Source: Rhodothermales bacterium (GTDB taxonomy: Bacteria > Bacteroidota > Rhodothermia > Rhodothermales > UBA10348). Taken from it: DNA of 60,861 nucleotides. Below the pieces are notes generated by a model that was given only the letters and a program-made list of their open reading frames with translations, was not told the origin of the DNA and ran no database searches. The stretch's first letter is position 1, and every line of letters starts with the position of its first letter. Positions 1 to 60,861 of the stretch are shown piece by piece. The translations under genes were made by a program, and so were the position numbers. The stretch is from positions 1-60,861 of the forward strand of contig JANJTM010000044.1 of assembly GCA_024711125.1 (NCBI GenBank), read 5' to 3'.

Positions 1-118
1 GACACGGTTCGCGAGGGGTGAATCCGATCGAAGATACATCGTCCGATCTGTTTTCGTCGGCGGCCCAGTGCCCTCGCCCTGACCGTCCGGCTCCCCGTCG
101 ACCCGTGAGTCGAGGCCG

Positions 119-1726
119 TCACCCGGTCGGAGTCGTGTCCAACGGGCGGTACGCCGTGCCCGTGGCCGCGTGCCGCTCGAGTACGGCCGGCAGCCGCAGC
201 AGGAAGTCGGCATAGTCACGCTTCGGCTGCGGCGTCCAGACCATCTCGGCGAGGGCATGGGCTCGCGGGAAGACCATGTACTCGACCTTTTCGGGCGTCT
301 TCATCTGCTCGGTCCACACGTTGCCCTGCGCGCCCAGGACGTGTCGGGCTTCCTCCGGGGTCAGTTCCGCGGGCACCGGGTCGAATTCGTAGACCTGGGC
401 GAGCGGAAGCGGGTAGCCCGACCAGTCGGCCGAGATGGGTTCGGTCTCCTTCGGACCCTGGTAGAAGTCGAAGTAGAGGTGCCTGGTGGGCGACATGATG
501 ACGTCGTGCCCCATGCGCGCCGCCGCGATTCCGCCCTCGGTGCCGCGCCACGACATGACGGTGGCGCCCGGCGCGAGACCGCCCTCGAGGATCTCGTCCC
601 ACCCGATCAGCCGGCGGCCGTTCGCCGACAGGAAGCGCTCGATGCGCTGCACGAACCAGCTCTGCAGTTCGAGTTCGTCGGCCAGGCCCTCGCGGCGGAT
701 GATCTCCTGTGCGAGCGCGCTTTCCTCCCAGCGCGTCTTGGGCACTTCGTCGCCGCCTATGTGGATGAAAGTCGACGGAAAGATGCCCATGATCTCCGTG
801 AGCACGCCCTCGAGGAACGCGAACGTGGCTTCGCTCGGGCAGAACACGTCGTCGTGGATGCCCCAGGTCGTCGACACCTCGCGAGGCTCGGACGAGCAGC
901 CGAGTTCCGGGTAGGCCGCCAGCGCGGCCACCGCGTGCCCCGGCATCTCGATCTCGGGGATCACGGTGATGTACCGCTCGGCCGCGTAGGCCACGATCTC
1001 GCGCATCTGGTCCTGCGTGTAGAACCCGCAATGCTCGATGCCGTCGCCGACGTAGGGGTCGTAATTCTTCTCGAGCACCGTCTCCTTCCGGCACGAACCC
1101 ACCTCGGTCAGGCGCGGGTAGGCCAGGATCTCGGCCCGCCACCCCTGGTCCTCGGTCAGGTGCCAGTGGAACGTGTTGAGCTTCAGCTCGGCCATCCGGT
1201 CGAGGTACTTCTTCACGAACGCGACCGGGAAGAAGTGCCGGCCGACGTCGAGCTGCAGCCCGCGGTACGGGAAGCGGGGCGCGTCGTCGATCTCGACGGC
1301 CGGGATCGACCATTCCGCCCCCGAGCCCGGGACCGGCATCAGCTGGCGCAGGGTCTGCAGGCCGTAGAACAGCCCGGCCGGGTCCGAGCCTGTGAGTTCG
1401 ATGCCGTCCGCCGACACGCGCAGCCGGTACGCCTCGGACCGGCCGTCCGGGGCGATCGAAAGGCGCACGAGTCCGTCGCCGTCGGGTACGATGCTCGTTT
1501 CCGGCCCGCCCGTGTCCCGCACGAGGGCCGACAGCAGGTCGGCGTGGCGCGAGACCTCGGCGCCGGCCACGATGACGACGGCCCCGGGAGGTGCGAAGGC
1601 GCCGTTCCCGACCGTCATCGCGGCCGGAAGCGGCACGAGCGACGGAACCGCCGCCGGTTCGGCGGGCGAGCAGGAGGTCACGGCGACGGAGAGCGCGACG
1701 AGCGCGGAAAGGACGAAGGGGCGCAT
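119..1726 (-). CDS. GH20 beta-N-acetylhexosaminidase, lipoprotein
   Basis: A 535-aa family 20 glycoside hydrolase, expected to remove terminal beta-linked GlcNAc/GalNAc residues from chitin-type oligosaccharides, glycoproteins or cell-wall fragments. The N-terminus is a lipoprotein signal with a VTSC lipobox (Cys19), so the enzyme is probably anchored in the envelope. A GH20b-like N-terminal domain (about 25-150) precedes the catalytic barrel (about 152-510). The barrel shows YRGLQLDVGRHF, FHWHLTEDQGWR and IHIGGDE; Asp326-Glu327 are the expected catalytic pair for substrate-assisted hydrolysis. Length is typical. A TACCTTGGGG promoter-like box lies 22 nt upstream of the ATG. It is transcribed away from the edge of the window and is not visibly coupled to a transporter or a polysaccharide-utilisation operon. 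Confidence 0.93.
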   Translation of the reverse strand: MRPFVLSALVALSVAVTSCSPAEPAAVPSLVPLPAAMTVGNGAFAPPGAVVIVAGAEVSRHADLLSALVRDTGGPETSIVPDGDGLVRLSIAPDGRSEAYRLRVSADGIELTGSDPAGLFYGLQTLRQLMPVPGSGAEWSIPAVEIDDAPRFPYRGLQLDVGRHFFPVAFVKKYLDRMAELKLNTFHWHLTEDQGWRAEILAYPRLTEVGSCRKETVLEKNYDPYVGDGIEHCGFYTQDQMREIVAYAAERYITVIPEIEMPGHAVAALAAYPELGCSSEPREVSTTWGIHDDVFCPSEATFAFLEGVLTEIMGIFPSTFIHIGGDEVPKTRWEESALAQEIIRREGLADELELQSWFVQRIERFLSANGRRLIGWDEILEGGLAPGATVMSWRGTEGGIAAARMGHDVIMSPTRHLYFDFYQGPKETEPISADWSGYPLPLAQVYEFDPVPAELTPEEARHVLGAQGNVWTEQMKTPEKVEYMVFPRAHALAEMVWTPQPKRDYADFLLRLPAVLERHAATGTAYRPLDTTPTG

Positions 1727-1748
1727 CGTGGTGGGGACGGTACTGCGT

Positions 1749-1758
1749 CCCCAAGGTA
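1749..1758 (-). promoter_or_regulatory. Candidate -7 box (TAnnTT type) for the hexosaminidase gene
   Basis: TACCTTGGGG reads on the minus strand, ending 22 nt before the ATG at 1726. It resembles the TAnnTTTG box known from Bacteroidota promoters. No convincing TTG at -33 was seen, so this is a pattern-based suggestion. Confidence 0.3.
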
Positions 1759-1774
1759 CGCCGCGCCGCCCGAT

Positions 1775-2209
1775 CTACCGGACGACGATTCGGATCTCGT
1801 CGCGGTACTGCGCGCCATCCAGCGCCACGTGCGCGCCGTCGGCGAACTGCAGCTTCAGGGTATGCTCGCCGGGTGCCAGGGTCAGCTCGGCCTGGGTGGA
1901 TCCATCCCCGTAGTGGATGTGGTGCTCGTTCTTCGGGATCACCTGTCCGGGCTCGACGAAGAGCGTGTCCACCAGGACGTGCAGGTGGCCGCTGCCTTCC
2001 GCCATGACACCGGCGGGCTGCAGGGTGAGCCCGACGACTTCCATGGAGAGGGCCACGGGGTTCGAGAGCGTATCCCCGTCGGCAGGGGTCAGGAACCGCA
2101 CGGCAACCTCGGCCGCAGGCGCCGGGGCGGGGGTTTCGGTGCGTCCGCCGCACGCGGCGACGAAGAGGACGGCGAAGACGGGCAGGATGAAGCGCATGGT
2201 TCGGGCCAT
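1775..2209 (-). CDS. DUF4399-type lipoprotein
   Basis: A small exported protein of 144 aa. The start is placed at 2209; an in-frame ATG at 2197 is equally possible, and neither has a clear Shine-Dalgarno sequence. The signal peptide ends in a VAACGG lipobox. The mature part has the hallmarks of DUF4399: a GSGHLHVLVD stretch, IP-KNEHHIHYGDG, then LAPGEHTLKLQFAD and a terminal beta strand. The family is found mostly in periplasmic or surface proteins; its function is unknown. A Thr/Ala/Pro-rich linker follows the lipid-modified Cys. It lies 48 bp upstream of the hexosaminidase gene on the same strand, but that gene has its own promoter-like box, so co-transcription is uncertain. Confidence 0.8.
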   Translation of the reverse strand: MARTMRFILPVFAVLFVAACGGRTETPAPAPAAEVAVRFLTPADGDTLSNPVALSMEVVGLTLQPAGVMAEGSGHLHVLVDTLFVEPGQVIPKNEHHIHYGDGSTQAELTLAPGEHTLKLQFADGAHVALDGAQYRDEIRIVVR

Positions 2210-2293
2210 GGGATGGGGGACGGTCCGAACGAGGCGCCCCGGGGCACGTTCCGGAAAAACGGCGTGAAGACGGCGGTCGGCGGGCATCCGGGC

Positions 2294-2303
2294 TATCTTG
2301 GGG
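2294..2303 (+). promoter_or_regulatory. Candidate -7 box (TAnnTT type) for the ABC ATPase gene
   Basis: TATCTTGGGG lies 21 nt upstream of the ATG at 2325. The sequence and spacing nearly match the box upstream of the hexosaminidase gene. No good -33 TTG partner was found. Confidence 0.3.
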
Positions 2304-2324
2304 CCGCGTTCCACCAGGGTTTCC

Positions 2325-2951
2325 ATGATCGAACTCCTCGCAGAAGGCATCGGCCAACGCTTCGGGCGCCGCGTGCTGTTCCGCGGCCTCGGGTTTTCTG
2401 CACGGGGCGGGGAGACGCTGGCCATCACCGGCTCGAACGGCTCGGGCAAGTCCACGCTGGTGCGTATCCTGGCGGGCGTCATGCGGCCGACGAAGGGTTC
2501 GGTGACGCTCTCCCTGCCGTCCGGCCCCGTTCCGGAGGCCGAGCGTCCGTTCGTGACGGGCCTGGTGGCGCCGTACCTGAACGTCTACGACGGGTTCACT
2601 CCGCGGGAGAACCTCGAGTTCGTCGCCCGTGCGCGGAGGCTCCGGGACGCGGCGCGGCGCATCGACGCAGTGCTGGAGCGGGTCACGCTGGCCGATCGCG
2701 CCGACGACCTCGTCGGCACGTTCTCGTCGGGCATGAAGCAGCGCATGCGGTTCGCGGCGGCGCTCGTTGCCGATCCTCCGCTGGTGATCCTCGACGAGCC
2801 GACGTCGAACCTGGACGAGGCGGGCAAACGCACCGTGCGGGGCATCGTGGACTCCTGCGTGGCCGAAGGGCGCCTCGTGCTCGTCGCGACCAACGACGCC
2901 GATGAGGCCGAGGCCTGCGATCGCACGCTCAGCGTCACCGAATTCCGCTGA
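2325..2951 (+). CDS. ABC transporter ATP-binding protein
   Basis: A 208-aa single-domain ABC ATPase. Walker A is GSNGSGKST, the signature is FSSGMKQR, and Walker B with switch is LVILDEPTSNLD. The short length and the N-terminus (IELLAEGIGQRFGRR) resemble the CcmA/heme-exporter-like and gliding or lipid-transport ATPase groups. No permease gene is adjacent, so the substrate cannot be assigned. The start at 2325 is preferred over an upstream in-frame codon because the ABC fold begins there and a promoter-like box sits just upstream. The gene ends head-on with comF; both stop codons fall in one short palindrome. Confidence 0.85.
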   Translation: MIELLAEGIGQRFGRRVLFRGLGFSARGGETLAITGSNGSGKSTLVRILAGVMRPTKGSVTLSLPSGPVPEAERPFVTGLVAPYLNVYDGFTPRENLEFVARARRLRDAARRIDAVLERVTLADRADDLVGTFSSGMKQRMRFAAALVADPPLVILDEPTSNLDEAGKRTVRGIVDSCVAEGRLVLVATNDADEAEACDRTLSVTEFR

Positions 2952-2964
2952 CCGGGCCGGTCAG
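2948..2964. repeat. Perfect 17-bp palindrome spanning two convergent stop codons
   Basis: CTGACCG at 2948-2954 and CGGTCAG at 2958-2964 form a perfect inverted repeat with a 3-nt loop. The TGA of the ABC gene (2949-2951) and the complementary stop of comF (2961-2963) sit in opposite arms. It could act as a minimal bidirectional terminator, but there is no T-tract. Confidence 0.6.
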
Positions 2965-3629
2965 CCGAGAGCGCGGCGCCGTGCCGGCGTCAGCCCGACG
3001 ACGACCGCGTGCACTTCCGTCGCGCCGGCGGCGAGGAGGGCGCGGGCGGCCGAAGCGGCCGTCGATCCGGTGGTGAAGACGTCGTCGACGAGCAGCACCG
3101 GGCCGGAAGGCAGCTCGAGACGGGCTAGGAAGACGTGCGAGCGCCCCGCGGCGCGTTCCACGCGGGCAAGATGCGTGCTCGAGGGATCGGCCCGGACCCG
3201 CTCGAGCGCTTCGATCGGCGCGCCCCCGCCGCCGGCCGAGACGAGCCCACGGGCCAGGTACAGCGCCTGGTTGTAGCCACGCTCCCGCTCCCTCACCCGG
3301 TGCAGCGGCACGGGCACCACGGGGCATCCGCGGAGCGAGGCCGGCACGGGCAGCCGCGCGAGGCGTTCGCCGATCGGGATGCCGGAGAGCGGCATGGATC
3401 GGTATTTCAGGGCGTGGACCAGGGCACGGGCGGCCGATCCGTCCTCCATGAGCCAGAGTCCCGTGACCGAGGCCAGCTCCGGCCATGGGGCCGCGGCCGC
3501 CGCAGCGGTTTCGTCCGGAACGCGAACGAGCGATCGACGGCACGGCGCGCACAGCGTCAGCATTCCGACACGAGGGGCTCCGCACGCGACGCAGGCGTCG
3601 TCGGTCAGGAGGCGTCGCATTGCGGCCAT
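2961..3629 (-). CDS. comF: ComF-family phosphoribosyltransferase
   Basis: A ComF/GntX-type protein of 222 aa, known in the family for a role in natural DNA uptake or processing. The N-terminus has a four-cysteine zinc motif (CVACG...CAPC), and the C-terminal half carries the type I PRTase PRPP loop VLLVDDVFTTGSTAAS. Family segments for substrate and phosphate contacts are also visible (ALKYR, PVPLHRVRERERGYNQA). The ORF is open upstream to a GTG at 3734, but starting at the ATG at 3629 (or 3620) puts the zinc motif where ComF proteins normally begin. No other competence gene is in the window. Confidence 0.85.
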   Translation of the reverse strand: MAAMRRLLTDDACVACGAPRVGMLTLCAPCRRSLVRVPDETAAAAAAPWPELASVTGLWLMEDGSAARALVHALKYRSMPLSGIPIGERLARLPVPASLRGCPVVPVPLHRVRERERGYNQALYLARGLVSAGGGGAPIEALERVRADPSSTHLARVERAAGRSHVFLARLELPSGPVLLVDDVFTTGSTAASAARALLAAGATEVHAVVVGLTPARRRALG

Positions 3630-3814
3630 CGTCGGGCCGGTCGGACCGTACGCCCGAATTGCATGGCAGGCATCGAGAAACGCCGCGGATATGAAATGAA
3701 TAGCACGGTTCACGGGAGTGTCCGGGGGAGTCACGAGGGGATGCCCCGCTGAAATGCCGTATACTCCGGCGCCGGGTCGACCGGCCGAATTCCGAGTACC
3801 GACAGCAGGCGCGC

Positions 3815-4066
3815 ATGGCGAGCAGGAAGCGCAAGGGGATGTGGATCAAGAACACCCACACCCGCCCGGTAGTCATAGAGATGAAGAACCGGACTCTGCA
3901 ACTGGAGCCCGGTCAGGAAGTCGTGGTTTCGGCCGAAGAGGTGCTCGACACGACGCTCCGGGCCAACCTGCAGGTGCGCTCGGTCTCCATCGTGCGGCCG
4001 TCGACCGACGAAGAGGAGGAAAACCTGCTGCGCGAACTGGCCGGCCAGGGTTCCGACGCATCCTAG
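3815..4066 (+). CDS. Small conserved-looking protein of unknown function
   Basis: An 83-aa hydrophilic protein that I do not recognise. It begins with a basic segment (MASRKRKGMWIKN) and continues with a predicted beta-rich core containing LEPGQEVVVSAEEVLD. The C-terminus is acidic (DEEEENLLRELAG). There is no signal peptide or membrane segment. It ends 15 bp before the mannosyltransferase gene on the same strand, which suggests a two-gene operon and perhaps a role in RNA modification. That link rests only on position. Confidence 0.6.
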   Translation: MASRKRKGMWIKNTHTRPVVIEMKNRTLQLEPGQEVVVSAEEVLDTTLRANLQVRSVSIVRPSTDEEEENLLRELAGQGSDAS

Positions 4067-4081
4067 CCCGCGGGACCGACG

Positions 4082-5233
4082 ATGAAGGTGCTTGCCCTGG
4101 AGCCGTGGTACGGCGGTTCCCACCGGAACTTCCTCGACCACCTCGTTCGCCACTCCCGGCACGAATACGAGGCCGTTACCATGACGGCCCGGTTCTGGAA
4201 GTGGCGCATGCACGGCGGGGCCGTGACGATGGCGCGCAAGGCCGAGTCGCTCTACGACGGGACCGGCCGCCCCGACGTCATCTTCGCGACGAGCATGCTG
4301 AACGTGCCGGCGTTCCTCGCGCTCACGCGGCACCGGTTCGCCGACGTGCCCGTCGTGATGTACATGCACGAGAACCAGTTGACGTACCCCCTGCCCGAAG
4401 GCAAGGCACGCGATCACACGTACGCGTACATCAACTACCTCTCGGCGCTCGCTGCCGACCGCATCGTATTCAATTCGCGGTACCACTTCGACGAGTTCAT
4501 GGAGGCGCTTCCGGCGCTGCTGAGGCAGTTTCCGGACTATACGCACCTGCACACGGTCCAGAAGATCAAGGCGAAAAGCTCGGTCCTGCACCTCGGCATG
4601 GACCTGCGCGGTCACGACCAGTACGCCGCCGCCTACACGCCGCATCCCTGGGGGCCGGGCATGCCTCCGCCCATCGTGCTCTGGAACCAGCGCTGGGAGC
4701 ACGACAAGAACCCGGCGGGTTTCTTCCGCCTGATGAACCGGCTGGACGACATCGGGCTGCAGTTCCGCCTGATCCTGGCGGGAGAGCGCTTCGACGAACA
4801 GCCCGAGGAGTTCGAGCGTGCCTTCGAGCGTTACGCCTCCCGGATCCTGCACTACGGCTATGCGGAGGACTTCGCCGAGTATTCCAGGCTCCTGCACCGT
4901 TCGGACCTCGTGGTCTCGACCGCGCGGCACGAGTTCTTCGGCATCTCGCTGATGGAGGCCATCTACTGCGGGTGCCATCCGCTGCTTCCGAACCGGCTGT
5001 CCTACCCGGAGCTGATCCCGGAGTCGCTGCACAAGCCGCTGCTGCATGCCCCGGTCCTGTACGAGGATGAGGACGAGCTCTTCCGCATCCTGTCGGCCAT
5101 CCTGAAAGGGGAGGAGCGGCCGCTTCCGGTTTCCACGCTCAAGGGCATTCCCGAGCACCTCGACTGGCGCAAGCACGTCGTGAAGTTCGACGAGTTGTTC
5201 GACGAGGTGGGCTCGAGGAAGCGGAAGGGCTGA
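4082..5233 (+). CDS. tRNA-queuosine alpha-mannosyltransferase-like glycosyltransferase (DUF3524)
   Basis: A 383-aa GT-B glycosyltransferase. The N-terminal third has the DUF3524 hallmarks LEPWYGGSH, ARFWKWRMHGGA and MYMHENQLTYPL, as in the GTDC1/QTMAN group, whose animal member transfers mannose to queuosine in tRNA-Asp. The C-terminal half has the GT4 nucleotide-sugar region (LWNQRWEHDKNP, then ARHEFFGISLMEAIYCGCHPLLPN). Cytoplasmic; no membrane segment. Its ATG is 15 bp after the 83-aa gene. Whether the bacterial enzyme modifies queuosine or another acceptor cannot be told from sequence, and no queuosine synthesis gene is in the window. Confidence 0.85.
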   Translation: MKVLALEPWYGGSHRNFLDHLVRHSRHEYEAVTMTARFWKWRMHGGAVTMARKAESLYDGTGRPDVIFATSMLNVPAFLALTRHRFADVPVVMYMHENQLTYPLPEGKARDHTYAYINYLSALAADRIVFNSRYHFDEFMEALPALLRQFPDYTHLHTVQKIKAKSSVLHLGMDLRGHDQYAAAYTPHPWGPGMPPPIVLWNQRWEHDKNPAGFFRLMNRLDDIGLQFRLILAGERFDEQPEEFERAFERYASRILHYGYAEDFAEYSRLLHRSDLVVSTARHEFFGISLMEAIYCGCHPLLPNRLSYPELIPESLHKPLLHAPVLYEDEDELFRILSAILKGEERPLPVSTLKGIPEHLDWRKHVVKFDELFDEVGSRKRKG

Positions 5234-5353
5234 TCGGAAGCGGCGGCGTCGTGCAGGGGGCCGTCCGACGCGAGGTCGGCGATGCCCCCCGCAGCGCCCG
5301 GAGCCGTGACGTGCGAACTTGGAAGGAGCAAGGCAACGCGTGGAGGTTTCCCC

Positions 5354-5506
5354 ATGCCGATTCCGAACTCCAAGTCCCCGAAAGGAAAGCCGCTCCCGCC
5401 CGCGGACCGACCGAAACGCACGACGGCGGAGCAGCGGCAGGACCCGCACCACTTCCACCCCAGCCGCGTGACGAAGCAGCGGGTACACAAGCACCGCAGC
5501 CGGTGA
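5354..5506 (+). CDS. Small basic protein (50 aa), unknown
   Basis: The ATG is preceded by a GGAGG ribosome binding site about 8 nt upstream, the main reason to accept it. The 50-aa product is very rich in Lys, Arg, His and Pro (it starts MPIPNSKSPKGKPLPP and ends VTKQRVHKHRSR). It has no signal peptide or hydrophobic segment. Such a composition suits a nucleic-acid- or ribosome-associated protein, but no family is recognised. A small hairpin follows 12 bp after the stop. Confidence 0.45.
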   Translation: MPIPNSKSPKGKPLPPADRPKRTTAEQRQDPHHFHPSRVTKQRVHKHRSR

Positions 5507-5769
5507 TTCCGGCGGCCGAGGGGGCAGGGACCCCCTGTCCACCCGGATACGGTTCGGCGACGTGAGCGCGGGCGCGTGCGAGGACGGAGCGCCGCCCACC
5601 GGCGCGACCGATTCGATGCAATCGTTACATTTCTGGCGAGGCGCGTGGCGCCCGCGCGTCGTACTTATACCCTGTCTCACGCACAGAGGCCCGGTGATCC
5701 GGGCTGCAGCCACTCCACAGCGTATTGTCCCCTCTCGCAGGCCAACGACCGAGCAAGGCGGCGCCGGAT
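5507..5769. other. Intergenic region with a small hairpin
   Basis: A 263-bp gap. A 6-bp stem (AGGGGG/CCCCCT) at 5519-5536 with a 6-nt loop could end the small gene upstream, although no T-run follows. The rest presumably holds the promoter of the sensor gene; TACTTATACC near 5659 is the only weak candidate. Confidence 0.35.
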
Positions 5770-8700
5770 TTGAACCGGAAGATCGGACTGCTCCTCCTCC
5801 TTGCGGCGGCCGCGGCGGGCGGTACGCCATATGCCGGTGCCCAGGTCGTTTCCCCCGGCTTTGCGGTCGAGCAGTTCACGATCGAGGATGGGCTGCCGGT
5901 CAACAGCATCAACTCGCTGCTGACGACGCCCGACGGATACCTTTGGCTGGGCACGCTCGGCGGCCTCGTCCGATTTGACGGAATTCGGTTCACGACCTTC
6001 ACGGCCGGGAATACGCCCGGCATTCCGTCGAATCGCATCGTGGCCCTGTATCGCGGGCGGGGCGAGTCATTCCATTTCTCCACCGAGCGGTTCGACCTGG
6101 TCCGGGTAGATCCGGACAGCATCCGGACTATCGGCCGGTTCCCGGGCCAGATCCGGGCCGTGGAGGAGGACGCCGACGGGGAAACATGGATCGGTTCGCA
6201 CCCGGGCCCGTATCGATACCGCTTCACGCCGGGGGTCGTGCCGGAAGTCCGATTCGACACGGACACGGCCGTGGCCGGGACGTTCGTCGGCGACCTGCAC
6301 CTCGACGGTTCGGGCGTTCTGTGGATGACCGACATGCACACCGGAAGCATCCGGCGGCGCGTCGGAGAGCAGTGGTCGGATGTCGGGACCGTGCCGATCG
6401 TCCGGGACCGGGGGTTGCGGTTTTTCGAGGACCACTCGGGACGCCTCTGGCTGGGTGGAAAGGGGCTGTCCCGGGTCAGGGACGGTCATGTGGAAGCCGT
6501 CCAACTCGAGGGGCCACCGGCGAACGGGCCTCACTTCACCGTCGACGGCATCACCCAGGCCTCCGACGGGTCGCTGGTCATTTCCAACCCGCTCGGACCG
6601 TTTCGTGTGGTCGACGGACGGGTGGTGGTGGGTGGGCAAGGGGCAGGCCCATCCCCTGACTATTCCGGGGCCAATGTCGCCGCCATGGCGACCTGCCCGG
6701 ACGGACGGGTCTGGACCCACCATCGAGGCGCCATCTTTGTCGACTCGAAACCTGCGGGACGCATCGCTCCGTTGATCAGGACCATGTTCTGCGGCCGGGA
6801 GAACAACCTGTGGCTGGGCACGGACGGGGGGTTGTTCCGCGTGCACCGACCGGAAGTCTCCATGGCCGGAGTCCCGGAAGGCCTGAGTACGGAAAACGTC
6901 ACCAATATCATCGAAGACGCGACCGGTGCGGTCCTCGTCTCCGGGCACGGGGACACGTGGGACCGCTTGGTAGAGGGCAGCGCACCCGCTTCATACCGGC
7001 ATACCGCCAACGGGGCGCCGTTCTACCTCGATACATCGGGCTCGCTGTGGCACGGGGCCTTTCGGTGCCCCGCCGAGCGGGCCGCGTCGGACGGGTCCTG
7101 CACGAGGTTCGAGGCCACCCACCCGACTCCGGCGCTGCTTACGGTGCGATCGATCCTGGAAGACCGGACCGGGACCTTCTGGTTCGGCGTCCTGAACGGG
7201 GTGTTCCGGCTGCGCGACGGACTGTGGGAGAAGCCTGAAGCGTCGGTCGACGGGCCCACGACTCCCGTGCGATACCTGCTGGAGAGCCGTTCGGGCGTCC
7301 TCTATATGGCAACCTTCGGGCAGGGGATCGCCGTGCTCGCGCCGGATGCGGCCCGGGGCGACGGACGTTTCCGGTATCTCGCGACGACCGACGGACTCTC
7401 GTCGGACAACATACGCGGGCTGTTCGAGGACGAGGACGGATCGCTCTGGATTGCGACCGAGGACCGGGGTCTGAACCACTATGATCCTTCGACGGGCCGT
7501 ATCACCGTCATCCGGCAGGCCGACGGGCTCTACTCGGACGATCTGCACCAGGTTGTTGCCGACGATTTCGGCCGACTCTGGATGAGTTCGAACCAAGGTC
7601 TCTTCTGGGTGCATCGTGCGGGATTGAAGGCTTTCGTCAAGGGAGATTCCACCCGCGTCGGATCCGTCTTCTATACGGAACAGAGCGGAATGCGCTCGCG
7701 CGAGGCCAACGGCGGTTTCCAGTTCTCGGCAATGAAAGCACGGGACGGTCGCCTGTGGTTCGCGACGCAATCGGGCGTTGCCATCGTCGACCCCGCCGGG
7801 GTAGGCGACTTCCTGGATCCGAGCCCGGTTCTGCTGGAGGAGCTGCAGACGGCGAGGCGTCGGGAGTCGCTGCGAGGCCGGCACGAGGTGCGCCTTGCGG
7901 CAGGAGAACGCACGTTCCGCATCGCCTATACGTCCGTGAACTTCAGTGCGCCCTCGCGGCTGCAATTCCGCTATCGCCTCGAGGGGTATGACGACGAGTG
8001 GATCGATGCGGGGTCCCGTCGCGAGGCCGGCTACACGGGAGTTCCGCCGGGACACTATGCGCTGGTCGTGGCAGCCTCCCAGGGAGATGGGACGTGGAGC
8101 CCGGTATCCATGCCCCTGGACATCGATATCGCGCCGTATCCGCACGAGACCCTGGCATTCAGAGGGTTGCTCCTGCTGGGTGTCCTGGGGCTGGGGTGGG
8201 TCACCGTGAGACGGCGCACGCGAAACCTCGAGGATCGCCGCCGGCAGCTCGAGGCCGAGGTCGAAGAGCGCACCCGGGAGCTGATGGCCGAGAAACGGCG
8301 CACCGAAGAGCAGGGAGAGCAGCTGGTACGGTTGGATCGCCTCAAGAGCCGGTTCTTCGCCAACGTGAGCCACGAGTTCCGAACTCCGCTGACGCTGACG
8401 ATCGGTCCGCTGGAGGACCTCCGGGACGACCCGGAACTGCCCGATTCGGCCCGGGAGGGCGTCGAACAGGCCCTCGCGAACAGCCGGCGCATCCTGCGGC
8501 TCATCAATCGCCTGCTCGATGTGGCGAGGCTCGAAGCCGGGGAGATGCGGCTCGCGGCAAGCCGCCAGGACCTGGCCGCGTTCGTGCGCGTCGCGGCCGA
8601 GCCGTTCGGCCCGCTGATCGAGCGCAAGGGCGTGCATTTCGACGTGCAGACGCCCGCGGTGCCCGTGCCGGTGTGGTTCGACGCGGAGAAACTGGAGCAG

Positions 8701-9987
8701 GTCGTGGTCAACCTGTTGTCGAACGCCTACAAGTTCACGCCGGAAGGCGGGGCGATCGGCGTGACGGTGACGGTCGACCGGACGGTCCATCCGGGACACG
8801 CCCGGGTCGCGGTGCGCGATACCGGGGCCGGGATTCCGGCGGAACTCCTTCCGCACGTATTCGATCGATTCTACCAGGCCGGCGACCCGACGGCCGCCCC
8901 GCACGGGAGCAGCGGCATCGGACTGTCGCTGGCCCAGGACCTCGTCCTGCTGCACGGAGGCACCCTGACGGTCGAGAGCACGCCGAGGTTCGGGTCCACC
9001 TTCACGGTGACCCTGAAGCTCGGACGCGAACACCTGGACGACGACCAGGTCGCGGCTTCGGCGCCTCGGGACGTTTCGGTAAGCGTCGTAGGACAGATCG
9101 ACGGCCTGGATGACCTGGAGACCGTCGTGGACGCAGGGGCCGACGATTCGGATGACCGTTTCACGGTACTCGTGGCCGACGACAACGCCGATATCCGGGC
9201 GTATGTGCGCCGGCACATGGAGCGGCAGTACCGGGTGCTGGAGGCGGCGAACGGGGTGGAAGCGCTCGACCTCGTGCGCAGGACGATCCCGGACGTCGTC
9301 GTCAGCGATATCATGATGCCCGTCCTCGACGGCCTGGGGTTGCTCGCGGCGATCCGTGCGGACCGGGACACGGACTTCATCCCGGTGGTCCTGCTTACCG
9401 CGAAGGCCGGCGAAGAGGATCTGCTCCAGGGTCTCGAGGCGGGCGCGGACGCCTACGTCACCAAACCCTTCTCGATGCGCGAGCTGCAACTGCGCATCGA
9501 CGGGCTGATCGCCGGCCGGCTGCGCCTGCGACGGAGGTTCCAGGATCCGCGGTTCGAGCGACCGGGTCCCACCCCTGACGTGGCGGCGCCGCGTGAACTG
9601 TCGGGTCCGGACGCCGTATTCCTGCGGCGCGTTGCACAGGCCATCGACGAAGGACTCGGCGACGAGAACTTCGACGTGCAGCGGTTGGCAGACGCCCTGC
9701 GGCTGAGCCGGAACACGCTTCACCGGCGCCTGCGCTCGATGGGCGCCCCCGCACCGTCCGAAGCGCTTCGACGGGCACGCCTGGAGCGAGCCGCGGCCCT
9801 GCTCGCGCGCAACGAATGGAACGTCAGCGAAGTGGCCTACGCGGTGGGCTTCCGGAGCGTCTCGTACTTCTCGTACTGCTTCCACGAGGCCTACGGCGTG
9901 ACCCCGTCCACGTACTCCTGGCGGGCCGCCGACCTTCCGGGCGCCGACCCCGAAGGTTCCCGAGAAGGGGGGAGTCCGACGCGATGA
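5770..9987 (+). CDS. Hybrid two-component system protein (propeller sensor, kinase, receiver, AraC output)
   Basis: A one-protein signalling system of about 1,405 aa. The start is a TTG at 5770 giving a clean signal peptide (NRKIGLLLLLAAAAAGG); another TTG lies at 5725. The periplasmic part is a two-component-regulator propeller with many LWLGT/LWIAT-type repeats to about residue 715, then a Y_Y_Y domain (FRYRLEGYDDEW). One membrane helix lies at about 794-814. The cytoplasmic part has HisKA with phospho-acceptor His868 in VSHEFRTPL, HATPase (NLLSNAYKFTPEGG, DTGAGIP), a receiver with Asp1180 in VVSDIMMPVLDG, and an AraC-type HTH (about 1286-1388). Such proteins in Bacteroidota sense glycans and switch on polysaccharide-use genes. 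No SusC/SusD pair is nearby, so the target is unknown. Confidence 0.93.
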   Translation: MNRKIGLLLLLAAAAAGGTPYAGAQVVSPGFAVEQFTIEDGLPVNSINSLLTTPDGYLWLGTLGGLVRFDGIRFTTFTAGNTPGIPSNRIVALYRGRGESFHFSTERFDLVRVDPDSIRTIGRFPGQIRAVEEDADGETWIGSHPGPYRYRFTPGVVPEVRFDTDTAVAGTFVGDLHLDGSGVLWMTDMHTGSIRRRVGEQWSDVGTVPIVRDRGLRFFEDHSGRLWLGGKGLSRVRDGHVEAVQLEGPPANGPHFTVDGITQASDGSLVISNPLGPFRVVDGRVVVGGQGAGPSPDYSGANVAAMATCPDGRVWTHHRGAIFVDSKPAGRIAPLIRTMFCGRENNLWLGTDGGLFRVHRPEVSMAGVPEGLSTENVTNIIEDATGAVLVSGHGDTWDRLVEGSAPASYRHTANGAPFYLDTSGSLWHGAFRCPAERAASDGSCTRFEATHPTPALLTVRSILEDRTGTFWFGVLNGVFRLRDGLWEKPEASVDGPTTPVRYLLESRSGVLYMATFGQGIAVLAPDAARGDGRFRYLATTDGLSSDNIRGLFEDEDGSLWIATEDRGLNHYDPSTGRITVIRQADGLYSDDLHQVVADDFGRLWMSSNQGLFWVHRAGLKAFVKGDSTRVGSVFYTEQSGMRSREANGGFQFSAMKARDGRLWFATQSGVAIVDPAGVGDFLDPSPVLLEELQTARRRESLRGRHEVRLAAGERTFRIAYTSVNFSAPSRLQFRYRLEGYDDEWIDAGSRREAGYTGVPPGHYALVVAASQGDGTWSPVSMPLDIDIAPYPHETLAFRGLLLLGVLGLGWVTVRRRTRNLEDRRRQLEAEVEERTRELMAEKRRTEEQGEQLVRLDRLKSRFFANVSHEFRTPLTLTIGPLEDLRDDPELPDSAREGVEQALANSRRILRLINRLLDVARLEAGEMRLAASRQDLAAFVRVAAEPFGPLIERKGVHFDVQTPAVPVPVWFDAEKLEQVVVNLLSNAYKFTPEGGAIGVTVTVDRTVHPGHARVAVRDTGAGIPAELLPHVFDRFYQAGDPTAAPHGSSGIGLSLAQDLVLLHGGTLTVESTPRFGSTFTVTLKLGREHLDDDQVAASAPRDVSVSVVGQIDGLDDLETVVDAGADDSDDRFTVLVADDNADIRAYVRRHMERQYRVLEAANGVEALDLVRRTIPDVVVSDIMMPVLDGLGLLAAIRADRDTDFIPVVLLTAKAGEEDLLQGLEAGADAYVTKPFSMRELQLRIDGLIAGRLRLRRRFQDPRFERPGPTPDVAAPRELSGPDAVFLRRVAQAIDEGLGDENFDVQRLADALRLSRNTLHRRLRSMGAPAPSEALRRARLERAAALLARNEWNVSEVAYAVGFRSVSYFSYCFHEAYGVTPSTYSWRAADLPGADPEGSREGGSPTR

Positions 9988-10039
9988 ACCCGGGGCGCCC
10001 TGCGGACCGGGGTGCCCGACGGACCGACCGGAAAAGCAG

Positions 10040-10072
10040 GCGGGGGCGCTCCCCGTAAGGAAGCGCCCCCGC
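10040..10072 (-). terminator. Strong hairpin between convergent genes; terminator for icd
   Basis: An 11-bp perfect stem (GCGGGGGCGCT at 10040-10050, its complement at 10062-10072) with an 11-nt loop. On the minus strand it is followed by CTGCTTTTCC, a modest T-run, so it suits icd best. It may also stop readthrough from the sensor gene. Confidence 0.7.
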
Positions 10073-10096
10073 GTCACGATCCCGAAGAGACCGAGC

Positions 10097-11338
<1,242 letters not shown>

Positions 11339-11370
11339 CGTCGGGCGCGTTGGATTGGGTTCGCGACAAA

Positions 11371-11381
11371 CCGTCAATCTA
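11371..11381 (-). promoter_or_regulatory. Candidate -7 box (TAnnTT type) for icd
   Basis: TAGATTGACGG reads on the minus strand, 32 nt before the ATG at 11338. It fits TAnnTT-G but has no evident -33 TTG. Confidence 0.3.
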
Positions 11382-11896
11382 CCGATGCCCCGGCGTGTCC
11401 CCTGTCGGGTAAACCCCGTGCCGGCCCGGATTTACGGTGAAATGCAAGAGTTTCGGGGCGGTTTGATGCCCGGCTTGGAGGGAGGTGGGGACGGCCGGCG
11501 GACGGCTGGCCTCGACGGAGGCGGGGACGGCTGGCCTCTGCAATTTCCCCGCACTGGCCGGCATCTCCGGCTCGCCTTGGAATATTGCCCCCTCCTTACA
11601 CGTTGAAACGTTTCAATATTTATGAATATGTCGCAATACGCCCAGAAATCGACATAATTGGGTGCAAAAGCGGGCAAATACATGGAATCGGGGCCACATT
11701 TTCCAATCCAAGGCCAACGGAGGCCGGCGACGAGGCCACGCGGGAGGCCCAGTTCTCCTGAGGATCCGTTTCCGCAGCCGCGCCGCAGCCACCCGCAGCC
11801 GCTCCACGGCCGCGCCGACGCCGCAGCCACCCGCAAGGCGCGCCCCCGAGCGGGCTTCCGCGCTCGAATCGAACCCGGATGGGGACGGGTAAGGAC
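11382..11896. other. 515-bp noncoding region with repeats
   Basis: I see no gene here. It holds a pair of 19-bp near-identical direct repeats (11481-11499 and 11517-11535, core GGGGACGGCYGGC). A markedly AT-rich patch follows (about 11600-11710), then a GC-rich tract with a 17-bp direct repeat CGCCGCAGCCACCCGCA at 11781-11797 and 11819-11835. The AT-rich patch contains the 52-bp-period element annotated separately. Confidence 0.7.
11620..11704. repeat. Dispersed noncoding element, locus A (about 1.6 units of 52 bp)
   Basis: One full unit begins with TCGAC at 11649. It has AAAAGCGG 17 nt later (11666), AATA 11 nt after that (11677) and GGGCC at 11691. These spacings equal those of both units at 49218-49343 with no gap. 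A partial unit 52 bp upstream retains GAATATGTCG at 11624. The element is noncoding: a 52-bp period cannot encode a protein repeat in one frame. Confidence 0.7.
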
Positions 11897-12622
11897 CTAG
11901 AGGCGCCCGGTCAGGGCACGCAGGCGGAAGTCCCACACCCGCCACGCCGCCTCGCGCACGATGGCCTTCGACATCTTGGAGCTGCCCTCGACCCGCTCGA
12001 TGAAGACGATCGGGACCTCGACCAGCCGGAAACCCGACTTCCAGGCCCGGTAGTTCATCTCGATCTGGAACGAGTACCCGTTCGATGTAACCCGGTCGAG
12101 CGGAATGCGCTCCAGCACCCGGCGGTGGAAGCACTTGAATCCCGACGTCACGTCCTGCACCGGGAGCCGCGTGATGAACCGCGTGTAGACTCCCGCGCCG
12201 TACGACAGGAAAAGCCGGGAAAGCGGCCAGTTGATGATGCGCACGCCCCCGATGTACCGCGATCCGATCGCCAGGTCGGCGTCTCCGGCCGCGATCGGCG
12301 CGACGAGCGACGGGAGGTCGGCCGGCTGGTGTGACAGGTCGGCGTCCATCTCGCACACGACGTCGTAGTCACGTTCTAGCGCCCAGCGGAATCCCAGGAC
12401 GTACGCGGTTCCGAGCCCCATCTTGCCCGGTCGCTCCAGCAGGTGAACCCGGCCCGGCTTCTGCTCGGCGGCCGCCCGAACCAGGTCGGGCGTACCGTCC
12501 TTCGATCCGTCGTCGATGACCAGCACGTGGGCTTCCGGCAGGGCCGAAAACACCTGGTCGAGGCACGCCGCGATGTTCAGCGCCTCGTTGTAGGTCGGAA
12601 TGACGACGAGCGGCTTGGACAC
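11897..12622 (-). CDS. Polyprenol-phosphate mannosyltransferase (Dpm1-like GT2)
   Basis: A 241-aa family 2 glycosyltransferase of the dolichol/polyprenol monophosphomannose synthase type. It transfers mannose (or a related sugar) from GDP to a lipid phosphate carrier at the inner membrane. Visible motifs are VVIPTYNEALNI, VLVIDDGSKDGT, the metal-binding MDADLSH, GSRYIGG, QDVTSGFKCFHRRVLE and SNGYSFQIEM. It lacks the C-terminal membrane helices of longer homologues, like the soluble Dpm1 class. It is the third gene of a run with the sigma and anti-sigma genes, 60 bp after the latter. The product could supply sugar for surface glycans or O-mannosylation; no acceptor enzyme is in the window. Confidence 0.87.
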   Translation of the reverse strand: MSKPLVVIPTYNEALNIAACLDQVFSALPEAHVLVIDDGSKDGTPDLVRAAAEQKPGRVHLLERPGKMGLGTAYVLGFRWALERDYDVVCEMDADLSHQPADLPSLVAPIAAGDADLAIGSRYIGGVRIINWPLSRLFLSYGAGVYTRFITRLPVQDVTSGFKCFHRRVLERIPLDRVTSNGYSFQIEMNYRAWKSGFRLVEVPIVFIERVEGSSKMSKAIVREAAWRVWDFRLRALTGRL

Positions 12623-12682
12623 GGGTTCAGGGAGTCAGGCCGATCGAAAGACCACGAAGGCGGCCGGTTCCGCGTGGCGGCG

Positions 12683-12976
12683 TCACTCGTGCGCGCCGTG
12701 CCGGCGCTGCCGGAGAAATTCGAGCGTATGGTCGGCCAACTCCCGGGGTACTTCGACGGGAGCCGTTTCCCGCGCGATCTGGATGGTCTCGTTGTACTGG
12801 TCGAAGTACTTGGCGCACGGAGGGCACCGCCGCATGTGCCGCTCGAAACGGGCCTTGGTCTTCGCGTCCAGGTTGCCGTCGAGGTAATCCGCCAGGAAAC
12901 CGTTGACGTCCTGGCAGTTCGGAAGACCGGAAATCCTGTGCCCGATCTGGTGTAGGAGCCGTCTGATCTTGCCCAT
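12683..12976 (-). CDS. Zinc-finger anti-sigma factor (no membrane segment)
   Basis: A 97-aa protein with the zf-HC2/anti-sigma zinc-binding signature: NCQDVNGFLADYLDG, then FERHMRRCPPC, giving the Cys-x-n-His-x3-Cys-x2-Cys ligands around residues 21-52. It starts 6 bp after the ECF sigma gene on the same strand, the classic arrangement for a sigma/anti-sigma pair. There is no transmembrane helix, so it should be a soluble regulator like RsrA or ChrR, which sense redox or metal state, rather than an envelope sensor. That comparison is by architecture only. Confidence 0.82.
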   Translation of the reverse strand: MGKIRRLLHQIGHRISGLPNCQDVNGFLADYLDGNLDAKTKARFERHMRRCPPCAKYFDQYNETIQIARETAPVEVPRELADHTLEFLRQRRHGAHE

Positions 12977-12982
12977 GCCGAT

Positions 12983-13573
12983 TCAGTGCAGGTGTCCGTC
13001 GAGCATCGACCGAAGGGCCTGTCGGGCCCTGTGCAGGCGCACGCGCACCGCTCCGTTGGATATGCCGAGCATGGAGGCCACGTCGTCGGTATCCACTTCC
13101 TCGATGTCCCTGAGCAGGATCACGGTGCGATAGTCGGTCGGCAATCGGTCGATGGCGTCACGCACCAGCCGCACGCGCTCGGACTTCTCGGCATACCGCT
13201 GCGGGTCCCACGATTCGACCGGATCGGCATACGAGCCGCCCGAGAACGCGGGCTGCATTCGGTCGACCGCCTCCTCGTCCAGCGGCACGAACCGCTTCGA
13301 CTTGCGAAGCGATGCGCGGGCGAGGTTGATGCCGATCGCGTAGAGCCAGGTGGTGAACTTCGATTCACGGCGGAACGAAGCCAGCCGCTCGAAGGCTTGA
13401 AGGAACGTTTCCTGGACCAGGTTTTCGGCTTCGTCCGCGTCGTCCACCATGCGCTGGATCACGCGGAAAAGCCGACCCGACTCCTGCCGGACCAGGGCCT
13501 CGAACGCCGCTTCGTCGCCCGCGAGGAGCGCTTCCACGTCGAAACCCGGGTCGGCCGAGGTCGAAGGAATCAT
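12983..13573 (-). CDS. ECF-type RNA polymerase sigma factor
   Basis: A 196-aa extracytoplasmic-function sigma factor. Region 2 covers about 25-95 (AFEALVRQESGRLFRVIQRM, DEAENLVQETFLQAF, FTTWLYAIGINLAR); region 4 covers about 135-190 (LPTDYRTVILLRDIEEVDTD, then GISNGAVRVRLHRARQALR as the helix-turn-helix). A linker with SGGSYADPVESWDPQ separates them. The ATG at 13573 is chosen because sigma homology begins shortly after it; upstream sequence in frame is not family-like. The divergent neighbour is a large surface protein, which may be a target. Confidence 0.92.
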   Translation of the reverse strand: MIPSTSADPGFDVEALLAGDEAAFEALVRQESGRLFRVIQRMVDDADEAENLVQETFLQAFERLASFRRESKFTTWLYAIGINLARASLRKSKRFVPLDEEAVDRMQPAFSGGSYADPVESWDPQRYAEKSERVRLVRDAIDRLPTDYRTVILLRDIEEVDTDDVASMLGISNGAVRVRLHRARQALRSMLDGHLH

Positions 13574-13724
13574 CTGAAGTGCTTGGGATGGGTTCTCGGA
13601 GAAAACGTTACAGCGCTCCGAACGCCGATGCACTATCCTTACCGGAAAATCAACCCGGCGATCTCGACGCAGGATCCCCGTGTCGCACCGGGCAGGGGCA
13701 CGGATCCGGCGGAGGCCGGCCCCG

Positions 13725-16700
13725 ATGCACCACCGCGTACTCCGGACGCTGTTTCGATCGAGCCACGGTGACCGTGCGCGGGCGCGGCTTTTCCTTTCCG
13801 CGCTCGCATGCGCGATCCTGTCGTTGCCGGGCTCGGCATCGGGCCAGGTGGTCGCCGACCGTTCTGCCGGTGCCGACGTCGAGGGCATGCGCACCGCCTG
13901 GGTGCCGAGACCGGTCGTGGACCGGGCGCTCCGGCGCGGCCAGGCATCACCCGCCGCCTTCGCGCGCGTGGTCGGGCAGCCCGACTCGGTAGAATTCCGC
14001 CTCGAGAAGCCCCGGCGCAAGCTGGGCAGACCCGGCGACCGGAGGCCGGCGTGGGTGCCGGGCGACGACCGGTCGCATACGGCGTTGCCGTCGCCGGGCA
14101 ACGAACCCGGGACGGACGGCGTGCCCGCCCGGACCGATCCTTCGACACGAATCGACCAGCCGTCGTGGGTGGCGACCTTCGACGGGCCGGGCTACACGGA
14201 TGTGGCGGTCGAAAACGGCAGCTACATCATTCCGGCCGATCCCTCGGTCGCGGCCGGGCCCGAGCACGTGGTGGCCGTCGTCAACACGTCGATCGTCGCG
14301 TGGTCGAAATCGGGATCCCAGGTCCTGCGGCAGCCGTTTTCGGCCTTCTTCGCCCCGCTGGCGCCTTCGGGTACGCTCTTCGACCCCAAGGTGCGGTACT
14401 CGACCTTCGACGGCCGGTTCGTCGTCGTCCTGCTGGAACTGACGGACGCGGGCCAGGGAGCCCCGGGAAACGTATCGAACCTGCTGGTCGGGGTGTCGCA
14501 AACGGCCGACCCCGCGGCCGGATGGGTGCTCTCCCGTGTCGACGTGCGTACGTCGATCTCGGGCATCTCGTACTGGGCCGACTTCCCGGGGCTTGCCGTG
14601 GACGACGATCACGCCTACGTGACGGCGAACCTGTTCGCTTTCGGAACGGGCACGTACGGCGGGACCCGGGTCTGGGTGCTGCGCATGGACGAACTGGCCG
14701 CCGGGGCGCCCGGGCCGTCGGTCCCGCTGGACCCGTTCGCGCTGGCGTCGGTGCCCGACCTGTCGAGTACGCTGCAGCCCGCGGTGGTGCACGGCAAGCT
14801 TCCGGGAGACCCCACGGCCACGTGGCTGGTCGAATTCAGCGGGCTCAACGACGCCGTCTCCTCGTATGTCGGGCTCTTCCGGCTTCTCGATCCGCTCGGC
14901 TCGCCGTCGGTCGAATTGAGTTTCCTCGAACTCGGCACGGTAGACGACTTCCACTCGTCGCTTCCCGGAGCGCCGCAGGCCGGCAGCGCCACGACGGTCG
15001 CCACCAACGACCGGCGAACGCTCGATTCGGCCTGGCGCCGGGATCGCCTCGCGGCATCGTTCACCCTGGTTCCGCCCGGCGGTCCGGACGGCGGCCAGGC
15101 GACCGCGGCCTGGTTCGAGGCCGACGTGTCGTCCCCGGGAGCCCCGTCGCTCCTGGTTTTCGGAACCGAGGGCGCCGAGGAACTGGCACCGGGCACCCAT
15201 ACCTACTTCCCGTCCGTCGACCTGGGGGCCGACGGTTCGCTGGCCCTCGGGTTCTCGGCATCCTCGGCCGGAGCGTTCGTCGGGGCCTTCGCGAGCCTGG
15301 GCCCGGCCGGAGAGCCGGCCGGAAGTCTTCGGCCGCCGCTCGCCCTGCACTCGGGCACGGCTGCCTACGTGCGCACGTTCGGATCGGGGTCCAACCGGTG
15401 GGGGGATTATTCCGGCGTGGCTTCCGATCCGACGGGGGACGGCAGTTTCTGGGTGTTCAACAAGTTCGCCGATTCGCGCGGTGACCTCCTTCTGGGCGAG
15501 GACGGCCGCTGGGGTACACGGATCGGGAGGCTGGCCCTGGTCGACGTGGCCGCCGATCCCGTCGCGACGGACGACACGTACGAAGCGCTCGAAGACGAGC
15601 CCCTGTTCGTTTCGGCCCCGGGCGTCCTCGCGAACGATACCGACGAGGATTCTCCGCTGCTCACCGCCGGGCTGCTCACGACGGCGGCCTTCGGCAGCCT
15701 CACGCTGCACCCTGACGGCAGCTTCGAATACGCGCCCGAACCCGATTTTTCGGGTACCGACGGATTCGCGTACACGGTGTCGGACGAGTCCGGCCGGTCG
15801 GACACGGGTTCGGTGTCCATCGCCGTGCTCGGCGTGAACGATGCTCCGGTCGCGGCAACCGATGCGTACGACACGGTCGAGGACACGGCCCTGGAGGTCC
15901 CGGCGCCCGGGGTGCTGGCAAACGACAGCGATGTCGATTCGCCCGGCCTCACGGTGCAGGTTGTGACCGGGCCGACCCACGGAAGGCTCGTCCTCGATCC
16001 CGACGGGGGGTTCCGCTACGATCCGGACCGCGAATTCTCGGGGGTCGACGGATTCCGGTATGTCGTGGGCGACGGCGTGGGGGGTACGGACGCAGCCGAC
16101 GTGGTCCTGACCGTGACCGCGGTCAACGACTTGCCGTCGGCGGTGGACGACGAGTACGACGTGCCCGAAGATTCGCAGCTGGTCGTGGCCGCGCCCGGCG
16201 TCCTGGGGAACGATTCGGACGTCGATTCGAGCACCCTGGTCGCGTCGGCCGTCACCGCGCCGCTCCACGGGATCGCGACCCTCCTGCCGGACGGGTCGCT
16301 CACCTACGCGCCGTTCGCCGACTTCTGGGGCGAGGACCGGTTCACGTACGAAGTGCGCGACGAAGACGGATCGCGGGCACTGGCGGGAGTCACGATCCGG
16401 GTGGATCCCGTGAACGACGCACCGGTGGCGACCGACGACCGCTGGGTCACGACCGAGGATACGCCGCTTGCCGTGCCGCCCCCGGGCTTCCTCGCGAACG
16501 ACGCGGACGTCGACTCTCCCCGCCTTTCGGCCGAACTCCTGGTCGGGCCCTCGAACGGTGTCCTGTCCTTTTCTCCGCACGGGTCGTTCTACTACGTCCC
16601 GACCGTCGATTTCTCGGGCCTGGACGGGTTTACCTACCGCGTACGGGACGAGGCCGGAGGCGACGATATCGCCGCGGTGATCCTGGAGGTTCGTGCCGCC

Positions 16701-18206
16701 GACGACCCGCCGGTGGCGTCGCCGGACGCGTGGACCACCCCCGAGGATACCCCGCTCGTCGTGCCCGCCCCGGGTGTACTGGGCAACGACATCGATCCGG
16801 ATTCCCCGTCGCTGGCGGCCGAAATGCGGGAAGGGCCCCGGCAGGGCTCCCTTTCGCTCGCTCCTGACGGCTCCTTCCGATACGAACCCGAGCCCGATAC
16901 CTGGGGAACGGACGGGTTCACGTACGCGGTGATCGACGGCTCGGGAGGCGTCGCGACCGCGAGCGTCACGCTCACGGTAAGTGCCGTCAACGATCCGCCG
17001 CGGGCGACCGCGGCGGCGATCGAAGTGCCGGCCGGCGGCGTCGTGACCGCGACGCTCGACGCGACCGACCCGGACGGGGACCCGCTCGTTTTCACCATCG
17101 CCGTTCCGCCGACCCGGGGCACGGTGGTCCTCGCGGGCAACGCGGCGACCTATTCGCCCGAGGCAGGCTTCGCCGGCGCGGACCTGTTCCGGTACGCCGT
17201 GACCGATCCGGGGGGCTTGACCGACGTCTCGGGGATCGCCATTTCCGTTTGGGGAACGGCCTTCGCCCAGGTCGTGCACCTTCCGCAGGAAACCGGGCCG
17301 ACGATCGACGTGCGTTTCGGCCAGGAAGACCTTGCCCGCGACCTACGACCGGGCCAGGCCGGGGAGTTCACCGCGGTAACGTCCGGCGTGGCGCGGCTCC
17401 GGGTCTCGGATGCCTCGTCGGGTGCCGCGCTCTGGGACGAAGAGATCACCCTCGACCACGGTACCTGGCAGCATCTGGTCGCGCTGTGGGCCCCCGACGG
17501 TGGTTTCGCCGTGCATGGTCTGGCGGAAGCCCGGGCCGATCACGCCCTTCCCGGCATCCTCCTGCGCACGACCCACCTGCTGCCCGGTCGGCGCGTGACG
17601 ATTCTCCGGGAGGCCGATACGCCCGACCACGCCGTCGTCGACGAGCTGGCCCGCGACCTGCTTCCCTACAGCCCGACGCCCTATTCCGGGATCTCCGATG
17701 CCGGGCACAACCTGCGCGTGACGGTCGAAGGGGACCCGGGGCCGGGTGTCCGGCGGGAGGAAACGGTCCGATTCGACTTCTCCGGGCACGGCGGCCGCTC
17801 GGTCGCGCTCTTCGTCCATCCCGTCCGGGAATCCGACGGTTTCGGTCTGCGCGCGGTCACGTCTGCCGGAGACGTACTTCTTCCGGTCGTCGTGACGGAC
17901 GCGGAAGAGGAGATGCCCCGCGGAATCGCGGTGTCGGCCGTGTATCCCAACCCGGCGGTCGACGCGGTGCGCCTTTCGGTCGAGAGCGTGCGGCCCGGCC
18001 GCGTCTGGGTAGACGTCTTCGACCTGCTCGGAAGGAGGGTTCTCCGCATCGAACCGATCCTGCACGGCACGGGCCGGGAGGAGCTGCTCGTCGACGCAAG
18101 GACGCTGCCCTCCGGGGTCTACGTGGCCCGGATCACGCAGGAGGAGTCGGACCGGGGCCCCGGCCGCTTCGCGGTGGCCGACCACCGCTTCGTCATCGTA
18201 CGCTGA
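13725..18206 (+). CDS. Cadherin-like repeat surface protein with C-terminal sorting domain
   Basis: A 1,493-aa exported protein. The ATG at 13725 has a GGAGG site upstream and gives a signal peptide ending near GSASGQ. The N-terminal 600 aa look like a beta-propeller or sortilin-like region (VAAGPEHVVAVVNTSIV) of unknown function. From about residue 611 come five tandem modules of about 95 aa and a sixth divergent one, each with the pattern DD-Y---ED--L-V-APGVLAND-D-DS, then DGSF-Y-P and DGF-Y-V-D. These are bacterial cadherin-like/Big_9 domains (nt about 15557-17250). A further beta domain follows. The last 85 aa (YPNPAVDAVRLSV, FDLLGRRVLRI, LPSGVYVARI, ending FVIVR) are a type A C-terminal sorting domain, implying export by a type IX-like pathway. 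Confidence 0.88.
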   Translation: MHHRVLRTLFRSSHGDRARARLFLSALACAILSLPGSASGQVVADRSAGADVEGMRTAWVPRPVVDRALRRGQASPAAFARVVGQPDSVEFRLEKPRRKLGRPGDRRPAWVPGDDRSHTALPSPGNEPGTDGVPARTDPSTRIDQPSWVATFDGPGYTDVAVENGSYIIPADPSVAAGPEHVVAVVNTSIVAWSKSGSQVLRQPFSAFFAPLAPSGTLFDPKVRYSTFDGRFVVVLLELTDAGQGAPGNVSNLLVGVSQTADPAAGWVLSRVDVRTSISGISYWADFPGLAVDDDHAYVTANLFAFGTGTYGGTRVWVLRMDELAAGAPGPSVPLDPFALASVPDLSSTLQPAVVHGKLPGDPTATWLVEFSGLNDAVSSYVGLFRLLDPLGSPSVELSFLELGTVDDFHSSLPGAPQAGSATTVATNDRRTLDSAWRRDRLAASFTLVPPGGPDGGQATAAWFEADVSSPGAPSLLVFGTEGAEELAPGTHTYFPSVDLGADGSLALGFSASSAGAFVGAFASLGPAGEPAGSLRPPLALHSGTAAYVRTFGSGSNRWGDYSGVASDPTGDGSFWVFNKFADSRGDLLLGEDGRWGTRIGRLALVDVAADPVATDDTYEALEDEPLFVSAPGVLANDTDEDSPLLTAGLLTTAAFGSLTLHPDGSFEYAPEPDFSGTDGFAYTVSDESGRSDTGSVSIAVLGVNDAPVAATDAYDTVEDTALEVPAPGVLANDSDVDSPGLTVQVVTGPTHGRLVLDPDGGFRYDPDREFSGVDGFRYVVGDGVGGTDAADVVLTVTAVNDLPSAVDDEYDVPEDSQLVVAAPGVLGNDSDVDSSTLVASAVTAPLHGIATLLPDGSLTYAPFADFWGEDRFTYEVRDEDGSRALAGVTIRVDPVNDAPVATDDRWVTTEDTPLAVPPPGFLANDADVDSPRLSAELLVGPSNGVLSFSPHGSFYYVPTVDFSGLDGFTYRVRDEAGGDDIAAVILEVRAADDPPVASPDAWTTPEDTPLVVPAPGVLGNDIDPDSPSLAAEMREGPRQGSLSLAPDGSFRYEPEPDTWGTDGFTYAVIDGSGGVATASVTLTVSAVNDPPRATAAAIEVPAGGVVTATLDATDPDGDPLVFTIAVPPTRGTVVLAGNAATYSPEAGFAGADLFRYAVTDPGGLTDVSGIAISVWGTAFAQVVHLPQETGPTIDVRFGQEDLARDLRPGQAGEFTAVTSGVARLRVSDASSGAALWDEEITLDHGTWQHLVALWAPDGGFAVHGLAEARADHALPGILLRTTHLLPGRRVTILREADTPDHAVVDELARDLLPYSPTPYSGISDAGHNLRVTVEGDPGPGVRREETVRFDFSGHGGRSVALFVHPVRESDGFGLRAVTSAGDVLLPVVVTDAEEEMPRGIAVSAVYPNPAVDAVRLSVESVRPGRVWVDVFDLLGRRVLRIEPILHGTGREELLVDARTLPSGVYVARITQEESDRGPGRFAVADHRFVIVR

Positions 18207-18208
18207 CT

Positions 18209-18224
18209 CGGCAGGCGTCTGCCG
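18209..18224 (+). terminator. Short hairpin after the cadherin-like gene
   Basis: CGGCAG at 18209-18214 pairs with CTGCCG at 18219-18224 over a 4-nt loop, 2 bp after the stop codon. There is no T-run, so it is a weak terminator candidate. Confidence 0.3.
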
Positions 18225-18291
18225 TCTGCCCGGGCAGGTCCCGGAAAGGCAAAGAACGGGTTAACCGTGAGCGGCAGGCGAACGGGAGCCG

Positions 18292-18301
18292 TAACTTACA
18301 G
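18292..18301 (+). promoter_or_regulatory. Candidate -7 box for the pdh genes
   Basis: TAACTTACAG lies 73 nt upstream of the preferred pdhA ATG. It fits the TAnnTT pattern. A TTAACC at 18261 is too far away to be a confident -33 element. Confidence 0.25.
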
Positions 18302-18374
18302 GGCTGTAGCTCGGTGCGCGCCCATCCGCGGGATGCTGCGCACCCAGGCCCCAACGAATCCAAACTTTCTGCAG

Positions 18375-19535
18375 ATGGCGAGAACGCCCAAGTCTGCCGG
18401 CGCCCGCAAGGCGTCGGCGAAGGAGTCGGTCGAACCCGTGGCCGCGGAGCCGGTCGCTCCGGCGTCCGATCACGAGGAGTTTCCCCAGCACACGCTCAAG
18501 CTCGAACTCTCGTTCAATGTCTACCCGGCCGGACGGTACGGCCACGAGGACTGCGGACTGACGGTCGACGACGTGCTCGGCATGTACCGCAACATGCTGC
18601 TGCAGCGCCGCTTCGAGGAGCGCGCGGCGCAGATGTACGGAAAGCAGAAGATCGCCGGTTTCCTGCACCTCTACATCGGCCAGGAAGCCGTCTCGACGGG
18701 TTCGGCCTATGCCATCCGCGTCGGACACGACTCGGTCATCACCGCCTACCGCGACCACGGCATCGGCCTCGCGCTCGGCATGTCGGCCAATGAGTGCATG
18801 GCCGAGATGTTCGGCAAGGTCGGCGGCTGCTCGAAGGGCAAGGGCGGCTCCATGCACTTCTTCTCGGCGGCCAAGCGCATGTTCGGCGGGCACGGGATCG
18901 TGGGCGCCCACATTCCGGTCGCCGTCGGCATCGGGTTCGCCCACAAGTACAAGGGCGACGGCGGCCTCTGCCTCGGTTTCTACGGGGACGGCGCCGCGGG
19001 CCAGGGCTCGATCCACGAGGCGATGAACCTGGCGGGTCTCTACGACGTGCCGGTCATCTTCGTGCTCGAGAACAACCAGTACGCGATGGGGACGGCGGTC
19101 CACCGTGCGTTTGCCGAGACCGAGTTCACCCGGCATGCGGTCGGCTACGACATGCCGGCCTCCCTGGTGCACGGCATGGACGTGTTCGCGATGTGCAAGG
19201 CCGTACAGGACCACGCGAAGCTCGCCCGCGAGGGCAAGGCGTCGCTGCTCGAGGTGCGCACGTACCGGTACCGCGGTCACTCGATGAGCGATCCGCAGAA
19301 ATACCGCACCAAGGAGGAACTCGACAAGAAGAAGGACGAGGACCCGATCCTCCGCCTGAAGGCCTATATCCTCGAGCGGAACATGGCCTCGGTCGAGCAC
19401 CTCGACGCCATGGACGAAGACGTCAAGGACGAAGTGATGGCCTCGGTCGACTTCTCGGAAGCCAGTCCCGCACCCGCCCTCGACGACATCTACGACGACA
19501 TCTACGCAGAGTCGAACTACCCCTACCTCGCCTGA
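18375..19535 (+). CDS. pdhA: Pyruvate dehydrogenase E1 component, alpha subunit
   Basis: The alpha chain of the heterotetrameric E1, which decarboxylates pyruvate on thiamine diphosphate and passes the acetyl group to lipoyl-E2. The 386-aa product shows the family segments MYGKQKIAGFLHLYIGQEA, MHFFSAAKRMFGGHGIVG, the TPP/Mg motif GDGAAGQGSIHEA...ENNQYAMGT, and the loop YRYRGHSMSDP that is phosphorylated in eukaryotes. The start at 18375 is a choice; in-frame starts at 18333 and 18267 exist. The first 50 aa are an Ala/Lys/Glu/Pro-rich extension absent from most homologues. pdhB follows after 19 bp. Confidence 0.93.
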   Translation: MARTPKSAGARKASAKESVEPVAAEPVAPASDHEEFPQHTLKLELSFNVYPAGRYGHEDCGLTVDDVLGMYRNMLLQRRFEERAAQMYGKQKIAGFLHLYIGQEAVSTGSAYAIRVGHDSVITAYRDHGIGLALGMSANECMAEMFGKVGGCSKGKGGSMHFFSAAKRMFGGHGIVGAHIPVAVGIGFAHKYKGDGGLCLGFYGDGAAGQGSIHEAMNLAGLYDVPVIFVLENNQYAMGTAVHRAFAETEFTRHAVGYDMPASLVHGMDVFAMCKAVQDHAKLAREGKASLLEVRTYRYRGHSMSDPQKYRTKEELDKKKDEDPILRLKAYILERNMASVEHLDAMDEDVKDEVMASVDFSEASPAPALDDIYDDIYAESNYPYLA

Positions 19536-19554
19536 CCCTCAACACGAAACGACG

Positions 19555-20538
19555 ATGGCACTTCTGCAATACCGCGAAGCGATCCGCGCCGCGATGGTCG
19601 AGGAGATGGAGCGCGACGAGCGCATCTTCCTCATGGGCGAGGAGGTCGCCGAGTACAACGGCGCCTACAAGGTCTCGGAGGGCATGCTCGAGCAGTTCGG
19701 GCCGAAGCGGGTGATCGACACCCCGATCTCCGAGAACGGGTTTGCCGGCCTCGGCATCGGCGCGGCACTCAACGGCCTGCGCCCGATCATCGAGTTCATG
19801 ACGTTCAACTTCTCGTTCGTCGCGATCGACCAGATCATCAACAACGCCGCCAAGATCCGCTACATGTCGGGCGGCCAGTTCCAGGTACCCATCGTATTCC
19901 GCGGCCCGAACGGCGCCGCGGGTCAGCTCGCCGCGACGCACAACACGTCGACCGAGTCGATCTACGCGACGATCCCGGGCCTGAAGGTCATCGCGCCGTC
20001 GAACCCGGACGACGCCAAGGGCCTCCTCAAGTCGGCCATCCGCGACGACAACCCGGTCGTCTTCCTCGAGAGCGAGGTCATGTACGGAATGAAGGGCGAG
20101 GTCTCGGACGACCCCGATTACCTGATTCCGATCGGAAAGGCCCGCATCGCGCGCGAAGGCAGGGACGTGACGATCGTCGCCCATTCGAAGAGCTACTGGA
20201 TCGCGCTCAAGGTGGCCGACCGCCTGGCCGAGGAGGGCATCTCGGCCGAGGTCATCGACCCGCGCACGATCCGCCCGCTCGACATCGACACCATCGTCGA
20301 ATCGATCCGGAAGACGAACCGCTGCGTCATCATCGACGAGTCGAACCCGTTCGCCTCCATTTCCTCCGAGATCACCTACCAGATCCAGGAGAGGGCGTTC
20401 GACCACCTCGACGCGCCGATCGTGCGCATCACGGCCAAGGACGTGCCCGCGCCCTACGCCAAGAACCTGATCGAGTGGTACATGCCGCAGGAAGAGGACG
20501 CGTACCAGGCCTGCAAACGGGTCCTGTACGCCCGCTGA
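19555..20538 (+). CDS. pdhB: Pyruvate dehydrogenase E1 component, beta subunit
   Basis: The 327-aa beta chain of E1, forming the active site with PdhA. Characteristic segments are MGEEVAEYNGAYKVSEGML, DTPISENGFAGLGIGAA (with the conserved Glu that activates the thiamine aminopyrimidine), FMTFNFSFVAIDQI, FRGPNGAAGQLAATHN, and the C-terminal transketolase domain with VIDPRTIRPLD. Full length; cytoplasmic. It follows pdhA by 19 bp and precedes pdhC by 110 bp, which contain no gene. Confidence 0.95.
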   Translation: MALLQYREAIRAAMVEEMERDERIFLMGEEVAEYNGAYKVSEGMLEQFGPKRVIDTPISENGFAGLGIGAALNGLRPIIEFMTFNFSFVAIDQIINNAAKIRYMSGGQFQVPIVFRGPNGAAGQLAATHNTSTESIYATIPGLKVIAPSNPDDAKGLLKSAIRDDNPVVFLESEVMYGMKGEVSDDPDYLIPIGKARIAREGRDVTIVAHSKSYWIALKVADRLAEEGISAEVIDPRTIRPLDIDTIVESIRKTNRCVIIDESNPFASISSEITYQIQERAFDHLDAPIVRITAKDVPAPYAKNLIEWYMPQEEDAYQACKRVLYAR

Positions 20539-20648
20539 CCGTCCTGCGCCGATGCCCATTATGCCCCGGGCTTGATCCCGTAGGGCCGTGAGGCGTCCCC
20601 ATCGACTCCAGTCCGAACCCATCCAGACCCAACGACCCTGATAGCGCC

Positions 20649-21956
20649 ATGGCAATCCCGGTCAACATGCCGAAGATGAGCGACACCATGATCGAGGGTG
20701 TGCTCGTCGCGTGGCTCGCCGAAGAAGGACAGGCGGTCAACCCCGGCGACGTGATCGCCCAGGTCGAGACCGACAAGGCCACGATGGACCTCGAGGTCTA
20801 CGACGCCGGCGTGCTGCTCAAGCGCGTGGTTCCGGCCGGCGAAGCCGTACCGATCGGGGCCCTGATCGCGGTGCTCGGCAAGGCGGGGGAAGACATTTCG
20901 GGCATTCTGTCGGGCAAGGGCGCAGCGAAGTCGGCGGCCGCTCCGTCCGCGCCCGCCGCCGCGGCTCCGGAGCCGGAGGGCGCCGCCGCACCCGCGCAGG
21001 TAACGGTCGCCGCCCCGGCCGATGGCCGCATCAAGGCGTCGCCCCTGGCGCGTCGCCTTGCGCAGGAGCACGGCATCCCGCTTTCGGCGCTGCAGGGATC
21101 GGGTCCGGAAGGCCGCGTGGTCAAGCGCGACGTCGAGGCCGCCGTCGGCGGCGCGCCCGTTGCCGCGCCGGCACCTTCGGCGCAGCCGACCCCGGCCCCG
21201 GCCGCCGCGCCCGTACCGGTTGCGGCTCCGGCCCCTGCGCCCGTCGCAGCGCCGGCCGGCGACTACGAGGTGATTCGCCTCACCCAGATGCGCAAGGCGA
21301 TCGCCAGGCGGCTCTCCGAATCGATGAACGGGGCGCCCCACTTCTACCTCACGGTGGACGTGGACATGGACCCCGCGACCGCCTTCCGCACGCAGATCAA
21401 TGCGCTCGCCGAATCGCAGGGTCGCGCCAAGGTCTCCTTCAACGACCTCGTCACGAAGGCCTGCGCGGTCGCCCTGCGGCAGCACCCGTGGGCGAACGCG
21501 TCGTGGATGGAAGCCGAGGGCGAAATCCGCCTGCACAAGGACATCCATGTCGCGGTCGCCGTCGCGATGGACGAAGGGCTCATCACGCCCGTGATCCGCC
21601 ACGCCGACCGGAAGGGCCTCTCGCAGATCGCCGAGGAGACCCGGGCGCTGGCGGAGCGTGCCCGCGCGAAGCAGCTGCAGCCGGAGGAGTTCTCCGGCTC
21701 GACGTTCACCACGTCGAACCTCGGCATGTTCGGCATCGAGGAGTTCACGGCGATCATCAACCCGCCGAACGTAGCGATCCTCGCGATCGGGGCGATCCGG
21801 GACGTACCCGTCGTCAAGGACGGCACCGTCGTGGCGGGCCGCCGCATGAAGCTGTCGCTGTCGTGCGACCACCGCGTGGTCGACGGCGCGACGGGCGCGC
21901 CGTTCCTCACCACGATCAAGAACCTGCTCGAGGAGCCGCTCGGCCTGCTGCTGTAG
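20649..21956 (+). CDS. pdhC: Dihydrolipoamide acetyltransferase (pyruvate dehydrogenase E2)
   Basis: The 435-aa E2 core of the pyruvate dehydrogenase complex. One lipoyl domain (1-80) carries the modified Lys in VETDKATMDLEVYD. An Ala/Pro linker leads to a peripheral subunit-binding domain (KASPLARRLAQEHGIPLSAL, GSGPEGRVVKRDVE; about 125-160), then a second Ala/Pro linker. The catalytic domain (about 205-435) ends with the CDHRVVDGATGAPFL active-site motif. The long alanine-proline linkers are normal for E2. The E3 gene (lpd) is not nearby. Confidence 0.95.
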   Translation: MAIPVNMPKMSDTMIEGVLVAWLAEEGQAVNPGDVIAQVETDKATMDLEVYDAGVLLKRVVPAGEAVPIGALIAVLGKAGEDISGILSGKGAAKSAAAPSAPAAAAPEPEGAAAPAQVTVAAPADGRIKASPLARRLAQEHGIPLSALQGSGPEGRVVKRDVEAAVGGAPVAAPAPSAQPTPAPAAAPVPVAAPAPAPVAAPAGDYEVIRLTQMRKAIARRLSESMNGAPHFYLTVDVDMDPATAFRTQINALAESQGRAKVSFNDLVTKACAVALRQHPWANASWMEAEGEIRLHKDIHVAVAVAMDEGLITPVIRHADRKGLSQIAEETRALAERARAKQLQPEEFSGSTFTTSNLGMFGIEEFTAIINPPNVAILAIGAIRDVPVVKDGTVVAGRRMKLSLSCDHRVVDGATGAPFLTTIKNLLEEPLGLLL

Positions 21957-21976
21957 CCCGGACGGGGCGCCGAGCC

Positions 21977-22774
21977 ATGGCCCGCATCGCACACCTCTCG
22001 GACGTCCACTTCGGACGCATCGCGCACGACGCCGTGGTCGACGCGATCGTGCGGGATGTCAACACGGGCCGCCCCGACCTCGTCGTCGTGAGCGGAGACC
22101 TCACCCAGCGGGCGCTTCCGCGCCAGTACGAGGCCGCCCGGACGTTCCTGTCGCGGTTCGACGCACCGGTGCTCGTCGTGCCCGGCAACCACGACGTGTA
22201 TGCATGGTGGAGGCCCGTGGGTCGCCTCGTGGACCCGCTTCGCCGGTACCGGGAGTATATCACCGAGGATCTGGCTCCCACGTGGCGCCAACCCGGCCTC
22301 TCGGTGTTCGGCCTCAACTCGGCTTTCGGCTTCACCGTGAAGGGGGGACGGGTGAGCGCCCGCGACCGCAGGGCGATGGGGACGTTCTTCGAAGCCTCCC
22401 CGGCGGGCGACCTCCGGGTCCTGGTCGTGCACCACCACCTGGCGCGTGTCGAGGCCCTGGGCCCGCACGACGTTGCCCGCAACGCGCGTGCGACGCTCGC
22501 GGCCGCCGTCGAGGCGCGGGTGGACCTCGTGCTGTGCGGACACCTGCACATCTCGCACATCGAGCCCATCGAGATCGTGCCCGCTGCCCATCGGCTCGTC
22601 ATCGCGTCAGCGGGTACGGCCACCTCCAGCCGCGGCCGCCGGCACCACCGCGGCTCGAACTTCTACAACGTCGTCGACGTCGAGCCGGAGCGGTTCCGCA
22701 TCGTCGAGCGCCTCTTCTCGCACGAGATATCGGGCTTCCGCGACGAGGTGGAATCGGTTTTCGAGCGGAACTGA
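21977..22774 (+). CDS. Calcineurin-like metallophosphoesterase (CpdA-like)
   Basis: A 265-aa metal-dependent phosphoesterase. All core motifs are present: LSDVHFG (Asp9, His11), VVSGDLTQ, VPGNHDVYAW, VVHHHLA and LCGHLHISH. The spacing matches class III cyclic-nucleotide phosphodiesterases and related enzymes, but the substrate cannot be assigned. It starts 20 bp after pdhC on the same strand, so it may be co-transcribed with the pdh genes. It ends 7 bp from the convergent giant surface-protein gene. Confidence 0.85.
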   Translation: MARIAHLSDVHFGRIAHDAVVDAIVRDVNTGRPDLVVVSGDLTQRALPRQYEAARTFLSRFDAPVLVVPGNHDVYAWWRPVGRLVDPLRRYREYITEDLAPTWRQPGLSVFGLNSAFGFTVKGGRVSARDRRAMGTFFEASPAGDLRVLVVHHHLARVEALGPHDVARNARATLAAAVEARVDLVLCGHLHISHIEPIEIVPAAHRLVIASAGTATSSRGRRHHRGSNFYNVVDVEPERFRIVERLFSHEISGFRDEVESVFERN

Positions 22775-22781
22775 CCGGCGC

Positions 22782-25700
22782 TCACCGCACCAGCACGAAA
22801 CGCCCCGTGGCGACGTGGCGCGCCCGACCGGCGGTGGCCGAGAGTCGGTAGAAATAGGCCCCCGTGGCCAGGTCACCCGCCTCGAACCGCACCGACCGAC
22901 CGGCCCCCGCGTTAACGAGTCCCGCCTCCACGGTTCGCACGAGGCGACCGAGCGCGTCGAAGACCTGCAGCCGAACGTCCGCGGCCTCGGGCAGGTCGAA
23001 AACGACGGTCGTCACGGGGTTGAACGGGTTGGGGTAGTTGCCGTGGAGCGCGAAGACGGCGGGAAGTTCGGCCGGGGAAGGCTCGGCGTCCGTGCGTACC
23101 ACCGAGCCCACCGTGCTGCCGTCGGCGCGGAAGGCCTGCATGGAGGGCTCGGCTCCCGTTCCGCGGGACATCACGATCGCCAGCCGGGAGCCGCCGGCGA
23201 CGGCGTCGGCGAGCCGGAACCGTGTCCGTTCCCCGTTCGCCACGAAACCCAATCCTTCGAGCGGAATCGGGACGGATGTCGCCACCGTCCACTCCGATGC
23301 GGGCACCCGGACGAAAAGTGGCGATTCCGAGCCCGTCCAGGGCATGATATCGAGGTCGGCGCCGAGCGAACCGTCATGCACGAACGCCACGTCGACCCGG
23401 TCGGAAGGCGGCGCCGAGGTGGGGAACGACGGGGCGGCGGCGAGAGCGTACGTCCCGCCCGAGCCCAGGAGCGCGACGACCGAGGACCTGCCGTCTTCGA
23501 GCGAGACGGATCCGGTCGCCAGGGCGGGCGACGTCCCGGGGGTTCCGGCGACCCTGGCCTCCACGGACACCGCGGTGCCCTCGGCGAAGGCCCCGACGTC
23601 GACGGCGGGAGACCCCGTCAGGGCACCGCGCGAAGAAAGGGCCGGGCGCCCGCCGATCCACCAGTCGACAGTGGTACCGTCGGGCGACGCGTTGAGCAGT
23701 TGCAGGCCGGCCTGGATGGGACGCGGTTGTTCGGCGCCCACGGCGACGAACAGGCCGGCCGGTGTGAGGCCACCCGAGGATCCGGTGGAGGCGATGTCGA
23801 CCCGTTCCGGGCCCGAAGTCGATGCCGCCTGGGTGCCCCGGATCGGACGCCAGGTCAGGAACGGCGAATCCCCGTCCCTGGTCACCAGGCGCAGTGCCGA
23901 CGGATCGGACGGTTCGTCCACGTCCACGGAGATCGTGTAGATCTGAGAGTTGGCGAAGTTGACGCTGCTGGAAAGGCGCCACTGGTACGGCTGGATGCCG
24001 CGTACCACGGCGCCGTCCGGAAGGGACACGGGAAGCCCGAGCTGGCCCAACGGATCGTCATCCGTTCCCCTGACGGTTACCGTGGCCGAGGAGAGCAGTC
24101 CGGTAGGGAAGGACAGTCGCATCGGCCGGTACACGTCCCGACCGCCGACGGGGAAGAGCACCGTACCGTTGAATCCAGCCGGAAGCGCCTGCTGGAACTG
24201 GCCTTCCACGTGGCTGGCGGCGGCTCCCGGCCGGGTGATGGCGCTGCCGGAGGTGGTCGAACGCACCGCGTGTATGCCCGTGCGGAGCACCCCGCGTTCC
24301 AGCCGGAGACTACCGCTGTACGAGAGGACCGTCGGCGTGCCGTCGGTCCGCTCGAGCCGTACGGACGGGCGTGCACCGGTCTGGTTGAGCACCAGCCCGG
24401 CAACCGTTTCGCTGCCGCCGTCGAGCAGAAGGGCCTGCTCCGCACCGGTGAACGTGAGGGTGACACCTGCCGCGAGGTCTCCCGTCAGCGTGACGTCGCC
24501 GCCCGCGGCCAGCGCGCTGCCGGCGAACGTACCGTCCACGCGTACGGGGCCCGACACCGAGGCCGAAATGGAGCCCTCCACCGTCGCTTCCCTGCCGACG
24601 AGAAGGGAGCCGCCGACCGACAGCTGGCTTACCGGAGTCGAGTGGAGCAGGCCGGAGCGCAGGTGCGCAGAACCGGTGACCGTCAGGGTCCGACCCGCGA
24701 GATTGAGTCCCGAACCCGGTGCCGGGCTTTCGATAAGGAGGTGGCCGACGCTTCGGGAAATCGGAAGGACGGCCTGACGGGTGGGGGGAGCTGGCGAGCC
24801 CATGCGAACGAGCAGCGTATCCACGGTCAATGACGGCGGAAGCAGCTCGGTCGAGAGCTGAACGTCCCGGTGCGGGCTCACCACGTGCACGTCCGCCGCC
24901 GAAACGGTCCTCACCGTGCCCGTCGTTCGGCGGAATTCGGGCACCGCCGTCAAGTCCAGCCCCGCGAGCACGAGGCGCGCGGAGGGTTCCAGTCGAAGGT
25001 CGACCGCGCCGAGGTCCACCTGGCCGCCGAGGAACACCAGGTTCCGACGGACGGTCGCCGGATTGGACAGCAGGAGCCGGTTGGCCACGCCGGAACGCGA
25101 CCCCGGCAGGAGGATCAGGTCCCGCACGGGGCTCGAGGACGGCAGCTCGGCTCCCGTGGACAACGTGTTCGAGCTGAAACCCGACGGCTGCCCGGTCAGG
25201 TCGCCGTCGTCGAGGTCGTAGGCCACGTCGACGGCGCCCTCCGCAAGCGGCGGGTTCGCCAACGCGCCCCGGCCACGCCGGACCAGGAGGGCTCCATCAC
25301 CCAAACGCAACTGCTGCGGCGACGCGGTCACGAGGCTGGCGTCCGCTTCGCCGAAAACGAGTCGGCGCGAGACGCGAAGGGCCGCACTGCTGTCGGCCAT
25401 GCGGGCCGATCGCTCCAGGACCAGGTTCGGAATATCGCTCGCCCCGCGGGCGAAGATCGACGGGTTGCGACCGCTGCGCACCACGACCGCGCCCTCCCGC
25501 AGGTTGCGCAGCATCTCGACCGCCCGCTCCTCCGGTCGGGAGCCCGCGAGAGTGGCCGGCGTCGCGTCCAGGACGCCTCCGGTCAGCGAGAGCACGGGGT
25601 CCGAGGCGCCGTCGAGCAGGAGCGAGTGCCGCCCGAGGTCCAGCACTCCGGACCGGATTTCGACACCTCGGTTCGCCACGACGATCCTCCGCGGGTGGTC

Positions 25701-28700
25701 GGTCGGAAGCACGGTCACGCGGTTCGACGTGCCGGCATCCACCAGCAGGCCCGAATACACGAGCGAGAGGTCGCTTCCGAGCTCCAAGGTAGACGCCCCG
25801 GCGAAAATCACCCTGCCGCCCGCGCCCGTGAAGTCCCCGACGATCTCGTCGGCCACCCCGTCGCCGGCCTGCCCGTCGGTATCGTGCAGCCAATCGGCCC
25901 CGTCGAGCACAAGGTCAGACGAGCCGAGGAAGAGATCGGCATCCCGTACTTCGAGGCGCTCGCCGATCCGGACGTCTCCGAGGAAAAAGATGTCGTCCCC
26001 GTTTCCCGCCTCGGGAGCCAATCGAAGCCGGGGGATGGGTGAGAGCGCACGAAGCCCCGTGCGTCCGCCCAGTTCCAGGAAGCCGGAACCGGGCTCCCCC
26101 GCTACCTCGAGGCTCGCACCGTCGGCGACGCTGACTTCGGCCTCCCCCCGCGTGCGGATGCCCGATGCTCCCGTCAGGGCGAGTCGTGCTCCGGTGCCCA
26201 GTTCGAATTCGGCCACTACAGACTCGGACCCCAGCACGACCGGCCTTTCGAGGCTCGAGTCGCCGGCCCGGAACCGCATCTCCTCCCCGATCGGGAGCGG
26301 ACCTTCGCCCGTGACGAGTACGCCGCCACCGACAACGTCCAGGCCGCCCAGCGAGGTAAACCCGCTCAGCGTGACAGGCTCTGACGGCGGCGCGTCGATC
26401 GCGACGCGCCGGGCGCTGCCCGTACCGGCGGCGTCGACGGTAGATCCGGCGCCCACGCGCAGTACCCCGTTTCCCTCGACGGTGCCGTCGAGCCGATGGA
26501 TGACGCCGGGCCCGGCGAGGGTGAGCGTATCGGACGGGACACGGAGGAGCCCACCGGGTGCGACGCGGAGCGCGCCGTCGATCGAGAGCGGGCCGGCCGC
26601 GTCCACCGCGAAGACCGGCGGGGAATTGAGACGGTCGATCGCCCCGACGTCCAGGTTGCGGATCGGGCCCAGATCGCGTTCCTCGCCGAGCGTGTAGAAT
26701 GCCTGGAGGTCGCCCTCGAAGGCCAGGTCGAACGGGCGCCGGGCGGCGTTGACCGACGAGCCGCGCAGGCGGCCCGCCGGGCCGAATGCCGGGGCAGTGC
26801 CTTCGGGTCCAAGCACGAAGGACAGCGCGGGCGGGGAATCGGGTGCGAATTCCAGCTCCCCGCCGCCGAGATCTAAGCTGCCCGAAACGAGTCGGAGCGA
26901 GCCGCCCAGAACCCAGCGGAGTCCCGGGTCGGCGGTGACGATGGACGAGGCGTCGGCAAGCTCGATTTCGATGTGGCCGACGCGCCCGGTACCGGACGGG
27001 ACCGGGATCTCACCGGAACCCGACGGACCGCCGATCACCGCGGGGCCGAGTTCCGACGAGTCGAGATCGCCGTCCACGTGGAGCGCCGCTCCGGGCAGGC
27101 GACCCGACAGCCGGACGGGGGTTGCCGGACTGCGCAGGACGGCTCCGGCCGGGATGTCCAGGCGGCCGCCGACGTCGAGGCCGTTCGGTATGCGCACGGT
27201 GAGATCGACGCCCGACAACACGCGGAAGTGGGCGGTGGCTACGGCCTGCGACGATACGAACGTCCTGTGCCCGCTTCCGGTCGCTTCGATCGTTCCGCCG
27301 TTCGCCGATACGGGTGCCGACGAGAGGTCCACGTTCCCGCCGAACCCGAAGGTGCCGCCGTCCGCGATCGACAGCGATCCGCCCGCCACGGACGTGCTCC
27401 CGCCGACTTCCAGTGTGCTCCCGGCGCCGATCAGCACGGGTGCCGATTCCGCCGTCGCGCTTCCGCCGATCCGGGCCGTGCGGCCGGACGCGACCGTGAC
27501 GGCGCCCGATCCGACCACGAGGTCGCCGATCACCTCCACCTCGGCGTCGAGCGTGAGCCGCGGGCCATCGATCGCGAGTGACGCGAGTCCGATCGGCACC
27601 GACGCACGGACACCGGACGCACCGGCGCCCACCCACCGGACCGAGGGCGCGGGCAGGATCGCCGTGCCGGCACCGATCACGTCAAGGTCGCCGCCGAGCC
27701 GCCAGTTCCATGGGCCCGTCCCCGCGAAGGTCGCGGAATCGAGCACGAGGTTTCCGCCCACCCGGAGGTTCTGCGCGGGTTCGACGTGCACATCGGCTCC
27801 GGTCGCTTCGAGATCTCCGGCCAGGTCGAGCGTGCTTCCGGCGCCCAGCCGGAGCCCGGACCCGGCGCCGACCCGGGCCGACGTCCCGGCCAGAGAGGCA
27901 CCCGCCGCAAGCCGCAGGTTCGCGTCGGCAAGGTCGAGGAGGTCCGTCAAGACGACGGTCCCGGATACGTCGACGTTCGCGCCGGCACCGAACACGAGGG
28001 ACGACACGACCAGCGGCGTCGCCGCCGCGACCGCGGCCGAAGAGCCGGGCGGAATCCGTATCGAACAGGCGGCCGCATCCCACGCGATGCCAGGCGCCGC
28101 GTCGACGCCGCCCGCGGCGCTAACCTCGCAGCCCGCCGCCCCTTCCACCCGGGAGCCGCTCTCCAGGACCAGCATGCCCGTTTCGATCCGTGCCGAGGGG
28201 CCGATCGTCAGGCGCCCGGACGGACCCGTGACGATGCGCTCCACGGCGGCGAGCGATGCCGACGCGCCGAGCTCGAGCGGTGCGTCGATGCGGATGTGTT
28301 CGGCGCTTGCGGCTCCGCCCGCGGCGATCGACAGCCCGCCTTCCTGGACAAGCAGCGCTCCGGACACCGCCAGGGATCCGGAGAGGTCATATCCCGCCCC
28401 TCCCACGACGACTTCGGGCACGGGCCTCGGTCCGTACGACGCCGTGGCTCGCGCCAGGGAGGCCATGCCGAGTGCCGACCCCGCGCCGAATGCAAGGTCC
28501 TGGGGAGCGAGGCGCACGTCTGAGCGAAGGATCCACTGCGACGAACCGAGATCGAGCGCGCCGCCGACGATGCGGACCGCGCCGGCGACTTCCAACGAGG
28601 CCGAACGGACCGCGAGCGTTCCGGAGTCCATCTCCAGCGCGTCGGCAATCCGCACGGTTCCGGGAGCGTCGAAAACGAGTCCGCCCCCGTTCACGTGGAC

Positions 28701-30047
28701 GCCGCCGGAAACGGCGCCGACCGTGGTCGTGAGCGTTCCGGTCTCCACGCGGAGGGACGGTAGCGAGCCGCTTCCGGTCATCGACAACGTCGCGAGGCCG
28801 ACCAGCCGGCCGGTGAATGCGGATATCATGCCGTCATTGACATGGCCCCGCGCGCCCGCGGCGAGTTGGAGATCGTGGTCCTCGAGTTCGATGGTGCCCC
28901 TGTTGTCCAGCGCGGCGTCGACCCCGGCAGCGGCCTCGAGCCGCAGGTTTCCCTCGAGTCGGACGCGCCCGAGATTCCGAAGCGAGCCGGCAAGGCGCCC
29001 GTCGAAGCCGTCCTCGCCCAGGTCCAACTGCGCACCGGCGTCCACGACGAAACGCGCCGACGGGCCGGGTGCGGGCAGGTTCAGCCGTCCGACCGAAAGG
29101 CGGGAGCCCGGGTGGGCGCGCAGGACCGGCGAACCCGTGGAGGCGCCGGCGACGGCGAGCGAAGCGATCAGCACCCGTCCGGTGCCCCGGTGGGACAACA
29201 GGGTGTCCGGGAGCGCGGCACCCGAGACCGACAGGCCGCCCGACAGGAGAACGTCGCCCGGCCCGGTGACACGGACCGTGACTCCGTCGACCTCGAGCAG
29301 TCCCGAAAACTCCACCGGTCCGCCCTGTTCGAACTGCAGGCGACCGGTTAAGGGCCCGGCGGGCATGGGGAAGCCCGGCGCCGGACCGGTGCCGGTGAAG
29401 CGGACGCGCCGCGGAGACGGCTCGAACGACACGCTCCCGGAGACCGTGACGGAGCCGTATTCGATGGCGGCGTCCGACGGAGCCCGCTTCGCCGGTTCGT
29501 CCGGGTTGACGAAGTCGGGATTGCCGACGGACGACGAGACGACGACCTCCGGAACGGCGAACTCGATCGTGCCCGAGTTCAGCCGCATCGAATGCAGGAA
29601 GTTGAGGCCGGCCCCGTTGACGGCATGCCGGTTGTCGACGCCCGGTCCGAATACGAGCCTGGAGGCGGTGCCCGCCTCGAATCGCACGGTACCCGTTCCC
29701 ACGTCGACCCGAAAAGCCCCTTCCGAGAACCTCACTTCGCCGGAGCCGGCGAAAGCGTTCAGGACGAACCGCATGGACTTGCCCGGGCTCGCCAGCGAGA
29801 CGCCGTCGGCGTCGGCCCCCCGGTAGTATTCCCCGGCCGACACGCAGACGACGGAGCCGGACGGGAAACGGTCGAAGGCGTTCTCCACGGAGCGGACGGG
29901 CTGGGTCAGCGTGCCCGGGTTGGCGTCTGCACCGTCGGTCGCGTTAACGAAATGGGAACATTGGGCCGATACGGAGGCAGGGCTCCATGCCGAGAGCAGC
30001 AGGACCACGAGGATCCCTGCGGCCGTCGATCGGATCGGGGACGACAT
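22782..30047 (-). CDS. Giant surface protein (2,421 aa) with beta-helix-type repeats and C-terminal sorting domain
   Basis: A very large exported protein. The signal peptide (about 1-29) is followed by a head (about 30-95) with FVNATDGADANPGTLTQPVRS and GSVVCVSAGEYYRG, like the DUF1565/pectate-lyase-like start of right-handed beta-helix proteins. Most of the rest is a long array of short Gly/Ala/Val/Leu-rich beta strands (for example LRVGGNLVLDSATF) without fixed-length repeats, consistent with a parallel beta-helix stalk. The last 90 aa (NYPNPFNPVTTVVFDLP, FDALGRLVRTVEAG, GAYFYRLSA, ending FVLVR) are a type A sorting domain. A good ribosome site (AAGGAAG) precedes the ATG. It is likely a surface adhesin or sheath; no enzymatic motif is seen. 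Confidence 0.88.
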   Translation of the reverse strand: MSSPIRSTAAGILVVLLLSAWSPASVSAQCSHFVNATDGADANPGTLTQPVRSVENAFDRFPSGSVVCVSAGEYYRGADADGVSLASPGKSMRFVLNAFAGSGEVRFSEGAFRVDVGTGTVRFEAGTASRLVFGPGVDNRHAVNGAGLNFLHSMRLNSGTIEFAVPEVVVSSSVGNPDFVNPDEPAKRAPSDAAIEYGSVTVSGSVSFEPSPRRVRFTGTGPAPGFPMPAGPLTGRLQFEQGGPVEFSGLLEVDGVTVRVTGPGDVLLSGGLSVSGAALPDTLLSHRGTGRVLIASLAVAGASTGSPVLRAHPGSRLSVGRLNLPAPGPSARFVVDAGAQLDLGEDGFDGRLAGSLRNLGRVRLEGNLRLEAAAGVDAALDNRGTIELEDHDLQLAAGARGHVNDGMISAFTGRLVGLATLSMTGSGSLPSLRVETGTLTTTVGAVSGGVHVNGGGLVFDAPGTVRIADALEMDSGTLAVRSASLEVAGAVRIVGGALDLGSSQWILRSDVRLAPQDLAFGAGSALGMASLARATASYGPRPVPEVVVGGAGYDLSGSLAVSGALLVQEGGLSIAAGGAASAEHIRIDAPLELGASASLAAVERIVTGPSGRLTIGPSARIETGMLVLESGSRVEGAAGCEVSAAGGVDAAPGIAWDAAACSIRIPPGSSAAVAAATPLVVSSLVFGAGANVDVSGTVVLTDLLDLADANLRLAAGASLAGTSARVGAGSGLRLGAGSTLDLAGDLEATGADVHVEPAQNLRVGGNLVLDSATFAGTGPWNWRLGGDLDVIGAGTAILPAPSVRWVGAGASGVRASVPIGLASLAIDGPRLTLDAEVEVIGDLVVGSGAVTVASGRTARIGGSATAESAPVLIGAGSTLEVGGSTSVAGGSLSIADGGTFGFGGNVDLSSAPVSANGGTIEATGSGHRTFVSSQAVATAHFRVLSGVDLTVRIPNGLDVGGRLDIPAGAVLRSPATPVRLSGRLPGAALHVDGDLDSSELGPAVIGGPSGSGEIPVPSGTGRVGHIEIELADASSIVTADPGLRWVLGGSLRLVSGSLDLGGGELEFAPDSPPALSFVLGPEGTAPAFGPAGRLRGSSVNAARRPFDLAFEGDLQAFYTLGEERDLGPIRNLDVGAIDRLNSPPVFAVDAAGPLSIDGALRVAPGGLLRVPSDTLTLAGPGVIHRLDGTVEGNGVLRVGAGSTVDAAGTGSARRVAIDAPPSEPVTLSGFTSLGGLDVVGGGVLVTGEGPLPIGEEMRFRAGDSSLERPVVLGSESVVAEFELGTGARLALTGASGIRTRGEAEVSVADGASLEVAGEPGSGFLELGGRTGLRALSPIPRLRLAPEAGNGDDIFFLGDVRIGERLEVRDADLFLGSSDLVLDGADWLHDTDGQAGDGVADEIVGDFTGAGGRVIFAGASTLELGSDLSLVYSGLLVDAGTSNRVTVLPTDHPRRIVVANRGVEIRSGVLDLGRHSLLLDGASDPVLSLTGGVLDATPATLAGSRPEERAVEMLRNLREGAVVVRSGRNPSIFARGASDIPNLVLERSARMADSSAALRVSRRLVFGEADASLVTASPQQLRLGDGALLVRRGRGALANPPLAEGAVDVAYDLDDGDLTGQPSGFSSNTLSTGAELPSSSPVRDLILLPGSRSGVANRLLLSNPATVRRNLVFLGGQVDLGAVDLRLEPSARLVLAGLDLTAVPEFRRTTGTVRTVSAADVHVVSPHRDVQLSTELLPPSLTVDTLLVRMGSPAPPTRQAVLPISRSVGHLLIESPAPGSGLNLAGRTLTVTGSAHLRSGLLHSTPVSQLSVGGSLLVGREATVEGSISASVSGPVRVDGTFAGSALAAGGDVTLTGDLAAGVTLTFTGAEQALLLDGGSETVAGLVLNQTGARPSVRLERTDGTPTVLSYSGSLRLERGVLRTGIHAVRSTTSGSAITRPGAAASHVEGQFQQALPAGFNGTVLFPVGGRDVYRPMRLSFPTGLLSSATVTVRGTDDDPLGQLGLPVSLPDGAVVRGIQPYQWRLSSSVNFANSQIYTISVDVDEPSDPSALRLVTRDGDSPFLTWRPIRGTQAASTSGPERVDIASTGSSGGLTPAGLFVAVGAEQPRPIQAGLQLLNASPDGTTVDWWIGGRPALSSRGALTGSPAVDVGAFAEGTAVSVEARVAGTPGTSPALATGSVSLEDGRSSVVALLGSGGTYALAAAPSFPTSAPPSDRVDVAFVHDGSLGADLDIMPWTGSESPLFVRVPASEWTVATSVPIPLEGLGFVANGERTRFRLADAVAGGSRLAIVMSRGTGAEPSMQAFRADGSTVGSVVRTDAEPSPAELPAVFALHGNYPNPFNPVTTVVFDLPEAADVRLQVFDALGRLVRTVEAGLVNAGAGRSVRFEAGDLATGAYFYRLSATAGRARHVATGRFVLVR

Positions 30048-30479
30048 GGGGCGGCTTCCTTCTCTTTGCTCCTGTAGAACGCGAAGCTATGCACGACGCG
30101 CTTCACGGATTGTTGCCGGGCCGGCGGCTTGACATTGAGGCGACGCGCACCGGATCTTCTCTCCGATGCCGCAAACCGTCCGGACCTCCGGAACGGTGGC
30201 CGGATTTGTTCGGAACCCCCTTGGGTGTCGGGCAGCCGGCGCGTGTATCAACCGGTAACCCACGTTCGGAGGAGGCATCTGCTTCACGGCTACGCACATC
30301 CTTGTGAGCCCTCGGGCTCTCGGAGAGACCTCGGATTTCGACCCCAGCAGGGAGTCGGGAGCCGGGGCCGTCGTTGCTGGCTGACGTAGCCGTCCGACTC
30401 CCGCTCGAACAGGACCGCACGGTCCGACCCCTCGGGGTGCGAGACGAGTTCTGAACCGCAAACAAAACAGGCACGTTCA
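30048..30479. other. Divergent control region between two giant surface-protein genes
   Basis: 432 bp without a credible gene. It contains a TTGACA at 30129-30134 of uncertain meaning and an inverted repeat of 9 bp (GGGAGTCGG at 30350-30358 with its complement at 30394-30402). Two small hairpins follow in tandem (GGACC-GCAC-GGTCC at 30412-30425 and ACCCC-TC-GGGGT at 30427-30438). An A-rich stretch (30459-30468) lies just before the plus-strand start. The run of stems suggests a long structured leader for the plus-strand gene. No known riboswitch class was recognised. Confidence 0.5.
30080..30089 (-). promoter_or_regulatory. Candidate -7 box for the 2,421-aa protein gene
   Basis: TAGCTTCGCG reads on the minus strand, 32 nt before the ATG at 30047. 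It matches TAnnTTTG in seven of eight positions. A -33 TTG was not identified. Confidence 0.3.
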
Positions 30480-30486
30480 ATGAACG
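30474..30486 (+). promoter_or_regulatory. Perfect inverted repeat burying a start codon
   Basis: CGTTCA at 30474-30479 and TGAACG at 30481-30486 are perfect complements around A30480, the first base of the ATG. No Shine-Dalgarno sequence is visible; upstream is A-rich. The start could be masked in the RNA, or the repeat could be an operator in DNA. Confidence 0.5.
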
Positions 30487-33400
30487 CCACACGACTGCTT
30501 CGAGATCTTTCGAAGTCGCTGTCTGCCTTCCTGTTGGTGGCGCTGCTGACCGCAGCGACGGCCTTCGGGCAGACTATCTACGTGGACGCCGCCACGGGTA
30601 ATGACCTGTGGGACGGATCGTCCATGTCCATCGGCCCGGCTCCAATCGGTCCGAAGGCGACTATCGGTGGTGCCCTTGCCGCTTCGGCAAACGGCGCGAC
30701 CATCGTCGTCAAGGCCGGGACCTACCCGGAAGTGGTCACGGTCACCCTGGATGTCACGCTCCAGGTGCAGACCTCCGGCATCAACACGAAGGCGCTCATC
30801 AACGGCCTCGTATTGAACAATGCCCAGGCCTCTCCGAACAATGACATCACGTTCTCGGGTTCGGGCACCTTCGAGGTGCAGGACCAGCTGGGCGTCAATA
30901 CCGAGGTGGTCATCACCGACGGTGTGATCGCGGCCGGGAACAGCGTGGTGAGCCTCGCGGCCGGAGCCGACCTGTCGAGAAGCGGCGTCGCCGCCACCGA
31001 CGGGTATCTCGCCTCCGGTGCATTCGGATTCGCCGGCAACCACGACGTCACCTACAACGGTACCGGCACCCAGACGGCCGGCGGTGAATACCCCGGCAAC
31101 CTCGGCACGGGTACGCTCACGCTCAACCACGCCGGAACCCTGACGATCGGTGCCACGACGACGCAGCAGTTCGATCACAACACCGGCAACGTCACGTTTA
31201 CCGGCGGCCTGGTCGAGACGTTCGGCGGAACGGGCATCACGCTCGCGTCGGCCGGCAGCGCTTCGTTCAACAGCGTCGTCGCTTCCTCGCTCGACATCTT
31301 CGACATCACGGGTACCGGCACGGTAACCGTGTCGGGCACCACGAATGCCGCGGGCCTCGTGCGAATCGGTGCCACCGCGGTGGGCGCCAACCCCATCACC
31401 TTCGCGGCGATGAACATCGGCGGTGACGGAACCAACGCGCTCCGCGGCCAGAACGGCAGCACGCGTCCGCTCACGGCCGGCGCGGTCACCGTCACCAACG
31501 GCGACCTGAGCAACAACTCGACGGCCACGTGGACGCTCCTGTCCGCGGACCTCAACGCGTTCGACCTGCACCAGGTCAACGTGGGCGGTACGATCGTGGT
31601 CACCGGCCAGGTAACGGTCGGCGACCTGCCGGGTGCGAACCCCGCTCCGATCGGCGGCGAAGTCAACCGCATCATCAACGCGGGTACGCTGACCGTCGGA
31701 CCGGTCGTCACCGAAATCGATGACACCAACGCGGCCGACGATCAGAACCACCACTACGTCATCCGGAACAACTCCGGTACGCTCACGGTCGGCGCCATCA
31801 CGCAGGGCACCCTCGCGAGCGACGACGCCACGCCGGCCTGGTTGCCGAACGCCGCCTACGTCGGCCTTCGCAACGCGCTCGGCGCGACGCTGATTCTCAA
31901 TGGCACCTCGACCATCTCGGGTGACATCAACAACCTCGAGAACTCGGGAGCGGGCGCCGACGGCATCCGCATCTCGAACGGCGTGACCATCACCCTGAAC
32001 GATGCGGCCGGCTATGGTAACATGACCGCCCTCGGCGACTGGGTCGGCGCGCAGGGCACCCTGGTGTTCACGTACGTCAATGGCGGCGCCGACGCGTTCG
32101 GCCTCGGCGGCACCCTGACCCAGGCCGGCGGTTCGGTCACGATGGGTCCGGCGGTCGTCGGAACCGGCGCGCTCCTCGGTAACGCCTTCACCGTCGGGAA
32201 CAACCTGACCTTCCAGGGAGGCTTCCAGACCTGGGGCACGGCCTTCACGGTCGGCGGTGTGGTCAACATCGCGGCGAACAACATTTCGATCGACGCCGGC
32301 GCCGCGCCGAACGACGGCACGCCGCACGGCAACTGGGGTGGCATCAATGTCACGGGTACGAACTGCGCCATCGGCACGTCGAACCTCGACAACGAGTCCG
32401 TCACCCTGACGACCGCGGGCTCCTATGCCCTCAACGATTGTGCGATCTTCGGCTTCCTGTCGGCGGCCGGTTCCACGCTTACCGGTGGCGGCGCCAGCGC
32501 CGCGCTGCTCGGTGTGACCGCCGCCAACTTCGTCTCGACCGGCAACTACGCCATCGGCAATACGCTGACGGCGGGTTCGGGCCTCGTCAACCTGACGGGC
32601 AACTGGACCATCAACGTCGGCGCGACGGTCAATGTCTTCCAGTTCGACAACGCCGGCGTCGCCGGTCCGGACTCGGACATCGCCGGAGCCCTCACGGTCA
32701 ACGGCACGCTGATCTTCAATGACGACGCGGCCGGTGCCAACGGGCAGGAGATCCGCTTCGGGAGCGTCGCCATCGGCGCTACGGCACCGGGCATCACGCT
32801 GGCTCACGCCAACGTGGGTCCGTTCGTGCAGTTCTCCGTCGAGTCGTCGTTCGTCGGCGGCCAGTTCACCGACGCTTCGGCGGCGGCGCTGGAGAACGTG
32901 TTCAAGGTCTTCATTCCTTCGGCTGGCTCGACGGTCTCCGTGAAGCCCGGCTTCACGGTCGCCAACTTCCAGACGGAGGGCTCGGGCCGCACCGTCACGT
33001 TCACCGAAAGCATCACGGTCACCAACGACGTGATGCTCGGCAACGACACGATCCAGCAGCTCGGAACGAACTCGATCGTGATGTCGACCGCCGGTGGGCA
33101 GTTCATCCTCGATGACGAGGCCCAGGTGATCAACGATATCGTCACCACGGGCCTGCCCCAGGGTGCGATCGTGTTCAACAACGCCGGTCAGATCCTGACC
33201 ACGACGGCGATGCCGACCTCCGCCCCGACGCTGACCAACATCGTGGTCAACACGGCGGGCGCCGGCCTGGCTATCAACAATGACATCTACTTCCAGGGTA
33301 CGTTCCAGCTGATCGACGGTGGCGCGACCATCGCGGCCGGCAAGTTCGTCGAGAGCCTCAATGACCAGGCTGCCGGCGGAACCGCGGGTCGGATCTACCG

Positions 33401-36400
33401 GAACACCACCAACGAAGGCTTCACGGTCACCGGCACGCTTCAGGGCGTGTGGGATCTCGTCTTCACCGGGACGGGCGTGTTCCCGCCGGGCAACGGCGAG
33501 TTCTTCGATCCGGCCAACCCGGCACAGGGCATCAATGATCTCACGGTCAGCCCCGACGCCGGTGCCACGATCAACCTTCCCGGTACGGCGATCTCCACGC
33601 TCGGCAACTTCCTCATGGACGGTGGCGCCGGCTCGACCGGTTCCTCCAACGCCGTGACGACGATCGCCGGCACGTCGACGTTCAACGACTTCTTCAACGT
33701 CAACGCCAACTTCACCTCGACCGGCAACGTCGCGGTGAACGAGGACGTGACGCTCGGCAACGGCGTGGTCTTCACGACTCCCGCCAAGCTCGACGTCGCG
33801 AACAACCAGACGATCGCCGCCACCGGCGGCAACTCGGCCACCGTGGCCCTGACCGGCAACGATATCGACCACGACGTCGACGGTATGGTCGACGACGTGG
33901 CCGGCACGGGCAACACCACGGTCCAGATCAGCGGCACCGGCGTGGTCATCGACCGCGACGCTGCCCAGTCGGTCTCCCCGACGGCTACCGAGTCCGAGCT
34001 CGATAACGTGACGCTGCTCGCCGGCGCCACCGCCACGATCTTGGAAATGGAGCGGATCAACGGCAACGTGCTTGTCAACGGCGGTGGCGCGAGCCTCACG
34101 CTGACGACTACGGCCGATGCCACTTCGGCTGCCACGGAAGGTCGGATCGCCGGAAACGTCAACGTGCTCGACGGCGGAACGCTGTCGGTTGCCGCAAACG
34201 GAACCGGCAACAACGTGGCCGGCACGATGACCGTTCAGTCGGGCGGCACGCTGACGCAGCGCTCCTCGCTGACGATCGGCGGCGCCGTGACCTACGGCGG
34301 TGTCGGCGCGACGGCGGCGGTCATCAACCAGGACGGCTTCAACCAGACCTGGCAGGCCGGCGCCACGCTGACCCTGTCCACGGGGGCCAATACCCCGTCG
34401 TTCCTCCCGGCTGAGGGCACGGCTGTCGTGACCGACAACGCCGGCGCTGCGGTTACGGGCAACGCGGACGGCACGGTCATCCCGAACTTCACGGCCAACG
34501 GCTCGACCATCGACGTCATCCTCGTCGTCGATCGCGCCTTCTCCGTGACGGCGGGTTCGAACGTGACGGCCGGTCATGAAGTCCGTCTCAACGGCAAGAA
34601 CACGGCCACCTATGCCGCGGCTGCGGACGGCTTCTTTGCCGCCAACGTCGCCGGCCCGGGCGCGGTCCGTACGCTCGGCACGATCCTCCAGGCTTCGGCC
34701 AACGTTCAGATCGACAACCTGATCGTGAACTCGGCCACGGAGACCCGGCTCGAGTCGAACAACGTGACGCAGCGCACCTTCACGTTCCTCACGCTCAACC
34801 ACCAGACCGGCTCGTTCGATCAGGGTGGCCAGAACGTGATCGTCAACGGTGAAGGCACCGCTGCGGTCGACTGGACGGTGGCGGCTGCGGCCGACCACAC
34901 CTACCAGTCGGATGGCACGACCGCTGACTTCACGGTGGGCGGAATCGGGACGGTCGTTCAGTCCACCTTCACCGGTGGCGCTGTCACGGTCAACCGTCTG
35001 TCCCTGGGTGTCGGGGCCGGCACTGGCTTCTACCACCCTGCCAATGGCGACGCCCTGGTCGTGGCTAACTGGTTCGATTTCGACGGTGATCCGGACTTCG
35101 CGAACAACGCGTCGTTCCCGGGCGCCGCGAACACCGGCTCGCTCGCGATCAACGACGGGGCCCAGATCCACATCTACCCGTCGGCGACCATCGACGTGAA
35201 CGCCTCCTTCCCGGGCGGCACGGCTGCGGTCGACTTCTACTTCGAGACGGCCGGTGGCGCTATCGCCGACGGTGTCGAATCGGTGGCTCGCGTGCTTCCG
35301 ACGACCTTCGACGATCTGTACGTCAACGGCGGCTCGAACGCCACGCTGCCCGACAACACGAACTACCAGGTCAACGACACCTTCTTTACGGGTGGCGGTA
35401 ACCTGGATGTTGACGGCGACGGCGGTAACGACCAGACCTACACCGTCGCCGACGGCGGTACGGTCAACTACAACTCGGCCGGCTTCTTCCTGAACGACGA
35501 CCGCGTCGCCCGCGGCGGCGCCGCTACGCTGAACTACAACCAGATCGGTGGTACGTACGGCGTCCTCGGCGAATACCCGGCGGCGTTCAACTCGACGCAG
35601 ACGGCCATCAACGTCAACGACGGTACGTTCAACCTCTTCGGTAACCCGGGCGCTTCCTCGATCGGCGCGCTCACGGTTGGCGATGGGGATGCCAACGCGG
35701 CCGTGTTCAACGAGCTGGGCGTGGGCTTTACGGCCACCTCGGCCACGGTGAACGGCGACGGCACCTACAACGGTGCCCTCACGGTCAACGGCCCGACGAC
35801 GATCTCCGGTGCCATGACCGGCGGTCCGCTGGATGCCAACGGCCCGCTCACCACGGGTGCCGGCGTTGCCGTCACGGTCAATACGATGGTCTCGGGCTCG
35901 CCGGTCGTGCTCGGTGGCAACTTCAACAACCTGACGTTCGACGGCGCGGCGGTCCAGACTGCCACGTTCCCGGCGAACTTCACGATCGGTGGTATCGGCG
36001 TCCCCGGCACCCTGACGATCAACAACCCGGCCGGCGTGGACGCCAACGGGTCGATCATCATGGGCTCCGCGACGCCGGCGGCCAACTTTGCCGGTTTCCC
36101 CGGCACGGGCAACCAGTCCGTCCTCAACCTGACGAGTGGCGTGCTTCGCATGGCCGCCGGCAGCACGATCACGGTCAACCACTTCGGTTCGGGCCAGCAG
36201 GGTTACACCCAGGGCACGGGCTGCGTCTTCGGCAACGTTCGCAAGTTCCTCTCGAACCCGGCGGGTATCGCGGCGAATTCGGCGAACTCCGACCGCATGC
36301 AGTATCCGCTCTGCTCGCAGACGGGCACGATGCGCGACTACGCCTTCACGATCGACAATCCGTCCATCGTGGGTGTGGCCAATGCTTCGGTCACTGTCCG

Positions 36401-38525
36401 TCACGACGTGGAAGGCCAGGCGGGCGCAGCCGCCATGGTCGGCACCAACGGTCTGCCCCAGCAGGTCAATGGCGTCACCATCGGCCGCTACCCGATCGAT
36501 CCGACCTTCTGGTGGACGGTCACCCCGTCGTGGACGATGTCGGCCAACCAGACCTACAACGCCGAGCTGTTCGCGTATGACTACCCGAACTTCTCGCTGT
36601 CCTGCGGTCTGACGGCGTGCGACATCAACGAGATCTACTCGATCGACCGTGAGAACGGTTCGAACAACAACCTGTGGTCGCCGTCCTCGACGTCGATCAA
36701 CAACTACCTCCTCGGCGCGGACGACGTCGTCGTCGTCGCTTCGAACGCGGTGGGTGATCTGAACGTGAACGGTTCCCGCTTCACGCTCGGCCTGAAGACC
36801 ATCTTCGGTGCCGCTGCCGTGCAGCCGACCTTCGCGACGACCACGGGCAATGGACACACGTTCGACCTGACGACCCTGTTCGTCGGTCAGTCCGGTGTGC
36901 TCACCTACACCTCGATCACGCCGGCGGATGCGTCGTGTGTGGTCGCCGGTGCGGGTACCCTTGCCGGTGACAACCTGACGATGACCGGCGGCGCGGCAGG
37001 TACCTGCGCGACCACGGTCACGGTCAACGCGACGGACGAGTTCGGCGCCACCGCGTCGGCTACGTTCAACGTGAACAACTACCCGGCCCCGGCCGGCTCG
37101 GCGAACATCACGCTGGTCAAGAACGTCGGCGACGCCTCGGTGTCGTACGACCTGACCACGCTGTTCACCGGCGGCGCCCCGGCCACGGCCTTCATCAACC
37201 CGACTCCGTCGGCGAACGTGACGGTCGGTCTCGTCGGCAACACCTTCACGATCAACTTCCCGGCGGCCACCGCCGGCCAGGAAGTCGTGACGGTCCAGAT
37301 GAATGACGGCGCATCAACTCCGTCCCCTGTCGCTACCCAGACGTTCCTCGTCACGGTGAATCCGGGTGTGGCCTACACGGCCGGCACCTTCACCAACGTG
37401 GTTCTTACGGAAGGCGCCACGAACTCGCAGGCCCTGGCCGGCAAGTTCACGGGCGGTACGATCGGCGCGGGCGGATACGCCTACGCCGCCAGCTCCGACG
37501 CGACGGGCGTCGCCACCAGCGCGATCACGGGCACCAACGTCGTTTCGACGGCGGTCGGTCCGTACGTGATCGTTGCCGGCGTGGTGACTGCTGACGCGGC
37601 TCCGGCGAACGTCACGGTTTCTGCGACGGACGACCTGGGCGCTTCGGCGCAGGGCATGTTCACGGTCACGGTCAATCCGAAGGCGGGCAACGTGTCGGGC
37701 TTCGGTCCGGACCCCGCGTCGGCCAACATGACCCTGGACTTCTTCCTCGGTCTGCAGGCGCTCACCGCGAAGCAGCAGATGGCTGCCGACTTCGACGGCG
37801 ACACGCAGACCATCCCGTACGATGCGGCCCAGATCTTTAATGCCTGGCTCACGGCCAAGCGGGAGCTGGTCCTGAACCCGATGGCGGCGATTGCCTATGG
37901 CGACGTCAATGTCGAGGGTCTGAATGCGGTCGTTCCGGTCCGGATCGACGGCGAGGCATCGGACGTGGTTTCGTTCTCGTACACGGCAGTGGTCGACCCG
38001 AACTTCGCCAAGGTGACCTCGGTCGTCTCGGCGGCCGAAGGCTGGACCATCCGCTCGGTCACGGCTGAAGACGGCACGATCACCATCGCGGGCTTTGGCC
38101 TCGACGAGATCCCGGCCGACGGAATCGTGGCCACGATCAATCTCACGATGCTTGCTGAAGGCTCCGAGTTCACGATGGCCGGCCAGGGTGCCGTCAACGC
38201 GAACGCCGCCTCGGCCATCGGTGACGTGATCGTCGGCGAGCTGCCGGAGAACTTCTCGCTGCTCGGCAACTACCCGAACCCCTTCAACCCGTCGACGACG
38301 ATCTCCTTCGATCTGCCGGCCACGGCTGAAGTCACGGTTCAGGTGTTCGACATGCTGGGCCGCCAGGTTCTGGTCCTCCCGGCTCAGACGATCCAGGGTG
38401 GCGCGAAGCGTTCGGTTCAGCTGAACGGTTCGACTCTCGCATCCGGATCGTACTTCTACCGGGTCATTGCCAAGATGGACAGCAAGACCGCCGTCGAGAA
38501 CGGCAGAATGCTCCTCGTGAAGTAG
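30480..38525 (+). CDS. Giant surface protein (2,681 aa): beta-helix, dockerin-like and cohesin-like modules, sorting domain
   Basis: The largest gene in the window. The signal peptide ends near residue 31 (AATAFGQ). The head (32-95) has TIYVDAATGNDLWDGSS and ATIVVKAGTYPE, a DUF1565-like start of right-handed beta-helix proteins. Residues to about 2110 are a Gly/Thr/Asn/Val-rich array of short strands, probably a long beta-helix. Three Ig-like segments follow (about 2113-2403). A degenerate dockerin-like segment (MAADFDGDTQTIPYDAAQIF, about 2404-2460) and a cohesin-like domain (about 2470-2584) come next. The sorting domain (NYPNPFNPSTTISFDLP, FDMLGRQVLVL, ASGSYFYRV, ending MLLVK) closes the protein. 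Probably a surface stalk or adhesin; no catalytic motif. Confidence 0.88.
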   Translation: MNATRLLRDLSKSLSAFLLVALLTAATAFGQTIYVDAATGNDLWDGSSMSIGPAPIGPKATIGGALAASANGATIVVKAGTYPEVVTVTLDVTLQVQTSGINTKALINGLVLNNAQASPNNDITFSGSGTFEVQDQLGVNTEVVITDGVIAAGNSVVSLAAGADLSRSGVAATDGYLASGAFGFAGNHDVTYNGTGTQTAGGEYPGNLGTGTLTLNHAGTLTIGATTTQQFDHNTGNVTFTGGLVETFGGTGITLASAGSASFNSVVASSLDIFDITGTGTVTVSGTTNAAGLVRIGATAVGANPITFAAMNIGGDGTNALRGQNGSTRPLTAGAVTVTNGDLSNNSTATWTLLSADLNAFDLHQVNVGGTIVVTGQVTVGDLPGANPAPIGGEVNRIINAGTLTVGPVVTEIDDTNAADDQNHHYVIRNNSGTLTVGAITQGTLASDDATPAWLPNAAYVGLRNALGATLILNGTSTISGDINNLENSGAGADGIRISNGVTITLNDAAGYGNMTALGDWVGAQGTLVFTYVNGGADAFGLGGTLTQAGGSVTMGPAVVGTGALLGNAFTVGNNLTFQGGFQTWGTAFTVGGVVNIAANNISIDAGAAPNDGTPHGNWGGINVTGTNCAIGTSNLDNESVTLTTAGSYALNDCAIFGFLSAAGSTLTGGGASAALLGVTAANFVSTGNYAIGNTLTAGSGLVNLTGNWTINVGATVNVFQFDNAGVAGPDSDIAGALTVNGTLIFNDDAAGANGQEIRFGSVAIGATAPGITLAHANVGPFVQFSVESSFVGGQFTDASAAALENVFKVFIPSAGSTVSVKPGFTVANFQTEGSGRTVTFTESITVTNDVMLGNDTIQQLGTNSIVMSTAGGQFILDDEAQVINDIVTTGLPQGAIVFNNAGQILTTTAMPTSAPTLTNIVVNTAGAGLAINNDIYFQGTFQLIDGGATIAAGKFVESLNDQAAGGTAGRIYRNTTNEGFTVTGTLQGVWDLVFTGTGVFPPGNGEFFDPANPAQGINDLTVSPDAGATINLPGTAISTLGNFLMDGGAGSTGSSNAVTTIAGTSTFNDFFNVNANFTSTGNVAVNEDVTLGNGVVFTTPAKLDVANNQTIAATGGNSATVALTGNDIDHDVDGMVDDVAGTGNTTVQISGTGVVIDRDAAQSVSPTATESELDNVTLLAGATATILEMERINGNVLVNGGGASLTLTTTADATSAATEGRIAGNVNVLDGGTLSVAANGTGNNVAGTMTVQSGGTLTQRSSLTIGGAVTYGGVGATAAVINQDGFNQTWQAGATLTLSTGANTPSFLPAEGTAVVTDNAGAAVTGNADGTVIPNFTANGSTIDVILVVDRAFSVTAGSNVTAGHEVRLNGKNTATYAAAADGFFAANVAGPGAVRTLGTILQASANVQIDNLIVNSATETRLESNNVTQRTFTFLTLNHQTGSFDQGGQNVIVNGEGTAAVDWTVAAAADHTYQSDGTTADFTVGGIGTVVQSTFTGGAVTVNRLSLGVGAGTGFYHPANGDALVVANWFDFDGDPDFANNASFPGAANTGSLAINDGAQIHIYPSATIDVNASFPGGTAAVDFYFETAGGAIADGVESVARVLPTTFDDLYVNGGSNATLPDNTNYQVNDTFFTGGGNLDVDGDGGNDQTYTVADGGTVNYNSAGFFLNDDRVARGGAATLNYNQIGGTYGVLGEYPAAFNSTQTAINVNDGTFNLFGNPGASSIGALTVGDGDANAAVFNELGVGFTATSATVNGDGTYNGALTVNGPTTISGAMTGGPLDANGPLTTGAGVAVTVNTMVSGSPVVLGGNFNNLTFDGAAVQTATFPANFTIGGIGVPGTLTINNPAGVDANGSIIMGSATPAANFAGFPGTGNQSVLNLTSGVLRMAAGSTITVNHFGSGQQGYTQGTGCVFGNVRKFLSNPAGIAANSANSDRMQYPLCSQTGTMRDYAFTIDNPSIVGVANASVTVRHDVEGQAGAAAMVGTNGLPQQVNGVTIGRYPIDPTFWWTVTPSWTMSANQTYNAELFAYDYPNFSLSCGLTACDINEIYSIDRENGSNNNLWSPSSTSINNYLLGADDVVVVASNAVGDLNVNGSRFTLGLKTIFGAAAVQPTFATTTGNGHTFDLTTLFVGQSGVLTYTSITPADASCVVAGAGTLAGDNLTMTGGAAGTCATTVTVNATDEFGATASATFNVNNYPAPAGSANITLVKNVGDASVSYDLTTLFTGGAPATAFINPTPSANVTVGLVGNTFTINFPAATAGQEVVTVQMNDGASTPSPVATQTFLVTVNPGVAYTAGTFTNVVLTEGATNSQALAGKFTGGTIGAGGYAYAASSDATGVATSAITGTNVVSTAVGPYVIVAGVVTADAAPANVTVSATDDLGASAQGMFTVTVNPKAGNVSGFGPDPASANMTLDFFLGLQALTAKQQMAADFDGDTQTIPYDAAQIFNAWLTAKRELVLNPMAAIAYGDVNVEGLNAVVPVRIDGEASDVVSFSYTAVVDPNFAKVTSVVSAAEGWTIRSVTAEDGTITIAGFGLDEIPADGIVATINLTMLAEGSEFTMAGQGAVNANAASAIGDVIVGELPENFSLLGNYPNPFNPSTTISFDLPATAEVTVQVFDMLGRQVLVLPAQTIQGGAKRSVQLNGSTLASGSYFYRVIAKMDSKTAVENGRMLLVK

Positions 38526-38534
38526 TGGAAACGG

Positions 38535-38563
38535 GGCGGGGCGCCCATCGAGGGCGCCCCGCC
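38535..38563 (+). terminator. GC-rich hairpin after the 2,681-aa protein gene
   Basis: A 12-bp stem (GGCGGGGCGCCC with GGGCGCCCCGCC) and 5-nt loop, 9 bp after the stop codon. No T-run follows, so termination may be partial and expression of the next gene may depend on readthrough. Confidence 0.6.
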
Positions 38564-38615
38564 TCCGCTACTCTCCCGACGTCCGGCAAGTCACCCAAGA
38601 AGAGCGAATAATCCA

Positions 38616-41099
38616 ATGCGAAAGGCATTCAACAGATTGCTTCAGGCCAGCGCGCTGCTCGTCATCGGCCTGTTGGTTGGAGCCAATGTCGCGGCCGCAC
38701 AGGTTTCCCTGTCGGTCAACGACATCTCCGGCCGACCGGGCGAGACGGCCACGGTGGCCGTGGAGCTGAGCGGCGTCGAGGGCGGTACGGCGATCCAGTC
38801 GTACAACTTCACCGTGGGCACGGCCAACGGAAACGTCGTTCTCACCGGATACAGCGATGCCGCCGGCACGCTGGACGGCGATGCCGACTTCGTGACGAAT
38901 TGGAACCCCGGCACGGGCACCATCGGTGCTTTTGCGCAGGGAACGAACATCACGACATCGGGAACGCTCGTTTACCTCACGTTCACGTTCCTGGCAACCG
39001 GCACGGACACGATCACGCTCAATGGATTCACCCTCAACGCCGGGAATCCGGCGATCGTGGGCGACTTCCAGTCTGCGGTGGTCATCGCCAACCGGTTCAT
39101 CGTCGCTTCCACGCACACGCAGCGTGTCGGCGATACGTTCACGATCGATATCACGGCCGAGGATGCGTTCATCGCCGGCGATAACGCGATCTCCTTCAAC
39201 TTCGTGCTGAACTACGACCCCACGGTCGTTTCCCTCGGCGCGGTGTCGACGGGCGCTCTGAACCCGGGTTGGACGATCAATTCGTCCGGCGCGGCCGGCA
39301 CGCTGAACGTCGGCGCGTTCTTTGACGGAAGTGCCCTCGTGGGCACGGGCACCATTGCCACGATCCAGGCCACGGCTCTGACGGTCGGTTATACTGACCT
39401 GATGCTCAGCGGCGTCACGATCAACGCAGGCGTTCCCATGTACGGCGACCAGGACGGCTCGGTCACCGTGGTGCCGAATTCGGCTCCTACGGCTGATTCC
39501 AAGCCTGCCACGGTAGTCGAAGACGGTTCCGTTGCGATCACGCTGTCTGGCAGCGATGCCGACGGCGACCCGCTCACGTTCTCGATCGTTACGCAGCCCT
39601 CGCACGGCTCGGTTTCCCTCGCCGGTGCGGTGGCCACGTATACCCCGAGTGCGAACTATCACGGTGCCGATTCCTTCACGTACCGCGCCAACGACGGGTA
39701 TGTGAACTCGGCCGCCGCGACGGTCAGCATCACGGTAACCCCGGTCAACGACGATCCGGTCTGGACGGCCCAGATGGGCGACATGACCGTGCTCGAAGAT
39801 GACGGCGTAATCACGTTTGCGTACGGCGCTACCGACGTCGACGGCGACGCTCTCACCTTTACGAAGGTGCAGGGCCCTGCCGGTGCCACGGTCAGCGCGG
39901 CGGGTGCGTTTTCGTGGAATCCGATGGGATATCCCGGCGTGTGGCCGGTCCAGGTGTCCGTTACCGACGGTACGGTCACGCTGACCTCTACCGTTGCCAC
40001 CATCACGGTTTTCCCCGTGGATGGTCTGGGCGGCGTGCTTGCCGGTGTGCACGAGATGCCGCCGGTCGAGTCGCCTGCTTCGGGCGTCTCGATGCTTCGC
40101 CTCGTTGCGGATCAGGATCTGCTGGAGGTGTATGTATCCGCGGTCGATCTGAGCGCTCCGTTTACGGCGGCGCATATCCACCTCGGCCCAGTTGGGGAGA
40201 ATGGTGGAGTCGTGGTTCCGCTGACCTCGACCACGGTGTCGGCTGACGGCCGCAACGTGACGATCAACCAGGCAGTGAACCTGGCGGCTGTTTCTTACCC
40301 GGCCGGTGTTACCAAGGCATCGTTCGTCGATGCGCTCCGCTCGGGCGGCGCGTACGTCAACGTCCATACCTCGGGCAACCCGGCCGGCGAGATCCGCGGT
40401 CAGATCCTGCTGGCGACCAACCGGGCTCCGGCTTCCACGGAAACCCGCGGTCCCGCGTCGGTCACGATCGCCGGAAACCCGGCTGACCGTCTGTTCTCGG
40501 TCTCCTGGTTGCCTGCAAACGATCCGGACGGCGATACGGTCAACTACATCTACCAGATGTCGCTGAACGCGTCGTTTACGGATATCGTGGCGGCAGAGCG
40601 GTTCGGAACGGGCAACGGCTACCGCCTGACGGTCGCCGAAGCCGCTGAGCTGTTCGATGCCGTCACGAATTCGGCTCCTGGCAACATCAACGTGGGCGGT
40701 TCGATCACGCTCTTCCACCGCGTAATTACCTCGGATGGCTCCCTCTGGACCGTCGGTCCGTCGTCTTCGGTCACGCTCACGCGTGGCACGGTGACCTCGA
40801 ACGAAGGCCTGGATCTGCCCACCGAGTTTGCGCTGAAGGGCAACTATCCGAACCCGTTCAATCCGACCACCACGATCCAGTTCGATCTGCCGCAGACCAG
40901 CGAGGTTTCGGTGACCGTGCTCGATCTCCTCGGTCGGGTCGTGATGGCCATCCCGGCCACCACGATGGATGCGGGCGCCTCCCGCAACGTCCAGCTGGAT
41001 GCTTCCAGCCTGACTTCCGGCATCTATCTCTACCGAGTGGTCGCGCGTGCTCAGGACGTGACGCACACCCAGGTAGGCACGATGACGCTCGTCAAGTAA
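38616..41099 (+). CDS. Modular surface protein with cohesin-like, cadherin-like and CHRD domains
   Basis: An 827-aa exported protein. The signal peptide ends near VAAAQ (29). Two cohesin-like modules follow (about 30-160 and 162-285; FNFVLNYDPTVVSLGAVSTG is the clearest strand pair), then a cadherin-like module (about 288-378: EDGSVAITLSGSDADGDPL, HGADSFTYRANDG) and an Ig-like module to about 467. A CHRD domain comes next (about 472-605: AHIHLGPVGENGGVV, VNVHTSGNPAGEIRGQI). A fibronectin-like part precedes the sorting domain (NYPNPFNPTTTIQFDLP to the terminal MTLVK). It is probably a surface scaffold partner of the upstream giant protein. Confidence 0.87.
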   Translation: MRKAFNRLLQASALLVIGLLVGANVAAAQVSLSVNDISGRPGETATVAVELSGVEGGTAIQSYNFTVGTANGNVVLTGYSDAAGTLDGDADFVTNWNPGTGTIGAFAQGTNITTSGTLVYLTFTFLATGTDTITLNGFTLNAGNPAIVGDFQSAVVIANRFIVASTHTQRVGDTFTIDITAEDAFIAGDNAISFNFVLNYDPTVVSLGAVSTGALNPGWTINSSGAAGTLNVGAFFDGSALVGTGTIATIQATALTVGYTDLMLSGVTINAGVPMYGDQDGSVTVVPNSAPTADSKPATVVEDGSVAITLSGSDADGDPLTFSIVTQPSHGSVSLAGAVATYTPSANYHGADSFTYRANDGYVNSAAATVSITVTPVNDDPVWTAQMGDMTVLEDDGVITFAYGATDVDGDALTFTKVQGPAGATVSAAGAFSWNPMGYPGVWPVQVSVTDGTVTLTSTVATITVFPVDGLGGVLAGVHEMPPVESPASGVSMLRLVADQDLLEVYVSAVDLSAPFTAAHIHLGPVGENGGVVVPLTSTTVSADGRNVTINQAVNLAAVSYPAGVTKASFVDALRSGGAYVNVHTSGNPAGEIRGQILLATNRAPASTETRGPASVTIAGNPADRLFSVSWLPANDPDGDTVNYIYQMSLNASFTDIVAAERFGTGNGYRLTVAEAAELFDAVTNSAPGNINVGGSITLFHRVITSDGSLWTVGPSSSVTLTRGTVTSNEGLDLPTEFALKGNYPNPFNPTTTIQFDLPQTSEVSVTVLDLLGRVVMAIPATTMDAGASRNVQLDASSLTSGIYLYRVVARAQDVTHTQVGTMTLVK

Positions 41100-41120
41100 G
41101 CGGGCCCCTGGTTCGTTCGG

Positions 41121-41161
41121 AAGCCCCGGCCGTCACACGACGGCCGGGGCTTCGCGTTTTT
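41121..41161 (+). terminator. Rho-independent terminator
   Basis: A perfect 14-bp stem (AAGCCCCGGCCGTC at 41121-41134, complement at 41139-41152), ACAC loop, and TTTTT at 41157-41161, 22 bp after the stop of the 827-aa gene. The clearest terminator in the window; it separates this gene from the next surface-protein gene. Confidence 0.9.
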
Positions 41162-41263
41162 CATGAACGCGCGTACCCGGCAGACGGAATTCCGCGGGGC
41201 GGGTGTGCAGGATCGGAACGCCGAATTGCCCGGATGGGTGAATCGATCGGTGCGATCACGCCT

Positions 41264-41272
41264 TACATTCCG
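41264..41272 (+). promoter_or_regulatory. Candidate -7 box for the 863-aa surface protein gene
   Basis: TACATTCCG lies 19 nt upstream of the ATG at 41292, downstream of a strong terminator. This supports independent transcription. Confidence 0.3.
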
Positions 41273-41291
41273 AAGGATCAACCGGAAAGCC

Positions 41292-43883
41292 ATGCGAGAC
41301 GGAAATCGGAAGTCGCCGTTTGGCAAAGCCACCGTCGTGGCTTGCGTACTTGTGCTGACAGGGGTCACGCTGTGGGCGCCCGAGGCGAGAGGACAGGTGC
41401 AGGTGAGCATGACCGACGTATTCGCAGCGGTCAACGATGAAGTCTGGGTCGACGTGGTGCTTGCGGGCGTCAACCCGGCCACGCCGATCACGTCCTTCCA
41501 GATGACGGTCAGGCCGTCGGATGCCTGGATCGAGATCGCGACGGTCAACATCCAGAACGCATTTCACCAGACGACCGGGACCCTCACGGCGACCGGATGG
41601 ACGGTCGGTTCGTTGTCCACTACGGGCAAGATCGGCGGATATACGGGGGGAGGTGGTGGAATCGTCGCGTCGGGGACCCTGGTCCGATTCAAACTGCGTT
41701 TCACCGGAGCCGGAAACGGAACGGTGTCTCTCGTCGACTTCCGATTGAACACCGGCGTTCCGGCCCATGCGCCGGCCGTGCCTCTGTTGGATGTTACGGT
41801 TACGGCCGCCGGCAACCGCGCGCCGGTTGCGGTCAATGACAACTTCGCTTCGACGGAAGGGGGCCTGCTTTCGGTGGACGCCGTTTCCGGCGTTCTTTCC
41901 AACGACACGGATGCGGACGGTCAGCCCTTGACCGCAAGCCTGCTTTCCGCGCCGTCAAATGGGTCCTTGATCCTGAACGTCGACGGCTCTTTCACGTACC
42001 AGCACGACGGCGGTGAAACGACCGGAGATTCCTTCACCTACCAGGTGAGTGACGGCAGCCTTTCCGATGACGGGCTGGTTTCGATCACGGTAACCCCGGT
42101 GAACGATCCGCCGACCGCGCTCGCCGTATCCACTTCCGCCCGCGCCTCGGTCCCCAAGGCGATCACGCTGGGGGCAAGCGATCCGGACGATACGGTGTTC
42201 TCGTTTGCCGTGGTTGAGGCTCCGTCGCACGGTAGTGTCTCAATCACGGGAGATACAGCCACGTATACGGCGACCGCCGGCTACGTCGGCCCGGATTCGT
42301 TCACGTATCGGGCCAATGACGGTGAGGCCGACTCGCCTGCGGCGACGGTGTCGATCAACGTCACGGCCAACACGGCACCTACCGGGGTGGCCGATACGTA
42401 CTCGGTCGAGGAGGGCGGAGCACTCATCGTGGCTGCGGGGACCGGAGTCCTCGCGAACGACTCCGATGCCGACGGCGATGCGCTGTCCGTCACGCTGAAG
42501 ACTACCGCACAGCATGGCACGCTGGCCCTTACCTCTGCCGGTGGATTCAACTACCTGCACGACGGGTCCGAGACGCTGACAGATGCGTTTACCTATACGC
42601 TGAGCGACGGGTCGGCATCGGTGGACGTCGTAGTAACCATCAACGTGGTTCCGATCAACGACGTACCCGTCGCCGTAGACGGGACCGCCTCCACGCAGCG
42701 GAATACTCCGGTCTCGATCCCTCTCCAAGCCTCGGACCCCGACAATCCGGTACTCACGTACTCCGTGCTGCTGCCGCCCACCTCCGGGGACGTCGTCATA
42801 GTCGGTTCCACCGCCACCTACACCCCGTATCCTTCCTTCTCAGGGACCGACGACTTCCTGTTCGTCGCCTCCGACGGGATGGCGACTTCGAACGCGGCCA
42901 GCGTAACGGTCACCGTGATGGGTGTCGCCCACGTACAGTGGGTTCAGAACATTTCCGATCCGCTCCTGGACCCGGCCGATATCTACGTCGATGGGGTCCT
43001 CGTCTGGAACGACGCCCGTTTCCGGAAGGCAACCGGATTTTCGGAGTTTGCCAGCGGGCGACGCCTGGTGGCCATCGCCCCCGGAAATTCGACCTCCGTC
43101 TCGCAGGCGGTGGATGCCACCGAGGTCGACATTGCAAACGACGGTACCTACACCGTGGTCGCTTCCGGCACGGTAGCCACCGACGTCCAGGTCTCGGTTC
43201 TCGACGGCGCCCGCACGACCGGGACGTCAGGGACCACCGTCGATGTGCGCGTCCTCAACGGTGCGTCCAACGTCGCCTCGCTGGATGTCCGCTGGATGTC
43301 CGACACCAACGACCACAGCTTCCTTTTCCCGGTGGCCACCGGACTTCCGTACGGCTCCTTCACCGGCTACGTAGGCATGGTACCGCGCGGGTACAACCTC
43401 GAGGCTCGTCCCGCCGGCGGAAGCGCGATCGACACCTACCGATTCGATTGGAGCGGCGGCGGGGGTACGGCCATGGTCCTGATGTCCTCGGGTCTTGCAG
43501 GGACCGCCGGCACGTACGGCTTCTCGCTGATGTCGGTCGACGCAGCCGGTGTCGTCACGCTTCCGACCGTCGTGACCTCGACGAGCGGAAGCGACCTCGT
43601 CCCGCGCACCTTCCAGCTTCGCGGCAACTTCCCAAACCCGTTCAATCCCACGACGATGGTACAGTTCGACCTTCCCGAGGCCGCGGAGGTATCGGTTCGG
43701 TTGACCGACCTGCTGGGACGGGAAGCGCTGACCACGCCCCCGGAATTGGTGGACGCGGGCATGAACCGGGGTATCCCGATAGACGCGCAGGCGCTTTCGT
43801 CCGGAATCTACATCTACCGCGTGACCGCGCGGGCCGGAAAGACGCTGTACACGGCCGCCGGGACGATGACCCTGTTGAAGTGA
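41292..43883 (+). CDS. Modular surface protein with cohesin-like, cadherin-like and DUF4397 domains
   Basis: An exported protein of 863 aa. The ATG at 41292 is chosen because it opens a proper signal peptide (KATVVACVLVLTGVTLWAPEA) that ends near RGQ; the longer in-frame reading starts inside the preceding terminator. A cohesin-like module (about 36-170) is followed by four cadherin-like/Big_9 modules (about 174-545; for example GVLANDSDADGDALSV and GPDSFTYRANDGE). A DUF4397-like domain comes next (about 547-650; VQWVQNISDPLLDPADIYVD). The C-terminal sorting domain has NFPNPFNPTTMVQFDLP, LTDLLGREAL, SSGIYIYRVTA and ends MTLLK. Same architecture class as the 827-aa protein upstream. Confidence 0.86.
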   Translation: MRDGNRKSPFGKATVVACVLVLTGVTLWAPEARGQVQVSMTDVFAAVNDEVWVDVVLAGVNPATPITSFQMTVRPSDAWIEIATVNIQNAFHQTTGTLTATGWTVGSLSTTGKIGGYTGGGGGIVASGTLVRFKLRFTGAGNGTVSLVDFRLNTGVPAHAPAVPLLDVTVTAAGNRAPVAVNDNFASTEGGLLSVDAVSGVLSNDTDADGQPLTASLLSAPSNGSLILNVDGSFTYQHDGGETTGDSFTYQVSDGSLSDDGLVSITVTPVNDPPTALAVSTSARASVPKAITLGASDPDDTVFSFAVVEAPSHGSVSITGDTATYTATAGYVGPDSFTYRANDGEADSPAATVSINVTANTAPTGVADTYSVEEGGALIVAAGTGVLANDSDADGDALSVTLKTTAQHGTLALTSAGGFNYLHDGSETLTDAFTYTLSDGSASVDVVVTINVVPINDVPVAVDGTASTQRNTPVSIPLQASDPDNPVLTYSVLLPPTSGDVVIVGSTATYTPYPSFSGTDDFLFVASDGMATSNAASVTVTVMGVAHVQWVQNISDPLLDPADIYVDGVLVWNDARFRKATGFSEFASGRRLVAIAPGNSTSVSQAVDATEVDIANDGTYTVVASGTVATDVQVSVLDGARTTGTSGTTVDVRVLNGASNVASLDVRWMSDTNDHSFLFPVATGLPYGSFTGYVGMVPRGYNLEARPAGGSAIDTYRFDWSGGGGTAMVLMSSGLAGTAGTYGFSLMSVDAAGVVTLPTVVTSTSGSDLVPRTFQLRGNFPNPFNPTTMVQFDLPEAAEVSVRLTDLLGREALTTPPELVDAGMNRGIPIDAQALSSGIYIYRVTARAGKTLYTAAGTMTLLK

Positions 43884-43983
43884 TCCGGCGCACGGATATG
43901 CGGAAGTGACCCGGCCGGGTCGGGACCTCTGCGGGAGTCCGTCGCGTATACGGCCTCCCCGCAACCCGCCGTACGGTCCCGAC

Positions 43984-45408
43984 ATGATCCGGCTTCGATT
44001 CCTGACAGCGGTCGCCACGCTTACGGTCCTCGCTCCATGCGCCTACGCGCAGCAGGCTCGACCGCTGCAGGTCGACTTGGACCAGGCCGTGTTTGCCTTC
44101 GACGCCGACCATTCACTGGTCGAAATGTACCTGGCGTTCGAGGCGGCCACGCTTACGTTCGAGGCGGTGGAGGGGGGGTTCCGGTCCAGCCTCCCGGTGG
44201 ACCTGCGGATCCAGCGCGCATCGTCGGCCGCTTTGGCGGGTTCGCCGACGGATGCGGTGTGGAGCGATTCGCTCAACCTCTCCTTCGTGATTCCCGATAC
44301 CACGGGGCTCGCGCCGGGGCAGCAGTTCGTGAACCAGCTGAGGGCGACCGTTCCGCCCGGCGAATACGAGGTCGTGGTCGAGGTACCGGGCGATCCGACG
44401 ACGGGACGCACCGGGGTCTCGCTGCGACGGGAGATCGTTGTACCGGACTATTCGGATTCGGCGGACGTCGAGATGAGTGACGTCACGCTGGCAAGCGAGA
44501 TCCGCCGGGCCGAGAACCGGGACGAAGCGTTCTACAAGAACGGACTCGTGGTGCGGCCGAACGCCAACCAGTTGTTCGGAACCGGCCTCTCCCGCATCTT
44601 CTTCTACTCGGAGGCCTACAACCTGGATCGCCTGGCACCGCTCGAGACCGAGTACACGGTCTTCGCCTACGTGGCCGAGGCGAATCTGCCGCAGCCGCTT
44701 GCAGACATGCAGCGACGCACTCCGCGTCCCCTGCGGTCCCCGGACGTGGTCGTGGGTTCGTTCGACCTGTCGGGTCTGCCGTCGGGCTCGTATTTCCTGC
44801 GCATCGCACTGCTGAACTCCAAGAACGAGGCACTGGTCGAGCGCTCCCGGAAATTCTACGTATACAACCCGGGAGTGGAGCGGGCACCGATCGCCGGGGT
44901 GGACGAGGACTTCGAGAACAGTCGCTACGCGAACATGCCGGAGGAAGAGGTCGAGAAGGCGCTCGAACACCTGGCGATCGTGGCGACCGAATCCGAGAAG
45001 CGGCGACTTCGGGGCATCACCGACCTGGACGAGCGTCGGAGATTCCTCATGGATTTCTGGTCCAAGCGCGACCCGAATCTCAATACTCCCGTCAACGAGT
45101 TCCAGGAGCAGTTCTACCAGCGCCTGCAGTATGCCAACGACCGCTATCGCACGACGTTTTCCGAAGGTTGGGAGACCGACCGAGGACGTGCGCTGATCAA
45201 GTACGGGACGCCGGTGGACATCGAACTCCACCTGTACGACCGGGACACGGTACCGTATGAGATCTGGTCGTACAACAATATCCCGGGCGAAGGCCAGGCC
45301 ATCTTCGTATTCGCCGATCGGGACGGCTATGGCATGTTCGAGCTCATCCACTCGTCCGTGTCTGGCGAGCGCAAGATGGGGAACTGGTTGGCCGAATTGC
45401 GACGCTGA
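43984..45408 (+). CDS. GWxTD domain-containing exported protein
   Basis: A 474-aa exported protein. The start at 43984 gives a clear signal peptide (IRLRFLTAVATLTVLAPCAYAQ). The N-terminal half is beta-rich. The C-terminal part has the GWxTD signature (SEGWETDRGRALIKYGTP) with the flanking FWSKRDPNLNTPVNEF and YEIWSYNNIPGEGQ that define the family. GWxTD proteins are common in Bacteroidota, Gemmatimonadota and relatives; their function is unknown. The gene begins 100 bp after the last surface-protein gene and ends 4 bp before asnS, so it probably heads an asnS-containing transcript. Confidence 0.85.
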   Translation: MIRLRFLTAVATLTVLAPCAYAQQARPLQVDLDQAVFAFDADHSLVEMYLAFEAATLTFEAVEGGFRSSLPVDLRIQRASSAALAGSPTDAVWSDSLNLSFVIPDTTGLAPGQQFVNQLRATVPPGEYEVVVEVPGDPTTGRTGVSLRREIVVPDYSDSADVEMSDVTLASEIRRAENRDEAFYKNGLVVRPNANQLFGTGLSRIFFYSEAYNLDRLAPLETEYTVFAYVAEANLPQPLADMQRRTPRPLRSPDVVVGSFDLSGLPSGSYFLRIALLNSKNEALVERSRKFYVYNPGVERAPIAGVDEDFENSRYANMPEEEVEKALEHLAIVATESEKRRLRGITDLDERRRFLMDFWSKRDPNLNTPVNEFQEQFYQRLQYANDRYRTTFSEGWETDRGRALIKYGTPVDIELHLYDRDTVPYEIWSYNNIPGEGQAIFVFADRDGYGMFELIHSSVSGERKMGNWLAELRR

Positions 45409-45412
45409 TCTC

Positions 45413-46918
45413 ATGCCTATCGATTTCGTATCCATCGATTCGCTGGCCCGTCACGAGGGCGCGACGGTCACCGTAAAGGGGTGGCTCTACAACAAGCGCG
45501 GCTCCAAGGGCCTCTGGTTCCTGATCCTGCGGGACGGCTCGGGCCTGGCGCAGTGCGTGGTTTCGCAGGAGTCCGCCGACGCGGCGACGTGGGAGGTGGC
45601 CGAAGCGTGTACCCAGGAGAGCGCGCTGTCGCTGACGGGTACGGTGCGTCGGGACGAGCGCCAGGTGGGCGGCTACGAGGTGCAGGTCACCTCGGCTACG
45701 CTCGTCAGCCTCGCCGAGGAGTACCCGATCACGCCCAAGGAGCACGGGATCGAGTTCCTGATGAACCAGCGGCACCTGTGGCTGCGCTCGCGCCGCCAGT
45801 GGGCGATCATGCGCGTGCGCAACCGGGTGATCTACTCGATCCACCAGTTCTTCCAGGAGCGCGGTTTCGTCCAGATGGACGCGCCGATCCTGACGGGCAA
45901 CGCGGTCGAAGGCACGTCTACGCTCTTCGCCATCGACTATTTCGGGCGGCCGGCCTACCTGACGCAGTCGGGCCAGCTGCATGGCGAGGCGATGGCGATG
46001 GCGATGGGCAAGATCTATACGTTCGGACCCACGTTCCGCGCGGAAAAGTCCAAGACCCGGCGGCACCTTACCGAGTTCTGGATGATCGAGCCCGAAATGG
46101 CGTTCTACGACCTCGACATGAACATGGAGGTCGCCGAGGCCATGCTCGTCCGCCTGGTGACGGACGCCATGGAGCACTGCGCGGAAGAGCTGGCGATCCT
46201 CGAGCGGGACCTCGAGCCGCTCAAGCGGGTCCAGGGGCCGTTCCCACGCGTCACGTACGACGAGGCGGTGGAGATCCTGCATTCGGACGAGACGGCCCGG
46301 ATGATGGACGAGAAGATCGAGGGGCTCAAGGTCGAGGAAGCGTCGCTGCGCGCCGAGCTCGAAGCGAACCGGAAGGCCTACGGCCAGGCGAAGAAGCACG
46401 AGAAGCGCCAGTACGACGCGCGCGAAATCGCGATCAACCAGCGGCTGGCCGACATCGAGGAGGAGAACCGCTACCTGCCCAAGTGGAAGGAGTCGGCGCG
46501 CACCTTCGAGTGGGGCAACGATTTCGGAGGCTCGGACGAAACGGTGGTCACGTGGCACTTCGACCGCCCGGTCATCGTGCACCGTTTCCCGCACCACTTC
46601 AAGGCGTTCTACATGAAGCGCGATCCCGAGGACGACCGGCTCGCCCTCGGCATGGACGTGCTGGCGCCCGAGGGGTACGGGGAGATCATCGGCGGCGGCG
46701 AGCGGGCCACCGACCTGGCGTTCCTCAAGGCCCAGGTGGAGGCCCACGGCCTGCCGGAGGAGGTCTTCTCGTGGTATTTCGACCTGCGCCGGTTCGGCTC
46801 CGTACCGCACTCCGGGTTCGGAATGGGCCTCGAGCGCACCGTGTCCTGGATCTGCGGACTTCACCACCTGCGGGAGGCGATTCCGTTCCCGCGACTCATC
46901 GACCGCATCTACCCATGA
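45413..46918 (+). CDS. asnS: Asparaginyl-tRNA synthetase
   Basis: A class IIb aminoacyl-tRNA synthetase charging tRNA-Asn. The 501-aa product has an N-terminal OB-fold anticodon-binding domain (VTVKGWLYNKRGSKGLWFLILRDGSG), motif 2 (FRAEKSKTRRHLTEFWMIEPE region) and motif 3 (GFGMGLERTVSWICGL). It is longer than the roughly 466-aa E. coli enzyme. The excess is a charged, coiled-coil-like insert at about residues 292-365 (from MMDEKIEGLKVEEASL to NRYLPKWKESAR) between the EILHSDE and FEWGNDFGGSDE segments. The ATG at 45413 lies 4 bp after the GWxTD gene. The stop overlaps the next start (ATGA). Confidence 0.94.
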   Translation: MPIDFVSIDSLARHEGATVTVKGWLYNKRGSKGLWFLILRDGSGLAQCVVSQESADAATWEVAEACTQESALSLTGTVRRDERQVGGYEVQVTSATLVSLAEEYPITPKEHGIEFLMNQRHLWLRSRRQWAIMRVRNRVIYSIHQFFQERGFVQMDAPILTGNAVEGTSTLFAIDYFGRPAYLTQSGQLHGEAMAMAMGKIYTFGPTFRAEKSKTRRHLTEFWMIEPEMAFYDLDMNMEVAEAMLVRLVTDAMEHCAEELAILERDLEPLKRVQGPFPRVTYDEAVEILHSDETARMMDEKIEGLKVEEASLRAELEANRKAYGQAKKHEKRQYDAREIAINQRLADIEEENRYLPKWKESARTFEWGNDFGGSDETVVTWHFDRPVIVHRFPHHFKAFYMKRDPEDDRLALGMDVLAPEGYGEIIGGGERATDLAFLKAQVEAHGLPEEVFSWYFDLRRFGSVPHSGFGMGLERTVSWICGLHHLREAIPFPRLIDRIYP

Positions 46919-47631
46919 AGCAGCTTTCCGCCCTCCTGTTCATCGCCCTCGTGGCCGTTGCGGGGGTCAGCGCGCAGCCGGTGCAGCGCACCGTCACGGT
47001 CTCGGGCGAGGCCGTCGTGCGGGTGCTGCCCGACCAGGCGATCGTGCGTTTCGGAATCGTATCGAGGGACCGGCGCCCGGACAAGGCCCAGGAGAAGAAC
47101 GACGAGGCTGCGCGCGACGCCATGAACGCCGTCCGGCGCCTGGGTGTCGAGGAGCGGAAGATTCGGCTGCAGACGCTCCAGCTCGAGCCGGACCGGCGGT
47201 GGAACCCCGACCAGCAGCGTTGGGAAGAGGCCGGGTTCGTCGCAACCCGCGAGGTGGAAGTGACGCTCGACGATCTGGATACGTTGCCGGGCCTGGTCCA
47301 GGCCATTGTCCAGGAGGGCGCCAATCGCCTGAACGGAGTGTCGTACGGACTGGCTGACGAATCGGCGGTGCGCGTTCAGGCGCTGCAGAAGGCCGCGACC
47401 AACGCCCGCCACAAGGCCGAGGTGCTTGCCACGACGCTCGGTGCCGAGCTGGGCCCGGTGCTGACGATCAGCGAACAGGGGGTGTACGTGCCGCGTCCGG
47501 ACATCATGCTTCGTTCCGCGGCGATGGACGGCATGGTGGCCGAAGCGGCGGCCGCACCCGATCCGGCGGCCTACGCCGCGGGTGAGATCGAAGTGCGTGC
47601 GTCGGTGAATCTCGTGTTCGACCTGAAATAG
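46915..47631 (+). CDS. SIMPL domain (DUF541) periplasmic protein
   Basis: A 238-aa exported protein. The signal peptide is KQLSALLFIALVAVAGVSAQ; the mature protein begins with RTVTVSGEAVVRVLPDQA and has RDRRPDKAQEKND, typical of the SIMPL/DUF541 family (periplasmic or outer-membrane-linked proteins, in places tied to oxidative or envelope stress; exact role unknown). Ala-rich residues (EAAAAPDPAAYAAG) near residue 205 precede a final strand. The start codon overlaps the asnS stop as ATGA, so the two are translationally coupled. Confidence 0.86.
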   Translation: MKQLSALLFIALVAVAGVSAQPVQRTVTVSGEAVVRVLPDQAIVRFGIVSRDRRPDKAQEKNDEAARDAMNAVRRLGVEERKIRLQTLQLEPDRRWNPDQQRWEEAGFVATREVEVTLDDLDTLPGLVQAIVQEGANRLNGVSYGLADESAVRVQALQKAATNARHKAEVLATTLGAELGPVLTISEQGVYVPRPDIMLRSAAMDGMVAEAAAAPDPAAYAAGEIEVRASVNLVFDLK

Positions 47632-47706
47632 CTTTCCGGCGGACGAGGGTCGAGCGATGCCGGCCCGAGGGACGCCGAATCCGTCCAGCCCTCGGGAGGT
47701 GTTGTC

Positions 47707-49080
47707 GTGCCCGGTACGTTGATGGTTTCGATATCGGGGATCCGCGGCATCTTCGGCGCGGGTCTCGACCCCGGGGTCCTGGTGAAGTATGCGTCGGCGT
47801 ACGCGGCGTGGTGCCGATCGCAGGCCAAGGGACGTCCCTCGGTCGTCGTCGGACGCGACGCGCGTGTGACCGGGCCCGTGTGCAGTGACCTCGTACGGGC
47901 CACTCTGCGGTCCTGTGGATGCGACGTGATCGACGCCGGGCTTGCGACGACTCCCACGGTCGAGATGGGGGTGATCCTCTCCGGGGCGACGGGTGGCATC
48001 GTGCTCAGCGCGTCGCACAACCCGGCCGAATGGAACGCGCTGAAGCTGCTGAACGGGAAGGGGGAGTTTCTCTCGCCGGAGGAGGGCGCAGCCGTCATCG
48101 CGCTGGCCGAGTCGGGTGAACCGGCCACGGTGGCCTGGGACGCCGTCGGATCCGAACGCCGTCACGACTTCATGGACGAACACATCGAGGCCATCCTGGC
48201 GCTCGAGTTCGTGGATAGGGCGGCGATCGGTGCGCGGGACTTCCGGGTGGTGGTGGACGGCATCGACTCGGTGGGCGGAATCGCGATTCCGCGCCTGCTC
48301 GAACGTCTGGGCGTGAGGCCCGAGCAGATCGTTCGGCTCCACTGCGAGCCGACGGGGCGTTTTTCCCACGTCGCCGAGCCGCTGCCCGAGCATCTCGGGG
48401 GCACGATGCAGACCGTGCGCGAGGCTGGGGCCGACGTGGGATTCGTCGTGGATCCGGATGCGGACCGCCTGGCGCTCATCGCCGACGGCGGGGTCTACGT
48501 TTCCGAAGAGCTCACCCAGGTCATCGCGGCCGACTTCCTCTGGAAGCGGCGAAAGGGGCCCTTCGCGACCAACCTGTCGTCGTCCCGCGCGATCGAGGAC
48601 GTGGCGGCGCGATACGGCCAGCGGGTCTTCCGATCGGCCGTGGGCGAAATCAACGTCGTGAAGCGCATGCAGGAGGTGGGTGCCGTGCTCGGCGGCGAGG
48701 GCAACGGCGGAGTGATCCTGCCCGAGCTGCATCACGGTCGCGACGCCCTGGTCGGCGTAGCCATGGTTCTGCAGCACCTGGCCGAGGAGGGCAGGACGCT
48801 GTCACAGGTGCGCGCAGCACTTCCTCTGTACCACATCGTCAAGCAGAAGACCGACATCGGCTCGCTCGACCCGGATGCGCTGCTGGCGCGCCTCGCCGAG
48901 CGGTACGCCGGGTCCCGCATCTCGACGATCGACGGCGTCAAGCTCGATTTCGACGAGGGCTGGGTGCACCTGCGCAAATCGAACACCGAGCCGATCGTGC
49001 GTGTCTACAGCGAGGCGAAGTCGGCCGAGCAGGCGTCGGCGCTCGGGCGCAGGTTCATGGACGATCTGCTCGAGGGCTGA
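47707..49080 (+). CDS. glmM: Phosphohexomutase, probably phosphoglucosamine mutase
   Basis: A 457-aa alpha-D-phosphohexomutase. It has the four expected loops: phosphoserine loop SASHNP with catalytic Ser103, metal loop DPDADRLAL, sugar loop GEGNGG and phosphate loop RKSNTEPIVRVYSE. The N-terminal SISGIRGIFG replaces the usual TSGxRG. The GEGNGG loop and size fit the GlmM-like enzymes of Bacteroidota relatives, which convert GlcN-6-P to GlcN-1-P for UDP-GlcNAc synthesis; a phosphomannomutase cannot be excluded. The GTG start has a GGAGG site 8-12 nt upstream. The downstream flank is the repeat-containing region at 49081-49497. Confidence 0.85.
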   Translation: MPGTLMVSISGIRGIFGAGLDPGVLVKYASAYAAWCRSQAKGRPSVVVGRDARVTGPVCSDLVRATLRSCGCDVIDAGLATTPTVEMGVILSGATGGIVLSASHNPAEWNALKLLNGKGEFLSPEEGAAVIALAESGEPATVAWDAVGSERRHDFMDEHIEAILALEFVDRAAIGARDFRVVVDGIDSVGGIAIPRLLERLGVRPEQIVRLHCEPTGRFSHVAEPLPEHLGGTMQTVREAGADVGFVVDPDADRLALIADGGVYVSEELTQVIAADFLWKRRKGPFATNLSSSRAIEDVAARYGQRVFRSAVGEINVVKRMQEVGAVLGGEGNGGVILPELHHGRDALVGVAMVLQHLAEEGRTLSQVRAALPLYHIVKQKTDIGSLDPDALLARLAERYAGSRISTIDGVKLDFDEGWVHLRKSNTEPIVRVYSEAKSAEQASALGRRFMDDLLEG

Positions 49081-49217
49081 CGGCTGCCGCGGACGGCCGG
49101 GGCCGGCCGCGAGCACTCGTCGATATGGCACCGACGCCGCCATTCGACGCCCAAACGGGCGCCGAGCTTCCGTTTGCGGCCGAAATCGAGGCAAGACGAC
49201 CTCCAAGGAGTGCGGAG

Positions 49218-49343
49218 GTGGGATTTCGGCCCAAAGTCGACGTATTGGGCCCCAAAAGCGGGGGAATATGTCGAATATGAGCCGTTTGTCGACATTTTGA
49301 CCCTCAAAAGCGGCCGAATACGTGGGATTTGGGCCATTATTCC
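49218..49343. repeat. Dispersed noncoding element, locus B (about 2.4 units of 52 bp)
   Basis: TCGAC at 49237 and 49289, AAAAGCGG at 49254 and 49306, GAATA at 49264 and 49316, and G(A/G)GCC at 49279 and 49331 all repeat at exactly 52 bp. The end of a third unit (GTGGGATTTCGGCC, 49218-49231) lies 104 bp before its counterpart GTGGGATTTGGGCC at 49322. The same landmarks, with identical spacing, occur at 11649-11695. Confidence 0.75.
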
Positions 49344-49344
49344 A

Positions 49345-49404
49345 CGTTCGGTGCCGTAATGCTCGGTCCCGTCACGTTCGGTCCCGCCATGTTCGGTGCC
49401 GCAA
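49345..49404. repeat. Four 15-bp tandem repeats
   Basis: Copies at 49345-49359, 49360-49374, 49375-49389 and 49390-49404 follow the pattern YGYTCGGTSCCGYMA. They directly abut the 52-bp-period element. On the minus strand they would read as repeated Gly-Thr-Glu units, but there is no support for translation. Confidence 0.8.
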
Positions 49405-49497
49405 ATTGCGGCGGGGACTAACCACCCGATCCACGCAGTCCTCTCCGCCACGACCGCCGTATTCGGCGGATTCCGAAGGGTCGCAAAGCGCGAACGG

Positions 49498-49740
49498 CTA
49501 CAGGTCCTCGAACCGCGCGTCTTCTACGTCTTCGCGCCGCGCCGGGCTCCTCGGTGGCGGCGATTGCGCCGGGGGCGGGCGCTGCGGTTCACGGGGCAGC
49601 GGGCCCGGCGCCGGGGGCCACGGACCGCGTCCGGGGGGTTCCACGCGCCCTGACGCGATGCGCACGATCGAGAACGCGGAGCGCATCACGCGTGCGAGGA
49701 TCCAGACGAGGACCAGGAACCAGAGGAGCTTCAGGAACAT
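49498..49740 (-). CDS. Small membrane protein, DUF4834-like
   Basis: An 80-aa protein with one N-terminal membrane helix (MFLKLLWFLVLVWILARVM), a Pro/Arg-rich middle and a short acidic tail (EDVEDARFEDL). This layout matches the DUF4834 proteins of Bacteroidota. Function unknown. It starts 6 bp after the FolK-kinase fusion gene on the same strand, so it is probably co-transcribed. Confidence 0.65.
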   Translation of the reverse strand: MFLKLLWFLVLVWILARVMRSAFSIVRIASGRVEPPGRGPWPPAPGPLPREPQRPPPAQSPPPRSPARREDVEDARFEDL

Positions 49741-49746
49741 GCGGGC

Positions 49747-51003
49747 TCAGACGGGCCGCGCCGGGCTGAAATAGGTGGTGCCGGAGCGCCGTATACGCGC
49801 GATCTGTCGGAACAACTCCTCGAGGTCGGCCGAATTCCTGACGAAGTCGAGCCGGTTGGCGTTGACGATCAGGAGCGGAGTGCTCGAATAGTGGAAGAAG
49901 TAGGCGTTGTATGCGTCGCCCAGCGCCTGGATGTACCCCGGGTCCATGTTGGCCTCGAAGTCGCGTCCACGCCGCTGGATGCGTTCCATGATGCACTCCG
50001 TGGACGCCTGCAGGTAGACCACGAGGTCCGGCCGAGGCACGGACGGCTGCATGATCGTGTACATCGTTTCGTACAGCTGCAGCTCGTCACCCGACAGGTT
50101 GAGGCGCGCGAAGATTCGGTCCTTGTCGAACGCATAGTCCGACACCACGAGGTCGTGGAACAGGTCGCGTTTCGCGAGCGCCTGTTGCTGCCGGAAGCGG
50201 CTTGCGAGGAACGCCAACTGGGTCTGGAAAGCCCACCGCGGCCGGTCCTCGTAGAACCGGGCAAGGAAGGGGTTCTCCTCGAACTCCTCGAGGACCAGCG
50301 AGGCGCCGAAACGCGTGGATAGTTCGCGGGCGAGGGTGGTTTTTCCGACCCCGATCACGCCTTCGACCACGATGTAGCGCAGCTCGCCGGGCAGGAGTAC
50401 GGTCTCGCGGGGAGAAGGCTCGCCCTGCGATTCGGGCCATAACTCGGCCTGGCCGTGGACGGCCTGCCCAGGTATGCGAAGCGATTCGCCGACCGGCTCG
50501 AGGGTCGAATCGTCCGGGCAGGAATCCAGCAGCCCGCTCACGGAGCGCAGTACGGGAGCCGGAACGCGGAGCGAAGGCGCGAGGTCGAACAAGGGGCGAA
50601 GGACGAACCGACGGGCCGTCATTCTCGGGTGCGGCACGGTGAGACCGTCCTCGTCGATGGTGGCTTCGCCGTAGACGAGCAGATCACAGTCCAGGGTGCG
50701 GGCCGCCCACCGGTTCGTCCCGTTGCGCACGCGTCCTCGTGCCAGTTCGATGGCAAGGAGGCGATCCACGAGCGCCCGCGCCGGCAAAACCGTCGAAACG
50801 GCGACGACCGCGTTGAGGTACGGCGGTTGTTCGTCACCCGGAACGGAGGTCTGGGCCGCATTCTCGTAGACCGGCGATATACCGGTAACCTCGATCCCTC
50901 TCGTCGCCGCGAGTGCCGAAACGGCCGCCTGCAGGTGGCCGATTCGATCCCCCAGGTTGGATCCGAGGGCGATGTAGGCTTGTGCGGGTTCCGGGGACGG
51001 CAT
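49747..51003 (-). CDS. folK: Fusion of HPPK (FolK) and deoxynucleoside kinase
   Basis: A 418-aa two-domain enzyme. Residues about 9-145 are 6-hydroxymethyl-dihydropterin pyrophosphokinase: AYIALGSNLGDRIGHL, RWAARTLDCDLLVYG, VPHPRMTARRFVLRPL. After a 60-aa linker, residues about 210-410 are a dNK-family kinase: Walker A VVEGVIGVGKTTLA, VVSDYAFDKDRIFARLNL and the lid MERIQRRGRDFE. The first step serves folate synthesis; the second phosphorylates deoxynucleosides for salvage. The frame is continuous through the linker. The ATG at 51003 is preferred; one more lies 21 nt upstream. A TACCTTGCGG box precedes it on the minus strand (51028-51019). Confidence 0.9.
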   Translation of the reverse strand: MPSPEPAQAYIALGSNLGDRIGHLQAAVSALAATRGIEVTGISPVYENAAQTSVPGDEQPPYLNAVVAVSTVLPARALVDRLLAIELARGRVRNGTNRWAARTLDCDLLVYGEATIDEDGLTVPHPRMTARRFVLRPLFDLAPSLRVPAPVLRSVSGLLDSCPDDSTLEPVGESLRIPGQAVHGQAELWPESQGEPSPRETVLLPGELRYIVVEGVIGVGKTTLARELSTRFGASLVLEEFEENPFLARFYEDRPRWAFQTQLAFLASRFRQQQALAKRDLFHDLVVSDYAFDKDRIFARLNLSGDELQLYETMYTIMQPSVPRPDLVVYLQASTECIMERIQRRGRDFEANMDPGYIQALGDAYNAYFFHYSSTPLLIVNANRLDFVRNSADLEELFRQIARIRRSGTTYFSPARPV

Positions 51004-51056
51004 GGGAAAGCGTATCGACCGCAAGGTAGGGCAGCCGGCCCCGGTAGAAAAAGAAA

Positions 51057-51085
51057 GGGGCGGAGCCGCATGGCGGCCCCGCCCC
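51057..51085 (-). terminator. Terminator for groL
   Basis: A 13-bp stem with one mismatch (GGGGCGGAGCCGC at 51057-51069; GCGGCCCCGCCCC at 51073-51085) and a 3-nt loop. On the minus strand it is followed by CTTTCTTTTTC, so it fits the end of the groES-groL transcript. Confidence 0.75.
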
Positions 51086-51107
51086 CGGTTTCCGGTCGGA
51101 AGTCCGA

Positions 51108-53062
<1,955 letters not shown>

Positions 53063-53112
53063 GTCGTTTGGGGGTTGATGAAGTGGATGATGGGGGGGCT
53101 GCCGGTCGCCGC

Positions 53113-53139
53113 TTGGCACTCTCCATACGACAGTGCCAG
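53113..53139 (-). promoter_or_regulatory. CIRCE operator, proximal copy (imperfect)
   Basis: TTGGCACTC (53113-53121), 9-nt spacer, CAGTGCCAG (53131-53139). It fits the HrcA operator TTAGCACTC-N9-GAGTGCTAA with a degraded second arm. It lies 50 bp upstream of groES. Confidence 0.75.
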
Positions 53140-53160
53140 CGCCCGGCGAAAAAAAATGTG

Positions 53161-53187
53161 TTGGCACTCCCTGGCAGAGAGTGCTAC
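53161..53187 (-). promoter_or_regulatory. CIRCE operator, distal copy (near-consensus)
   Basis: TTGGCACTC (53161-53169), 9-nt spacer, GAGTGCTAC (53179-53187), close to consensus in both arms. It starts exactly 48 bp from the first copy. HrcA repression of groES-groL relieved by heat is the expected regulation. hrcA is not in the window. Confidence 0.9.
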
Positions 53188-53350
53188 ATCAACCGGGTAT
53201 ACCTCCCCGGGTTCCGGGATCAGAGCCTGTCGAACCCGCGTCGGGACGGTCTCCGGCCGGTCTCCGAGTGCAAAAAAGGTGTGAAGGATGATTGCCGACG
53301 GGAGACAGGGATGCCGGAACGACGCCCTACCGTCGAGCGTGAGAATCTCC

Positions 53351-53818
53351 ATGTCAAGAGCCCGCTGGATCACCGGAGCGCTCGGCCTGGCGATCCTGGC
53401 CGTGGCATTCGCCCCGCCGTTCGTCGACGGCACGGCGCGAACGCTCGTCATGCAGGCCTTCTCGGCGGTCTGTCACCAGATACCCTCGCGATCGGCGACG
53501 ATCGACGGCGTTCCGCTCGCCGCATGCGACCGCTGCATGGGCATCTACTTCGGCTTGCCGCTCGCGGCCCTCCTGTTCACGCTTCTCGCGCGGGTTCTCG
53601 GCGACCTGGGTCGCCGGGCCCCGATCGCGTTGGCTGCGTCCGTGTTTCCGATCGCCCTGGACTGGACGCTGGACGCCCTCGGTATCCTGGAGAACACGGT
53701 ACCGAGCCGCTGGGTGACCGGGCTGGTTTTCGGGCTCGTCGCCGGGTATTTCCTCGTAGCGGCCGTCGGCGACCTGGTGCGGCCCCGGCGGCGGCTGCCG
53801 GGTAAACCCTCGAATTGA
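53351..53818 (+). CDS. DUF2085 membrane protein
   Basis: An integral membrane protein of 155 aa (start 53351; an in-frame start at 53288 would add a non-conserved stretch). It carries the DUF2085 landmarks: a conserved CHQIPSRS and CDRCMGIYFGLPLA. About four hydrophobic helices are visible (ITGALGLAILAVAFAP; PLAALLFTLLARVL; IALAASVFPIALDW; WVTGLVFGLVAGYFLVAA). The cysteines suggest metal or redox binding at the membrane. Function unknown. Confidence 0.82.
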   Translation: MSRARWITGALGLAILAVAFAPPFVDGTARTLVMQAFSAVCHQIPSRSATIDGVPLAACDRCMGIYFGLPLAALLFTLLARVLGDLGRRAPIALAASVFPIALDWTLDALGILENTVPSRWVTGLVFGLVAGYFLVAAVGDLVRPRRRLPGKPSN

Positions 53819-53924
53819 AGCGGGGGGCTTTCGGGGGTTCGGCGCGACGGTTATGTTCCGGACGGTTCCCCGTCCGCCGGCGCTCCGGCGCGCCGGATCC
53901 GACCCACCAGCCCTGACCCGACCC

Positions 53925-54404
53925 ATGCCCAGCAAGCAGCAGTCCATCATCCTCGGGGGACTCGTGGCGGGCCTCCTGTCCACGTCCTACCTGAGCTTCA
54001 TCAACTTCCTTTGCTGCGCGGGCATCCTCGCGGGAGCGCTCGTCGCTGTTTGGCACTACACCGATACGAACGAGCTGACCCTACCGGCAGGGCAGGGCGC
54101 TGTCATCGGTATCCTGGCCGCGCTCGTCGGATGGCTGGTGTCGTTCGTCCTCAACTACGTGTTGATCCAGGCGGGAATCCGCGCCGACCTCACGGTGTCG
54201 CAATTCATGCTCGACCGCTTCGGCGCGAGCATGCCGCCCGAGCAGTACGACGCCCTGATCGCCCAGATGGAGCAGGAGATCACCCTCGGCAAGTACGTCG
54301 TCTCGGCCTTGCCCGGCCTTGCGCTGTCGGCGTTGTTCGGCGCGATCGGCGGAGCGATCGGCGCGGCGATCTTCAAGAAGGGCGAACCGGTCGAAGCGGC
54401 GTAA
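53925..54404 (+). CDS. Unnamed integral membrane protein
   Basis: A 159-aa protein starting at the ATG at 53925. An N-terminal hydrophobic pair (ILGGLVAGLLSTSYLSFINFLCCAGILAGALVAVW region), another (AVIGILAALVGWLVSFVLNYVLI) and a C-terminal one (ALPGLALSALFGAIGGAIGAAIF) make it a four-helix-like protein. A soluble segment of about 50 aa (RADLTVSQFMLDRFGASMPP to MEQEITLGKY) is in the middle. I recognise no named family. It is 107 bp after the DUF2085 gene on the same strand and ends convergently with the next gene. Confidence 0.7.
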   Translation: MPSKQQSIILGGLVAGLLSTSYLSFINFLCCAGILAGALVAVWHYTDTNELTLPAGQGAVIGILAALVGWLVSFVLNYVLIQAGIRADLTVSQFMLDRFGASMPPEQYDALIAQMEQEITLGKYVVSALPGLALSALFGAIGGAIGAAIFKKGEPVEAA

Positions 54405-54416
54405 GGCGGGCGGCCC

Positions 54417-55100
54417 TCACCGGCGCCTGAACGCCTTGGGCGGAGAGAGGACCTCCCGCAGCACGATCGCCTCGCGCAGGGCCTCGGGCGAACGCAGGCG
54501 CACGGCGAGAGGATGGTCGGACCGCGGGGTGGCATCGACGACCGTGGGCGCTTGCTCGAGGTGCGAGTGCCCCTCCAGCGGGTCATGCCAGCCGAAGGCG
54601 TCGTCGCGCGGCGATACGGTGGCGTCGTCGAAGATCCGCGTGGACGCCGGGCGGAACGGAGAGGTTGCCTTCTCCCGGGTAGCCGGCATGGCCTGGCCTC
54701 GAGGGGTGCGCTCGAACCGTTCTTCCGCATCCGGACGCCCGGTCCGGACCTCGCGGAACTCGTCGTCGCGCCGACGCGGCCCGGTTCCGAGCCTCGAGGG
54801 CAGCGACGTGCGCCGCGGCGGTGCGGGCGTAGGGGCGGGCGGGTGCGCCGGGGACTGCTTCCGCGGTTCCGGCGGGGCGTGCGGCTCGTCCGGCACAGGC
54901 ATGCCGAGGGCGCGCCGGATCTCCCTGAGCGCTTCGTCGAGTTCCGGGTCCCGCTCCTCTTCGACCGTTTCGCCGGGCAGCGGCGGAAGTTCCGGACGAT
55001 TCGCGGGCCGCGGGGCACCCTGCTTCTGCTTCGCCCCGGTAAGGTGGCGCAGCACGTAGAAGCCGACGATGACGAGCAGGAACAGCAGGTCCGAATCCAC
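54417..55100 (-). CDS. Single-pass membrane protein with proline-rich region, unknown
   Basis: A protein of about 227 aa from a GTG at 55100. It begins with a membrane helix (DLLFLLVIVGFYVLRHL), then a Pro/Arg-rich low-complexity part with an acidic stretch (EEERDPELDEALREIRRALG). The C-terminus is LREAIVLREVLSPPKAFRRR, similar to the closing motif of many hypothetical proteins in Bacteroidota relatives. No enzymatic motif. It follows mutY by 34 bp on the minus strand and may belong to that operon. Confidence 0.62.
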   Translation of the reverse strand: MDSDLLFLLVIVGFYVLRHLTGAKQKQGAPRPANRPELPPLPGETVEEERDPELDEALREIRRALGMPVPDEPHAPPEPRKQSPAHPPAPTPAPPRRTSLPSRLGTGPRRRDDEFREVRTGRPDAEERFERTPRGQAMPATREKATSPFRPASTRIFDDATVSPRDDAFGWHDPLEGHSHLEQAPTVVDATPRSDHPLAVRLRSPEALREAIVLREVLSPPKAFRRR

Positions 55101-55134
55101 GCGCCGCACCGGGTTGGGTTGCCGTGTATACGGC

Positions 55135-56220
55135 TCAGTGCCCCCGCAGTTCTTCGACCAGTCGCCGATTGGCCCGAGGGAAGGCATAGTCGGCAAGCGA
55201 CTCGGCGGCGACCCAACGAGCGGTGCCGTCAGGGCGATCGGGCGGAAGAGCATCCGCCGAGGTACAGTCGAAGGCGTGCAGCGTGATCCGGAAATGCGAG
55301 TAGGCGTGGCGGATCATCGCCAGGCGCCGACCGACCCGCGCCCGCAAACCGAGTTCCTCGGCGATTTCGCGACGACAGGCCTCTTCGGGTGTTTCGCCCG
55401 GCTCCACCTTTCCGCCCGGAAATTCCCAGAGGCCGCCGAGCATGGCGTCGTCGGGCCGACGCTGGATGAAGAGGCGGCCGGACGCGTCGCGCAGCACGCC
55501 AACCGCGATATCGAAGTGCGGAACAGGCCGCTTCGGCACCCTCGTCGGGTAAGCCTCGGGCTGCCCCTCGGCGAATGCCCTGCAGGAGCGGGACAGGGGG
55601 CATTCGGAGCACCGGGGCGACCGGGGGCGGCAAACCCGCGCGCCAAGCTCCATCAGGGCCTCGTTGTGGGTACCCGGGTGTACGGGGTCGAGCATCGACG
55701 CCGCGAGTCCGTCGATGCGGCGTCGGGTCGTCGCCCGGCGCGGATCTCCCGGATCGGCCGAAAATCGGGTCAACACGCGCACCACGTTCGAATCGACGGC
55801 TGCGCACGGCAGGCCGAACGCCTGCGAGGCGATCGCCGCCGCCGTATAGGCACCGACGCCGGGCAGGGTCCGGATGGAATCGTAGTCCGAGGGGAAACGG
55901 CCGTCGAATCGTTGCACGAGGTCCCGCGCGGCCCGGTGCAGGTTGCGGGCTCGCGAATAGTACCCCAGGCCCTCCCACGCGCGGAGTACGTCGTCGATCG
56001 ATGCGTCGGCCAGGCTTCGTACGTCGGGGAAACGGGTGACGAAGCGTTCGAAGTACGGCAGCGCCTGCTCCACGCGGGTCTGCTGCAGCATGATCTCCGA
56101 CAGCCAGGTCGTGTAGGGGTCGCGCCGGCTGCGCCACGGCAGGTCGCGGGCCGACGCGCGGAACCATGCGGCAAGGGCCCTCCGCTCCGCGTCGAAGTCC
56201 CGCGGGGTATCGCCCGTCAT
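55135..56220 (-). CDS. mutY: A/G-specific adenine DNA glycosylase MutY
   Basis: A 361-aa DNA repair enzyme that removes adenine opposite 8-oxoguanine. The glycosylase domain shows SEIMLQQTRV (Glu42), the helix-hairpin-helix TLPGVGAYTAAAI, the catalytic Asp143 in VDSNVVRVL, and four cysteines of the iron-sulfur cluster (CRPRSPRCSECPLSRSC). The C-terminal half is the NUDIX-like 8-oxoG recognition domain with a well-preserved box (GGKVEPGETPEEA, REIAEELG). The ATG overlaps the stop of the upstream gene (ATGA). Confidence 0.95.
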   Translation of the reverse strand: MTGDTPRDFDAERRALAAWFRASARDLPWRSRRDPYTTWLSEIMLQQTRVEQALPYFERFVTRFPDVRSLADASIDDVLRAWEGLGYYSRARNLHRAARDLVQRFDGRFPSDYDSIRTLPGVGAYTAAAIASQAFGLPCAAVDSNVVRVLTRFSADPGDPRRATTRRRIDGLAASMLDPVHPGTHNEALMELGARVCRPRSPRCSECPLSRSCRAFAEGQPEAYPTRVPKRPVPHFDIAVGVLRDASGRLFIQRRPDDAMLGGLWEFPGGKVEPGETPEEACRREIAEELGLRARVGRRLAMIRHAYSHFRITLHAFDCTSADALPPDRPDGTARWVAAESLADYAFPRANRRLVEELRGH

Positions 56221-57104
56221 TTCCCTTTGTAGGCGTACAGGTGCGGGATCCGGGGCCCGTCCTTTTCGCTGAGGGTGTACCACGAGAGTCCGTCTACCGC
56301 GATCGCTATCGCTTCGCCCTGCGGCTCGACCTGGTAGGGCAGGCTGTCCGGGTCCCCGACGAACGGGAAATCCCGGGTACCGTCCCATGCCCATCGGTAC
56401 ACGCGGAGGTAGGACTTGACGAGGACGAACCGGCCGTCGGCGCTCACGTCGCCCCCGACCCCGCCTTCGATGGCGTCGTCGCCGAAGGGAATGGCCTCGA
56501 AGGCGAGATGCCCGACCCGGCGAAGCGTGACCTCGGCATCCCCCGACGGCGGCACGGACGCGCGGTATACCTCCGGACGGTCGGTGCCCTTCGTCACGAT
56601 GACGATGTCTCCCGAGCCCGGGTCGACCAGCAGCGTTTCGGCATTGCGGGCGCCGTCGGGGTAGCGGAGTTCCAGCGTGTCGAAACGGTCCACCTCGAGC
56701 GTCGCGCCGGCCGCGCCCGAAATGACGGGCTCGGGGAATCGGTATACGCGGATGCGCCTGTACCGGGACGCGTTGTCTCCGATGTCGCCTACGTAGAGCA
56801 AGTGCCGGCCGTTCACGGTACGAGAGGCCATGTCCTCCCAGTCCCTGTTCCTGGCCCCCCGGATCTCGACCGTGGCGAGCGTCCTGCCTTCCAGGTCGAT
56901 CGCGAATATCCTGCTGCGGTCGCCGGAGTCGTTGTGCGTCCACAACACACGCGGGTTGGCCCGGCCGGCCACGAGTCCCGACGCCTCGTCGATGGCGGGA
57001 TCGGCCAGCGGTCCGAGGTCGCGTGGTGCATTGCCGGAGTCCTGCCCGAACGCTGCGCCGGAAGAACCCGCAACGAGCAGCATGCAGAGGGCGAGGCGAC
57101 GCAT
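56217..57104 (-). CDS. Secreted beta-propeller-like protein, unknown
   Basis: An exported protein of 295 aa. The signal peptide (RRLALCMLLVAGSSGAAFGQ) is followed by LADPAIDEASGLVAGRANPRVLWTHNDSGD, a start seen in esterase-like-phytase and SdiA-regulated-type propellers. It then has the repeated strand pattern of a propeller (YVGDIGDNASRYRRIRVYRF; GDIVIVTKG; GGDVSADGRFVLVKSY). No catalytic assignment. The start is 4 bp after the upstream gene and the stop overlaps mutY, so these genes form one transcript. Confidence 0.75.
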   Translation of the reverse strand: MRRLALCMLLVAGSSGAAFGQDSGNAPRDLGPLADPAIDEASGLVAGRANPRVLWTHNDSGDRSRIFAIDLEGRTLATVEIRGARNRDWEDMASRTVNGRHLLYVGDIGDNASRYRRIRVYRFPEPVISGAAGATLEVDRFDTLELRYPDGARNAETLLVDPGSGDIVIVTKGTDRPEVYRASVPPSGDAEVTLRRVGHLAFEAIPFGDDAIEGGVGGDVSADGRFVLVKSYLRVYRWAWDGTRDFPFVGDPDSLPYQVEPQGEAIAIAVDGLSWYTLSEKDGPRIPHLYAYKGK

Positions 57105-57108
57105 CGGT

Positions 57109-57453
57109 TCAGCGGCCGACGGTAATGGACAACTCCACGGCCCTCTGGACCGAGCCGCGCAGCCGCGCGGTTACGGCAAACCGGTGTGTTCCGACCGCGT
57201 CGACCGGTACGCGCCAGTAGAACGAACGGTCGACCAGCCAGCCCGTCACCGGCATGCGCGCGGGTTCGTACCGCTCGACGGGGCGCCCGTCAAGCGAATC
57301 CGGCAGTGCGCGGATCAAAACCTGCCCGGCCCGAATCGAATCGACCAGCAACGTGTCGCTCGGCGCCGGCCCCGGCAGGGTGCGCGCGCCCTTTGAAGGA
57401 AGCGCGACCACGCATAGCGCCAGCGCGGAGATGAGGATTCGCAAGCCGACCAT
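57109..57453 (-). CDS. Small exported protein, unknown
   Basis: A 114-aa protein with a signal peptide (MVGLRILISALALCVVALPSKG). The remainder is beta-rich: LLVDSIRAGQVLIRALPD, then FYWRVPVDAVGTHRFAVTARLRG. It could be a cadherin- or Ig-like accessory domain; I cannot name a family. First gene of the four-gene minus-strand run towards mutY. Its ATG shares bases with the start proposed for the divergent Omp85 gene. Confidence 0.6.
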   Translation of the reverse strand: MVGLRILISALALCVVALPSKGARTLPGPAPSDTLLVDSIRAGQVLIRALPDSLDGRPVERYEPARMPVTGWLVDRSFYWRVPVDAVGTHRFAVTARLRGSVQRAVELSITVGR

Positions 57454-59185
57454 GCGCCCGATCTCGGTGGGTTTCGCAGGAACATACGATCATCGAACCC
57501 GCCGGTTCGATCGGATCGGCGCGTTGATCGGGGTGGCGATGTCGCTTCTCACGGTGGTCCCCGCGGCGGCGCAGCAGCTCTCCTCCTGGTCCGTGGTCGC
57601 GGGCGGCATGGCGTCGATGACGGTAGTGGCCGATTCCTCGAACGTGGACGAGGAGGCGCTGGCATCGCTCCACAGGGTCGGGCGCCTGCTCGCCCGGATC
57701 GACTCGGTCGACCGGGTCTCCCGCAGGATCTTCGTGACGCCGGGGCCCGCGGTTCCGGTGTCCCGCATCGAGTGGCGCGTAGCGCACGGGCTCCCGGTCG
57801 AAGCGGCAGCGCTGCGCGAGCGGTTGGACGCGTCGGTGCTGGGCTCGGCCTGGAACGACTCCACGTTCTCGGTGGCCGTCCGGCGGCTCCTCGAAGGATT
57901 GGAAGCGCTGGCGTACCCGAACGCGGAAGTTCGCGTCCTGTCGGCCGCGCTGTCCGACGCGGATTCGTCCGTCGTCATCGCACTGGACCTGGTCCCGGGT
58001 GTGCAGCCCGTGCTCGAGGGGATCCTGCTCGGCGGCCTGCGGCGGACCCGGCCCCGGACGGTGGCCCGGTTGCTTGGACTTCGGGTCGGCACGAGGATCT
58101 CTCGGTTCGACGCCGAGGGATTGCGCAACGCGCTTGCGGCGTCGGGATTGTTCGAAGAGGTCCGGCTGCCCGTCCTGGTGCCTACCGGCGATTCCACGGC
58201 CATCGTGCAGGTCGTCGCGAGCGAAGTGGCTCCCGGTTCGTTCGACGCCGCGCTCGGATACCAGTCCGGCGCCGGAGGAGCGCCGGGTGGCCTGGTCGGC
58301 ACGGGCCGGCTCGAACTGCAGAGCCCGTTCGGGGCCGGACGACGACTGTCGATGCTTCTCGACCGGTTGCCGGGGCAGACGAGCCGCGTGGAGGCGGGTA
58401 TCTTCGATCCGGCCGTCCTGGGTTCGATGGTGGGCGCGGAGGCGTCCTTCCGCGGGCTTCAGCAGGACTCCACGTACAGCCGCCGATCGTGGCGGTTCGG
58501 CGTTCTGTTCGCGATCGCGCCGCGCCTCCTCGTCTCGGGGTCCTGGACGGCCGAGGTCACGCGCCCGGGCTCCGGAGGGTTGCCCGACGATACGGCGGTC
58601 GCGCGCGCCGACGGATCGTTCTTCGGCGTGGGGGTTCGCTTTTCCGCGATCGACGACCGGGTGAGTCCGGGCCGCGGCGCCGAGGGCACGGTCGATCTCG
58701 AAAGGGGCTGGGTCACGCGGTTCGCCGCACCCGGAGCCCCCGGGCGCGTACGATTCGAGCGGTTGTCTGCCGTGCTGCGCGCCTATCGGCCTGCGGGGCG
58801 GCGCGTGGTGTTCGTGGCGGGCCTGGATGGTGCGCTGTTGGTAGCGCGGTCGTTCGATCGGGCCGACCTGCTGCGTCTCGGTGGTGCTCGCACTCTGCGC
58901 GGATACGACGAGGATCGCTTCCGCGGTCGGGCCGTGGGAAGGGTTCTCGCCGAGGGACGTTACCTCGTCGACCGCCGGTCGTATGCCTATCTTTTCGCAG
59001 AGGCCGGTTTCGTCGACGTTCCGCCCGCGTTGGGCATTCCAGCGGGCCTCTCGGTGTGGCCCGGCTTCGGTTTCGGGGCGCAACTCGAGACGGCGGCGGG
59101 TCTCGTGCTGGCCACGTACGGGTTCAATCCGGACGACGGACCGACGCGCGGCCGGGTGCACATCCGCTTCTCCTTCGGGCTCTGA
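57452..59185 (+). CDS. Omp85/BamA-family outer-membrane protein
   Basis: A protein of up to 577 aa in the Omp85 superfamily. A signal-like segment (GALIGVAMSLLTVVPAAAQ) precedes one or two POTRA-like domains (about 80-260; the second has RTVARLLGLRVGTRISRFDAEGLRNAL). The C-terminal part is a surface-antigen barrel with LLRLGGARTLRGYDEDRF, the conserved R-G-Y of the L6 loop, and a terminal Phe-containing strand (HIRFSFGL). It could insert or export proteins or lipids; smaller than BamA. The start is uncertain: 57452 overlaps the divergent gene, while in-frame TTG/GTG/ATG codons at 57525-57541 are alternatives. Confidence 0.85.
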   Translation: MRPISVGFAGTYDHRTRRFDRIGALIGVAMSLLTVVPAAAQQLSSWSVVAGGMASMTVVADSSNVDEEALASLHRVGRLLARIDSVDRVSRRIFVTPGPAVPVSRIEWRVAHGLPVEAAALRERLDASVLGSAWNDSTFSVAVRRLLEGLEALAYPNAEVRVLSAALSDADSSVVIALDLVPGVQPVLEGILLGGLRRTRPRTVARLLGLRVGTRISRFDAEGLRNALAASGLFEEVRLPVLVPTGDSTAIVQVVASEVAPGSFDAALGYQSGAGGAPGGLVGTGRLELQSPFGAGRRLSMLLDRLPGQTSRVEAGIFDPAVLGSMVGAEASFRGLQQDSTYSRRSWRFGVLFAIAPRLLVSGSWTAEVTRPGSGGLPDDTAVARADGSFFGVGVRFSAIDDRVSPGRGAEGTVDLERGWVTRFAAPGAPGRVRFERLSAVLRAYRPAGRRVVFVAGLDGALLVARSFDRADLLRLGGARTLRGYDEDRFRGRAVGRVLAEGRYLVDRRSYAYLFAEAGFVDVPPALGIPAGLSVWPGFGFGAQLETAAGLVLATYGFNPDDGPTRGRVHIRFSFGL

Positions 59186-59222
59186 GGCCCGCGATCGTAC
59201 CTACGCTGACGGGCAGACATCC

Positions 59223-59963
59223 GTGAAAAAGCAGTCCACCCCGGAAAAACACGTTTTCCACGTCGACGGGTCGCGGATCGCCGGCGACCAGGTCGCGTTT
59301 CCGGATGCTGAGGCCCAGCACCTGTCCCGGGTGCTGCGTCTCGTGCCCGGAGATATCGTCCGTGTAGTCGACGGGGACGGCGGACTCTACCGGGTGCGCC
59401 TGGACGCCGTGACGCGAAACGGAGCGCTGGGCAAGATCATGGAAGCGCTGCCGTCCCCGGCCGAACCCCTCGTCCGCTGTACCGTGGCGGTCGGCCTGTT
59501 GAAGCACGCCGGCCGATACGAGACGATGCTCGAGAAGGTGACCGAGCTGGGAGCGGTTCGCATCGTTCCTCTGCTCAGCGAACGCTGCGAGCGTTCCGAG
59601 GTCAAGGAATCGCGCAGCCACGGGATCCTGGTCGCGGCCATGAAACAGTGCGGGGCGGCCAGGCTGCCCCGGCTCGACGCGTCTACCCGGCTCGACCGGT
59701 TCCTGGACGAGCCGGTGGTCGGATTGCGCCTGGTCTGCCACGAGTCCGGTTCCGATCGGCGCCCGCTGGCGGACGTGCTGCGCGAGTACGGGTCGGGTGA
59801 CGTAACGGTGCTGGTCGGGCCTGAAGGCGGCTTCACGGAAGCGGAACTCTCGCGTACCCGGGCTGCCGGGTACGTTCCCGTCTCGCTGGGGGCCCGGAGG
59901 CTGCGCACGGAGACGGCGGCGATCGCCGCCGTCTCGATCATCCTGAACATGACGGGTCGGTAA
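59223..59963 (+). CDS. rsmE: 16S rRNA (uracil1498-N3)-methyltransferase RsmE
   Basis: A 246-aa SPOUT-class methyltransferase using SAM to methylate U1498 of 16S rRNA. It has an N-terminal PUA-like domain (HLSRVLRLVPGDIVRVVDGDG), then LLKHAGRYETMLEKVTELG, a conserved ERCERS, and the SAM-binding knot VLVGPEGGFTEAEL with SLGARRLRTETAAIAAV. The GTG start is 37 bp after the outer-membrane protein gene; the NUDIX gene follows by 2 bp, indicating an operon. Confidence 0.93.
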   Translation: MKKQSTPEKHVFHVDGSRIAGDQVAFPDAEAQHLSRVLRLVPGDIVRVVDGDGGLYRVRLDAVTRNGALGKIMEALPSPAEPLVRCTVAVGLLKHAGRYETMLEKVTELGAVRIVPLLSERCERSEVKESRSHGILVAAMKQCGAARLPRLDASTRLDRFLDEPVVGLRLVCHESGSDRRPLADVLREYGSGDVTVLVGPEGGFTEAELSRTRAAGYVPVSLGARRLRTETAAIAAVSIILNMTGR

Positions 59964-59965
59964 CC

Positions 59966-60547
59966 ATGTCCGAAGCATCGTCGCACCCTGGCGGCCTCGA
60001 GCGGGACCTGACGGAGCGGTCCGAATCCTCGGAAACGCTCGTGAACGGTCACCTCATCAAGGCAAACCGGGACGTTGTGCGTCTCCCAGACGGCACGAGG
60101 TCGATCCGCGAGTGGATCGACCACCCCGGGGCGTCGGCCGTCGTGCCGATCCTGCCGGACGGGCGCGTCGTGATGGTACGACAGTACCGCTTCCCGGCGC
60201 GCCGTACCTTTCTCGAGGTGCCGGCAGGCAAACTCGACGGACCCGACGAAGACCCGGCCGAAGCAGCGCGGCGGGAACTCGAAGAGGAGACCGGTTGGAG
60301 AGCCGGACGTCTCGAGCACCTGGCGTCGCTGTACTCGTGCATCGGGTACAGCAACGAGGTCATCCACCTCTATCTCTGTCGCGACCTTCGACCCGGTACA
60401 CAGGCGCTCGCCGAGGGAGAGCACGTGGACCTGGTCGTCATGGATTTTGATGAAGCTCTCGCGAAAGCGTTCTCCGGCGAGCTGGATGACATGAAAACCG
60501 TTGCCGCGCTGACGCTTGCGGCCCGGCGGTTGGGCGAGCAAGGTTGA
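59966..60547 (+). CDS. NUDIX hydrolase (ADP-ribose pyrophosphatase-like)
   Basis: A 193-aa NUDIX hydrolase. The NUDIX box reads from AGKLDGPDEDPAEAA through RRELEEETG, complete in its Glu residues. The upstream VVPILPDGRVVMVRQYRFPARR and downstream IGYSNEVIHLYLCRDL are typical of the ADP-ribose/NDP-sugar pyrophosphatase group. Substrate is inferred, not proven. Begins 2 bp after rsmE. Confidence 0.88.
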   Translation: MSEASSHPGGLERDLTERSESSETLVNGHLIKANRDVVRLPDGTRSIREWIDHPGASAVVPILPDGRVVMVRQYRFPARRTFLEVPAGKLDGPDEDPAEAARRELEEETGWRAGRLEHLASLYSCIGYSNEVIHLYLCRDLRPGTQALAEGEHVDLVVMDFDEALAKAFSGELDDMKTVAALTLAARRLGEQG

Positions 60548-60577
60548 AATGGACCCCGTGGGAGGCGTATCTTTTCG
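60544..60577 (+). promoter_or_regulatory. Candidate Bacteroidota-type promoter for secG
   Basis: TTG at 60544-60546, 21 nt, then TATCTTTTCG starting at 60568. This approximates the TTG/TAnnTTTG promoter, with both elements and spacing about right. It overlaps the end of the NUDIX gene and lies about 88 nt before secG. Confidence 0.4.
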
Positions 60578-60665
60578 GGCTAACGATTTGCGGTGATTGC
60601 ATGGGCCGATTCGGTCCACATCGACCTGCACCGGTTTTCCGGATCCCATCTCGGCGCGACCATCC

Positions 60666-60861
60666 ATGTTCTTCACGATCCTCATCATCCTCATCGGGCT
60701 CATCGGCCTCCTGATGACGCTCGTCGTCCTGCTCCAGTCCGGTCAGGGCGGAGGCCTCGCCGGCGTCGCCGCGGGCTCGACCACGCAGATCCTCGGGTCC
60801 CGGCAGGCTCCGGACGTCCTGGAGAAGATCACGTGGGGACTCGCCACGGTATTCATCGTGC
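60666..60861 (+). CDS. secG: Protein translocase subunit SecG (cut off by window end)
   Basis: 65 codons of a SecG-type protein before the window stops. The first helix (FFTILIILIGLIGLLMTLVVLLQ), the conserved SGQGGGLAG loop and the start of the second helix (ITWGLATVFIV) are the expected SecG layout. It forms the Sec channel with SecY and SecE. The ATG follows a 118-bp spacer containing a promoter-like element. Confidence 0.9.
   Translation, partial: MFFTILIILIGLIGLLMTLVVLLQSGQGGGLAGVAAGSTTQILGSRQAPDVLEKITWGLATVFIV

Follow-up and report, generated by a model that had tools for sequence, protein, structure and literature searches.

A putative T9SS-anchored, non-cellulosomal cohesin-dockerin linkage between neighboring gene products of a Rhodothermales bacterium

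Results and Discussion

Three Neighboring Genes Encode Cohesin- and Dockerin-Like Modules

The window, by which we mean the whole 60,861-nucleotide stretch analyzed (contig JANJTM010000044.1 of the Rhodothermales assembly GCA_024711125.1), contains three neighboring plus-strand open reading frames, referred to here as P1, P2, and P3, together with the following features.

22782..30047, minus strand: P0, a 2421-aa T9SS protein, divergently transcribed, with a DUF4397 match just under the Pfam cut-off
30480..38525, plus strand: P1, a predicted surface protein of 2681 aa, with similar P1 proteins in eight other genomes of the family
37686..37859, plus strand: dockerin-like segment of P1 (aligned dyads compared with PF00404; profile search of solved chains)
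37788..37823, plus strand: second calcium-loop-like motif, DFDGDTQTIPYD, with D at positions 1, 3, 5, and 12 (ligand-position comparison of 36 dockerins)
about 37869..38240, plus strand: coh1, the cohesin-fold domain of P1, directly behind the dockerin (AlphaFold2, Foldseek, VIA-align)
38271..38480, plus strand: T9SS type A sorting domain of P1 (Por_Secre_tail E 3e-9; TIGR04183 E 2.3e-9)
38616..41099, plus strand: P2, 827 aa, with two N-terminal cohesins, two Big_9/cadherin-like stretches, a CHRD domain, and a T9SS tail
38700..39092, plus strand: coh2a, the first cohesin of P2 (PF00963 E 3.7e-7 in the genome search, 1e-6 for the excised part)
39093..39488, plus strand: coh2b, the second cohesin of P2 (PF00963; fold matches to 2vo8, Z 10.9, and 1ohz_A, Z 10.0)
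40035..40406, plus strand: CHRD domain of P2 (PF07452 E 1.7e-25)
40845..41063, plus strand: T9SS type A sorting domain of P2 (Por_Secre_tail E 5.4e-11)
41163..43883, plus strand: P3, 906 aa, with an N-terminal cohesin-like domain, four Big_9/cadherin-like stretches, DUF4397, and a T9SS tail
41394..41798, plus strand: coh3, the cohesin-like domain of P3 (hhalign to coh2a, 99.8% probability; PF00963 E 0.049 in the window)
42969..43292, plus strand: DUF4397 domain of P3 (PF14344 E 8e-13)
43629..43844, plus strand: T9SS type A sorting domain of P3 (TIGR04183 27.1 bits, cut-off 23; Pfam 25.2 bits, just under the cut-off of 27)
43906..45408, plus strand: GWxTD-domain protein adjoining the cluster (TIGR04514 E 3.4e-28), with a similar protein in six of eight related loci

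P1 is organized as a signal region, a long repeat region, an Ig-like region, the dockerin-like segment, the cohesin-fold domain, and the T9SS type A tail; the repeat region, which has no Pfam match in the window sequence, looks β-helix-like by eye, and the Ig-like region was likewise assigned by eye. An inner ATG at 41292 may be an alternative start of P3. P0 has neither a cohesin nor a dockerin match, and a P0-like protein is divergently placed in the relatives as well.

The gene order is conserved: P1 and P2 are adjacent in all eight other genomes of the family, with a cohesin-bearing P3 next in seven of them, an arrangement that could alternatively reflect coregulation without contact. Over six genomes, mean identity reaches 0.655 in the dockerin and 0.698 in the sorting tail, with values of 0.395 for coh1, 0.491 for coh2a, 0.449 for coh2b, and 0.394 for coh3; in the 150-aa blocks of P1 between residues 151 and 1950, identity over five genomes lies at 0.25 to 0.36.

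Cohesin-Type Domains in P1, P2, and P3

P2 is recognized by the cohesin family PF00963 in two stretches (E 1.7e-12; 6.1e-15 for the excised region), both of which pass the family cut-off. The P3 domain of the window stays under that cut-off, and seven of the eight aligned P3 domains, the window's included, match the family at E ≤ 1 (best 1.2e-10). By contrast with these family matches, coh1 of P1 gives no PF00963 match in the window, and one of nine aligned dyads does so (E 3.1e-4). Profile-profile comparison by hhalign nevertheless relates all four cohesin-like domains to one another, most weakly for coh1 (63 to 93%, against 97 to 99.8% among the others).

Structure prediction, which the earlier note had proposed as a check, supports a cohesin-type β-sandwich for both P1 coh1 and P2 coh2b. 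The AlphaFold2 model of coh1 has a pLDDT of 72 to 91 by ten-residue block; its best Foldseek row is 2jh2_C (E 1.1e-7, with a moderate TM of 0.64 by target), and alignment to the same chain by VIA-align gives Z 13.9 with an rmsd of 2.4 over 118 residues. Adhesin and CBM chains are also among the 22 Foldseek rows at E ≤ 0.001, and in the VIA-align list many adhesin stalk domains come after the cohesins. The coh2b model superposes on 2vo8 with an rmsd of 3.5 over 124 residues. With a mean pLDDT of 63, the P2 model is a weak one and returns no Foldseek row at E ≤ 0.001, the best being 2vn5 at 1.5e-3. MspA, the sole PDB sequence-search match for the first 295 residues of P2 (E 0.011), was overridden by the cohesin family and fold matches.

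The next two genes thus encode the N-terminal cohesin-like domains that the earlier note had ascribed to them, one in P3 and two in tandem in P2, one more than implied there; the cohesin-like domain that it placed ahead of the P1 sorting domain is likewise borne out by the coh1 fold and the tail behind it.

A Degenerate, Dockerin-Derived Segment in P1

Searched alone, the dockerin-like segment of the window has no PF00404 match at E ≤ 10 in Pfam. The resemblance of this segment to dockerins nonetheless exceeds chance, since Dockerin_1 (PF00404) matches seven of the nine aligned P1 dyads at E ≤ 10, with 2.3e-7 as the best value, a profile of all nine members finds among solved chains both 8x39 (E 1.1e-4), whose deposited name is 'serine protease', and the cellulosomal ScaB chain 4uyp_B (E 0.037), and conservation of the segment comes near that of the sorting tail. 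Furthermore, the P1 dockerins of genomes G209, G210, G212, and G220 match in whole-genome searches at E ≤ 0.01. A YbbR match to the window dyad (0.0013, under the cut-off) is attributed to chance, as the other eight of the nine members give none.

Loop 2 of the window dockerin carries D at each of the ligand positions 1, 3, 5, and 12, and permissible ligands occupy these positions in 33 of the 36 dockerins compared, the window's among them. Loop 1 reads N, S, F, and S at the same positions, so that positions 5 and 12, two of the four, are without a permissible ligand. Because loop 1 departs from the two duplicated calcium loops that define a dockerin, the segment is, on its sequence, dockerin-derived and degenerate and falls short of a full dockerin, much as the earlier note had described it. 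The segment is 0.53 to 0.58 identical to its five relatives, which average 0.71 among themselves, and its divergence has the look of lineage-specific relaxation; in this species the dockerin may bind weakly, through its second half alone, or fail to bind. In the AlphaFold2 model, built from a three-row alignment (window, L004, and L011), the dockerin part (residues 1 to 61) has a pLDDT below 50, and its predicted helices are not trustworthy.

This degeneracy, together with the likeness of the cohesin sandwich to many adhesin stalk domains, would suit a reading in which nothing docks and the modules persist as structural leftovers, with the cohesins acting as Ig-like stalks and the dockerin forming a calcium-stabilized spacer before the tail. 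A precedent is vertebrate TMEM132, whose cohesin domains lack any detectable dockerin partner according to passages of PMC6030884. Yet the dockerin is conserved in the family nearly to the level of the sorting tail and loop 2 is canonical in most of the dockerins compared, both of which argue against mere leftovers, and we regard this explanation as unlikely, also in light of the class-wide data below.

Secretion and Further Cohesin and Dockerin Matches in the Genome

The genome encodes a T9SS, with SprA (1943 bits) and PorU (935 bits) both over cut-off, and P0, P1, P2, and P3 all score above the 23-bit cut-off of TIGR04183; the combination of a C-terminal sorting domain and a genomic T9SS that defines T9SS type A cargo is therefore present.

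Further cohesin or dockerin matches in the genome lie on C54, C48, and, weakly, C56. The order cohesin, dockerin, cohesin, tail is found on C54 and, by eye, on C48 and C56, whereas in a whole-protein Pfam scan C48 is the only one with a cohesin and C54 the only one with a dockerin, the latter just under cut-off. P1 could in principle dock with a cohesin encoded at such a remote site, leaving P2 and P3 to receive other dockerin proteins (C54, C48); however, adjacency and synteny favor local partners, a genome search turned up no further copy of the P1 dyad, and we consider this arrangement very improbable. A plasmid search gave no match.

In cellulosomes, dockerins are borne by polysaccharide-degrading enzymes. 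Here, P1 shows no Pfam enzyme family at E ≤ 1, and at E ≤ 0.01 the C54, C48, and C56 proteins yield none beyond two side matches, CobT_C and Toprim_3, so that dockerins joined to such enzymes are absent from these four proteins. The two side matches fall inside the vWA region of C54.

Dockerin and Cohesin Genes Across the Class

A survey of 164 genomes of the class yielded 111 dockerin places and 187 cohesin matches, 150 of which were listed. At least 32 of the 111 dockerin places are followed within 4 kb, on the same strand, by a cohesin lying in another frame, against a chance expectation of about 0.20 (assuming 4-Mb genomes and random place and strand), a count in which related genomes are not independent; among the matches listed, one cohesin lies upstream and none on the opposite strand. 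These places, at least 32, span 25 genomes and, by hand count, 16 genera and 8 families. Another 51 of the 111 places are without a neighboring or same-frame cohesin among the 150 of 187 matches listed.

The 30 loci inspected share a similar layout, with the dockerin 281 to 343 aa ahead of the frame end, a sorting-tail motif behind it in 26 (by pattern), and the first listed cohesin of the partner protein within its first 100 residues in 23. In two genomes of the same order, G160 and G161, which have 11 and 10 dockerin places, T9SS-tailed proteins carry six and three cohesins plus DUF4397. The downstream-cohesin arrangement, far above chance, and the occurrence of multi-cohesin proteins beside many dockerin-ended proteins both speak against the leftover explanation.

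A cohesin shares the frame of the dockerin at no fewer than 34 of the 111 places, which, with the adjacency of dockerin and coh1 in all nine aligned P1 proteins and the cohesin-dockerin-cohesin-tail order described above for C54, C48, and C56, would fit docking of the P1 dockerin with coh1 right behind it, either in-chain or chain-to-chain. The two would then form a self-contained brace or a head-to-tail polymerizing unit before the sorting tail, and the P2 and P3 cohesins would serve otherwise. Such self-docking seems improbable to us: the linker between the last dockerin helix and coh1 comprises about 10 residues in the untrustworthy dockerin model and would leave little room in-chain, coh1 is less conserved than the dockerin, and a same-frame cohesin at the place of coh1 (+300 to +570 bases) is seen for just 10 of the 111 dockerin places among the matches listed.

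We also correlated sequence distances, in the style of mirror trees, for 36 pairs of dockerin and partner (29 from the 30 loci plus seven of the nine P1/P2 pairs; G197, a near-duplicate of G196 with a partial dockerin match, was left out). Dockerin and partner-cohesin distances correlate with r 0.713 and a partial value of 0.478 given the tail and the sandwich domain, which none of 2000 permutations reaches. The neighboring sandwich domain attains a nearly equal partial correlation of 0.468 and the dockerin is not singled out, hence the analysis is not used in support of dockerin pairing.

Among 118 tail-bearing frames of 80 loci collected by tail similarity, a strict two-loop pattern gave no matches, passing over even L004, L011, and L071, whose dockerins are known. 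A dockerin profile, which already includes dockerins from the genomes of those three loci, returned five frames at E < 1, namely L011, L004, L071, L012 (0.0089), and L074 (0.097); the dockerin cassette is therefore rare among the loci collected in this way, as judged by sequence profile.

A Proposed Surface Linkage and Its Relation to Known Systems

We propose, with a probability of roughly 0.55, that the products of these neighboring genes are joined on the cell surface by a T9SS-anchored cohesin-dockerin linkage of a non-cellulosomal kind. The earlier note had raised such a surface-anchored assembly of the three proteins; the cohesins of P1 and P2, the conserved gene order, and the cohesins downstream of dockerins now lend it substance. 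The surface anchoring, the binding and its partner, the role of calcium, and the mesh are inferred. As all three proteins carry T9SS tails, type IX secretion presumably carries them out of the cell, with their C-termini then tethering them to the surface. P1 would be a giant, probably β-helical protein ending in a cassette of dockerin, cohesin-fold domain, and sorting tail, whereas P2, and perhaps P3, would present cohesins at free N-termini atop Ig/cadherin-like stalks. Calcium-stabilized docking of the P1 dockerin into a cohesin of P2 (or P3) would clip neighboring surface proteins into a mesh, and the two cohesins of P2 could bridge two P1 molecules.

More tentatively, and at somewhat below even odds, a calcium-clipped coat may be common to the class, in which giant T9SS β-helix proteins would be locked or daisy-chained via their dockerin cassettes to cohesin-bearing Ig-stalk proteins encoded immediately downstream, as a cellulosome-type lattice without enzymes that serves architecture rather than digestion. 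If true, this would represent a new way of building a Gram-negative surface layer, and class-wide non-enzymatic use would explain the role of many orphan cohesins and dockerins. About 30 naturally paired gene couples are available for testing specificity.

Cohesin-dockerin pairs are best known from cellulose degraders. With the cellulosome pairs of Clostridium thermocellum (1ohz) and relatives, the present proteins share the cohesin fold, a dockerin with duplicated calcium loops (in most of the class members compared), and repeated cohesins per protein; they differ in their T9SS tails, in the lack of any enzyme domain seen on the dockerin proteins of this genome, and in the position of the dockerin ahead of a sandwich domain and tail. 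A 2009 study reportedly described cohesin and dockerin modules outside cellulose-degrading bacteria; here, in addition, the gene for a dockerin-bearing surface protein is followed by a cohesin gene, and the pair recurs across the class.

Closer in anchoring is the T9SS-anchored cellulosome-like complex of Candidatus Stygibacter (Cloacimonadota), which, in the available part of PMC8542988, likewise has a scaffoldin-like cohesin protein with a C-terminal surface-attachment domain but places its dockerins on enzymes (GH18, GH57, and peptidases) rather than on a giant protein without a recognized enzyme domain. The cohesin/dockerin proteins of ANME archaea, as portrayed in the accessible text of PMC9012536, resemble ours in having no link to cellulose, in combining a dockerin with several cohesins, and in a proposed surface attachment, although they bear S-layer domains instead of T9SS tails and their dockerins reside on ABC-transporter binding proteins. 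In the open-licence literature, we found no paper mentioning dockerin together with Balneolaceae and one mentioning it together with Rhodothermales. The available portion of that paper, PMC8547425, tabulates a Rhodothermales MAG and reports divergent dockerins and cohesins, read as cellulosomal, for a whole seagrass metagenome, and does not link the two there; Melioribacter cellulases are described in an excerpt of PMC3534657 as being without dockerin or scaffoldin domains. Cohesin-dockerin pairs count among the strongest receptor-ligand bonds reported, according to a passage of PMC6030884.

The dyad of P1 finally differs from another known arrangement in its domain order. Type II cellulosome dockerins occur in X-module-dockerin dyads, in which a sandwich domain abuts the dockerin; in P1, the sandwich domain follows the dockerin and has a cohesin fold. 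Complexes of the X-module-dockerin type, such as 4u3s and 5g5d, are among the fold-comparison rows for P2.

Architecture of the surface-protein cluster

Three consecutive genes of the window, P1 to P3, encode proteins that each end in a type A sorting domain of the type IX secretion system (T9SS; TIGR04183, over cut-off in all three, with Pfam's own sorting-domain model narrowly missing the P3 tail), and the genome encodes the T9SS proteins SprA (1943 bits) and PorU (935 bits).

Features of the cluster
30480-38525, +, P1, 2681 aa, first of three consecutive genes
37686-37859, +, dockerin-like segment of P1
37869-38240, +, sandwich domain of P1 (coh1)
38616-41099, +, P2, 827 aa, second gene
41163-43883, +, P3, 906 aa, third gene

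The final 280 residues of P1 run from the dockerin-like segment through coh1, with which it forms what we call the dyad, to the sorting tail. P2 opens with two tandem cohesins (coh2a and coh2b; PF00963, E 1.7e-12, two stretches), beyond which Pfam recognizes Big_9/cadherin-like stretches and CHRD, and P3 joins four Big_9 stretches and DUF4397 to an N-terminal domain (coh3) that falls under the Pfam cut-off in the window (PF00963, E 0.049), is matched by the same model in 7 of 8 aligned copies at E ≤ 1 and aligns with the first P2 cohesin at an hhalign probability of 99.8%. The cluster is flanked by P0, a divergently transcribed gene for a giant T9SS protein with a near-threshold DUF4397 (22782-30047, reverse strand), and by a gene for a GWxTD-domain protein (43906-45408).

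Predicted folds

The cohesin-like domain that the earlier note placed ahead of the P1 sorting domain is corroborated by structure prediction, as the nearest solved chains of the predicted fold are cohesins in both Foldseek and VIA-align searches. In a model of the dyad built on three alignment rows only (the window and its relatives' loci L004 and L011), coh1 is predicted fairly well (pLDDT 72-91 by ten-residue block). The nine top-ranked Foldseek hits to it are cohesins, led by 2jh2_C (E 1.1e-7, TM by target 0.64); one of them, 2o4e, is named in its title no more precisely than 'protein-protein interaction module'. Lower in the list come an adhesin domain, CBM chains and integrins. The first 27 places in VIA-align (Z 13.9 and rmsd 2.4 over 118 residues for 2jh2_C) go to cohesins or to scaffoldins that contain them, a few of which carry no such wording in their titles. 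The dockerin part of the model has a pLDDT below 50, and a contact surface is not readable from it. The model of the P2 double cohesin is weaker (mean pLDDT 63): it returned no Foldseek row at E ≤ 0.001, and VIA-align fills its first 38 places with cohesins or entries containing them, in most cases by alignment to the second domain (2vo8 ranks best, Z 10.9, rmsd 3.5 over 124).

Conservation and synteny within the family

The dyad is matched in 22 of 244 class genomes (E ≤ 0.001), nine of which, the window's own included, match end to end with strong E-values and all belong to the window's family (27 genomes); the remaining 13 matches are weak and mostly partial. P2 directly follows P1 in all eight other end-to-end genomes and a cohesin-bearing P3 comes next in seven, with a small cohesin frame intervening in two of them; G210, the eighth, has its contig break off at this point and carries a P3-like gene at the end of another. 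The GWxTD gene is found downstream in six of the eight and a divergent P0-like gene upstream in seven, contig ends explaining the exceptions. For five P3-position genes of relatives, the window's P2 gives a higher BLAST score than the window's P3. In a tenth genome (G230), P2 lies right at the edge of its contig, with the P1 position beyond it.

Averaged over six genomes, one per close group (G210, G211 and G223 left out), identity is 0.655 for the dockerin and 0.698 for the tail, against 0.491 for coh2a, 0.449 for coh2b, 0.395 for coh1 and 0.394 for coh3. Across P1 as a whole, 150-aa blocks compared in five genomes are 0.25-0.36 identical over residues 151-1950 and 0.44-0.50 identical over 1951-2550. 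Because its 60 residues are so constant within a fast-changing protein, the dockerin segment is, judging by sequence, likely functional.

Four relatives carry small stand-alone cohesin frames (158-184 aa) that adjoin P3-like genes and in which no sorting tail was seen (L120:10648-11199, L121:8087-8596, L125:9912-10451 and L122:11167-11640); the window has no such frame separating P2 from P3.

Dockerin-cohesin neighbourhood across the class

A search of 164 class genomes, each at least 90% complete, found dockerins in 57 and cohesins in 66 (E ≤ 0.001). At no fewer than 32 of 111 dockerin places, a cohesin in another frame lies on the same strand no more than 4 kb downstream, versus about 0.20 predicted by random placing; these cases spread over 25 genomes and, by hand count, 16 genera and eight families. 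Among the cohesin matches listed, an other-frame cohesin lies upstream at one of the 111 places and on the opposite strand at none, and a same-frame cohesin is present at no fewer than 34; 51 places have neither a neighbouring nor a same-frame cohesin among the 150 of 187 cohesin matches listed.

We inspected the layout of 30 of the 32 pairs, the other two being those of G214, where a dockerin gene adjoins a two-cohesin gene (contig C107), and G220. The dockerin frames span 588-2450 aa (≥1000 aa in 26/30), with the dockerin 281-343 aa ahead of the frame end; a sandwich domain between there and the tail is assigned solely from length and visual inspection. The next gene's frame starts within 120 bases in 28 loci, and the partner's first listed cohesin falls within its initial 100 residues in 23. 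A sorting-tail motif was found by pattern in 26 dockerin frames and 22 cohesin frames, and the four dockerin frames missed by the pattern have similar-looking tails by eye. The geometry of the window is alike, with the dockerin 279 aa ahead of the P1 end and the next cohesin about 840 bases further. The example pair scanned, from G042, consists of a right-handed beta-helix protein that carries a dockerin and a tail, followed by a tailed protein in which three cohesins and nine Big_1/invasin-like stretches are recognized.

A docking model and its alternatives

Alongside the observed module order, tails, genomic T9SS, conservation and class-wide neighbourhood, we propose as most likely a model in which P1, P2 and P3 would be exported by the T9SS and kept at the cell surface, where the P1 dockerin would dock, presumably in a calcium-dependent manner, into a cohesin that P2 (or P3) presents at its free end. 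Docking could tie neighbouring surface molecules into a mesh, and the two P2 cohesins would permit bridging. The chief rival is that the dockerin docks with coh1, directly behind it, and a distance-correlation test did not separate the dockerin's partners.

A more sceptical reading takes the cohesin and dockerin modules as stalk parts, and fits the state of the window dockerin, which the earlier note rightly described as degenerate: the segment alone is matched by no dockerin model, and its first calcium loop reads N, S, F, S at ligand positions 1, 3, 5 and 12, where loop 2 retains Asp at all four. Among 36 dockerins of the class, the window's included, loop 2 is permissible in 33 and loop 1 in 26; all seven P1-family members, the window among them, lack a permissible loop 1, which makes its loss a family trait. 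The window dockerin appears eroded beyond this loss, since it is 0.53-0.58 identical to five relatives that average 0.71 among themselves while its sorting tail has diverged no further than theirs, and caution is due for this species in particular. Within the family, PF00404 matches 7 of 9 aligned dyads at E ≤ 10 (best 2.3e-7), and whole-genome searches at E ≤ 0.01 matched the P1 dockerins of G209, G210, G212 and G220 and not those of G211, G217, G222, G223 and the window. A profile of the nine members retrieves 8x39, deposited as 'serine protease' (E 1.1e-4), and the cellulosomal ScaB chain 4uyp_B (E 0.037).

The proposed link of P1 to P2 or P3 would work like a cellulosome bond, yet would not make a cellulosome, as the dockerin proteins found in the window's genome showed no enzyme domain. 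On contig C48 of that genome, one gene encodes a cohesin called by Pfam together with a dockerin-like segment under cut-off, and the Big_9/CHRD/tail gene after it has an N-terminus that is uncalled by Pfam and cohesin-like by eye. Contig C54 (L001:3214-8028) encodes a protein in which three vWA stretches precede a cohesin-dockerin-cohesin series and a T9SS tail; one of its two cohesins is over cut-off in the genome search, and neither was recovered by a whole-protein Pfam scan.

Noncellulosomal cohesins and dockerins are already known, reportedly from Peer et al. 2009. Passages of two further sources place them in ANME archaea (PMC9012536) and in Cloacimonadota, with a scaffoldin attached to the surface (PMC8542988). 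In the open-licence papers searched, the present gene pair is undescribed in this class and is, to that extent, new.

Scaffoldin-like relatives in the order

Two genomes of the window's order, G160 and G161, have 11 and 10 dockerin places and encode multi-cohesin proteins that resemble P3 with more cohesins.

Multi-cohesin proteins
L164:2507-6109, -, six-cohesin protein with DUF4397 and T9SS tail (G160)
L171:1912-4593, -, three-cohesin protein with DUF4397 and T9SS tail (G161)

Dockerin frames were inspected at ten of the 21 places: eight carry the dockerin in their final 60-75 residues without a sorting tail, all eight matched by PF00404, and two have a sorting tail beyond it. One of the eight combines DUF5060 with a domain of collagen-binding type and an apiosidase match under threshold; two of the eight have beta-helices and one has PA14. 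Multi-cohesin T9SS proteins beside many dockerin-ended proteins make it likely that cohesins and dockerins of the order do pair, and the set looks like a T9SS-anchored cellulosome-like complex.

Elsewhere, G222 encodes a second giant T9SS protein (L133:5991-12920, reverse strand, 2310 aa) whose tail is preceded by a dockerin-like segment, recognized by eye, and a cohesin-like domain, and a 195-aa frame at a contig end in G226 (L131:7167-7751, reverse strand) holds two dockerin matches and little else.
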